Positions 1-41,412 of a stretch of DNA of 41,412 bases are shown in pieces. A program made the translations under genes and the position numbers. This DNA comes from Melioribacter sp. (GTDB lineage: Bacteria; Bacteroidota; Ignavibacteria; Ignavibacteriales; Melioribacteraceae): NCBI GenBank assembly GCA_023250955.1, contig JAHEZQ010000036.1, positions 1 through 41,412 on the forward strand, written 5' to 3'. Each line of letters starts with the position of its first letter. Within the stretch, counting starts at the first letter, position 1. The notes below the pieces were generated by a model. The model made no database searches, was not told the origin of the DNA, and saw only the letters and a list, made by a program, of their open reading frames with translations.

Positions 1-43
1 TTTGAAAATCACTGGATAGTTATTTGTTAAGTTCTGAAAAAGA

Positions 44-247
44 CTATTTTATTTTCTTAACGTTAGCTGCTCCCGGACCCTTTGGCCCATCGACAATTTC
101 AAACTCTACTTTATCGCCCTCAGCTAGAGTTTTGAATCCATCAGATTGAATTGCTGAATGATGAACAAAAACGTCTGGTCCAGATTCTGGAGTAATAAAA
201 CCAAACCCTTTTTTGTCGTTGAACCATTTTACTGTTCCTTTTGCCAT
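44..247 (-). CDS. csp: Cold-shock domain protein (CspA family)
   Basis: A 67-residue single cold-shock domain, which is the normal length for the family. The RNA-binding motifs are intact: KGFGFI (RNP1, about residues 13-18) and VFVHH (RNP2, about 26-30), with the N-terminal GTVKWFN strand. Such proteins bind single-stranded RNA and DNA in the cytoplasm and loosen secondary structure. The start is ATG with an AAGGAGA Shine-Dalgarno about 8 bases upstream. It follows typA on the same strand, with an 89-base gap that contains a hairpin. Whether it is cold-induced cannot be told from the sequence. Confidence 0.97.
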
Positions 248-277
248 ACTGTGTTGCTCTCCTTTTGATGATAAAAC

Positions 278-301
278 ATTCTTACGAACTATAGTAAGAA
301 T
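278..301 (-). terminator. AT-rich hairpin between typA and csp
   Basis: ATTCTTAC and GTAAGAAT form a perfect 8-bp stem around an 8-base loop. On the minus strand the stem is followed by GTTTTAT. It lies downstream of the typA stop and 31 bases upstream of the csp start, so it may be a weak typA terminator or a structure in the csp leader. The stem has few G-C pairs, so the terminator call is tentative. Confidence 0.4.
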
Positions 302-336
302 TTGTTACCCTAAAATTAGAGGACTTTTTGATTATA

Positions 337-2145
337 TCAAATAGTCTTTCCAAGATTATATCTTTTTCTGTCATTAGGGTCTAAATGTAACTTTCTTAAA
401 CGGATTGATTTTGGCGTAACTTCAACCATCTCATCTTCGGAAATATATTCCAAAGCTTCCTCTAAAGAGAATTTTATTGCCGGGGTAATTTTAACTGCTT
501 TATCGGAACCTGAAGCGCGCATGTTAGAAAGTTTTTTACCGCGCTGAATATTTACTTCTATATCATTTTCTTTTGTGTGTTCACCGATGATTTGTCCCTT
601 ATAAACAATATCGCCCGGATCAATAAAGAATTTTCCTCTGTCTTGTAGAGAATCAATTGCGTAAGCTGTAGAAGGTCCTTCATCCATCGAAATCAATACA
701 CCGCTTGTAACTTTGTTTATTGCACCCTTAAAATATTCATACTGAAAGAATCTGTGGTGCATTATTCCTTCGCCCGAAGTTGCAGTTAAAACTTTTGTGC
801 GAAGACCAACAATTCCTCTTGTCGGAATATGAAATTCAAGTTTATTCAAATTTCCTTTGTTTTCCATTTTTAATAATTCACCTCTTCGTTGACCAACAAG
901 CTCAATAACTTTTCCGGCCAGCTCTGATGGAACATCAACAACAAGAACTTCGATAGGCTCTGCTTTTTTCCCTTTAATCTCTCTATAAATTACTTTTGGT
1001 TCGCGAATCTGAAGTTCATATCCTTCGCGGCGCATGTTCTCAATTAATATTGAGAGATGTAAGATTCCTCTTCCGGAAACTTTGTAGGAATCGGGTGAGG
1101 ATGTGTCTTGCACTTTGAGAGAAACGTTGTGTTCTAATTCTTTATAAAGTCTGTCTCTTAGCTGACGCGATGTAACGTATTTTCCTTCCTTCCCGTAAAA
1201 AGGGGAATTATTCACTGTGAAGGTCATACTAATCGTTGGTTCATCAATTGAAATAATTTCAAGCGGTTCAGGATTTAGTGCATCACAAATTGTATCTCCA
1301 ATATCTATATCTTCAATTCCAACGATGGCACAAATGTCCCCGCACTGAACTTCATCAACTTCAGTTCTAGTAAGGCCGTCAAAAACAAATATTTGTTTTG
1401 GAACGGTATCGTGAATTGAACCGTCTCTTTTAATAATAGATAATTTTTCTTCACGCTTTAGTATTCCTCTGAAAACTCTGCCGATTCCAATTCTTCCTAC
1501 ATAATCACTATAATCGAGTGTAGTAACTTGAATCTGAGTTGCACCTTCTAATACTAGGGGTGAAGGAAGATCATTAATTATTGAATCTAAAAGAGGGCTG
1601 ATATTTGTGCGCGGATCTTTTAAATCTTTTACTGCCCAGCCTTCTCTTCCGCTTGCATAAATTACGGGAAAATTTAGTTGGTCTTCGTGTGCATCTAAAT
1701 CTATGAACAAATCATAAATTTCATCGAGAACTTCTACCGGACGGTTATCAGTTCTGTCAATTTTATTGATTACGACAATCGGTTTTAAATGAAGCGCTAA
1801 AGCTTTTTCAAGAACAAATCTTGTCTGCGGCATTGGTCCTTCGAATGCATCAACAAGCAGTAATACACCGTCAGCCATTTTCAAAACGCGTTCAACTTCC
1901 CCGCCAAAATCCGCATGCCCCGGAGTATCAATCAAATTAATTTTATAATCTTTGTATGGGATGCTGATATTTTTTGCAAGGATTGTTATTCCGCGTTCAC
2001 GTTCTAAATCGTTGGAATCTAAAAATCTTTCCCGTACTACTTGATTTTTTCTGAAGACGCTGCACTGTTTTAATATTTGATCAACTAAGGTCGTTTTACC
2101 GTGATCTACGTGCGCTATAATAGCTATGTTTCTTATTCCTTTCAC
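337..2145 (-). CDS. typA: Ribosome-associated GTPase TypA/BipA
   Basis: A 602-residue translational GTPase close to the usual family length (about 605-615). G motifs are visible in order: AHVDHGKTT (G1, residues 11-19), RGITI (G2), DTPGHADFG (G3) and NKIDR (G4). The elongation-factor-like domains follow, then the BipA-specific C-terminal part beginning near [10 protein letters not shown]. The protein binds the 70S ribosome and is linked in other bacteria to stress response and 50S assembly. The start is GTG, preceded by a GGAG Shine-Dalgarno about 7 bases away. A 15-base sequence just downstream of the gene recurs in inverted orientation upstream of it (see findings). Confidence 0.97.
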
Positions 2146-2216
2146 TACTTCTCCAATTGTTGAATATGATAATTGACTTCGATATGTTTTTAAACTTACG
2201 CATGATGAATGGTCAA

Positions 2217-2256
2217 CAAAAAAGGACTTACAATTGTCTAAAATGTAAGTCCTCTA
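2217..2256 (-). terminator. Rho-independent terminator of the alpha-galactosidase gene
   Basis: On the minus strand a perfect 10-bp stem (AGGACTTACA / TGTAAGTCCT, arms 2244-2253 and 2223-2232) with an 11-base loop runs directly into a T6 tract. It lies about 100 bases downstream of the alpha-galactosidase stop and upstream of typA, so it separates the two transcription units. Confidence 0.75.
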
Positions 2257-2351
2257 ATTTTCTACAAATCTTACAATGTTAAAAACTATCTATTGTAAAT
2301 ATAACATAAAACCTTATAAGATATAACTCAATATCAGAGTAAAAGGTTCAT

Positions 2352-4628
2352 CTAAAATATTTTAATCAATACAACCCCGTGTGATGGTACTACAATTTCA
2401 AATTTTTCTTTGAATGAACCCAGATCATTCTGTCTCCATAAATCTCTAATCTTTGCGTTTGTTTTAATTCCGATATCTGAAAAAATCAGCGAATATTTTT
2501 GCGATTCACTTCCAAGATTAAAAATTCCAACCGCTTTGTTTCCGTCACTTAAATCTTTGACCCAAACCTGAATATTATCTTTTTTAATTTTTGGTGTTGC
2601 CTGTTTACCTAACGGGTCTTGATCTAATGCCAACACTTCATCATTTGTTAATAAGTTCAATGTAAAATCGTCCAATCTTGTTAGATCGCAGCCAATTAGA
2701 AGCGGGGCAGAGAGTAAACTCCATAAACTTATGTGTGTATATTGTTCATCAGGAGTTAATTTTGTTGGATGAAGACTTGGCCCCCAGCCAACCCATCCGA
2801 CAACTAGCATATCAGGGTCGTTCCAATTACCGGGTTTAGCATATTTAGCATTTTCAATTTGACTGAAACCAATCTCACTTAAACTTTGCCATGTGTCGTT
2901 AATATCGCCGGTTGTGCGCCACAAATTACCGCCAACACTTCCGCCCCACTCCCAAACATTGCTCATTCCATATTGACATAAGCTATAAACAATATCGCGA
3001 TCAATTTTCTTAAGTGCATCTTGCATAACAGTGTACGGTTTTATTCTTTCAACTCGTGAAGTATCTTTAGCAATTTTATCATACGAACACCAATCGTATT
3101 TCAAGTAATCAATTCCCCATAAAGCAAAAGATTTTGCGTCTAGAAGTTCATGCTGATAACTTGCTGTGTATCCGCCACAAGTGAGTGGTCCGGGCGAACT
3201 GTAAATTCCAAATTTCAAACCGAGTGCATGAATACTATCACCAAGTGCTTTCATGTTTGGAAATTTTGAGTTGCATAGAATATTTCCGTTTGCATCACGT
3301 TTTGGATCCGGCGAATTGCCGACAATTTCCCAACCGTCATCAATGTTTATGTATGTCCATCCATGATTCATTAATCCTTTTTCTTTGTAAACTTTAGCGG
3401 AAGCTAAAACCTTTTCTTGATCAACAGTTAATCCCCAAACATTCCAGCTATTCCAACCCATTGGAGGAGTGAGAGAAATTTGATCCCCGATAAATATTTT
3501 TAGTTCACGTTTTGCAGTTCCAAATTTATTTTTTGCAACAAGTGTTACCTTAAATTCACCTTTAGTTGAGACACTTCCAATTATTATACCGGTTTTCTTA
3601 TCAATAGATAATCCGGAAGGAAGACCGACAGCATCAAATGTCATCGGCCGAGAACCGGTAGCTGCAATTGTGAATAGGAATGGTTTGTTCGGTCTTTGTC
3701 CGTAAACTTTTGCACCGTTAATCTTTGCTTTTTGAAATGGTGCCGGAGTTAATATGTATGGAGTTTCTTCTTTAAAGGTAACCTGTTCTTTATTATGTGC
3801 GAATTCAAAAATATAATTAACATAGCTTGATTGATCTTGATTTGTCAAACTAAAACTAAAATTTCTTGTAGATAAAGGTTTAAGATGAAGCTCTTCTGCT
3901 TTTTCATAAATGATTTTTTTATTGAGTTTATTTTCAGCTTTGATAATAAATTTTCCATTGATCGTAAGTTGATCAGAGGTGTTTTTTATTGTGAAAGATT
4001 TTGAAGCCGTTTTATTTTTGAAAAGAAAAGGAACTTGTCCGTAATCGAGTGTTAAATACTCGCTGATATGAACCATGCTTATTGCAGCGTTGCCGGTGTA
4101 AATTCCTCCTTGCCCACCTTGATCAAAAACACGAACTGCAATTACATTTTCTTTATCCCACAAAATTCTTGGATCATCGACCGATAAAGTATACCGGCGG
4201 TTGTAATCCCAGAGTATAGTTGGTGCGTTAAGAAAACTTGTATCAATTACTGTGTTTGCGCTTGCATTTTTACCATTGATACCGAAAATGTTTCCATTGA
4301 TAAATGATTGATCGAAATTATTAATCTTACCAAGAAATATTTTCAAACTGTCTTTTAGAAATGAATTATTTTTTAATGAAGATGGAATAAAAATTTTGAT
4401 TCTAAACCAAGCATACCCGTCGAGCGGATCGTAACCTTGCTGTTCCCAAATTTTATCTACTTGTATGCCTTTCCATTGAGAATCATCAAATCCTGGTTTT
4501 GCATAATCTAAATTATCTCCGACCTTAAATTTCCATCCGTCCTTTAGTTGAATTGTTTGTTCTGACTGGGCCGACAAGAAGTTGAAAGAGAAGAGGACAG
4601 TAATAAAAAATAAAAAAAGCTTTTTCAT
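2352..4628 (-). CDS. Secreted alpha-galactosidase, GH27, with accessory domains
   Basis: A 758-residue exported glycosidase predicted to release terminal alpha-galactosyl residues. A signal peptide ends near residue 20 (FLSAQ). Residues about 25-190 look like a galactose-binding-like beta-sandwich, as found at the N terminus of many glycoside hydrolases. About 300-385 resemble the He_PIG-associated (NEW1) segment (INGAKVYGQRP) plus a putative Ig domain (LPSGLSIDKKTG). The GH27 barrel begins at LTPPMGWNSW (about 387). YLKYDWC (about 508-514) holds the expected Asp nucleophile, RTTGDINDTW the expected acid/base Asp, and WNDPDM a conserved site; the family sequence DQDPLGKQ is near the C-terminal end. 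It is a single gene with its own terminator, divergent from the peptidase pair. Exact substrate is unknown. Confidence 0.93.
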   Translation of the reverse strand: MKKLFLFFITVLFSFNFLSAQSEQTIQLKDGWKFKVGDNLDYAKPGFDDSQWKGIQVDKIWEQQGYDPLDGYAWFRIKIFIPSSLKNNSFLKDSLKIFLGKINNFDQSFINGNIFGINGKNASANTVIDTSFLNAPTILWDYNRRYTLSVDDPRILWDKENVIAVRVFDQGGQGGIYTGNAAISMVHISEYLTLDYGQVPFLFKNKTASKSFTIKNTSDQLTINGKFIIKAENKLNKKIIYEKAEELHLKPLSTRNFSFSLTNQDQSSYVNYIFEFAHNKEQVTFKEETPYILTPAPFQKAKINGAKVYGQRPNKPFLFTIAATGSRPMTFDAVGLPSGLSIDKKTGIIIGSVSTKGEFKVTLVAKNKFGTAKRELKIFIGDQISLTPPMGWNSWNVWGLTVDQEKVLASAKVYKEKGLMNHGWTYINIDDGWEIVGNSPDPKRDANGNILCNSKFPNMKALGDSIHALGLKFGIYSSPGPLTCGGYTASYQHELLDAKSFALWGIDYLKYDWCSYDKIAKDTSRVERIKPYTVMQDALKKIDRDIVYSLCQYGMSNVWEWGGSVGGNLWRTTGDINDTWQSLSEIGFSQIENAKYAKPGNWNDPDMLVVGWVGWGPSLHPTKLTPDEQYTHISLWSLLSAPLLIGCDLTRLDDFTLNLLTNDEVLALDQDPLGKQATPKIKKDNIQVWVKDLSDGNKAVGIFNLGSESQKYSLIFSDIGIKTNAKIRDLWRQNDLGSFKEKFEIVVPSHGVVLIKIF

Positions 4629-4750
4629 TTTATCACCTTGTGAAATGATTTCTAATGTTCAAAATAAAGGATTTATAAAACGGCTCAAAGGTTTTTTCTT
4701 CATTGGCCAGAAACATTTTGTCTTTTCTACAAAATAAAATCACCGTATTT

Positions 4751-4764
4751 TGTAATTAATTACA
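4751..4764. promoter_or_regulatory. 14-bp perfect palindrome between divergent genes
   Basis: TGTAATTAATTACA is a perfect palindrome 30 bases upstream of the M28 peptidase start and about 120 bases upstream of the alpha-galactosidase start. Its position in the divergent spacer fits an operator for a dimeric regulator. A palindrome made mostly of A and T can also arise by chance, so this is a candidate only. Confidence 0.3.
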
Positions 4765-4794
4765 TAGAGATGTTCATAATTTTATGGAGAGGTA

Positions 4795-6159
4795 ATGAAA
4801 TATTTTAAGACACTCTTTCTTCCGGTTGTATTTCTACTAGGAATCCATTCAATAATTTGCGGGCAAATCACGCAACAATACCGAGATGTGAAAATTTCAG
4901 AAATGATAAAAGAAATTTCTTCTGCAAATCTTGAAAGCAACGTTCGTAAAATGGTTAGCTTCAGTACACGCCACACGTTTAGCACACGAACTGAAAAAGA
5001 AAAAGGAATTGGTACGGCATGTAATTGGATAAAAAGTGAGTTCGAGAAGTATTTAAAAGATTCTGAAGGAAGATTGGAAGTAAAACTTGATTCAATTTAT
5101 TTGGAACCCGATACAAGAAGAATCACTAGAAAAGTTTTATTAACAAATGTTGTTGCAACTCTAAAGGGCACTGATCCAGGTGATAAAAGGATTTTTATTG
5201 TTGGGGGTCATCTCGATTCACGTAACAGCGAAGCAAATGATTCTGTCGGAACCGCTCCCGGTGCAAATGATGATGCTTCCGGAGTTTCTGCAGTTTTAGA
5301 ACTTGCACGAGTGATGAGCAAAAGAAATTTTCCGGCGACGATTATTTTTGTTGCATTCTCCGGCGAAGAACAAGGATTGAACGGTTCAACTTTTCTTGCA
5401 AAAAAAGCAAAGGAACAAAACTGGAATGTTGTAGCAATGTTAAATAATGATATGATCGGTAATACTTTTTCAAATGAAACATTGTTGAAAGATAATATGC
5501 AAGTCCGTGTGTTCAGTGAAGCAATTCCATCTTCGGAAACAGATGCTCAGAAAAATATTCGTCAATCTACAAATGCAGAAAATGACAGCCCTTCTCGACA
5601 ACTTGCGCGTTATATAAAAGAAATTGGTGAACTATATGTTGATCAACTTGAAGTGAAATTAATTTACAGAAATGACAGGGTCTTACGAGGTGGTGATCAT
5701 ACACCGTTTAACCGTCAAGGATTTACTGCAGTCCGTTTCTGTGAGATGAATGAGAATTACAATTACCAGCATCAGAATGTTAGAGAGGAAAACGGAATTA
5801 AGTATGGCGACCTACCTGAGAATATTGATTTCGAATACACACGTAAAATTGTGTCTGTTAATGCATCAGTGCTTTCAAATCTTGCACTTGCACCGGGTGC
5901 ACCACAAAATGTTGGAGTTGTTATTAGCGGACTTACAAATTCAACAACATTAAAATGGAATATACCGCAAGGAAAAATTCCCAAAGGATATTTCATCTTG
6001 ATGCGAGAGACTTATAAACCTTTGTGGGAGAGAATTTTTTTTACTGATAAAACTGAAATAACTTTACCTTACTCAAAAGACAATTATTTCTTTGCTGTTC
6101 AATCTGTTGATGAAGAAGGACATAAGAGTTTACCTGTTTGGCCCGTGCCGGTTAGATGA
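4795..6159 (+). CDS. Secreted M28 family zinc aminopeptidase with C-terminal fibronectin-like domain
   Basis: A 454-residue exported peptidase. The signal peptide ends around residue 24; a Cys at 22 makes a lipoprotein possible but the lipobox is poor. The M28 zinc and catalytic residues are all visible: GGHLDSR (His139, Asp141), PGANDDASG (Asp159/160), SGEEQG (Glu191/192), NNDMIGN (Asp219) and GGDHTPFN (His302), giving a two-zinc site for removing N-terminal residues from peptides. Residues from about 365, starting at PGAPQNVGV, look like a fibronectin type III domain. GGAGAGG lies 2 bases before the ATG. The S9B peptidase gene follows 28 bases after the stop, so the two are probably co-transcribed to digest peptides in the periplasm or outside the cell. 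Confidence 0.93.
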   Translation: MKYFKTLFLPVVFLLGIHSIICGQITQQYRDVKISEMIKEISSANLESNVRKMVSFSTRHTFSTRTEKEKGIGTACNWIKSEFEKYLKDSEGRLEVKLDSIYLEPDTRRITRKVLLTNVVATLKGTDPGDKRIFIVGGHLDSRNSEANDSVGTAPGANDDASGVSAVLELARVMSKRNFPATIIFVAFSGEEQGLNGSTFLAKKAKEQNWNVVAMLNNDMIGNTFSNETLLKDNMQVRVFSEAIPSSETDAQKNIRQSTNAENDSPSRQLARYIKEIGELYVDQLEVKLIYRNDRVLRGGDHTPFNRQGFTAVRFCEMNENYNYQHQNVREENGIKYGDLPENIDFEYTRKIVSVNASVLSNLALAPGAPQNVGVVISGLTNSTTLKWNIPQGKIPKGYFILMRETYKPLWERIFFTDKTEITLPYSKDNYFFAVQSVDEEGHKSLPVWPVPVR

Positions 6160-6187
6160 TGATTTAAAAAATAAACGGAGTTCAATC

Positions 6188-8407
6188 ATGTTACAAATTC
6201 ACAGAAGATTATTAAGTGCATTTATACTGTTATTAATATTTTCTTTACTTGTATCAGCACAAAAAAAGAAAAAACTTTCTATTGAGTGGAGATTTACTCC
6301 GGAAGCACAATCAATAACGCAATTGCCAAATCTTCAGTGGCTTGGAAACGGTAATGCAATGATGTATGATTCGCGTAAACCGGCCGATCAAAGAACAATC
6401 GAACTGTTCGATCTATCAACTGCAACTACAAAACCTGCACTTGATATGAAAAAAGCTTTAGAGAGCTTAAAAAATATTCTTCACGAAAAAACTCCCACAA
6501 TATTAATGCAACCAAATTCATACGATAAAAACGGTGAAAATGCTCTTTATCTTTTCGGCGGCGATATTTTTCTGCTCAATCTGAAAAACGCTTCATTCGA
6601 GCAAGTTACTAATACGAAAGAAGATGAGAAGAATTTTAGTTTTTCTCCTAACGGACAACTGATTGCTTATGTAAGAACAAACAACATTTTTGTTTATGAT
6701 TTAAAAACCAAAACAGAAAAAGCAATTACAACCGATGGTACAGAGACTTTACTCAACGGAACTTTGAACTGGGTCTATTGGGAAGAAGTTTTCGGACGGA
6801 GAGATGTTGCTTACTGGTGGTCGAACGATTCCAAAGCAATCGCTTATTTGCAAACGGATGAATCGCAGGTAAGTGTGATGTATTATTCAGATTTCAAACC
6901 GGCTGTGCCGAATGTGATAAAGCAAAGATATCCTAAAACCGGCGGAACAAATCCGGTTGCGAAAGTCGGTGTTGCTGAGATTGAAAATGTAAAAACAACC
7001 TGGCTCGATTTCTCAAACAATCCTTACGAATATATTATACGTGTTAATTGGCTGCCCGGCAGCAATCAAGTTTCTGTTGAGACAATGAACAGAATGCAGG
7101 ATGAACTCGATTTATTTTTTGCAGACCGCACAAACGGAAAAGTGAAACTAATATTGAAAGAAACAGACCCATGCTGGGTAAATGTTTCGGATGATCTTTA
7201 TTTCATTAAAGACGGAAAAGAATTTTTTTGGGTTTCCGAACGAAGCGGCTATGCACACATTTACAGGTTTTCAAATGAAGGTAAGTTGATTAATCAAGTT
7301 ACAAAAGGCGATTGGGCAGTTGTTGCAAGCGGCGGTTCGGCTTTTTGGGTGCGGAAATCAATAAGCACAATAGATGAAAAGAATGAAATTATTTATTTCA
7401 CTGCGCAGGAAAAATCTGCAACCGAAAAATATCTTTACAGCATTAAGTTTGACGGAACAGGAATGAAGAGAATTTCCAAAGAAGAAGGAACTCACGCAAT
7501 CAATTTTAGTCCTGATGCTAAATATTATTTAGATACTTACTCGAACATCAAAACTCCGCCGGTTTTATCTCTTTACAAAAGCGACGAAAAACTTGTGAAG
7601 CAGATTGGAAGTTATGACGCAGGTAAATTAGCGGCTCTTGATTTGCAAAGACCGGATCAATTTACAGTTCCGGCACGCGACGGTTTTCCACTTCCGGCGG
7701 AAATTATGAAACCGAAAGATTTTGATCCCAATAAAAAATATCCGTTAATTATTTACGTTTACGGTGGACCATCAGCACCTCAAGTTTTGAACAAATGGCG
7801 CGGCTCGATTTATTACGATCAAGTTTTGCTTGATAACGGATTCTTAGTTGCATTGATTGATCCGCGGATCTCAGCAGCTATAAGTAAAAAATTAGAGAAT
7901 CTAATTGACAAAAATTTTGGCGGAGAAGTTGAGCTGAACGATTTAGTTGATGGTGTTAGGTGGTTCAAGAAACAATCATATATTGATTCATCGCGAGTTG
8001 GGGTTTGGGGATGGAGCGGCGGCGGAACATTTACTTTGAATGCAATGACTCACTCGCAAGAGTTTAAAGCGGGTATTGCTGTTGCCGCAGTTACGGATTG
8101 GCATTTTTACGATTCAAAATTTGCTGAATCGGTTATGAAAACTCCGGATGTTAATCCTGCTGGATATGATAAAACTTCATTAGTTAAGAGCGCAAAAAAC
8201 CTACATGGCAGATTGATGATCGTTCACGGTACTTATGACGATAATGTTCACATCCAAAATGCATATGCTTTTATTGATGAGTTAATAAAGGCGAATATCA
8301 TGTTCGATCTTATGATCTACCCAATGAGACAGCATGGAATTTCCGACCGCCCTGCGCAAATTCATCTTTATAATAAAATGCTGGAGTTCTGGAAGAAAAA
8401 TTTGTAA
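6188..8407 (+). CDS. Prolyl oligopeptidase family S9B (dipeptidyl peptidase IV-like)
   Basis: A 739-residue exported serine peptidase. The frame is open from 6092, inside the preceding gene, but the ATG at 6188 follows a CGGAG Shine-Dalgarno and starts a clear signal peptide ending at LLVSAQ. The N-terminal beta-propeller carries WVYWEEVFGR (Glu199/Glu200), the double Glu that holds the free amino terminus of substrates in DPP IV. The catalytic triad is readable: Ser610 in GWSGGG, Asp684 in GTYDDN and His716 in RQHGIS. GWSGGG differs from the common GWSYGG, and LIDPRISAAISKKLE replaces the usual RG-rich loop; both fit a recognisable DPP IV subgroup and not decay. It probably acts after the upstream M28 enzyme. 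Confidence 0.93.
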   Translation: MLQIHRRLLSAFILLLIFSLLVSAQKKKKLSIEWRFTPEAQSITQLPNLQWLGNGNAMMYDSRKPADQRTIELFDLSTATTKPALDMKKALESLKNILHEKTPTILMQPNSYDKNGENALYLFGGDIFLLNLKNASFEQVTNTKEDEKNFSFSPNGQLIAYVRTNNIFVYDLKTKTEKAITTDGTETLLNGTLNWVYWEEVFGRRDVAYWWSNDSKAIAYLQTDESQVSVMYYSDFKPAVPNVIKQRYPKTGGTNPVAKVGVAEIENVKTTWLDFSNNPYEYIIRVNWLPGSNQVSVETMNRMQDELDLFFADRTNGKVKLILKETDPCWVNVSDDLYFIKDGKEFFWVSERSGYAHIYRFSNEGKLINQVTKGDWAVVASGGSAFWVRKSISTIDEKNEIIYFTAQEKSATEKYLYSIKFDGTGMKRISKEEGTHAINFSPDAKYYLDTYSNIKTPPVLSLYKSDEKLVKQIGSYDAGKLAALDLQRPDQFTVPARDGFPLPAEIMKPKDFDPNKKYPLIIYVYGGPSAPQVLNKWRGSIYYDQVLLDNGFLVALIDPRISAAISKKLENLIDKNFGGEVELNDLVDGVRWFKKQSYIDSSRVGVWGWSGGGTFTLNAMTHSQEFKAGIAVAAVTDWHFYDSKFAESVMKTPDVNPAGYDKTSLVKSAKNLHGRLMIVHGTYDDNVHIQNAYAFIDELIKANIMFDLMIYPMRQHGISDRPAQIHLYNKMLEFWKKNL

Positions 8408-8419
8408 AAAATTTAGACA

Positions 8420-8507
8420 GTCATTCTGAATCCCGATGTAATCGGGAGGAAGAATCTCAAATTAATTATTTTAAGATTCTTCAGTCGCTTCGCTCCTTCA
8501 GAATGAC
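8420..8507. repeat. Nested inverted repeat between convergent genes (REP/MITE-like)
   Basis: The outer arms GTCATTCTGAA (8420-8430) and TTCAGAATGAC (8497-8507) are perfect 11-base inverted repeats. Inside are a second pair, GAAGAATCT (8449-8457) with AGATTCTTC (8474-8482), and a small hairpin TCCCGAT-GTA-ATCGGGA (8431-8447). It fills the gap between the convergent S9B peptidase and msrA genes. Similar TCATTCTGAA-bounded palindromes are, from general knowledge, dispersed in many Bacteroidota-type genomes; this is the only copy seen in the window. It could also act as a two-way terminator. Confidence 0.7.
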
Positions 8508-8522
8508 AACTTAGTTGACAAT

Positions 8523-9200
8523 TTATTTTGATTCTGATTTTAATTTATCTGCAAAAACCTTTTTGAATTTCTCGATCTTTGGTGTAATTACAAAACTGCA
8601 ATATGGTTTGTTGCCATTTTGGTTGTAGTAATTCTGATGATAGTCTTCCGCCTTGTAAAATGTTTTGAACGGACTAATCTCAGTAACAATCGGATCACTC
8701 CAAATCTTAGCAGTTTCTAATTCGTTTTTATATTTCACTGCAAGTTGTTTCTGTTCATCATTGTGATAAAAAATTACTGAACGGTACTGCGTTCCGGCGT
8801 CTGCACCTTGGCGGTTTAGTGTTGTTGGATCATGAGTTTTCCAGAAGACTTCCAAAAGTTCTTTATAAGAAATTATTTTTGGATCGAAAGTTATTTGTGT
8901 GCATTCTGCGTGTCCCGTTTTTCCTGTGCAGACAGCTTCGTAAGAAGGATTTGGAACAGAACCTCCGCTGTAACCGCTTTCAACTTTTACAACTCCTTTT
9001 AATCTTTGAAATACTGCTTCAGTGCACCAGAAACATCCCGCACCAAAAGTTGCAACTTGATATTTATTTTGTTTGTTCATCTTCTCCTCAATTTTTGATT
9101 GAGCATTAACATCTGCTGTTGATAAATTATTTTTTGTGTTGGAATTACATCCGATAAACAATAGAAATGTTAGTAAATATATTTTAGAAAATGTTCTCAT
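8523..9200 (-). CDS. msrA: Peptide methionine sulfoxide reductase MsrA, lipoprotein
   Basis: A 225-residue protein with a lipoprotein signal (lipobox LFIGC, Cys18) followed by a linker and a full MsrA domain. The active-site motif GCFWC starts at residue 55 with catalytic Cys56, followed by the conserved EAVF. GYSGG and [12 protein letters not shown] are further family blocks, and DYHQNYY is near the C-terminal end. It reduces the S-form of methionine sulfoxide in proteins, here predicted at the cell envelope and not in the cytosol. No MsrB domain is fused. The ATG follows AGGAA. It is transcribed alone, convergent with the S9B peptidase. Confidence 0.95.
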
Positions 9201-9359
9201 AATAGTTCCTTATTAAGCCAGTTAGTTTTACTTGAGTTATAACAAAAAATATTTAACAATAATTCAACTTTTTTAGAAAGATTTTTTTAATTTACAACCG
9301 TTCTAGCTGCTATACTCAATGATATAGACGAACAAAACAGACTTTCCTTACGGGGAAAC

Positions 9360-9470
9360 ATGAAAAGATTGATACAAAATATTTGTGTATATGGACAAGT
9401 TTCAGAAGGTTTTGAGGAGCTACTTTTCCTCCAAATGGATGGTCAGTTTAACATGATGTCGGATCTATAG
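9360..9470 (+). CDS. Possible small protein, 36 residues, unknown
   Basis: A short frame beginning MKRLIQNICVYG and ending MMSDL, with the purine-rich CGGGGAAAC just before the ATG. It has no transmembrane segment and no family I recognise. It is the most plausible coding frame in an otherwise empty spacer, but a frame of this length is expected by chance, so it is listed only as a candidate. Confidence 0.12.
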   Translation: MKRLIQNICVYGQVSEGFEELLFLQMDGQFNMMSDL

Positions 9471-9735
9471 ATTGGTCCCTATTTCCTAATCCATTTTAGA
9501 AGCTGGAAATTATATTGAAGTAAAAAAACTTATCCTAGTTAAATAAAAGCCAAACCTTTCAAGCTCATCTTGAATTAATACGATATTTTCTTTTTAGAGG
9601 TGCTCGAAGACGTTTCATTGTATTATGTAAGACGACATGTAAGCCCTCTCTACATTTATTCAAAAAAAATTGTTAAAAAAAGTTAAATGATGGAAACAAT
9701 AATCATTTAATGACATCTAAATTAAACCAAATAGA

Positions 9736-9743
9736 TAATTTTG
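9736..9743 (+). promoter_or_regulatory. Candidate -7 box of the TonB-type receptor gene
   Basis: TAATTTTG matches the Bacteroidota -7 consensus TAnnTTTG and lies 48 bases before the chosen start. I see no good TTTG at the -33 position, so only half of the promoter is supported. Confidence 0.3.
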
Positions 9744-9790
9744 GTGTTACAATGATGAACAACTTTTAATAATCACGAATGCAGGAGAAC

Positions 9791-12346
9791 ATGAAAAATT
9801 TTACAACTATTCGAAAGCTCTTTTTCCTTACGATTGTTTTTGTATTATCGTTAGAGCTTTCAGCTCAGCAGAGAATGCAGCAAGGCGGAATGAATCCTTC
9901 TTCGCAATTCCAACCGATCGGAAAAATTAGTGGTACGGTTATAGATGCGCAGACATCTGAACCGATCGAATATGCAAACATTGTAATTTATAACTGGAAA
10001 GATTCAACGGTTGCGAATGGAACTGTGACTGATCAAAAAGGAAAATTTGAATTATCTAAAGTTATGTACGGCAGATATTTTATGAAAGTTTCTTATATCG
10101 GTTACTCAACAAAAAGATTTGATTCTCTAACTGTTATTCCGAACAAAACTGAAATTAAATACGGAGTGATAAAATTAAGGCCGAAGAATGTTAATATGAA
10201 TGAAGTGGTGGTCCAATCACAAAGAGACGCTTTAACCTCAAACTTAGACAAAAAAGTTTATACGGTTGATAAATTGATGGCAAACTCAGGCGGAACTGCT
10301 GTTGATGTAATGCAAAATATTCCTTCTGTTTCAGTTGATGCAGACGGCGGCGTTGCAGTAAGAGGAAACACCAACATAAATGTTTTAGTTGATGGGAGAC
10401 CGGCGGCTTTAGCTGGTTTTAGTGGTTCTGACGTTTTATCACAAATTCCAGCAAGCCAAATTGAAAGTATAGAAATTGTTACTAATCCTTCGGCTAAATA
10501 TGATCCGGAAGGAACAGCAGGAATTATTAATATTATATTGAAAAAGAATTCTAATCTTGGCGTTAATGGAACATTAATGGGAAATGCCGGAACAAAGGGA
10601 AGATATAATTCTTCAGTTAACATGAATTTACGCGGAGACAATTTTAATATTTTCTCAAGTTACGACGGCAGATTTTTTAATATGAATGGCGGGGGTGCTA
10701 CACTTAGAACTTCTTCTTTTCCATCACAAAACGGAAATATTAATTCAACACTTGATCAAAATTCCGATAACCTGAACAGAATGAATAATCACAGTTTAAA
10801 TATAGGTGCAGACTATTATTTAGCCGATAAAGAATTTGTTACTCTCTCAGCTCAATTCAGATTTGGAGATAACAGTAACGCAAGTACAATCGGAAATGTG
10901 AATTATACCGACCCGAATAATATTCAAAGCCAGTTTAATAGAGTTAGCGATGGAACCCGCGATAACAGCTCGGGTAATTATACTTTGAGTTATAAAAAAA
11001 CATATGAAAATAGAAATCAAGAATTAACTGCTGATGTTATGTATTCGCAAAGTGCAATGAGTAGCGATTCGAAAATTTCTCAGTTGTATTTTATTCCAAA
11101 TCAAACTTCAACCTTGCAGAGATCACTTTCTGATAACGCCAACAAGTTATGGTTAATTCAAGCTAACTATGTTCAACCTCTTGGTGAATGGGGAAGATTA
11201 GAATCCGGATTACGTAGCCAAATAAAAGATTTGACAATGTTTAATGACTATTTGAATTGGGATTATTCAAATCAAATGTGGGGTGCAAGTAATTTGATTA
11301 ATAATAATTATAATTATAAAGAACAGGTCCATGCACTTTACGGAATATTTTCAAATTCATTGGGAAGTTTTACAACTCAAATTGGTCTTCGAGCAGAGCA
11401 AGTTTTTGTCAAAGGAATGAGCTTTGTGACTAATCAAACCTACGAGAGTAATTATTTTGATATTTATCCAACGGTTCATCTACGTTATAATTTTAACGGG
11501 CTGGACGAAATCCAATTAAGTTACAGCCGAAGAATAGACCGTCCACAGAATAGACAGCTAAATCCGTATGAAGATCGTTCTGATTCCTTAAATGTTTTTA
11601 AAGGTAATCCTGATCTAAGACCGCAATATCATAATGCATTGGAACTTGGTTATACAAAAACGCTTGGTAAAACTTCATTGGTTACAAATCTGTTTTATCG
11701 GTTAAGCACAAATTTAATTAGTACGATCAGCACGCTTTTGCCAAACGGAGTAACATACTCTACATTCCAAAATATTTCGAAAGGCAAATCGTACGGAGTA
11801 GAGTTTATAGCCAATTCACCTATTACTGATTGGATGAGATTAAACGGAAACATTTCATATTACAATAATAGTGTTGATGACTTAGGAACACTCGGAGGTG
11901 AAACTGGAAGTTACAGCTGGAGTGCAAGATTAAGTTCAATGATGACAATTTCCGATGGTTTTATTTTTCAAATGATGTTTTTCTATTCATCACCGTCAAT
12001 AATACTAAATACAGGCGGAAGAGGTGGTGGAGATATGGGCGGCGGAATGTTCTTTGGCGGATCAGCAGCTCAAACAAAAATGAAAGAAATGTATTCAATG
12101 GATGTAATGGTAAGAAAAGATTTTATGGATGGAAGACTAGCGTTTACATTGCGAATTTCAGATCTGTTTAATACACGTAAGTTTGATACTGAAACAACAG
12201 GATTAAATTATTATATAATTAATACAAGAAAATTCGATTCACGAATAGTTAATCTTGGTGTTTCATACCGTCTTGTAGATACAAAAGGAAGAATGATGGA
12301 TCAAGAAAAGCAGAGAAGAATCGAAGAAGGGTATGACGAATTGTAA
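9791..12346 (+). CDS. TonB-dependent receptor-like outer-membrane protein
   Basis: An 851-residue outer-membrane protein. An ATG at 9779 is in frame, but the ATG at 9791 is better because AGGAG lies between the two and the signal peptide then starts MKNFTTIRKLF and ends at LELSAQ. A carboxypeptidase-regulatory-like domain follows (about 38-120: GKISGTVIDAQTSEPIEYAN). Next comes a plug domain (about 150-250) with VRGNTNINVLVDGRP, and then a large beta-barrel of the outer-membrane beta-barrel family typical of Bacteroidota. A Gly-rich loop (RGGGDMGGGMFFGGS) lies near residue 750. It probably binds or imports a substrate, but nothing in the sequence or the neighbours identifies the ligand. It is transcribed alone and followed by a strong terminator. 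Confidence 0.92.
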   Translation: MKNFTTIRKLFFLTIVFVLSLELSAQQRMQQGGMNPSSQFQPIGKISGTVIDAQTSEPIEYANIVIYNWKDSTVANGTVTDQKGKFELSKVMYGRYFMKVSYIGYSTKRFDSLTVIPNKTEIKYGVIKLRPKNVNMNEVVVQSQRDALTSNLDKKVYTVDKLMANSGGTAVDVMQNIPSVSVDADGGVAVRGNTNINVLVDGRPAALAGFSGSDVLSQIPASQIESIEIVTNPSAKYDPEGTAGIINIILKKNSNLGVNGTLMGNAGTKGRYNSSVNMNLRGDNFNIFSSYDGRFFNMNGGGATLRTSSFPSQNGNINSTLDQNSDNLNRMNNHSLNIGADYYLADKEFVTLSAQFRFGDNSNASTIGNVNYTDPNNIQSQFNRVSDGTRDNSSGNYTLSYKKTYENRNQELTADVMYSQSAMSSDSKISQLYFIPNQTSTLQRSLSDNANKLWLIQANYVQPLGEWGRLESGLRSQIKDLTMFNDYLNWDYSNQMWGASNLINNNYNYKEQVHALYGIFSNSLGSFTTQIGLRAEQVFVKGMSFVTNQTYESNYFDIYPTVHLRYNFNGLDEIQLSYSRRIDRPQNRQLNPYEDRSDSLNVFKGNPDLRPQYHNALELGYTKTLGKTSLVTNLFYRLSTNLISTISTLLPNGVTYSTFQNISKGKSYGVEFIANSPITDWMRLNGNISYYNNSVDDLGTLGGETGSYSWSARLSSMMTISDGFIFQMMFFYSSPSIILNTGGRGGGDMGGGMFFGGSAAQTKMKEMYSMDVMVRKDFMDGRLAFTLRISDLFNTRKFDTETTGLNYYIINTRKFDSRIVNLGVSYRLVDTKGRMMDQEKQRRIEEGYDEL

Positions 12347-12367
12347 TTTTCAAGCATGTTAAAAAGA

Positions 12368-12404
12368 TGGCCCCGGTCTGCTTACGGCGAATCGGGGCTT
12401 TTTA
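12368..12404 (+). terminator. Rho-independent terminator after the TonB-type receptor
   Basis: GCCCCG (12370-12375) pairs with CGGGGC (12393-12398), extendable by two pairs including one G-U, followed by TTTTTA. It sits 22 bases after the receptor stop codon. Confidence 0.9.
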
Positions 12405-12614
12405 TTTCTATTCATCCAAATTGAAAAATGTTATCTTAACCTTGTAGATATTTTATTGAGATTATTAATTCATTATATTTTCAGTAAGCAAACTTTAGTT
12501 TGAATTATGCTTCATGTTATTTAACGTGTTACTTTAATTCATTTAATATATTTCCTTATTCTCCAATTCATACGGTAAATATTTAAATAAACAACAATTA
12601 AACAAGAGTTATTA

Positions 12615-13742
12615 ATGAGCATAATTCTAAAAGAAGTAAATACAAGACGTGAGTTAAAACAATTTATTCAATTTCCCTTCTCTCTTTACCTAGAGAATAA
12701 ATATTGGGTACCGCCGCTAATCTTCGATGAACTTAAAACATTAAGGAAAGATAAAAATCCTGCATTCGATTTTTGCGAAGCAAAATATTGGCTTGCATAT
12801 AAAAATGATAAAATTGTTGGAAGGATAGCTGGAATAATTAATCATAAATACAATGAAAAGTGGAATCAAAAATCAGCAAGATTTGGATGGATTGATTTTA
12901 TTGATGATGAACAAGTATCGCAAAAATTAATCGAAGTTGTTATTAATTGGGCGAAAGAAAAAGGAATGAATAAAATTCATGGTCCGCTTGGGTTCTCAGA
13001 TTTTGATGGTGAAGGAATGCTGATAGAAGGATTTAATGAACTTAGTACTTTCGGTTCTATTTACAATCATCCTTACTATAAAAAACATATTGAGAAACTT
13101 GGTTTTGAAAAAGACGCGGATTGGATTGAGTTCTTAGTAACCTTTGATCCGACTGTCTCCGGACCGGAAAAAGTTTCGCGAATAGCAGATGCAGTAGCAG
13201 AAAGGAATCATCTTCATATTTTAAAAGTTAAAAAAGCAAAAGAGATGCTTCCATATGCCAGAGAAATTTTTTATCTGATAAACGATGCGTATAAAGATCT
13301 TTTTGGTTTTGTTGAATTAACCGATAAACAAATTGACATGTATGTAAAAGCATATTTTGGATTCATCAAACCGGATTATGTACCAATAATTTTAGACAGC
13401 AATAATAAAGTTGCAGCATTTGGAATTACTATGCCATCTCTTTCAGTAGCCGTACAAAAAAGTAAAGGAAAATTATTTCCATTTGGATTCATTTATATTT
13501 TAAGAGCAATGAAGAACAACCCTAATGTTGATTTGTATTTAACTGCGGTGCGTCCTGAGCTACAGAATAAAGGCGTAAATGCAATGCTAATAAACGAAAC
13601 AAATAAAGTTTTTGTGAGAAATAAAATCCACAAAGTAGAAACCAACCGTGAACTGGAAGAAAATCCTAAGATTCAAGCTCAATGGCGGTTTTTTGAGAAC
13701 AGATTACACAAACGGAGAAGGTGTTATAAAAAGTCTATATAA
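12615..13742 (+). CDS. GNAT-fold acyltransferase-like protein
   Basis: A 375-residue cytoplasmic protein that resembles a conserved family annotated as N-acyltransferase superfamily (YghO-like). The first half has the pattern of a GNAT fold: KYWLAYKNDKIVGRIAGIINH and later the conserved HGPLGFSDFDGEGMLIEGF. The second half contains VRPELQNKGVNAMLINE, resembling the acetyl-CoA-binding region, and ends FENRLHKRRRCY, a typical family ending. The substrate is unknown, and it may be a double-GNAT protein. No clear Shine-Dalgarno precedes the ATG. It is a single gene flanked by terminators. Confidence 0.7.
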   Translation: MSIILKEVNTRRELKQFIQFPFSLYLENKYWVPPLIFDELKTLRKDKNPAFDFCEAKYWLAYKNDKIVGRIAGIINHKYNEKWNQKSARFGWIDFIDDEQVSQKLIEVVINWAKEKGMNKIHGPLGFSDFDGEGMLIEGFNELSTFGSIYNHPYYKKHIEKLGFEKDADWIEFLVTFDPTVSGPEKVSRIADAVAERNHLHILKVKKAKEMLPYAREIFYLINDAYKDLFGFVELTDKQIDMYVKAYFGFIKPDYVPIILDSNNKVAAFGITMPSLSVAVQKSKGKLFPFGFIYILRAMKNNPNVDLYLTAVRPELQNKGVNAMLINETNKVFVRNKIHKVETNRELEENPKIQAQWRFFENRLHKRRRCYKKSI

Positions 13743-13747
13743 TATTA

Positions 13748-13776
13748 AAAGACGCCCATGCGGCGTCTTTCTTTTT
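13748..13776 (+). terminator. Rho-independent terminator after the acyltransferase-like gene
   Basis: AAAGACGCC (13748-13756) and GGCGTCTTT (13762-13770) form a perfect 9-bp stem with a 5-base loop, followed by CTTTTTG. It starts 5 bases after the stop codon. Confidence 0.92.
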
Positions 13777-13852
13777 GCTTTAAGAAAAAATAATTTTTTT
13801 CAGAATCTTCTTGATTACAATTGCATCATATTCGTAATAATTAGGAGTTATT

Positions 13853-14053
13853 ATGAAAAAGAATGTTGGCAGTTTAGATAAAGTTTTACGATGGGTTATT
13901 GGTTTAGTAATAATTGCTCTCGGAATTTTATTCCAAAGTTGGTGGGGTTTATTAGGAATTCTTCTTCTCTTTACAGGATCAATAGGTTGGTGTCCGCTTT
14001 ATCTTCCATTCGGATTATCTACTTGTAAAGTTGATCCGGATGCAAAAAAATAG
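13853..14053 (+). CDS. Small inner-membrane protein, DUF2892 (YgaP transmembrane-like)
   Basis: A 66-residue protein with two hydrophobic segments (about 13-29 and 31-46), followed by CPLYLPFGLSTCK, the conserved ending of the DUF2892 family in which GxCPLY with a downstream Cys is typical. The basic N terminus (MKKNVGSLDKVLRW) is also characteristic. The same module is fused to a rhodanese domain in YgaP, but here it stands alone. AGGAG lies 6 bases before the ATG. Its function is not established; the two Cys residues suggest a link to thiol or sulfur chemistry, which is inference. Confidence 0.88.
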   Translation: MKKNVGSLDKVLRWVIGLVIIALGILFQSWWGLLGILLLFTGSIGWCPLYLPFGLSTCKVDPDAKK

Positions 14054-14218
14054 TTTAGAATATTTGAGAAGTTTATCTCTTTCGAAAGACTAGATTGAAA
14101 TTCCAATCATTCTATAACTATCTCATTAAATCCTACTTTAACAAATTTCATCTTTGATTGGACTTTGGACTTATATCACTCTTTTTTATATTGCCAAAGG
14201 AAAAGAGGATGTGAATCG

Positions 14219-14635
14219 GTGGTTGAACAAAGTTTCAATATTATTAGCGATTACGGAAATGTTGCATTAGTTAATAAACAGATTCGTTTTTTTCTGGAAC
14301 TGCATGGCATTGAGCAGCATATAAGTAATGCAGTGGAAATCTGTTTAACGGAGGCTCTTAATAATGTAATTAAACATTCATATAATAATGATATTACAAA
14401 GCCTATAGATCTTATTGTTAAAAAAGATTCCAATTATTTTGAAATCATTATCATAGATAAGGGTTTGCCTAGAGAAAATTTAGTTGTTTCAAAACTCGAC
14501 TTTGATCCGCAAGACATTAACAATTTACCTGAAAGCGGTATGGGTCTTTATATAATCGAACAACTAATGGATGAGATGAAATATTTCACAAAGGATGGGA
14601 AAAATTATTTCTCTTTAAAGAAATGGCTCTTTTAA
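14219..14635 (+). CDS. RsbW/SpoIIAB-like serine kinase (anti-sigma factor type ATPase)
   Basis: A histidine-kinase-like ATPase of the small anti-sigma type, 138 residues from the GTG at 14219. That start follows AGAGGA with 9-base spacing, begins VVEQSFNIIS and gives the normal family length; the frame is open from an ATG at 14165. The ATP-binding boxes are present: EALNNVIKHSY (N box), IDKGLP (G1) and GMGLYIIEQLMDEM (G2). Such proteins bind a sigma factor or phosphorylate an STAS-domain antagonist. An RsbU-type phosphatase gene lies 1.5 kb downstream, which suggests a partner-switching pathway, but no STAS protein or sigma factor is in the window. Confidence 0.87.
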   Translation: MVEQSFNIISDYGNVALVNKQIRFFLELHGIEQHISNAVEICLTEALNNVIKHSYNNDITKPIDLIVKKDSNYFEIIIIDKGLPRENLVVSKLDFDPQDINNLPESGMGLYIIEQLMDEMKYFTKDGKNYFSLKKWLF

Positions 14636-14667
14636 TAAATTAACGGGCATAATACATCGGAAAGATT

Positions 14668-16203
14668 TTGCGCTATTTTATATTTCTTTTTTTAATCATA
14701 TCCACTTCTCTGTTTGCTCAAGATTCAACACGCAGTCAAGCTTTGAAAGAAAACACTCCGCGGAAATATCCTATCATCAAAGCAAAATATCCTTCTTACT
14801 CATTGATAGCCGGTTATCTTTTAGTAACCGAAGCCAATCGTAACGATCCTTTTGCACAGCACGAATTAGGATTACGTTATTTGTTGGGCAATGGATTTCC
14901 CTTAGATACGGTTAAATCAATTTATTGGATCCGTAAAGCTGTTGACCAAAATCTTCCATCAGCAAAATTTAATTATGGCATAATGTTGTATAATGGAATA
15001 GGCGTGCCGTGGAATCCATTTGAAGCTTTTCAAAATTTTAAAAGTGCTGCTTCTGCCGGATTACCCGAAGCGCAATTTGCGGCCGGATTAATCTATACAG
15101 ATAATCTAACTATAAATAAAAATTTAAATATCGCTTACAAATATTTTAGACTCTCGGCAGAGGCAAATTATATCCCTGCGAAGCAGGCCATACAACAATT
15201 AATGAAAAGCGGTTTTACTCCCGTAATTGATTCTGCTTCTAACTCTAACGATAAACAATCTATAAGAATTGATGAAATGGCATCTGTCATGGATCCGAAT
15301 TGGGATTTAGATTTTTATGATTTCGATGAACAAAACGGGAAAGATAAAAAGGAAGATCTCATCTCAAAGGTTCTTAAGAAGAAACCTTCCGAACTAAAAA
15401 AGTTTTTAGGATTAGATGAATTACCACAGCAATCTATGCCTCAAGATTCAAGCGCAGTAAGTCTATTAAAATTTGCGGCTGAAAGCGGAAGCCCGGAAGC
15501 ATTAATGCTTATCGGTAAAGGATACGAAAGTGGAACTGTATTTGAAAAAGATTTAATACTCGCTGCGGTAAATTATTTACGGGCTTACAGGCTTGGATCG
15601 ATGAAAGCAGGAGAGTATTTATTTACAATGATTCAATCAAAAGAATTGTTTGGCATATTGAAAGAAAAAATAAATCGTGGAGATCCAAACGCAATGTATG
15701 CATGGGCAGGTATTTCCGCTCTCGGATTCGATAACCAAATGTCAAATCAACAAGCACTTGATTTTCTTAAGAAAGCCGTTGAGAAAAAACATGTTTCATC
15801 AATAATTGAATTCGGTCTTTTATACTCCACGGGAAAACTGATAGAAAAAAATAGAGAAAAAGCTATTCAGTATTGGGAAACAGCGAAAGCTCTTGGAAGT
15901 AAAGAAGCTTCAATTAGAATTATCATGAGTAACTTGTTCGATTCAACAGCTGTAAAAAATTATTCTGATGATATAACCGTATTACACAACATCGCAAATG
16001 AAGGATCTATTCTTGCACAAACTGCGCTAGCCTTATGTTATGAAAAGGGAATTGGTGTTAAAGAAAGTAAAGCAGCAGCCATTAGGTATTACCGTCACGC
16101 TGCTCAGAGAGGAAGTGAAACGGCTTACAACTCACTTAAAAGAATGTATGATGAATTAAGACCTGATGATGAAGAGTTTAAGATTTATCTTCAGAATGAA
16201 TAG
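14668..16203 (+). CDS. Secreted Sel1-repeat protein
   Basis: A 511-residue protein starting at a TTG (14668) preceded by GGAAAG, with a signal peptide MRYFIFLFLIISTSLFAQ. Helical Sel1-type TPR-like repeats are visible in two blocks: about 62-175 (for example AQHELGLRYLLGNG and AKFNYGIMLYNGIGVPWN) and about 265-505 (for example AQTALALCYEKGIGVKESK). They are separated by a charged linker. Such repeats scaffold protein-protein contacts, here probably in the periplasm. It begins 32 bases after the RsbW-like gene and its last 26 bases overlap the end of the convergent phosphatase gene. The binding partner is unknown. Confidence 0.88.
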   Translation: MRYFIFLFLIISTSLFAQDSTRSQALKENTPRKYPIIKAKYPSYSLIAGYLLVTEANRNDPFAQHELGLRYLLGNGFPLDTVKSIYWIRKAVDQNLPSAKFNYGIMLYNGIGVPWNPFEAFQNFKSAASAGLPEAQFAAGLIYTDNLTINKNLNIAYKYFRLSAEANYIPAKQAIQQLMKSGFTPVIDSASNSNDKQSIRIDEMASVMDPNWDLDFYDFDEQNGKDKKEDLISKVLKKKPSELKKFLGLDELPQQSMPQDSSAVSLLKFAAESGSPEALMLIGKGYESGTVFEKDLILAAVNYLRAYRLGSMKAGEYLFTMIQSKELFGILKEKINRGDPNAMYAWAGISALGFDNQMSNQQALDFLKKAVEKKHVSSIIEFGLLYSTGKLIEKNREKAIQYWETAKALGSKEASIRIIMSNLFDSTAVKNYSDDITVLHNIANEGSILAQTALALCYEKGIGVKESKAAAIRYYRHAAQRGSETAYNSLKRMYDELRPDDEEFKIYLQNE

Positions 16204-17278
16204 CTTTCAAAATTACAAAAGTTAAATCATCATTCTGATTTGCATTCCCACGGAAATTAGTTACGGCATTTAGTAACGAATTCTTTATATCTTCTGCAGA
16301 TTTTTCACAATTATTTTTAATTATTCGTTTAATATTTTCCTCTCCAAATTGCTCTCTAAGAATATTCATTGCTTCATTCACTCCATCAGTATAAAAAAAG
16401 ATAATATCTTTCTCCTCCGGCTGAAATGAAAATTCTTCTAATGTTTTTTCAAAAATACCTTTATCGTTCAAACCAATGCCGATACCGTTGGGACAAATAA
16501 CTTCAAATTCTTTTTTATCATTTTTATACCACAAAGCAGGCGGATGACCTGCACGAGCAAAATTTATCTTGCCATCTTTTTCAATAGAAGCTATTGATAG
16601 TGTAAGAAAATATTCTCTGCGTAATGATTTAGAAAAATATTTCTTGATATTTATAATCAGATTTCTAACATCCGAAAAACTATCCAGCAATAAATAAATG
16701 ATAGACTGAACACGTACCATATAAAGAGCGGCCGCCATTCCTTTACCTGAAATATCTCCAACGACGATATAGTATAGTCCATTCGATTCAATTACATCGA
16801 AGTAATCTCCGCCGACTTCACGGGCAGGTTCGTAATAAGAGACGATCTGGTAATTGAAAATGGTTGAAGAATGTTTAGGTATTAAATCGAATTGAATATT
16901 ACGTGCAACATCAAGTTCGTTTTTAGCGGAAAGTTTATCAGCTAGTTCAAAAGCTATTAGCAGATTAATAATTAAAAAGGAGAGTAGTAAATACGCAGGC
17001 GATGGTTGTGAATATCCGACAATAAAAAATAATAATGCTGCTAAGTAAAAAATTCTTCTTGCAGGTGTTAGTTTTAACAAAAAAGCATTGAATAAACTTC
17101 TTACCAAAATAAAACCGCGGATAATTTTATTTTTTGATGGATCCGGTTTTGGTATATCCTTAGCAAAGAATTCGTAAACCTCTCCGGCATCGCGTTTGAT
17201 TAAGCGATTAATCTCATCTGCACTTAGATCACTTGTGTAGAGATCGAATAATCTTTTTATTGGATTTGATTTTGGCAA
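16178..17278 (-). CDS. Membrane-anchored PP2C-type phosphatase, SpoIIE/RsbU family
   Basis: A 366-residue protein with a cytoplasmic N-terminal region, two hydrophobic segments (about 76-90 and 94-111), a short helix (ELDVARNIQFDLIP, the linker usual before RsbU domains) and a SpoIIE/PP2C catalytic domain. Metal-binding motifs are intact: VGGDYFDV (Asp158, Asp161), VGDISGKGMAAALYM (Asp175), FYTDGVNEA and NQNDDLTFV. It would dephosphorylate a phospho-STAS protein and so oppose an RsbW-type kinase. The start is TTG; an in-frame stop lies seven codons upstream and no Met codon occurs before the catalytic domain. Its 3' end overlaps the Sel1 gene, and it is divergent from ccmC. Confidence 0.92.
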   Translation of the reverse strand: MPKSNPIKRLFDLYTSDLSADEINRLIKRDAGEVYEFFAKDIPKPDPSKNKIIRGFILVRSLFNAFLLKLTPARRIFYLAALLFFIVGYSQPSPAYLLLSFLIINLLIAFELADKLSAKNELDVARNIQFDLIPKHSSTIFNYQIVSYYEPAREVGGDYFDVIESNGLYYIVVGDISGKGMAAALYMVRVQSIIYLLLDSFSDVRNLIINIKKYFSKSLRREYFLTLSIASIEKDGKINFARAGHPPALWYKNDKKEFEVICPNGIGIGLNDKGIFEKTLEEFSFQPEEKDIIFFYTDGVNEAMNILREQFGEENIKRIIKNNCEKSAEDIKNSLLNAVTNFRGNANQNDDLTFVILKAIHSEDKS

Positions 17279-17366
17279 TGGTTTATCTTGATTTTTCTAC
17301 ATTATTAGACGATTTCAACATTATTTAGTTATACTTAAATTAACATAGTTGAGTGCATTTTACATT

Positions 17367-17398
17367 TTTGAATATCAAGGCTCAATTGCCTATTTTTG
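17367..17398 (+). promoter_or_regulatory. Predicted promoter of the ccmCDEF operon
   Basis: TTTG (17367-17370) followed after 20 bases by TATTTTTG (17391-17398) matches the Bacteroidota primary sigma pattern TTTG - about 19 bases - TAnnTTTG. It lies 50 bases before the ccmC ATG in the spacer shared with the divergent phosphatase gene. The two boxes sit inside a 10-base direct repeat, ATTTTTGAAT. Confidence 0.6.
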
Positions 17399-17447
17399 AA
17401 TTACGATTTATTAAATACAAAATTATTTATCATTAGAAAGCGTTATA

Positions 17448-18170
17448 ATGATTTGGAAAATAGTTCTTTTTATCCTGATGTGCTTTGTAATAATTACCGG
17501 AATTTCATTCCCAATAGTTGAACACCCACAAGGTTGGATGCAGTTTCCTATAATACCTGGTCTTGGAGAAAAAGCAAAAATAATTTTCTTTCACGTACCT
17601 ACGGCTTGGCTTTCTGTGCTGGCATTTTTAATGGCGATGGTTTATGGTATAAGGTATTTGAGAAAGAAAAATTTAGATGATGATGCAAAATCATCAGCTT
17701 CGTTGCAGATTGGGATGGTTTTTTGCATTCTTGCAACCGTTACAGGATCAATTTGGGCAAAATTTAACTGGGGAACATTTTGGAATTGGGATCCTCGGGA
17801 AACAAGTATATTCATTCTCCTATTAATTTATGGTTCGCTTTTTGCCCTTCGTTCAGCGGTGGAGAATGAAGATAAACGTGCACGTCTCTCTGCGGTTTAT
17901 TCTATAATTGCATTTTTGACTGTACCGTTTTTTATTTTCATTATGCCAAGAATAATGTTGGGTTTGCATCCCGGTTCACTGGAAATTGATCCTAATACCG
18001 GAAAAGTAATTCAGGGAACAAGTCCTGTTGTAGATTTTAAGATGAATGGTAATATGAGGTTAGTATTTTTTACATCACTAATAGCATTTACAATTCTTTA
18101 TTTTTGGATGTGGAAAATTAGATCCAAGGCAATTATTATTAAAGAAAATCTTTCTAAAAAATTAATTTGA
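17448..18170 (+). CDS. ccmC: Cytochrome c maturation haem-handling protein CcmC
   Basis: A 240-residue integral membrane protein with about six hydrophobic segments. The haem-handling WWD motif WGTFWNWDPRET is at residues 108-119. The flanking conserved histidines are His49 (FFHVPTAW) and a second in GLHPGS near residue 174. CcmC presents haem to CcmE on the periplasmic side in System I. The gene opens an operon with ccmD, ccmE and ccmF, and its stop codon overlaps the Shine-Dalgarno of ccmD. The CcmA and CcmB transporter subunits are not in this window. The ribosome-binding site before the ATG is weak. Confidence 0.95.
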   Translation: MIWKIVLFILMCFVIITGISFPIVEHPQGWMQFPIIPGLGEKAKIIFFHVPTAWLSVLAFLMAMVYGIRYLRKKNLDDDAKSSASLQIGMVFCILATVTGSIWAKFNWGTFWNWDPRETSIFILLLIYGSLFALRSAVENEDKRARLSAVYSIIAFLTVPFFIFIMPRIMLGLHPGSLEIDPNTGKVIQGTSPVVDFKMNGNMRLVFFTSLIAFTILYFWMWKIRSKAIIIKENLSKKLI

Positions 18171-18178
18171 GGTAGAAT

Positions 18179-18328
18179 TTGGAAGGCGGATTAGTAGAAT
18201 TTCTAGAAAAAAATTCAATATACATTGTATTAGCAATTGTTCTTGTTGTATGGGCAGGGATATTTTTATTCCTTCTTAATACGGATAAGCGACTTAAAGC
18301 AATCGAAAAAGAATTAAAGGAGAAATAA
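18179..18328 (+). CDS. ccmD: CcmD-like small membrane protein
   Basis: A 49-residue protein starting with TTG at 18179, beginning EGGLVEFLEKN. One transmembrane segment (about 14-33, IYIVLAIVLVVWAGIFLFLL) is followed by a charged, lysine-rich tail (TDKRLKAIEKELKEK). This is the size and layout of CcmD, which joins CcmC to CcmE. GAGGT overlaps the ccmC stop codon and lies 5 bases before the TTG. The position between ccmC and ccmE strongly supports the call; sequence conservation in this family is low. Confidence 0.82.
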   Translation: MEGGLVEFLEKNSIYIVLAIVLVVWAGIFLFLLNTDKRLKAIEKELKEK

Positions 18329-18332
18329 TTCA

Positions 18333-18722
18333 ATGAAAAATAAATATATGTTCGGCGGCGCCATTATAATTGTATTCCTTGCTGTGATGGTTTATTTATT
18401 TACACAAACTAATGTTCAGTACGAAAGCAGTTTTGCAAAAGTTATGCAAACCGGCAAAACAGTAAAAGCGACCGGAAGCTGGGTTAAAGAAAGAAATTAT
18501 GAAATAGATAAAACCAATAATCTTTTTTCTTTTTACATGAAAGATCCCGAAGGAAACACTATGAAGGTAATTTATCATGGTGCAATTCCTAATAACTTTG
18601 AATCATCAACGAGTGTTGTTGTAACCGGTAAATACCATGACGGAAATTTTCACGCGTCTGATATTCTCACTAAATGCCCATCGAAATATCAAGATCAAAC
18701 TGGACAAAAAGCTAGCTCATAA
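18333..18722 (+). CDS. ccmE: Haem chaperone CcmE, CxxxY variant
   Basis: A 129-residue protein with one N-terminal membrane anchor (about 8-23) and a periplasmic OB-fold domain. The classic CcmE carries haem on a His in an HDExY motif; here the equivalent segment is TKCPSKYQ, so Cys115-Pro-Ser-Lys-Tyr119 gives the CxxxY form known from archaea and some bacteria such as Desulfovibrio. In those organisms the variant goes with loss of CcmH. It starts 4 bases after the ccmD stop; GGAG lies 10 bases before the ATG, inside ccmD. It should accept haem from CcmC/CcmD and pass it to CcmF. Confidence 0.93.
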   Translation: MKNKYMFGGAIIIVFLAVMVYLFTQTNVQYESSFAKVMQTGKTVKATGSWVKERNYEIDKTNNLFSFYMKDPEGNTMKVIYHGAIPNNFESSTSVVVTGKYHDGNFHASDILTKCPSKYQDQTGQKASS

Positions 18723-18743
18723 GAGCAGCAGTTAGGAGATTTT

Positions 18744-21134
18744 ATGATCGGTAATATTTTGCTCACTCTTGCTTTATTAGCCGGAGTGTTCACGGTAATA
18801 ATGTATTATCTAACCTACCGAGGTTATCAAAATACATTGTCTTTATCACGTATCGGTTTTCATACGACTGCAATTATGGTAATTGCTTCTGCAGCTTTGC
18901 TGCTTTATGCGGTATTAACTCATCAGTATCAGTATAAATATATTTACGATTATAGCGGCAGTGATCTTCCTACAGGATTACTTATGTCCACTTTTTATGC
19001 TGGACAAGAAGGCAGTTTCATGTTGTGGACATTTTTTACTGCTGTGATCGGGTTGATTCTATTAGATTATACTTCTAAACGCGGAGACCTTGAACCTAGA
19101 GTAATGATGACTTTTTCACTTGTACTCTCATTCTTATTAATTATGGTGAGCCCTCTTCTCAAATCGCCATTCAATTTTATCTGGATGAGTAATGATTATT
19201 TAGATCTGAAAAATATTAATCAGGCATTTTTATCTTTGCCTGCTCTTCAAAGTTTTATTTTCACCGATCCACAAGCGAACAAACAATTTGTACAAATGGG
19301 AAAAGAACTACACGCAGCTTTAGTTTCCAATAATATTTCCATAAATGATTTTATTATTCAAGGAAAAGGATTAAATCCGCTTTTACAAAATTTCTGGATG
19401 CAGATTCATCCACCAATCTTATTTATTGGGTTTTCAATGTCTGCAGTTCCATTTTCATTTGCACTTGCTGCAATTTTAAAAAATGAATACCGCGATTGGG
19501 TTAAGCAAGCAATGCCGTGGGTTCTTGCCGGCACATGTGTCCTTGGATTAGCAATTATGTTAGGCGGATATTGGGCTTACGGGGTTTTAGGTTGGGGTGG
19601 ATATTGGGGATGGGATCCGGTTGAAAATTCAAGTTTAGTTCCGTGGATTGTTGGTGTTGCATCTATTCATACAATTTTAGTTCAGAAAAAGACTCAGGAG
19701 AAAGACGGCGGCAGTAGGTTTGTTAAAACAAATTTGATTCTAAGTATTATGACGTTCGTTCTAGTTCTTTACAGTACATTTTTAACTCGCAGCGGAATTT
19801 TAGGAGATGCATCTGTTCATTCATTTGCAGAACCCGGAATGGCAGTCTATCTTTTTCTAATAATCTTTCTCGGTTTGTTTACTGTAATTGGTATTGGCGG
19901 CATTATTTACAGATGGAAATTTCTCACCGAACATTTTTCTTTTGAAGAAAATATATTATCCCGAGAGCTTGCATTATTTACCGGATCGGTTGCACTGATT
20001 GCATCAGCAATTATTGTAGCTGTGGGAACATCAGCACCAATTTTCGGCACAACTGTACAAACAAGTTTTTATAATGAATTGAATCTTCCGATTGCAATCA
20101 TCATCGGATTCTTGAACGGAACGAGCATTTTATTAAAGTGGAAACATACGGAAGGCAAACAGTTATGGAAACAATCACAGTTTGCTGTAATTGCCACAGT
20201 TGTTTTAACACTTTTAGTTGTTTTCATTGGCGGCGTTCATCAACTAATGCTGATTATCTTAACACTCTCCTCTTCATTTGCATTTTTTGTTAACACAGAA
20301 ATTGCTTATAAAATTTTTAAAGGAAAGAAAACACATCTTGGTGCTTATGTTGCCCACATAGGTATCTCGCTATTCTTAATTGGTGTGCTTGCTACTGCCG
20401 GTCATTCACAACAAAAACAAGTTGATTTAGTGAAAGGTCAAAAAGTAAATGTACTTGGTCATGAATTAACTTTTGTAGGATACACACCTTTTGATAACGG
20501 TAAAAAGTATCATATGAACATTGAGGTAAAGGATGGTAACAACGTCCGTGTTGTTTCTCCAATCATGTTTATTGCTGAGTTTAACAACAGTTTAATGCGC
20601 GAGCCAGATATTTTAGTTGGACTTACAAAAGATTTCTATGTAGCTCCGGTTAGTTATTCCGATAGTCAAGAAAATCAACAGGGTACACCGACCACAATGA
20701 AAGGCGGAGATAAAGTTTCTTTTGAAGGGAAAGAGATTACATTTAATAAATTTATTCTTCCAAAAGATATGTCTGCAATGGCAAGCGGTGCTAAGTTCAG
20801 AATTGGTGTTGATATTACTATTTCTTACAAAGGCAAAGAATACAAAGTTGAACCATATATGGAAAATGAAGGGCAAGGACCGACTTACTTTCCGATAGAA
20901 TTAAAAGATGCTGATTTGAAAATATCCATTACAGCTATGAATGCAACAAATGCCGAAGTAAGTTTATTATTCTCATCAATTAGTAAAGGACAAACTACTG
21001 CAGCACCAAAAGAAATATTAACTGTTGATGCAAGCATTAAACCATTCATAAGTTTGGTATGGATCGGTGTACTTACAATGGTTGCCGGATTTATAATCGC
21101 TTCGTTCAGAAGATCGAAAGAATCTTTAGTCTAA
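18744..21134 (+). CDS. ccmF: Cytochrome c haem lyase subunit CcmF
   Basis: A 796-residue polytopic membrane protein. The WWD motif WGGYWGWDPVEN is at residues 284-295, and family blocks GQEGSFMLW (87-95), LNPLLQNFWMQIHPP (210-224) and LGGYWAYG are present. A large periplasmic domain (about 555-765) precedes a final membrane helix. CcmF attaches haem from CcmE to apocytochrome. Compared with the E. coli-type protein there is an extra stretch of roughly 45 residues before LNPLLQ. AGGAG lies 5 bases before the ATG. It is the last gene of the operon: no ccmG or ccmH follows, only a terminator. Confidence 0.95.
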   Translation: MIGNILLTLALLAGVFTVIMYYLTYRGYQNTLSLSRIGFHTTAIMVIASAALLLYAVLTHQYQYKYIYDYSGSDLPTGLLMSTFYAGQEGSFMLWTFFTAVIGLILLDYTSKRGDLEPRVMMTFSLVLSFLLIMVSPLLKSPFNFIWMSNDYLDLKNINQAFLSLPALQSFIFTDPQANKQFVQMGKELHAALVSNNISINDFIIQGKGLNPLLQNFWMQIHPPILFIGFSMSAVPFSFALAAILKNEYRDWVKQAMPWVLAGTCVLGLAIMLGGYWAYGVLGWGGYWGWDPVENSSLVPWIVGVASIHTILVQKKTQEKDGGSRFVKTNLILSIMTFVLVLYSTFLTRSGILGDASVHSFAEPGMAVYLFLIIFLGLFTVIGIGGIIYRWKFLTEHFSFEENILSRELALFTGSVALIASAIIVAVGTSAPIFGTTVQTSFYNELNLPIAIIIGFLNGTSILLKWKHTEGKQLWKQSQFAVIATVVLTLLVVFIGGVHQLMLIILTLSSSFAFFVNTEIAYKIFKGKKTHLGAYVAHIGISLFLIGVLATAGHSQQKQVDLVKGQKVNVLGHELTFVGYTPFDNGKKYHMNIEVKDGNNVRVVSPIMFIAEFNNSLMREPDILVGLTKDFYVAPVSYSDSQENQQGTPTTMKGGDKVSFEGKEITFNKFILPKDMSAMASGAKFRIGVDITISYKGKEYKVEPYMENEGQGPTYFPIELKDADLKISITAMNATNAEVSLLFSSISKGQTTAAPKEILTVDASIKPFISLVWIGVLTMVAGFIIASFRRSKESLV

Positions 21135-21154
21135 TATTAAATACATGAAATATT

Positions 21155-21188
21155 AAAACCCAATTTCTTTATGAGGTTGGGTTTTTTT
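21155..21188 (+). terminator. Rho-independent terminator of the ccm operon
   Basis: AAACCCAA (21156-21163) pairs with TTGGGTTT (21177-21184) around a 13-base loop, and the T-run continues after the stem. It lies 20 bases after the ccmF stop codon and closes the operon. Confidence 0.88.
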
Positions 21189-21325
21189 ATGTCCATTATA
21201 AAAATCTTACTGTTTATTTAGTAGAACAAAATTTATTTTAATACATCCAAATAAGAGACAATTAGAAAGATATTGTTGGCACTTAAGTTGTCTTTGTTTT
21301 TGGTCACTAAATCACGAGAAAGGAA

Positions 21326-21964
21326 ATGAAAAAAATAATTTATTTACTCATTGTAATGATTCCGGTAATCTTATCTGCCCAATCAAAATTTGGAACAATC
21401 AAAGCCGGGTTATTCAGTCCCGCAGCAACAGAATCCGGTTTTATACTTGGCTACGAAGGCGGATGGATCATTGATGATAATTTCTTCGTTGGCTGGAGTG
21501 CGGATTGGTTTAATAAAAATTATGTTGATAGAAAGCTCGTTGATGAGTTCAATGATTTTTACGGACCGATCAATAGTCAATTAAATGAACTACGTGCAAA
21601 AACAAATTTACACTCGCTTCCTTTGATGGGAACGGTAACCGGAAATTGGGTGGTAGCACCAAGGACACGAGCATTTGTAACTGCCGGTGCCGGACTAAAC
21701 ATATTACTTATTTTTTATAGGAACTATGCAAATCCGGATAACAATGAATTTCAAGGCGCATTTGATTTTGCATGGAGACTTGGCGGCGGTATTATGTATG
21801 AACTAGGTAGTCGTTCAGATGCTTTTTTTGAATTAAGCTATCACCATTCGCAACCGAGTTGGGAATATGAAGTAAGAGATGATACCGGAAGGAGAAGAAT
21901 TTTAGAAAGAAGATTTGATATGAGCGGATTGTTAATGCGAGTTGGTTTTAGATTCTATTTTTAA
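21326..21964 (+). CDS. Small outer-membrane beta-barrel protein
   Basis: A 212-residue exported protein with signal peptide MKKIIYLLIVMIPVILSAQ. The mature part alternates polar and hydrophobic residues with many Gly and aromatic residues, as in an eight-stranded outer-membrane barrel (for example ESGFILGYEGGWII and FDFAWRLGGGIMYELG). It ends LMRVGFRFYF, the terminal aromatic that the Bam machinery recognises. I do not recognise a specific family and no ligand can be named. AAAGGAA directly precedes the ATG. It is a single gene between two terminators. Confidence 0.8.
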   Translation: MKKIIYLLIVMIPVILSAQSKFGTIKAGLFSPAATESGFILGYEGGWIIDDNFFVGWSADWFNKNYVDRKLVDEFNDFYGPINSQLNELRAKTNLHSLPLMGTVTGNWVVAPRTRAFVTAGAGLNILLIFYRNYANPDNNEFQGAFDFAWRLGGGIMYELGSRSDAFFELSYHHSQPSWEYEVRDDTGRRRILERRFDMSGLLMRVGFRFYF

Positions 21965-21990
21965 TTTTTACCCAAACAAATTAGACACAC

Positions 21991-22019
21991 AATCCCCTTA
22001 TCATAAGGGGATTTTTTTT
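21991..22019 (+). terminator. Rho-independent terminator after the small barrel gene
   Basis: AATCCCCTTA (21991-22000) and TAAGGGGATT (22004-22013) form a perfect 10-bp stem with a 3-base loop, followed by a T-run. It starts 27 bases after the stop codon. Confidence 0.95.
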
Positions 22020-22091
22020 ATCTCCGCTTCGATGCGTAAATTTCCCATTACTTTTAAAAGAAATTAAATTGAAAAACATAAAGGTGAGAAA

Positions 22092-24002
22092 GTGAAACAA
22101 AGAACTCTTCCAATGTTATATGAAGAAAGTGTGCAAAAATTTTCTAAAAATATTTTGATGTGGGAGAATAAAGGTGAAGGTTATGTCGGGACCAGCTATG
22201 CCGACATGCAAAAATTGATCCACGGATTTGCTGCTGGTTTGATTGAGTATGGAATAAAAAAAGGTGAACGAGTTGCACTTATTTCCGAAGGAAGAAATTA
22301 TTGGGTAATAAGTGAACTTGGTGTTCTATTCACAGGCGCTATTAACGTCCCAATTTCGACTAAAGTCGAAGAACTTTCAGATCTAAAATTTAGATTAGCT
22401 CACTCTGGATGCAGACTTGTTATTGTTTCGCAAAATCATGTTTCAAAAATCAGAAAAATAAAAAACGATTTACCTGATTTAGAAAAAACGATTCTTTTGG
22501 ATAAAATTGATCAAATGGATTCGGATGAAATTTATATTGATGATATTATTCAAAAGGGTTATAAAACAATTTCAATATCTAAAAAAGAATTTGAGGAAAG
22601 ATGGCAATCCATTTCTGAAAATGATTATGCAAATATTTGTTACACTTCAGGCACAACTGCTGATCCCAAAGGAATTATTTTAACCCACCGCAATTATACT
22701 TCAAACATTGAACAGTCTTCAGCATTGTTGCCGATCCCTGAATATTATACTTCACTTCTGATGTTACCATGGGATCATGCATTTGCGCATACTGCAGGGA
22801 TTTATACATTGATGAAAAATGGCGCAAGCATGGCTTCTGTTCAACAAGGGAAAACTCCTTTAGAAACTTTGAAGAATGTTTCCAAGAATATCAAAGAAAT
22901 AAAACCAACATTTTTATTAAGTGTTCCCGCACTTGCTAAAAATTTCAGAAAGAATATTGAAAAAGGAATTCATGAAAAAGGAAAGGCAATAGAAAAACTT
23001 TTTAACAACGCTCTTAAAATAGCATATACATATAACGCCGATGGCTGGAATAAAGGAAACGGTAAAAACAAATTCTTAAAACCAATTTATAAACTCTATA
23101 ATAAAATTCTATTTAGTAAAATAAGAGAAGGATTCGGCGGTAAACTTGAATTTTTTATTGGAGGAGGTGCTTTGCTGGATATAGAACTTCAGCGCTTCTT
23201 TTATGCCATCGGTATCCCAATGTTTCAAGGTTATGGATTGACTGAAGCTGCACCGGTTATCTCCGCTAACGTTCCGGCGAAACATAAACTTGGTTCTTCA
23301 GGATTTATTGTTAAAGATTTGTTCGTTAAGATTTGTGATGAAGATGGTAAAGAGCTTCCTACCGGTGGAAAAGGTGAGATAGTTGTAAAGGGCGAAAATG
23401 TTATGGTCGGTTATTGGAAGAATGAACAGGCAACAAAAGAAACAATAAAAGATGGTTGGCTTTATACAGGCGATTTGGGTTATTTAGACAAGGATGGATT
23501 TCTTTACGTGCTCGGCAGATTCAAGAGTTTATTAATAAGTGGCGATGGAGAAAAATATAGTCCTGAAGGAATTGAAGAAGCACTAACAGAAAGCTCAGAA
23601 TATATTGATCAAGTAATGTTGTACAATAATCAATCACCGTATACAATAGCTTTGATTGTCCCTAATAAAGAAAACCTTTTGAAATGGTTAAAGGGAAATA
23701 ATTTATCTCATCATTCAGACGAAGGACAAATAGTTGTTCTTAAAATGCTTGAGAATGAAATTGCAAAATTTAAATCTGGTGGAATTAATGGCAATCAATT
23801 TCCGGAAAGATGGATACCGTCTGCAACAGCGTTACTTGGCGAAGCTTTTACCGAGCAGAATAAATTTATGAACAGTACTTTGAAAATTGTCCGCACAAAA
23901 ATCACAGAGTTTTATAAAAACAGAATTGATTATTTATATACTCAGGAAGGAAAAGATATTTGTAATCATCAGAACAGAACAATAATTAGCAGATTAGAAT
24001 AA
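22092..24002 (+). CDS. Long-chain acyl-CoA synthetase (AMP-forming)
   Basis: A 636-residue member of the adenylate-forming family, close to the long-chain fatty acid CoA ligase group. It would convert a fatty acid, ATP and CoA to acyl-CoA through an acyl-adenylate. Motifs: YTSGTTADPKG (P-loop, residues 184-194; the common form has GT-T-G, so one Gly is Ala here), YGLTEAAPV (about 380) and YTGDLGYLDKDGFLYVLGR with the hinge near residue 470. The late Lys usual near the C terminus is not obvious by eye. The start is GTG after AAAGGTGAG. Its stop is 6 bases from the stop of the convergent radical SAM gene. It could feed lipid synthesis or fatty-acid breakdown. Confidence 0.9.
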   Translation: MKQRTLPMLYEESVQKFSKNILMWENKGEGYVGTSYADMQKLIHGFAAGLIEYGIKKGERVALISEGRNYWVISELGVLFTGAINVPISTKVEELSDLKFRLAHSGCRLVIVSQNHVSKIRKIKNDLPDLEKTILLDKIDQMDSDEIYIDDIIQKGYKTISISKKEFEERWQSISENDYANICYTSGTTADPKGIILTHRNYTSNIEQSSALLPIPEYYTSLLMLPWDHAFAHTAGIYTLMKNGASMASVQQGKTPLETLKNVSKNIKEIKPTFLLSVPALAKNFRKNIEKGIHEKGKAIEKLFNNALKIAYTYNADGWNKGNGKNKFLKPIYKLYNKILFSKIREGFGGKLEFFIGGGALLDIELQRFFYAIGIPMFQGYGLTEAAPVISANVPAKHKLGSSGFIVKDLFVKICDEDGKELPTGGKGEIVVKGENVMVGYWKNEQATKETIKDGWLYTGDLGYLDKDGFLYVLGRFKSLLISGDGEKYSPEGIEEALTESSEYIDQVMLYNNQSPYTIALIVPNKENLLKWLKGNNLSHHSDEGQIVVLKMLENEIAKFKSGGINGNQFPERWIPSATALLGEAFTEQNKFMNSTLKIVRTKITEFYKNRIDYLYTQEGKDICNHQNRTIISRLE

Positions 24003-24008
24003 ATAATT

Positions 24009-25034
24009 TTATGTGCCTTCCTTTGGAAAGGATGAGGATGAGCTTTTGTAGTCCTTAAACGGATTTACTCTGTCTTCACTAAAATACGGACGATAGCTTT
24101 CCGAACTTTCCACTTCTTGAATCCAACCATTGTATAAGCCATATTTTTCCATCAGCTCTATAGTTTTTTCATATTCAGATTCGCGAAGCGGGCGGTTGAT
24201 TAAAATATCGTTAGAAGCTTTGTTGGAAGGATAATACTGAGACATCAATGAAATGTGAACATGACGGCTTAATTCTTCAGCGATGAACTTGAAAACCTTT
24301 TCTGATTCTGCTAATCCGTTAGGCAAAACAAGATGGCGTATTATTAGTCCGCGAACAACAACATCACCATCATAGACTAATTCATCGCCAACTTGATTGA
24401 ACATTTCTTTAATTGCTTTCTTAGCTTCATCAAAATAATAATCAATCTTTGAATAAGTCTTTGCCGATTGATTATCTCCGTATTTTAAATCCGGTAAGTA
24501 AATATCTATTACACTATTATAAAGTTTTAACATTTCAACCGAGTCGTATCCGTTAGTGTTGTAGATGATAGGAAGAGATAATCCTTTCTCTACCGCTAAG
24601 TAAATTGATTTTAGAATTGTAGCTGAGAAATGTGTGGGAGAAACCAATCCGATATTATGGCAATTTCTTTTTTGGAGTTCGATCATTATTTGTGCTAGCT
24701 GTTCGGATGAAATCTCATGTTCTCTTTCAACTTTCCAATTTTGACTGATTTCAAAATTTTGACAAAACATGCATCTTAGATTGCAATTACCGAAAAATAT
24801 ATTTCCCGCACCACGTGTGCCTGAAAGTACAGGCTCTTCACCATAATGAGCGGTGTATGAAGAAACGATTGGTAGGTTTCCGCTACGACAAAAACCAAAT
24901 TCGTTATTTGTACGATCTATTTTGCAATTATGAGGACAGCTTTTACATGATTGGAGAATTTGAAAAGCTGTTTCAGCTCTTTGTTTTAGTTCACCGTTTT
25001 GATACAACTTTATGTGAGATGGTGTGAAGCTCAA
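24009..25034 (-). CDS. Radical SAM protein, PflX-like (COG1313 type)
   Basis: A 341-residue radical SAM enzyme resembling pyruvate formate-lyase activating enzymes. The cluster-binding CxxxCxxC is CNLRCMFC (Cys84, Cys88, Cys91). Four further Cys lie upstream (30, 33, 37 and 49), the pattern SCKSCPHNC...GFC that marks the PflX group and may bind a second metal site. No target glycyl-radical enzyme is in the window. The TTG start overlaps the hemL stop codon as TTGA, so translation is coupled. The C-terminal tail ([11 protein letters not shown]) is low complexity and probably unimportant. Its link to haem synthesis is positional only. Confidence 0.87.
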
Positions 25035-26320
25035 ACAATTGCCTTCATTGATTCATAATTAGCTTTTATGGTTTTATCTAAATCTTCCTTTGAATGCGCA
25101 GTTGAGACAAACAATGCCTCAAATTGTGCCGGAGGTAAATATATTCCGCGATTCAGCATCTCGTGAAAATATTTTCCGTAAAGTTTTGTGTCAGATTTTA
25201 CCGCAGAATTAAAATCAGTTACTTTTTCCTCTGTAAAGAATAACGTCATCATTGATCCGACTCGATTGAATTGAAATTTCCTTCCAATAGAATTTATTCC
25301 TTCCTTGATTCCGTTTTCAAGGTAAGAAGATTTTTCTTCGAGATTTTCATATATGCTTGGATTCTCTTTAATATACATAAGCGCTGCATATCCGGCATTC
25401 ATTGCCAAAGGATTACCACTTAATGTTCCGGCTTGATAAACCGGCCCGCTTGGTGAAACCATTTCCATAATTTCTCTTTTACCACCGTAAGCACCAACCG
25501 GCAATCCACCACCAATAATTTTTCCAAACGTTGAAAGATCCGGTTTCACTCCAAGAATTTCTTGTGCACCGCCCTTGGCTAATCTGAATCCGGTCATTAC
25601 TTCATCAAATATCAAAACAATTTTTTCTTCATCGCAGATCGTACGCAATTCTTTTATAAATGAATCATTAGCTCGTACTGTTCCCATATTTCCAACAACA
25701 GCTTCAATAATAATTGATGCAATTTCATTCTTGTTTTGCTTAACCAATTTTTTGACTGATTCGATATTGTTAAAATCAGCAACAAGAGTATCCGCCGCAT
25801 TTCCTTTGGTTACACCCGGACTTGTTGGAACACCAAAAGTTAACGCGCCACTTCCGGCTTTAATTAAAAAGAAATCGCCATGACCATGATAGCATCCTTC
25901 AAATTTTATAATTTTTTCTTTTCCGGTATAACCGCGGGCAGCACGAATGGCGCTCATCGTTGCTTCAGTTCCGCTGTTAACCATTCTTACCATTTCAATT
26001 GAAGGCACAAGTTCGGAAATAAGTTTTGCCATTTTGATTTCCATTTCAGTCGGTGCGCCAAAACTTGTTCCGTTCTCAATTGCATTTAATAACGCTTCTT
26101 TAATGAATGAAGGATTATGTCCGAATAAATGCGGTCCCCAGCTTCCGATGTAGTCAATATATTCATTATTATCTATATCCAATATTTTAGATCCGATTCC
26201 TTTTAAAATAAATCTTGGAGTTCCACCGACAGATTTAAACGCACGTACGGGAGAATTCACTCCACCGGGAATATATTTTTTTGCTTCTTCAAAAAGTTTT
26301 TCACTTTTACTTGTGTTCAT
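25031..26320 (-). CDS. hemL: Glutamate-1-semialdehyde 2,1-aminomutase
   Basis: A 429-residue PLP enzyme of normal length that converts glutamate-1-semialdehyde to 5-aminolevulinate. [18 protein letters not shown] (116-133) and CYHGHGD (143-149) are family signatures, FDEVMTGFR holds the PLP-contacting Asp239, and Lys267 in [18 protein letters not shown] is the Schiff-base lysine. The ATG follows GAGG closely. It lies 27 bases after the MFS gene, at the end of the second haem gene run and far from hemA, whose product it uses, but transcribed in the same direction. Confidence 0.97.
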
Positions 26321-26347
26321 ATTTCCTCATTAAAATCATGTATCGTG

Positions 26348-27655
26348 TTAAATTATTTTTCTCAATTTAGGCGTGTAAAACCAAACAACTCCTACAAAAA
26401 TAAATAGTATTACTGAGTTGATAAGTATAGCTATAGGAGAACCAAAATGTTCCGCAAGCATTCCAATCCACAAAGCACCAAGCGGCATAAATCCAAAGAA
26501 ACTAAAACTATAAACACCCATTACTCTTCCGCGAAATTCTTCCGACACTAAAGTTTGTGTTAATCCGTTGGATAAATTATTTATTGCAATGATTGATGCA
26601 CCAATGCCGATTAATATCAATGATGAAATAATAAATGAGCTGTTAAAAGAAAATAAAACCATAAAGATTGGAAGGGAAATCAATCCGGTTGTTAATATTT
26701 TTCCCCTAACAATAAATCTGCTTAATGAGGCTATAAATAAAGAACAAAGTACAGCACCTATTCCTCTAAAAGTTTGAAGAAAACCATTTGTGGCAGCATT
26801 GCCGTGTAAAATTTTAACAGCCCAAGCGGGAAACAATGTTGCTATACTCAATCCGAACAATGTAGAAAAAGAAACTACTAACATTATTAGAAGAATTACT
26901 TTTTGAGTTTTTAAATATTTCAGCCCGTCTCTTAATTCTTTAATTGCAGATTTATTCACGACTCTCTTTGTGGTTGGTTGGAATTTCATAATAAATAAAT
27001 TGTATATAACTGCAAGGAATGAAATTCCGTTTATAGTAAAACACCACGCAGGACCAAATACTGCATAAGTAATTCCGGCAACGGCTGGACCAATTGCAGC
27101 AGCAGAATGAAACATCATGGAGTTAAGAGCAATGGCATTTAGTAAATCGTTTCTTGGGACTAACTCATTTACGAAAGCCTGACGAGCGGGTGCATCGAAA
27201 GCATTTGCAACGCCTAATCCAAATGTTAATAAAAGAATATGCCACGGTTCTACAGTGTTTGTAAATGTAAGTGTTGCTAATATGAATGCAAGCAGCATCA
27301 TTATAGTTTGAGTAACGATCATAATATTTCTTCTTGAAAAACGATCTGCTATTACTCCGCCGTAAACCATGAAAAGCCAGGTAGGAATACCGTTTGCAAA
27401 ACCAACATATCCAAGAAAAGCGGGTGAGTGTGTTAATTCAAAAATAAAAAACCCTTGTGCGGTCATTTGCATCCAAGAACCAAACAAAGAAATTATTTGT
27501 CCTATGAACCACAAACGGTAATTACGGTGTTTAAGTGCAGCAAATGTAGCTTGCCAGCTTAATCGTGGTTTTTCTGAAGTAAATTGTTTTTCATTAACAG
27601 CATTTACCAAAGGTTCATCTACAATTATATCCGGCTCTTTAGAAATATTATTCAT
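26348..27655 (-). CDS. Major facilitator superfamily exporter (MFS_3/EntS-like)
   Basis: A 435-residue transporter with about twelve hydrophobic segments after a 40-residue polar N terminus. RNYRLWFIGQIISLFGSWMQ and the loop GVIADRFSRRNIMI (between helices 2 and 3, the MFS signature) match the drug/siderophore exporter branch. The gene sits between hemB and hemL with 10-base and 27-base gaps, so it is co-transcribed with haem genes. Export of a porphyrin or other haem-related compound is possible, but the family transports many substrates and nothing in the sequence decides this. Confidence 0.9.
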   Translation of the reverse strand: MNNISKEPDIIVDEPLVNAVNEKQFTSEKPRLSWQATFAALKHRNYRLWFIGQIISLFGSWMQMTAQGFFIFELTHSPAFLGYVGFANGIPTWLFMVYGGVIADRFSRRNIMIVTQTIMMLLAFILATLTFTNTVEPWHILLLTFGLGVANAFDAPARQAFVNELVPRNDLLNAIALNSMMFHSAAAIGPAVAGITYAVFGPAWCFTINGISFLAVIYNLFIMKFQPTTKRVVNKSAIKELRDGLKYLKTQKVILLIMLVVSFSTLFGLSIATLFPAWAVKILHGNAATNGFLQTFRGIGAVLCSLFIASLSRFIVRGKILTTGLISLPIFMVLFSFNSSFIISSLILIGIGASIIAINNLSNGLTQTLVSEEFRGRVMGVYSFSFFGFMPLGALWIGMLAEHFGSPIAILINSVILFIFVGVVWFYTPKLRKII

Positions 27656-27665
27656 AAAGTGAATA

Positions 27666-28649
27666 TTACTTTAATCCTTCCAAATATTTCACAACATCTT
27701 TTGCAAAATAAGTTAATATCATATCAGCCCCTGCACGTTTAATTGCAGTTAAAGATTCCATCATAACGCGCTGTTCATCAATCCAATTATTTTTTCCGGC
27801 GGCTTTTATCATTGCATATTCTCCGCTAACTTGATATGCTGCAGTCGGCATACCGAATTTTTCTTTAACTCGCCAAATAATATCCAGATAAGGACCAGCC
27901 GGTTTAACCATAATAATATCTGCACCTTCCTCAACATCGCTTTCAGCTTCTCTCAATGCTTCATAAGAGTTCGCAATATCCATTTGATGTGATCTTCGAT
28001 CTCCGAAAGCAGGAGTTGATTCAGCAGCGTCTCTAAATGGTCCGTAGTAGCCAGAGGCGTACTTAACTGCATAACTCAAGATTGGCGTTTCTATAAATCC
28101 CTTTTCATCTAATGCCTTACGTATTGCACCGATACGTCCGTCCATCATATCAGATGGAGCAATGATATCCGCACCGGCTTCAGCATGTGAAACAGATTCT
28201 TTAACAAGTAGTTCAACAGTTTCGTCGTTTAATATTTTTTCTCCTTGTAATACTCCGCAATGACCGTGGGATGTATATTCGCATAAACAAACATCAGTTA
28301 TGACTAAAAGTTTTTTTGTTTCCTTTTTGATGGCACGCACAGCTTGCTGAATAATTCCATTTGGATCGTAAGCGCCCGATCCCACTTCATCTTTATGATC
28401 AGGTATTCCAAAAAGTATTACAGCAGGAATACCAAATCGTTCCACTTCCTTGCATTCTGCAACAATAATATCAACTGACATTTGAAATACGCCTGGCATT
28501 GAGCGAACTTCATTCTTTACTTTTTTACCCGGTACTACGAAGAGCGGATAAATCAAATCATTTTTTGTTAGTACTGTCTCGCGAACCAAATCACGTACAG
28601 TGGGATTATATCTTAATCTTCGTAATCTTTTTGTTGGATACATTGCCAT
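27666..28649 (-). CDS. hemB: Delta-aminolevulinic acid dehydratase (porphobilinogen synthase)
   Basis: A 327-residue enzyme of standard length that joins two 5-aminolevulinate molecules into porphobilinogen. The two active-site lysines are Lys196 ([16 protein letters not shown]) and Lys249 ([12 protein letters not shown]). Cys121, Cys123 and Cys131 in [14 protein letters not shown] form the three-cysteine zinc site, so this is the zinc-dependent type and not the magnesium type with Asp residues. GAGGT lies 5 bases before the ATG at 28649; a second ATG two codons later is less well spaced. Confidence 0.97.
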
Positions 28650-28661
28650 GTTAACCTCAAT

Positions 28662-30035
28662 TTATTTTGCAATTATTTTCTTATAAACTATTTCCGAATT
28701 CTTAATACAATCTCCGACTGAAATTCCGCCGCGGTAATTGCCGCTTAAAAATATGCCGGAATTCTCTTTCTCAAATCTATCAAAATAATTCTCGTGTTCA
28801 ATGTAACCGATATTGTATTGCGGAATTGCTTTGGTCCAAATCTTGGAAGTCATAAAAATCGGATCACCGCTAATTTTCATTATCTCGTTAAACTCAATTA
28901 GTACTTTTTTAGTAAGCTCATTTCTATCAATATCAAATAAATGCGGGGAACGTGCACCTCCAACGAATAATGTAAATGCTGCTTTGTCTTCATCACATCG
29001 ATTTGGAAAAATTGTAGAACTCCAGATTGCACCAAGAAATATTTTCTTTTCTTTTGATGGAATTAAATAACCAAATCCATCTAGTGACTGCCCAATTTGT
29101 TTTTTCTTAAATCCTAAGTACAGAACCATTACCGGCGGATAATAAATATCATTAGCATGTTTAGAAAACTCTTCATCTAAACGGGAAAATATTTTAGAAG
29201 CTTCATAAACCGGAATTGTAGATAAAACATAATCAGATATTAATTCATGATTCTTTCCGTCTTTTTCAAAAGTAACTTCCCATTTATTGTTTTCTAATTT
29301 TACATTTTTCACTTGAGATTCGTAAGAGATTTTTCCTTTCAACTTTTTGGAAATGGACATAGGAAACGATTGCATTCCATTAATGAACGAAAACATTGTT
29401 GCGTTTTGCTTTGATTGTTCAGAGCGTTTTTTCCTCTCTCTTGCACCTTTGATCATTCCTTTAACAAGTCCCCCATAAACTTCTTCCAGTCTGTACAGTT
29501 TTGGAAATGCAGATTTCACACTAAGCTTATTCGGATCACCGGCAAATACGCCGCTAACAAAAGGATCAATTGCATAATCAAGAAATTCTTGTCCTAATCT
29601 TCTACGGACAAATTCTGCTATACTTTGATAATAACCGTCATTGGATTTCCCGATAAATGGCTCGCATGCTAAACGAATTTTTCCTCTCAACGAAAATAAA
29701 TTTGACTTAATTAAAGCGGGGGGAGTAGTGGGCAGTGCGTGTAATTTACCGTTGCGAAGAATGTATCTTTTGTTGGAAGATTCATTTGCGTAAATCATTT
29801 CATTTGATAAACCAATTTCATCAACAAGTTGACGTATTAAAGGAGTTGTTTCTAATCCGCTGTTTGGTCCGTAATCAACAAGGAAACCATCCTCCAAAGA
29901 CGTTTCCATAGAGCCGCCGGGTTTACTTTTGGCTTCAAGCATCTGAACATCAAATCCGTCTTTGTTTAACCAGTATGCAGTTGCCAATCCGGAAATTCCG
30001 GCGCCGAGTATTGTGATTTTCTTTTTATTGTCCAT
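28662..30035 (-). CDS. hemG: Protoporphyrinogen oxidase, FAD-dependent (HemG/HemY type)
   Basis: A 457-residue flavoprotein of the HemY-type protoporphyrinogen oxidase family, often labelled hemG. The N-terminal FAD site is ITILGAGISGLATAYWL (Gly11, Gly13, Gly16), followed by VDYGPNSGL and the C-terminal FAD contact SGNYRGGISVGDCIKNS. It removes six electrons from protoporphyrinogen IX. A coproporphyrinogen-oxidising (CgoX) role is less likely because HemN is present and no ChdC/HemQ is seen. It starts 11 bases inside the end of hemH, so the two are translationally coupled. Confidence 0.93.
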   Translation of the reverse strand: MDNKKKITILGAGISGLATAYWLNKDGFDVQMLEAKSKPGGSMETSLEDGFLVDYGPNSGLETTPLIRQLVDEIGLSNEMIYANESSNKRYILRNGKLHALPTTPPALIKSNLFSLRGKIRLACEPFIGKSNDGYYQSIAEFVRRRLGQEFLDYAIDPFVSGVFAGDPNKLSVKSAFPKLYRLEEVYGGLVKGMIKGARERKKRSEQSKQNATMFSFINGMQSFPMSISKKLKGKISYESQVKNVKLENNKWEVTFEKDGKNHELISDYVLSTIPVYEASKIFSRLDEEFSKHANDIYYPPVMVLYLGFKKKQIGQSLDGFGYLIPSKEKKIFLGAIWSSTIFPNRCDEDKAAFTLFVGGARSPHLFDIDRNELTKKVLIEFNEIMKISGDPIFMTSKIWTKAIPQYNIGYIEHENYFDRFEKENSGIFLSGNYRGGISVGDCIKNSEIVYKKIIAK

Positions 30036-30984
30036 TGAGTTTTTCTTTTACAATATCGGATAAAGCTTCGATAAACAGTTGTGAATCATTTAATCCTTTC
30101 ATCACAATATAATTTTCAATACCGACTTTTTCGGCAACGTGCCTATATTCAATATCCAGTTCGAATAAAGTTTCAACATGGTCCGAAACAAAACTAATTG
30201 GTACAATCAGTAAATTTTTTTTGTTTTGCGAAGCAAGTCCTTCAATCATTTTGGCGGTTGCTGGTTCAAGCCACTTCATAGGTCCAACTTTACTTTGAAA
30301 ACATAAATGATGATCATGAGAATGTTTTCTGAGTTTCATCACTGCTTCGACTGTTTGTTTAATATGTTTACTATATGGATCGTCTTTCTTAACCAAACTT
30401 ATCGGAGTACCATGCGCACTAAAAACAATTTGGATTTCTTTTCTAACATTTTCCGGAAAACACAGAACAGTTTCATCTATTCTTTGATTAATCGCCTCAA
30501 GATATTTTTGATGAAGATAATAGTCATTTACGAAAATTAGTTTTGATCTATCGCCTTTGAAATGGCGGCTCCATTCATTAAATGAAGATCCGGTTGTTGT
30601 TATTGAATAATGCGGGTAAAGGGGAAGTAAAATTATCTTATCATAATTTTTGTTTTCAACATTGGCTACAACTTCTTTTGTCAGCGGATTCCAGTAACGC
30701 ATTGCAGTATAAACGTCAATTGATTCATAATTATTTCGAAGACTTTCTTCAAGAAGAGATCTCTGTTTTTCCGTCCACTCGTTTATAGGCGATTTACCGC
30801 CGATAAGTTTGTATTCTCCAGCAACCTTAGGTGCTCTCCGGCTCGAAATTAATTTTGCAAACAATTTTTGTCCGAACGGCAAATTAAAAATATCCGGATC
30901 GCAAAAAAGATTGTATAAGAACGGTTCAATCGCCTCAATTGAATCGGGTCCGCCGAGATTAAAAAGTACAACTGCAATTTTCAA
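30025..30984 (-). CDS. hemH: Ferrochelatase
   Basis: A 319-residue enzyme of the usual bacterial length that inserts ferrous iron into the porphyrin. The catalytic His191 is in VFSAHGTPISLVKKDDPY and Glu271 in SDHVETLFELDIEY; both are the invariant pair of the family. The N-terminal block VVLFNLGGPDS is also typical. I see no membrane anchor. It follows trmO with a 3-base gap and overlaps hemG by 11 bases. It supplies haem for the multihaem cytochromes encoded nearby. Confidence 0.97.
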   Translation of the reverse strand: MKIAVVLFNLGGPDSIEAIEPFLYNLFCDPDIFNLPFGQKLFAKLISSRRAPKVAGEYKLIGGKSPINEWTEKQRSLLEESLRNNYESIDVYTAMRYWNPLTKEVVANVENKNYDKIILLPLYPHYSITTTGSSFNEWSRHFKGDRSKLIFVNDYYLHQKYLEAINQRIDETVLCFPENVRKEIQIVFSAHGTPISLVKKDDPYSKHIKQTVEAVMKLRKHSHDHHLCFQSKVGPMKWLEPATAKMIEGLASQNKKNLLIVPISFVSDHVETLFELDIEYRHVAEKVGIENYIVMKGLNDSQLFIEALSDIVKEKLNGQ

Positions 30985-30987
30985 AGA

Positions 30988-31806
30988 TTATTTCCTTTCC
31001 GGAAAAGATTTAATAAACTTGTGGTGTAATTCTTTGTCTTCATATTTGTCATTTAGAACATCTAACAGCTCTTCTTCACCATATCCGGATGTTATTTTTT
31101 GTATTAAAACTATTTTAGTCTTCTCACTAACCGTATAATTGATTCTCCACGTACGGTAAGCTAAAACATAAATCTTCTTTTTCGTTCTAACGTTCTTATC
31201 TAAGATTGAAATCCTTTTTCTTGTTGCATCAATGGGATTAAACTCAAGCTGTAGTCTGGCAAAACTTGCTAAATTAATTCTTGCATTTTCATTTAACCAA
31301 TTACACTGCTCTTTTGCTTTAGGTTTGAAATCAACCCTAAAAATATTATTGAAATCTTTTTTTACCCAACCGGTCACAGCGTCCGGGAAAGAATCCGAAT
31401 AGGGCATATAGGGTTTAATATCAATAACAGGAGAGCAATCAAGAATATCAGATTCCGAAATAAATATTTTTAAGCCATCAACTTTTTCCAATTTAACACA
31501 GCTCATTCCGATATGATTTGGTCTATACGGTGCTCTTGTTGCGAAAACACCAACTTTCTTTCTTGTGTGTCTTGGAGGACTAACCAACGGCTTCCAATTT
31601 TTATTTAAGTGAAATTGATATAAGACCCAGATTCTTTCAAATCCATCTAAATATTTTAATGCCTGTTCAAAATTGTTTTTTGGATTGAGTTCTATTACCG
31701 AAACCTCCTCTCCGGCTAATATTCCCTGTCTCGGAGTTTCATAACGGTGAGATAACTTGGAATGAATTATTCCAATCGGTTCGATAATTATTTTTTCTGA
31801 TATCAT
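30988..31806 (-). CDS. trmO: tRNA m6t6A37 methyltransferase TrmO (TsaA/YaeB family)
   Basis: A 272-residue protein. IGIIHSKLSHRYETPRQG, ATRAPYRPNHIGMSCVKLE and DCSPVIDIKPYMPYSDS are the conserved blocks of the TrmO beta-barrel, which methylates N6-threonylcarbamoyladenosine at tRNA position 37 using SAM. The last 110 residues or so form an extra C-terminal region that is longer than in the E. coli protein (about 235 residues). It heads the second haem gene run, 3 bases before hemH; this partnership has no obvious biochemical reason. The Shine-Dalgarno is weak. Confidence 0.87.
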   Translation of the reverse strand: MISEKIIIEPIGIIHSKLSHRYETPRQGILAGEEVSVIELNPKNNFEQALKYLDGFERIWVLYQFHLNKNWKPLVSPPRHTRKKVGVFATRAPYRPNHIGMSCVKLEKVDGLKIFISESDILDCSPVIDIKPYMPYSDSFPDAVTGWVKKDFNNIFRVDFKPKAKEQCNWLNENARINLASFARLQLEFNPIDATRKRISILDKNVRTKKKIYVLAYRTWRINYTVSEKTKIVLIQKITSGYGEEELLDVLNDKYEDKELHHKFIKSFPERK

Positions 31807-31812
31807 ATTAGT

Positions 31813-31839
31813 GTTTATTCCAAGTCACATTTACTTTTG
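31813..31839 (+). promoter_or_regulatory. Predicted promoter of the small lipoprotein gene
   Basis: TACTTTTG (31832-31839) matches TAnnTTTG, and TTTA (31813-31816) stands near the -33 position. A start site about 7 bases downstream would leave a 45-base leader before the ATG at 31891 and would exclude an upstream ATG at 31837. Confidence 0.4.
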
Positions 31840-31890
31840 TTTTTTTTAACTAATTTTACAACAGCATTACAAACAATTATGGAATCATCA

Positions 31891-32229
31891 ATGAAAAACT
31901 TATTAGCTCTTTTACTGTTACTGGTTCTAACTACCGTGGCTTGTTCTTCAAAACCACCAAGCATACGTGTATCAAATCAACGCTCAACAAAAGCTAATGT
32001 TCAAGTAAAACTCGAAAACCAGAACACAATTAATATCAATGATGTTACCGGCGGTGCTACTTCCTCCTATCAAGAAATTACTGAAGGTGCAGTTTTAGTA
32101 ACAGCTGTAATCCAAAGTGAGTCGGTATCACCTGTAATTTCGTTTAATGCAGACAGAGATAAGAACCATACAGTTGTAGTTTTAAATTCTACTCCGCCTG
32201 CATTAAGAATAGATACTGATGATAAATAA
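31891..32229 (+). CDS. Small lipoprotein of unknown function
   Basis: A 112-residue predicted lipoprotein: MKNLLALLLLLVLTTVAC gives a clean lipobox (TVAC) followed by Ser-Ser. The mature domain is about 95 residues, rich in beta-forming residues and with no Cys; it contains RVSNQRSTKANVQVKLEN and a Gly-Gly turn, which slightly resembles DUF4397-like envelope domains. The frame extends upstream to 31837, but the ATG at 31891 fits the signal peptide and the predicted promoter. It is the only plus-strand gene in a 17-kb minus-strand block, inserted between hemN and trmO. I cannot assign a function. Confidence 0.75.
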   Translation: MKNLLALLLLLVLTTVACSSKPPSIRVSNQRSTKANVQVKLENQNTININDVTGGATSSYQEITEGAVLVTAVIQSESVSPVISFNADRDKNHTVVVLNSTPPALRIDTDDK

Positions 32230-32252
32230 TTTAAGAACAGTCAAAGCGTGAG

Positions 32253-33629
32253 TTAGACAGTTCGTGAATAACGAGCTTGATCTTCTTTGCGCTCTATGTA
32301 TCCATCAAAATTTATAGCAATGTTTCGAATGAGCAGCCGTCCCATTTGAGTGACTACTAATTTTCTATTCTTAATCTCCAACAATCCATCATCAATAAAT
32401 TCTTGCATTCCATTAAGAGCTAAACCGAAATATTTTTCAAATTCTATGTCGAACTGCCCTTCAACAGATTTGAAGTCAAGTTCAAAATCACACATAATTT
32501 TAGTAATTACATGTCGTCGTAAAATGTCATCTTCTGTTAAATAAACGCCGCGTTCTATTGGAAAAGTTTCGTTATTTAAAGCATCAAAATAATCGCTTTC
32601 TTTCTTCAAGTTCTGAGAATAAGACTTTCCAATTTGACTAATGCTTGTGATACCCATTCCGTACAAATCAGTTCCCGCATGAGTGCTATAACCTTGAAAA
32701 TTGCGGTACAATTTTTTATTTCTCTGAGCAACTGCGAGTTCATCATTAGGCTTAGCAAAATGATCCATACCGATGAAAACATACCCTGCGTTAGTTAGTT
32801 TTTCAATTGTCATTTTTAGAATTTGTAGTTTTTCTTCAGGTGTTGGCAAATCTTCTGGCTTTATGAGAGCCATATGCTTTTTCATCCACGGAACATGAGC
32901 ATAATTAAATACAGCAATTCTGTTGGGAGAAATGTTAATAGTTGCATCAAGAGTTTTCTCAAATGTCTCAAGTGATTGAAACGGAAGTCCATACATCAGA
33001 TCGAGATTGATACTTTTAAAACCAAGTTCTCTAACCCAATTAACTACTTGTCTTGTCATTTCTTCGGGTTGAAGTCTGTTAACTGCTCTTTGAACTTTAT
33101 CATTAAAATCCTGTACGCCCATACTAATGCGATTAAATCCACCACTTCGCAGAGCTTCAAGATGCTCTCTAGTTAATCCGCGTGGATCAATTTCGCATCC
33201 CTCTTCGGCATCAGGACGAATTTCAAAACTTTTATTTATGAATGAAATGAGATCAATAATTTCATCGGGATTAAGATGGGTTGGTGTTCCTCCGCCCCAA
33301 TGTAGCTGAACAACTTTACGATCTGTTTTAATAAATGTTCTGAGTAGATCAATTTCGTTTTTTAAATACTTAATATATTCTTGAATTCTATCTCGATTAC
33401 GGGTGATTATCATATTACATCCGCAGAAGTAACAAAGAGTATCACAGAAGGGAAGATGATAGTAAAGAGAAAGATCTGGTGAATCAGCTTCATTGTTGGT
33501 GCGGATAATTTCATCAAGATACTTTTCATTTGTAAATGATGAATTGAAATGCGGTGCCGTAGGGTAACTTGTGTATCGCGGTCCGGGACGATCATATTTT
33601 TTTATTAGTTCAAGATCTATTTTAAACAT
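32253..33629 (-). CDS. hemN: Oxygen-independent coproporphyrinogen III dehydrogenase
   Basis: A 458-residue radical SAM enzyme of full HemN length. The iron-sulfur ligands are Cys62, Cys66 and Cys69 in FCDTLCYFCGC, with the HemN-specific fourth Cys71, which separates true HemN from the shorter HemW-type proteins. GGGTPTHL (SAM binding) and INLDLMYGLPFQS follow, and the C-terminal region after residue 370 is complete. It decarboxylates two propionates of coproporphyrinogen III without oxygen. AAGGA precedes the ATG. It is the last gene of the hemX-A-C-D-E-N run, 36 bases after hemE. Confidence 0.97.
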   Translation of the reverse strand: MFKIDLELIKKYDRPGPRYTSYPTAPHFNSSFTNEKYLDEIIRTNNEADSPDLSLYYHLPFCDTLCYFCGCNMIITRNRDRIQEYIKYLKNEIDLLRTFIKTDRKVVQLHWGGGTPTHLNPDEIIDLISFINKSFEIRPDAEEGCEIDPRGLTREHLEALRSGGFNRISMGVQDFNDKVQRAVNRLQPEEMTRQVVNWVRELGFKSINLDLMYGLPFQSLETFEKTLDATINISPNRIAVFNYAHVPWMKKHMALIKPEDLPTPEEKLQILKMTIEKLTNAGYVFIGMDHFAKPNDELAVAQRNKKLYRNFQGYSTHAGTDLYGMGITSISQIGKSYSQNLKKESDYFDALNNETFPIERGVYLTEDDILRRHVITKIMCDFELDFKSVEGQFDIEFEKYFGLALNGMQEFIDDGLLEIKNRKLVVTQMGRLLIRNIAINFDGYIERKEDQARYSRTV

Positions 33630-33665
33630 GATTAATCCTTATAAAAAATCATTTCATTCTATACA

Positions 33666-34730
33666 TTATTTTGTGTGAAAAATTCTACTCTCGGATTTTA
33701 CTACATCCACAAGCCATTTTGCATTCTCGGGTTTAACATCCGGTAAAATACCGTGACCAAGATTGAAAATATGTCCATTATTTTTACCATACGATTTCAA
33801 AATTTTCACAGCTTCATTTCTGATCTTCTCTTTATCGCCATATAATATTGTTGGGTCAAGATTACCTTGCAAAGCAACCTTGTTGCCAATCTTCTTTCTA
33901 ACTTTATCAAGTTCCATCGTCCAATCAAGACTGATTACATCAGCACCGCAATTTGCCAGCTTATTTAATTTGTAATGAACACCTTTCGCAAAAACAATCA
34001 CAGGTTCGTCTTTACGTTTTATTTGTGAAATTATTTTTTCAATATATTTTAACGAGAACTCTTCAAAGTCAGATGGGGAGAGTAATCCACCCCAGGTATC
34101 AAAGATCTGAACGGCATCGGCGCCGGCTTCAATCTTGGCGGAAAGATATTCGGCAACAGCATCGGCAAGTTTATCCAGCAAGATATGAGCTGATTTAGGA
34201 TCGTTGTAAATAAATTTCTTTATCTCAGAAAAACTTTTTGAACCGCCGCCTTCAACCATATATGTCATTAATGTCCATGGCGAACCGGCAAATCCAATTA
34301 AAGGTACGCGTCCATTCAATTCTTTTTTTGTTAACGAAACCGCATCAAGAACGTATTTTAAATTTTTTGTAGGATCAATTTTTTTTAAGCGATTAATATC
34401 ATTCATATTTCTGATTGGGTCATAGAGTTTTGGTCCTTTACTTTCGATCATTTTTAATTTCATTCCCATTGCCTCGGGAATAACCAGTATATCTGAAAAT
34501 ATTATTGCAGCGTCAACGCCGATTATATCCACCGGTTGAATTGTAACTTGTGCAGCAAGTTCAGGAGTTTTGCACATTTTTATAAAATCTGCTTTTTGGC
34601 GGAGGGCTCTGTATTCAGGTAAATACCTTCCTGCTTGACGCATAATCCAAATCGGTGTACGTTCAACTTTTTTTCTTTTACATGCTCTTAGAAATAGATC
34701 GTTTTTTAATTTCGTCAAAAAATCCTCCAT
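33666..34730 (-). CDS. hemE: Uroporphyrinogen decarboxylase
   Basis: A 354-residue enzyme of standard length that removes four carboxyl groups from uroporphyrinogen III. RTPIWIMRQAGRYLPEYR is the N-terminal signature with its substrate-binding Arg residues, and AAIIFSDILVIPEAMG includes the catalytic Asp region. FAGSPWTLMTYM and FNLGHGILPDV complete the family pattern. The start codon overlaps the hemD stop by one base (TAATG), indicating translational coupling. Confidence 0.97.
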   Translation of the reverse strand: MEDFLTKLKNDLFLRACKRKKVERTPIWIMRQAGRYLPEYRALRQKADFIKMCKTPELAAQVTIQPVDIIGVDAAIIFSDILVIPEAMGMKLKMIESKGPKLYDPIRNMNDINRLKKIDPTKNLKYVLDAVSLTKKELNGRVPLIGFAGSPWTLMTYMVEGGGSKSFSEIKKFIYNDPKSAHILLDKLADAVAEYLSAKIEAGADAVQIFDTWGGLLSPSDFEEFSLKYIEKIISQIKRKDEPVIVFAKGVHYKLNKLANCGADVISLDWTMELDKVRKKIGNKVALQGNLDPTILYGDKEKIRNEAVKILKSYGKNNGHIFNLGHGILPDVKPENAKWLVDVVKSESRIFHTK

Positions 34731-35515
34731 TAAACCATATTAACAGTAAGTTGAAAATATTTTATTATTGCTTCGGATACGCCTGAGAGAGAATAAGTCT
34801 TTGGTACGATGTGTACGCTTAAGCCATAACGTTCAACAGCTTTTTCAGTAGTTGAACCAATTGCGCAAATTATTTTATTAACAAAATAATTTGAAATATC
34901 ATTAATCTTTATCAATCCAATAAAATTATTAAATGAGGAAGGACTTGTAAAAATATATATATCAGGTTGCCTATTTATAATTTTTTCATATTCTTTTCTT
35001 AATTCAGAAAGATCACTTGAAACAACATCATATACATGAATCAAATCTACTTTTGCTCCTAATTCCGTTAATCCTAATTTTAATTCTCCATTTGAAAGTG
35101 AAGAACTAGGTATAAATATTTTTTTACCGTTAAGTTCAAATTTGGAGAAAATTTTTATCAATCCTTTTGAGCTGTATACTTCCGGTAAGATATCTACCTT
35201 AATTCCGTTGAAAGAACATTCTTCGGAAGTTTTTTCTCCAACAGCAGCTACTTTAATTTTTGTCAAATCAAGAGAATAACTTTGGATTATTTCTGCAAAC
35301 ACTTTTACAGCGTTTGAAGAAGTAAGGATCAAATAGTCAAAATCTGTAAAATGATTTATTACATTTTTTAGCTCATGTGATTCTAATCTAGGAATTACCT
35401 TTATCGTCGGGAAAAAAATAATTTTTGCTCCCTCATCACTCAACTGAGAAAAATATTTTTCTGCCGTTTCCTTTTTCTTCGTAACTAATATTACTGTGTT
35501 CTTAATAGACTTCAC
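34730..35515 (-). CDS. hemD: Uroporphyrinogen-III synthase
   Basis: A 261-residue protein with the two-lobed pattern of HemD. Sequence conservation in this family is poor, but LILTSSNAVKVFAE, VAAVGEKTSEE, DIYIFTSPSSFNNFIGL and CAIGSTTEKAVERYG are the recognisable blocks, and the gene lies exactly between hemC and hemE. It closes hydroxymethylbilane with inversion of ring D. The start is GTG, 2 bases after the hemC stop. It is not fused to a methyltransferase, so it serves haem and not sirohaem as far as the sequence shows. Confidence 0.92.
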   Translation of the reverse strand: MKSIKNTVILVTKKKETAEKYFSQLSDEGAKIIFFPTIKVIPRLESHELKNVINHFTDFDYLILTSSNAVKVFAEIIQSYSLDLTKIKVAAVGEKTSEECSFNGIKVDILPEVYSSKGLIKIFSKFELNGKKIFIPSSSLSNGELKLGLTELGAKVDLIHVYDVVSSDLSELRKEYEKIINRQPDIYIFTSPSSFNNFIGLIKINDISNYFVNKIICAIGSTTEKAVERYGLSVHIVPKTYSLSGVSEAIIKYFQLTVNMV

Positions 35516-35517
35516 TT

Positions 35518-36456
35518 CTATCTGGCTTTAATAAAAATATCATTTAATATTACAGAAGCGCCCGCTTTGAGTAAATCATGGGCTAATTTTACACCAAGCT
35601 TTTCCGGATCAGTTTTAGCTCCTCGAATTCTTTTTCTAAAAGTAACTAAACCATCTATTGATGCTACAACCGCATCAAGATATAAACCATTTGGCTTTAC
35701 TTCAGCATAAGCTCCAATAGGAATTTGACATCCGCCTTCTAATTCTTTGAGCAGCGAGCGTTCTGCTGTTACAGCCATATAAGTTTTTTCATGACGGATT
35801 CTTTTCAGCATCAACTCAGCTAATTTATTATCACTTCGTATTTCAATTCCTAAAGCACCTTGACCAACTGCGGGTAAAATATCTTTTATTTTTATGATTG
35901 ACGATATGTGTTTATTAAGTTTTAATCTTTCAACACCGGCACGGGCAAGAATAATTGCGTCCCAATCTGATTCAAGAAATTTTTTTATTCTGGTTGGAAC
36001 ATTTCCACGTAGTTCCTCAGTTTTTATGTCCGGTCTAATATGAAGTAATTGTGAACTTCTTCTTAGCGAACCTGTTGCAACAACTGCGCCTTCCCGCAAT
36101 TTTTTAATTGTCATTCCCTTTTTGCGAGCTATTAAAACATCTTCAACCCGATGGCGTTTTGTTACGGCTCCAAGTTTTAATCCTTCAGGTAAAACTGTTG
36201 GAAGATCTTTTAAACTGTGTACTGCAATATCAATCGAGCCTTTGAGTAACTCATTTTCAAGTTCTTTAGTGAATAATCCTTTATCACCAATCTTTGATAA
36301 AACAACATCAAGAATTTTGTCACCTTTTGTGTTGATGATCTTTATTTCAACATAAAGACTTCTATTTTTTTGTTCGAGTTCTTTTTTAATAAACTTTGCC
36401 TGCCAAAGTGCTAAATCACTTCCTCTAGTTCCAATAACCAGTTTATTCTTTTTCAT
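35518..36456 (-). CDS. hemC: Porphobilinogen deaminase (hydroxymethylbilane synthase)
   Basis: A 312-residue enzyme that links four porphobilinogens. The frame is open up to an ATG at 36495, but the ATG at 36456 follows AGAGGA with 8-base spacing and begins MKKNKLVIGTRGSDLALWQ, the usual HemC N terminus. Cys243 in LEGGCQIPIGAY binds the dipyrromethane cofactor, and VHSLKDLPT and LARAGVERL are further conserved blocks. With this start the gene overlaps the end of hemA by 14 bases. Confidence 0.96.
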   Translation of the reverse strand: MKKNKLVIGTRGSDLALWQAKFIKKELEQKNRSLYVEIKIINTKGDKILDVVLSKIGDKGLFTKELENELLKGSIDIAVHSLKDLPTVLPEGLKLGAVTKRHRVEDVLIARKKGMTIKKLREGAVVATGSLRRSSQLLHIRPDIKTEELRGNVPTRIKKFLESDWDAIILARAGVERLKLNKHISSIIKIKDILPAVGQGALGIEIRSDNKLAELMLKRIRHEKTYMAVTAERSLLKELEGGCQIPIGAYAEVKPNGLYLDAVVASIDGLVTFRKRIRGAKTDPEKLGVKLAHDLLKAGASVILNDIFIKAR

Positions 36457-37771
36457 TGACTCTATCCTCTTTGTGCTCATCTTCATTAAATTCATTTCCG
36501 TTTAAGGGAACTTCACCAAGATTGAAAAGTTCTTTAAGAATCATAGTATGTGCAGCAACCTCTTTAATATTAGCACCTGTCTCTGCAAACTCCCGTAATT
36601 TTACAGTTGGATTATGGAGAATTCGTCCCATCATTCTTCTGGTCATGTCTTCAATCTTTAAAAAATCTTCTTTGCTAACTTTATTTTTTATTTTTTCCAA
36701 TTCATCATTTCGGATTTCTTCGAAAAACGATCGCATTGTTTTAATTGTTGGAACAACATCAAGCGTATTTAACCAGCCATAAAATCCTATCATTTCATCA
36801 ATAATAATTTTTTGTACTAATGGAACTTGATCTTTTCGTTTTTGCAAGTTTTGATCTACTATAATCTTCAGTGAATCCATATCATGATAAAAAACGTTTT
36901 CGATTTTTTTTACGTCAGGATCAATATCTCTCGGAACAGCAATATCCATCAAGACAACGGGAGAATTTTTTCGCCTTTTTAGTGCAGATCTAATATTCTC
37001 GAACGAAATAATATAATTATCCGAGCTTGTTGCACTAATAATAATATCAAAATTATGGAGCTGCTCTTTTAGAAACTGGAATGGAACGATTTCACCGTGA
37101 ACTTTTTCTGCTAATTTTTCTGCACGTTCCATAGTTCTATTTGAGACAGCTAATTTGCCAATATTTTTATCTCTAAGATTTACCGCGGCAAGTTCACCGG
37201 TTTCCCCGGAACCAATTACAAGAGCTGATTTTTTGTCTAAGTTTGAAAAGATCTTCTCTACAACTTGAACTGCTGCATAACTAACGGTTACAGCACCCTC
37301 ACCGATTTTTGTTTCCTTAATGGCACGTTTGCCGGTTTTGATTGCGGTATCGAATATCTTTCTTAGCGCAGTGCCCGCAAAATCTAAATCTTCAGAGATT
37401 TCAAATGACTCTTTTACCTGTCCTAATATTTGACTGTCACCGATAATCATTGAATCAATTCCGGAAGCAACAGAAAATATATGTCTTACAGCTCCGCAAG
37501 AGAAAAATTTTAAAAAGTGTTCTTGCTGAATTCCATTAACCGGTTTGAATTGAATCAATTCATTAATAATAGGAGAGAGATTAAATTCATTAATTTTTGG
37601 AAAACCAAAAATTTCTGTTCGGTTGCATGTAGAAATTACAACACCTTCGGAAAACAATGATTCTTTCAATCTCGGGATGAAAGTTACAATTTCATCATGA
37701 TTTAAATGAAGCGCTTCTCTAAGTTCTAAAGGGGAAGTCTTATGATTTATTGATATACCAACTAAATTCAT
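36443..37771 (-). CDS. hemA: Glutamyl-tRNA reductase
   Basis: A 442-residue enzyme that reduces Glu-tRNA to glutamate-1-semialdehyde, the committed step of the C5 pathway. Cys49 in STCNRTEIF is the active-site thiol; GIDSMIIGDSQILGQV and the NADPH-binding ALVIGSGETGELAA follow. The C-terminal helical dimerisation domain ends in a charged tail (NEDEHKEDRVNEKE) that overlaps hemC. It sits 9 bases after hemX, whose Bacillus homologue lowers HemA levels, so control at this step is likely. Confidence 0.97.
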   Translation of the reverse strand: MNLVGISINHKTSPLELREALHLNHDEIVTFIPRLKESLFSEGVVISTCNRTEIFGFPKINEFNLSPIINELIQFKPVNGIQQEHFLKFFSCGAVRHIFSVASGIDSMIIGDSQILGQVKESFEISEDLDFAGTALRKIFDTAIKTGKRAIKETKIGEGAVTVSYAAVQVVEKIFSNLDKKSALVIGSGETGELAAVNLRDKNIGKLAVSNRTMERAEKLAEKVHGEIVPFQFLKEQLHNFDIIISATSSDNYIISFENIRSALKRRKNSPVVLMDIAVPRDIDPDVKKIENVFYHDMDSLKIIVDQNLQKRKDQVPLVQKIIIDEMIGFYGWLNTLDVVPTIKTMRSFFEEIRNDELEKIKNKVSKEDFLKIEDMTRRMMGRILHNPTVKLREFAETGANIKEVAAHTMILKELFNLGEVPLNGNEFNEDEHKEDRVNEKE

Positions 37772-37780
37772 TTTAAGCTT

Positions 37781-38605
37781 TCAATAAAACGAGTGGAACG
37801 TTTTTCCTAACGTATTAGTTACAATCAACGACATTATGGCAAAAACAAATCCGATTAATGAAAAGACGATAACCTTCTTACCATAGAAGTTTCCCAAAAG
37901 TTTTCTTAAAATTCCTATTCCATAAACTATCCACACAAAAAATGTCCCGATCAATTTTGGATCAAAATAACTAAAATTTGGAAAAGCATTGGGCAGCCAG
38001 ATTATACCAATAATAATTGCAGCAGTTAGAAGGATAAAACCAATAACCGCAGAATAAAAACTTAGTTTTTCTAATATTTCAAGGCTTGGGAGTCTATTAA
38101 AAATTAGACCAAACTTGTTCGCCTTTAAGTTCTTAAATAATAAAATAAATAGTAATCCATATACGGCCGAAATCGTTATTCCTGAATATCCTAATAATGC
38201 ATTTATAACATGAAGACCAAGTAAACGGTTCCGAAGAACTTCCGGAACTACAAAATTATGTTCAATAAAAAGTGAAGAAGCAATCTGGAATACGAGAGAG
38301 AATAAAATTATGAAAGCGCCGGTTCCTCTTATATCGGTTAACAATTCCAGAATGAAGTATGAAAACGAAATGGAAAATGCGATGATAGAAAAAATTTCAA
38401 ATTTGCTCGTAATCGGCGGATGATCAAATTCAATTGTACGAGAAATGAGATAAAAAAGATGCAAAAATAATGTAACAAAAAGGATAATCCGTTTTGAATT
38501 GTTTACAAATTTTTTCTCATTGAAAAAATCGTAAAGATACGCGGCAAAAACTAAGCAGTAAAGAATAGGCAGCAAAATATTTAAGGAATCTATTGGTTGT
38601 AACAT
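37781..38605 (-). CDS. hemX: HemX/CcsA-like membrane protein
   Basis: A 274-residue protein with about eight hydrophobic segments, in the CcsA/HemX family. The conserved histidine blocks LHVINALLGYSG (His132) and GKTFHSF (His271) are kept, but the haem-binding WWD motif is degenerate: where CcsA has WGxxWxWDPK the sequence reads AFPNFSYFDPKLIG (207-220), with the tryptophans gone and DPK kept. Position immediately before hemA and this loss point to HemX, a modulator of HemA, and not to a System II cytochrome c synthetase; no ccsB is present. It is the first gene of the hem run. The Shine-Dalgarno is weak. Confidence 0.82.
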   Translation of the reverse strand: MLQPIDSLNILLPILYCLVFAAYLYDFFNEKKFVNNSKRIILFVTLFLHLFYLISRTIEFDHPPITSKFEIFSIIAFSISFSYFILELLTDIRGTGAFIILFSLVFQIASSLFIEHNFVVPEVLRNRLLGLHVINALLGYSGITISAVYGLLFILLFKNLKANKFGLIFNRLPSLEILEKLSFYSAVIGFILLTAAIIIGIIWLPNAFPNFSYFDPKLIGTFFVWIVYGIGILRKLLGNFYGKKVIVFSLIGFVFAIMSLIVTNTLGKTFHSFY

Positions 38606-38802
38606 TCTTTAATTCATTTAGTTATAAAACACTTACTAAAATTGTGCCATTAATAAAAATTTTAGGGCTAAAGTTAATTAAATATTAGCATATTTTCTGC
38701 TGATTTGAAGGGGGATTTTTGAGTGACCAAACATTAGCTATTATATGTATATCATCTTTGGAAATCTGTGGAGCTTAATTCTTATATGTAGGATGTATAA
38801 AA

Positions 38803-38846
38803 TAAAAAAACCCCGAATCACGGACATTGCCATGAAACGGGGTTTA
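38803..38846 (-). terminator. Rho-independent terminator after the cytochrome gene run
   Basis: On the minus strand AAACCCCG (38838-38845) pairs with CGGGGTTT (38808-38815), followed by a T-rich tract. It begins 16 bases after the stop of the 11-haem gene and separates it from the hemX promoter region. The loop is 22 bases and may itself fold. Confidence 0.88.
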
Positions 38847-38861
38847 TAATTAATAATAAAA

Positions 38862-40040
38862 TTAATTTCCAAATACGTCTATCTTTCCATTCATGTGTTT
38901 TGTCTTATCAATTATTTTCCCATGATCATCAACCACACCTGTGTGACAATTAACGCAACCTTTTAGTTCAGCTTCCATATGTCCTCTAGGCGGTAAACCG
39001 TGACATGTACCGCAAGCTGCTTGTGTCCCATCGACTTTATTCCATGTAGGTTGGAAGTTCTCACCATCCATCTTATCTGCTGTATAAGCAAATGTCCATT
39101 GTGAAGTTGCTTTTGGAAATGAAAAATTTCCATGACAATATGTGTTTGAACATTTGTTTGTGTTCGCATCATAAGTACCATTACTATTTTGATAATCCGA
39201 GTACTTTGTAGTCAAGATTACTTCAGCTTTCGGGGTACTATCAATATGTCCGGAAGAATTTAATGATGTTGGAACAACGTGACAATCAGAACATTTAACC
39301 AAAGTGCTGATCTTTGCATTTAATAAGTGTGTTGAATGGGCACCAACACTGGCAAGTGTTACATCTGTTCTTCTATTTCTATCAACTGGCGGGGCGATTA
39401 AACTAGGATTATTGAAATTGCCATGGCAAGTATTGCAAGCTTCTGGCCCGCCGGAATTTGTATGACACTTGTTGCATGAAGGACTAGCAACACCACCTGA
39501 ATAATTACTTCCGTGACATTCAGTACATTTACTCATATCCCAGTTTAAGGAAGCAATAAATTTTCCATGAAAATTTGGTGATGCAGGATCACTGATTCCA
39601 TTTTTATGTGTTGTAATTTTTGAATGGCAATTTGTGCAAGCCGGGCTCGCAGTCCCTCCAGCAAAATTATCACCATGACATTGATTACAATCACTCATAG
39701 GAATTTTTTTATCAGCAATGTATTTCCCATGAAAATTGATAGAGGTGGGATTGTTAATTCCATTCTGATGAACAGCAACATTAGGATGACAACTAGATGT
39801 TGCACAACTTTTATTTGCAGTACCGCCATCAAATTTTGAAGCGTGACATTGTTTACAACTTTCTAATCCTTTTTCCTTAACTGTAACACCGTGAAAGTTT
39901 GCTGATACAGGATCAAGAACGCTTACATTATGTACTGAAATTTTTGATGGGGAAGTAAGATCATCTTTTATATCGCTGCATGAATAAAAACTTAATCCAA
40001 CTATCGCAACAAAGAACAAATAATATTTTGAATATCTCAT
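38862..40040 (-). CDS. Undecahaem c-type cytochrome lipoprotein with CX4CH motifs
   Basis: A 392-residue exported protein. A signal sequence ends at FYSC (Cys21), so it is probably a lipoprotein. Eleven haem motifs are readable: nine CXXCH (starting at Cys62, 118, 135, 172, 189, 202, 250, 343 and 362) and two CX4CH (Cys79 in CATSSCH and Cys297 in CSNTYCH). Residues about 44-205 are a 54-residue repeat with NFHG at 48, 102 and 156. From about 225 the sequence follows the Geobacter-type CX4CH...CXXCH domain, including CSNTYCHG and CGTCHGLPPRGH. It is predicted to carry electrons at or beyond the outer membrane. It follows the 14-haem gene by 24 bases. Confidence 0.93.
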   Translation of the reverse strand: MRYSKYYLFFVAIVGLSFYSCSDIKDDLTSPSKISVHNVSVLDPVSANFHGVTVKEKGLESCKQCHASKFDGGTANKSCATSSCHPNVAVHQNGINNPTSINFHGKYIADKKIPMSDCNQCHGDNFAGGTASPACTNCHSKITTHKNGISDPASPNFHGKFIASLNWDMSKCTECHGSNYSGGVASPSCNKCHTNSGGPEACNTCHGNFNNPSLIAPPVDRNRRTDVTLASVGAHSTHLLNAKISTLVKCSDCHVVPTSLNSSGHIDSTPKAEVILTTKYSDYQNSNGTYDANTNKCSNTYCHGNFSFPKATSQWTFAYTADKMDGENFQPTWNKVDGTQAACGTCHGLPPRGHMEAELKGCVNCHTGVVDDHGKIIDKTKHMNGKIDVFGN

Positions 40041-40064
40041 ATTCTTTCCAAGAGGTTAAATTAT

Positions 40065-41273
40065 TTAACGATGACAATAACCGCAGAAACCTACTCCTCT
40101 AACACCGCCAGGACGAGCATTTGCATCAGTGTGACATGAATAACAAACAGAACCGCGGTCAGTATGCCAATCACCATCTTCAGAATTGCTCATAAAATTC
40201 TTAGCGTGTGTTTTTGGATTTGTACCTTTAACACCATCATTATCAGTATGACAGAGTACGCAATTTGCATCCGCACCTTGTACATCATGACAAGCGGCAC
40301 ATCTTTCAATATCTCTTCTTGCTAACAAAGCATGTTGCCCGCCCCCGGTTCCAACTCCAATTGTTACAAAGTTAGGTGTCTTATGAGATACAGGTACATT
40401 ACCTTCTAGTGCAAAATCTCCACCTTTTGATTCATGACAGGCAGCGCAAAAAGTTTCTGTTTGATGACATGTTTGACATTCGGAAGATTTACTTTTTAAA
40501 TCAATCCCATGAGTATAACGGTAATTGAGATCGTGAACGCGCGTGATATTTTGTTGTTTGGTATTATCAATAAATTTATGCGGTGAATAAGGTGTAACAA
40601 AATTTCTTGATGAATTATTTTCGGTTATCATTGTTGTTGAAACATGGCATGATTCACAAAAAGAATTATCATGACACATTTGGCACTTAGAGTTTTCTTT
40701 TAACGCATTGAATTTGTGCGAACGTAAAAATGAAACTTCTTTATGATCTGTTGGAATCAGATTCGCAGTTGATATGTGACAAGATTCGCAATCATTGATA
40801 GCAACAGTTCGTCCATTATGACAGTCTGTACAAATATTCATAGATGGTTTATAATTTGGCGACTGAAAGCTGTAATCAACATCAGATAAACCTTTGTGAC
40901 AATTTTCGCATACAAACTTTTCGTGTGTTATATGAGCATTGTGATCAAATATTAAGGTTGGCTTTTTCTGAATCAGCGGCTCGAAATTTTCACCATAATG
41001 ACATTGTCCGCAATTTTTTTCATCATTAACATCATGACAAGTCGCGCAAGCCGCCTTTTCCGGAAGTAGACGTGTATTTAGTGATGTGCTTTCGCTTACT
41101 TTTGTATGACATGTTGCGCAGTCTGCAAGTTCTTTATGAAAACTATGTGAAAATTTTATTACGTCCTTATTTGTCTTTACGGGTTCATCACCGCCATTGG
41201 AATTGATCGCTGCAATGGTTAAAAAAGATACTAACATAAGTGCTAGGGCAGCATAAAAATATTTTATTTTCAT
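40065..41273 (-). CDS. Tetradecahaem c-type cytochrome, exported
   Basis: A 402-residue protein with signal peptide MKIKYFYAALALMLVSFLTIAA and no lipobox, so it is probably soluble in the periplasm or part of a complex. Fourteen CXXCH motifs start at Cys52, 76, 88, 122, 148, 162, 197, 206, 266, 276, 325, 338, 377 and 397; the last ends one residue before the C terminus. Many extra His residues (for example SHSFH, DHNAH, RSHKF) can serve as distal ligands. The motif density is about one haem per 29 residues, as in decahaem MtrA-type proteins. It starts 6 bases after the end of a beta-barrel gene and precedes the 11-haem lipoprotein gene. Confidence 0.95.
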   Translation of the reverse strand: MKIKYFYAALALMLVSFLTIAAINSNGGDEPVKTNKDVIKFSHSFHKELADCATCHTKVSESTSLNTRLLPEKAACATCHDVNDEKNCGQCHYGENFEPLIQKKPTLIFDHNAHITHEKFVCENCHKGLSDVDYSFQSPNYKPSMNICTDCHNGRTVAINDCESCHISTANLIPTDHKEVSFLRSHKFNALKENSKCQMCHDNSFCESCHVSTTMITENNSSRNFVTPYSPHKFIDNTKQQNITRVHDLNYRYTHGIDLKSKSSECQTCHQTETFCAACHESKGGDFALEGNVPVSHKTPNFVTIGVGTGGGQHALLARRDIERCAACHDVQGADANCVLCHTDNDGVKGTNPKTHAKNFMSNSEDGDWHTDRGSVCYSCHTDANARPGGVRGVGFCGYCHR

Positions 41274-41279
41274 AATCTG

Positions 41280-41412
41280 TTAGAAATTAGTATTAAACCA
41301 ATGATTTACTTTGAACATAATTCTAAAATCGTTCTTGTAAATCTTGTTATTAAAATATTGTCCTTGAAGATCAAATGAATAATTTGTCCAAGGTCTTAAA
41401 TTAAATCCGCCT
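41280..41412 (-). CDS. C-terminal end of an outer-membrane beta-barrel protein (partial)
   Basis: An open minus-strand frame enters from the window edge and ends at 41280. The 43 or so visible residues alternate polar and hydrophobic side chains (LRPWTNYSFDLQGQYF, NKIYKNDFRIMFKVNHWF) and finish NTNF, a terminal Phe typical of outer-membrane barrels. The stop is 6 bases before the 14-haem start, so the genes form an operon. An MtrB/PioB- or Pcc-type porin would fit the context; the fragment is too short to name a family. Confidence 0.65.
   Translation of the reverse strand, partial: GGFNLRPWTNYSFDLQGQYFNNKIYKNDFRIMFKVNHWFNTNF

Follow-up and report, generated by a model that had tools for sequence, protein, structure and literature searches.

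The window analysed here is a 41,412-nucleotide stretch of a Melioribacter sp. contig. Three genes at its upstream end lie on the minus strand and are followed by an intrinsic terminator:

41280 to 41412, minus strand: barrel gene, 3' terminal part of 43 codons plus the stop codon (family-profile E 3.7e-21), with the remainder on contig C23
40065 to 41273, minus strand: 14-haem c-type cytochrome, 402 aa, with 14 CXXCH motifs (Cytochrome_C7, 9e-19) and a hydrophobic helix at the N-terminus that would act as export signal or anchor
40770 to 41174, minus strand: c7-type haem domains, residues 34-168 of the 14-haem protein (profile against PDB, 3ov0, E 3.1e-24)
38862 to 40040, minus strand: 11-haem lipoprotein, 392 aa, putative surface cytochrome, with 9 CXXCH and 2 CX4CH motifs (GSu_C4xC__C2xCH, 8.1e-10; lipobox FYSC)
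39447 to 39908, minus strand: lipoprotein repeats, three units of two haems each, with motifs at residues 62/79, 118/135 and 172/189 (borders approximate)
38865 to 39446, minus strand: lipoprotein core, conserved, with five haem motifs at residues 202, 250, 297 (CX4CH), 343 and 362
38800 to 38845, minus strand: intrinsic terminator, hairpin 38845-38808 and then a U-tract (-24.2 kcal/mol, z -4.8)
37781 to 38605, minus strand: cytochrome c assembly protein, ccsA-like (PF01578, 8.3e-26)

The gaps are 6 bases between the barrel and 14-haem genes and 24 bases between the 14-haem and lipoprotein genes. Coordinates and motif counts thus agree with a first-pass annotation of this DNA, which had described these minus-strand genes, their spacing and the closing terminator. 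None of 200 shuffled sequences matched the terminator hairpin; a consensus terminator scan with a loop limit of 8 bases did not list it. The ccsA-like gene is the next one downstream, past the terminator. It adjoins in a number of close relatives and is outside the conduit unit described below.

The open frame at the upstream end of the window finishes in ...KNDFRIMFKVNHWFNTNF*, the Phe-terminated barrel C-terminus recognized earlier. The window and contig C23 share an exact overlap: the 120 bases that end the former also begin the latter. This segment matches nowhere else in the genome over its full length, which places the rest of the gene on C23. Extension past position 41412, which the annotation had proposed, therefore gives a barrel protein of 421 aa, made up of 417 aa from L003:3-1253 (minus strand) and the residues NTNF from the window. 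Relatives with the unit on a single contig support the join by their matching order and gaps; in locus L041 the order is unchanged, the gaps are 21 and 6 bases, and the barrel is 97% identical. On C23 a gene for a tetrahaem c554-type protein precedes the barrel gene, so that the unit reads tetrahaem, barrel, 14-haem and lipoprotein. The three-gene unit proposed earlier had overlooked this member. In the genus Melioribacter the unit sits behind genes for cytochrome b561 and multihaem proteins.

We found 238 loci and kept 80 named loci for the study of synteny. Alignment A3 of the barrel covers 73 of the 80 (complete, 410-440 aa), and alignment A4 covers the window and 79 of the 80 (385-425 aa). 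In every one of the 80 named loci the barrel gene immediately precedes the 14-haem gene; an order shared without exception is not due to chance. The tetrahaem gene is next upstream of the barrel in 70; in nine of the ten loci without a tetrahaem call the contig itself begins at the barrel or shortly ahead of it. A lipoprotein gene, whole or in part, is directly downstream of the 14-haem gene in 78 of 80 (an automatic tally of 75 at +1 and 3 at +2 is an artefact of split frames) and is uncalled only in L168 and in L125, whose contig stops there. Among 57 near genomes, which overlap with the named loci, 48 have both the barrel and the 14-haem gene, eight have neither, and one has a barrel fragment only. 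The 14-haem search matched 52 of the 57 at E <= 0.001; the 48 counted have E 2.9e-40 or better, and the weak matches, with E of about 1e-5 to 1e-11, probably belong to multihaem proteins of other kinds. The trio that the annotation had expected to recur in related genomes is thus both syntenic and co-inherited.

Farther afield, beyond the order but still within the class, 32 loci were picked by their barrel match; 31 have the 14-haem gene next to it and 30 have the lipoprotein. The barrel occurs in 157 of 245 genomes of the class Ignavibacteria. Loci labelled Ignavibacterium sp. (e.g. L124, L133, L135 and L147) have the unit. Among 395 genomes of the phylum there were 57 barrel matches, none outside the class.

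An AlphaFold2 model of the L090 barrel, which is 97% identical to ours, has 24 strand segments by DSSP (mean pLDDT 86.9), above the minimum of about 20 strands that the annotation had set for its reading. All 50 of the PDB matches listed by each of the aligners are outer-membrane barrels. The best VIA-align match is PirA (Z 20.1, rmsd 4.4, 341 aligned), and ushers top the Foldseek list. A second structural comparison listed TonB receptors, ushers and porins; MtrB does not appear in the 50 matches listed, an absence that proves nothing. Sequence searches placed the barrel with no known family: it has zero Pfam or NCBIfam matches, and its profile found no credible named relative in the PDB, where the top match, at E 0.052, is a protein unrelated to it. 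MtrB_PioB (PF11854), the barrel family of the Mtr, Pio and Mto systems, has no match anywhere in the genome, and neither the barrel nor the 14-haem profile matched MtrA or MtrB among solved structures.

The haem sites of the 14-haem protein are conserved. Haem motifs 1, 2 and 4-12, together with ten further histidines, are present in all 120 aligned rows, motif 3 in 116, motif 13 in 109 and motif 14 in 108; at least seven of these rows are second copies of a locus. (At least seven of L212-L218 repeat loci in L090-L169, which affects both this set and the 109 lipoproteins below.) In 11 relatives from the class the corresponding protein has 11 or 12 haems. The c7-domain structures 3ov0, 3ouq and 3oue, which we take to be the Geobacter dodecahaem protein GSU1996, resemble the 14-haem protein at residues 34-168; profile searches of the PDB found no comparably strong relative for residues 200-402. 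The AlphaFold model of the protein has a mean pLDDT of 56.5 and is unreliable past residue 200.

In the window lipoprotein, Cys-21 (FYSC) follows a hydrophobic stretch and is itself followed by SDIKDDL. A rough scan, with fragments, duplicate copies and some false calls among its entries, found a plausible lipobox in 105 of 109 family lipoproteins, with S at +2 after the lipid cysteine in 93 of the 105 and D or E at +3 in 84. These positions resemble SDDDD and SDDFE, given as lipoprotein export signals of Bacteroidetes in PMC5080379. Neighbouring lipoproteins are acidic too: residues after the lipid cysteine are acidic in 62 of 74 family proteins and in 19 of 25 other predicted lipoproteins from these loci, a set with at least two mis-calls. 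Acidity was therefore rejected as a marker, since it does not separate the two sets and is no proof of surface exposure. The exact family motif is present in 44 of the 74 family proteins and in none of the 25 others.

The number of haems in the lipoprotein follows the rule 2n + 5, where n is the number of repeat units of about 54 residues, each with two haems; n is 3 here and 1-12 among relatives. Under a strict rule 88 of 102 lipoproteins fit (the set was made unique by the last 150 residues), with 7 to 29 haems among the fitting relatives. On inspection by eye the rule also holds for five others (L118, L119, L138, L184 and L189). Among the remaining nine, L163, L167 and L169 have a split reading frame, of which the script had picked the short second part; L158 is apparently cut, the core is doubled in L111, and L145, L182, L190 and L193 lack a motif or are different. 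A tree of 87 of the 88 strict-rule lipoproteins requires at least 14 changes of n. A tandem-repeat search of the window lipoprotein gene found no array in the DNA, and in the 29-haem homologue of L127 the sole array has two copies of 13 bases; judged by their DNA, the units therefore look old. The lipoprotein is the accordion of the unit, while the barrel and the 14-haem protein vary little. The 25 haems that the annotation had treated as a property of the type are thus local only, given the ranges in both cytochromes. Our literature searches found no description in print of the 2n + 5 rule.

The locus has the components of a porin-cytochrome (Pcc) cluster: a gene for a porin-like barrel, an adjoining exported multihaem cytochrome and an outer-membrane multihaem lipoprotein, the last recognized as such by sequence only. 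According to Shi et al. (2014; PMC4245776), Pcc clusters have barrels of 18-22 predicted strands, exported cytochromes of 5-14 haems and, in most, an outer-membrane cytochrome. The same text places a divergent Pcc in the neighbouring genes IALB_1840-1837 of Ignavibacterium album: a periplasmic c-Cyt (1840), a porin and a periplasmic c-Cyt (1839/1838) and an outer-membrane c-Cyt with an atypical motif (1837), with 1839/1838 outside the five Pcc groups and distantly related. Going by the printed locus-tag numbers, this organism of the same class has the same four neighbours in the same order as our locus. The annotation's conduit of a distinct type therefore stands as a very probable conduit and falls as a novelty, since one of this kind was already known from I. 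album in 2014 (PMC4245776).

Other systems share some of these features. Geobacter OmbB-OmaB-OmcB is similar by description, with a barrel and periplasmic and outer-membrane multihaem proteins in one operon, but its characterized complex has 8 + 12 haems (PMC4245776), in contrast to 14 + 11 here, where a tetrahaem gene is also regularly adjacent. OmbB-like or Geobacter-like barrels have been reported in the class (PMC7399161 and PMC6137239), those of two Ignavibacteria being termed OmbB-like in the former. Shewanella MtrCAB, PioAB and MtoAB would work alike, with a cytochrome within an outer-membrane barrel, but PMC4245776 gives 28 predicted strands for MtrB and 10 haems for MtrA, and our genome lacks the MtrB_PioB family. 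Genetic evidence exists for further Geobacter barrel-cytochrome clusters, ExtABCD, ExtEFG and ExtHIJKL (PMC6148476). According to that source differing clusters typically swap in an unrelated surface lipoprotein, whereas here one lipoprotein is kept and its repeat number changes.

The gene content, the synteny, co-inheritance, the barrel fold predicted for a close relative, the conserved haem sites, the lipobox and the terminator support the view that the operon very probably encodes a trans-outer-membrane electron conduit of the Pcc kind, in an Ignavibacteria form. Quinol-oxidizing cytochrome b and multihaem proteins, encoded upstream in this genus, would pass electrons to the periplasmic tetrahaem protein and from there to the 14-haem protein, whose haem chain would run inside the barrel. 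The 11-haem lipoprotein would receive them at the cell surface and deliver them through its five-haem core and three repeats to an external acceptor, for which Fe(III) or solids like it are the likeliest candidates. We infer from the same evidence that the proteins form a complex.

Our weighing of the conduit counted in its favour the Fe(III) reduction ascribed to Melioribacter in PMC6137239 and the matching I. album locus tags. Counted against it were the poor 14-haem model past residue 200, which does not show a barrel-threading rod, the null searches for MtrA/MtrB, MtrB_PioB and Pfam/NCBIfam families, the acidity that the lipoprotein shares with others nearby, and the eight near genomes without the unit.

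The conduit may be real and yet the lipoprotein repeats may serve as spacers or mineral-binding modules, with haems incidental to reach. In addition to haem motifs the repeats do contain stretches that resemble NFHGK and GG..SP; nevertheless, the units arrive as haem pairs, and the 88 of 102 lipoproteins that fit 2n + 5 mean that haem binding is kept in nearly all of them. We consider this unlikely, if still the strongest of the alternatives. Rather improbable is the same conduit run inwards, with a donor outside the cell, for example Fe(II) or Mn(II), feeding it electrons as in Mto and Pio. Sequence does not fix the direction, Mtr-type clusters serve Fe(III) reduction and Fe(II) oxidation alike (PMC4245776), and the MAG that comes closest among named relatives, with 96% identity to our 14-haem protein, bears the label Mn-Melioribacter-1, which is a label alone. 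The cytochrome b561 and multihaem genes ahead of the unit fit quinol oxidation instead, although this could be reversed, and the Fe(III) reduction noted above also favours export. That the barrel is an ordinary porin or transporter, with cytochromes that serve a periplasmic redox enzyme and a gene order that reflects co-regulation and no complex, is very improbable: the TonB-dependent receptors, ushers and porins among the best folds and the c554-like tetrahaem protein would suit it, but such large-barrel matches are general and name no substrate, the barrel, having no Pfam domain, has no recognized plug domain, it is present or absent jointly with the 14-haem gene in an order kept in every named locus, and a terminal lipoprotein cytochrome is found in nearly every locus.

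If the operon does encode a conduit, its evolution might tune reach, with whole two-haem units gained or lost outside the membrane (7 to 29 haems) on a steady membrane part, and with wire length fitted to surface-layer thickness or acceptor distance; we offer this tentatively. The unit adds to the case for electron export by the large, mostly uncultured class Ignavibacteria, and our sequence profiles can spot it. Haem-number change in homologous cytochromes has been termed an unexplored area (PMC7399161). The repeat rule provides a natural length series of 7, 9, 11, 13, 15, 17 and 29 haems on a related barrel, which could serve to measure how the length of a haem wire affects extracellular electron transfer.

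The barrel, 14-haem and lipoprotein genes form an operon whose anatomy is as the first-pass annotation described. Its two cytochrome genes and its intergenic distances of 6 and 24 bases were confirmed, as was the terminator closing the operon, a hairpin at 38845-38808 with a U-tract (z -4.8). The Phe-terminated barrel end is also present, since the frame entering at 41412 has the C-terminus NTNF. The genome comprises 3.26 Mb in 67 contigs, of which the window is C5. The window's final 120 bases (41293-41412) are identical to the start of another contig, C23 (G000:C23:1-120), and no further full-length copy of this overlap was found in the genome. The join is credible because relatives carry these genes in the same order on a single contig, with near-equal gaps; the break is very likely due to the assembler and not to biology. 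Extended past 41412 in this way, the barrel gene is completed on C23, with 417 aa there and 421 with the window's NTNF. The genes of the run are as follows.

40065-41273, minus strand: 14-haem cytochrome, 402 aa, 14 CXXCH
38862-40040, minus strand: lipoprotein cytochrome, 392 aa, 9 CXXCH and 2 CX4CH
C23, upstream of the barrel: 175-aa protein with four haem motifs, cytochrome c554 family (6.1e-16)
C23, next upstream: 809-aa protein with 16 haem motifs and a cytochrome b561 domain
C23, upstream of the 809-aa protein gene: cytochrome b561, 283 aa
C23, upstream of the 283-aa cytochrome b561 gene: 663-aa protein with 19 haem motifs
L003:7546-9516 (a locus on C23), minus strand: two adjoining response regulators, each with a receiver and a GcvH-like (glycine cleavage H) domain
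L003:9516-11411, minus strand: histidine kinase in which one CXXCH and one CX4CH precede the HAMP domain
C23, upstream of the histidine kinase gene: 377-aa protein with 13 haem motifs

The operon had been proposed to encode an electron conduit of a distinct type. This was right in kind, as the parts are those of a porin-cytochrome (Pcc) conduit, namely a barrel, a cytochrome fit to sit inside it and a putative surface lipoprotein, but the kind is not new. A pcc cluster of Ignavibacterium album is already listed in PMC4245776: IALB_1840 is named as a periplasmic cytochrome, IALB_1839 and 1838 are handled as porin and periplasmic cytochrome outside the paper's five groups, and the outer-membrane cytochrome, IALB_1837, bears an atypical haem motif. 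OmbB-like clusters in two Ignavibacteria are reported in PMC7399161, which cites Melioribacter roseus and I. album; PMC6137239 likewise credits both organisms with such clusters and states that Melioribacter reduces Fe(III). The window operon is thus a further member of the kind reported in these sources. The additions here are the class-wide four-gene unit, as counted below, and the 2n+5 lipoprotein.

The proteins would assemble into a conduit with the lipoprotein exposed at the surface, electrons passing outwards to an acceptor. Electrons would probably be fed in from the periplasm by the tetrahaem protein, and cytochrome b561 and multihaem proteins from the same gene run in this genus could oxidise quinol, so the proposed route would be complete from inner membrane to surface.

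The unit is conserved and co-inherited. Alignment of the 14-haem protein against the genome collection gave 238 loci, of which the best 80 were retained; these are labelled Ignavibacteria or its members, or else only Bacteroidetes, Chlorobi or bacterium. Among these best 80 of 238, the barrel gene lies immediately upstream of the 14-haem gene in all 80, a tetrahaem gene is next upstream in 70, and the lipoprotein gene, or a piece of it, is immediately downstream of the 14-haem gene in 78, so the trio does recur in related genomes. Of the ten loci lacking the tetrahaem gene, nine are cut by a contig end at the barrel or shortly ahead of it; in the tenth, L163, a 9-haem gene takes its place. A set of 57 near genomes overlaps the best 80 loci: 48 of these genomes have both the barrel and the 14-haem gene (E 2.9e-40 or better), eight have neither, and one has a piece of the barrel gene where a contig ends.

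A barrel profile matched 157 of 245 genomes of the class. Across the phylum it matched 57 of 395, all labelled as the same class or nearer, in a less sensitive scan that scored at most four candidates per genome. Barrel matches were also used to pick 40 loci, 32 from the class outside the order and eight from the family. The 14-haem gene adjoins the barrel in 39 (31 of the 32 outside the order) and the lipoprotein was found in 38 (30 of the 32). The exceptions are L192, in which the 14-haem gene is uncalled, L198, which stops at a contig end, and L207, where a lipoprotein of the family is absent. Beyond close relatives, the upstream cytochrome b and kinase genes are often missing or different; the core is therefore tetrahaem - barrel - 14-haem - lipoprotein.

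No sequence relatives of the barrel were found in Pfam or NCBIfam, and no credible ones in the PDB. An AlphaFold2 model of the L090 barrel, from a relative (97% identical), was built from a 73-row alignment and had a mean pLDDT of 86.9 and a pTM of 0.77; its 24 strand segments are each 7 to 17 residues long. Segments 183-189 and 195-201, among the shortest, could be a loop hairpin, so the predicted outer-membrane barrel has 22 or 24 strands. All 50 rows listed by Foldseek and by VIA-align 2 were outer-membrane barrels (ushers, AlgE, porins and TonB-dependent receptors), the best fold match among those listed having Z 20.1 and rmsd 4.4 over 341 aligned residues.

Over residues 34-168 the 14-haem protein matches c7-domain cytochromes of known structure (PDB 3ov0, E 3.1e-24); its predicted model is poor past residue 200. 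In an alignment of 120 rows, at least seven of which are duplicates, every row keeps haem motifs 1, 2 and 4-12; motif 3 is kept in 116, motif 13 in 109 and motif 14 in 108. Besides these, 12 more His are conserved: ten are invariant across the alignment, and His 356 and 370 reach 91%. Because that frequency equals the fraction of rows retaining haem 13, His 356 and 370 probably serve haems 13 and 14. The count of 14 haems against 12 such His, with Met-145 at 99%, suggests a ligation other than bis-His for one or two haems. The Geobacter dodecahaem protein has c7 domains with His/Met ligation. The last two haems are missing (11 or 12 left) in class relatives L180, L181, L184, L185, L187, L189, L190, L191, L197, L206 and L207, and haem 3 is also missing in L184, L189, L190 and L207.

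The lipoprotein consists of a lipid Cys and motif, n two-haem units and a five-haem core. After the Cys many members have S-(D/E)-hydrophobic-(K/R/Q/N)-(D/E/N)-(D/E/N), exact in 44 of 74. Two-haem units are most often spaced by 54 or 56 residues (29 and 17 of 73 spacings), and the core contains a CX4CH/CXXCH domain that NCBIfam recognises (8.1e-10). Under a strict rule, a haem count of 2n+5 fits 88 of 102 unique lipoproteins and 14 do not; n is 1 in 51, 2 in 23, 3 in 9, 4 in 2, and 5, 6 and 12 once each. The window lipoprotein has n = 3, hence 11 haems. The largest, L127:8219-10843 from a Melioribacteraceae MAG, is 874 aa long, with 12 two-haem units and 29 haems in all. In a FastTree phylogeny of 87 relatives (14-haem and barrel sequences; n of four or more pooled), n changes at least 14 times, against a shuffled mean of 32.4 with none of 200 shuffles as low, so n is inherited yet labile. 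No description of the rule was found in a search of non-subscription papers, passages of PMC7399161, PMC11475568 and PMC12977616 among them. In the homologue L111:8226-9647, the five-haem core appears doubled instead of the two-haem unit (2 + 10 haems).

The histidine kinase on C23 may act as a haem-c redox sensor serving the adjoining electron-transfer genes. The receiver-GcvH-like fusion of both response regulators is odd, and is found again in close relatives. At 11408-14681 on the minus strand of C23 (L061), successive genes encode a 13-haem cytochrome, a hydrophobic protein of 412 aa and a protein of 300 aa bearing a ferredoxin-like Cys motif; together they look like another quinone-linked redox complex, heading the same run of genes. 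The stretch immediately downstream of the conduit genes, 32253-38605 on the minus strand of the window, carries a cytochrome c assembly gene and then the haem synthesis genes HemA, HemC, HemD, HemE and a HemN-like gene, which places haem supply next to haem demand.
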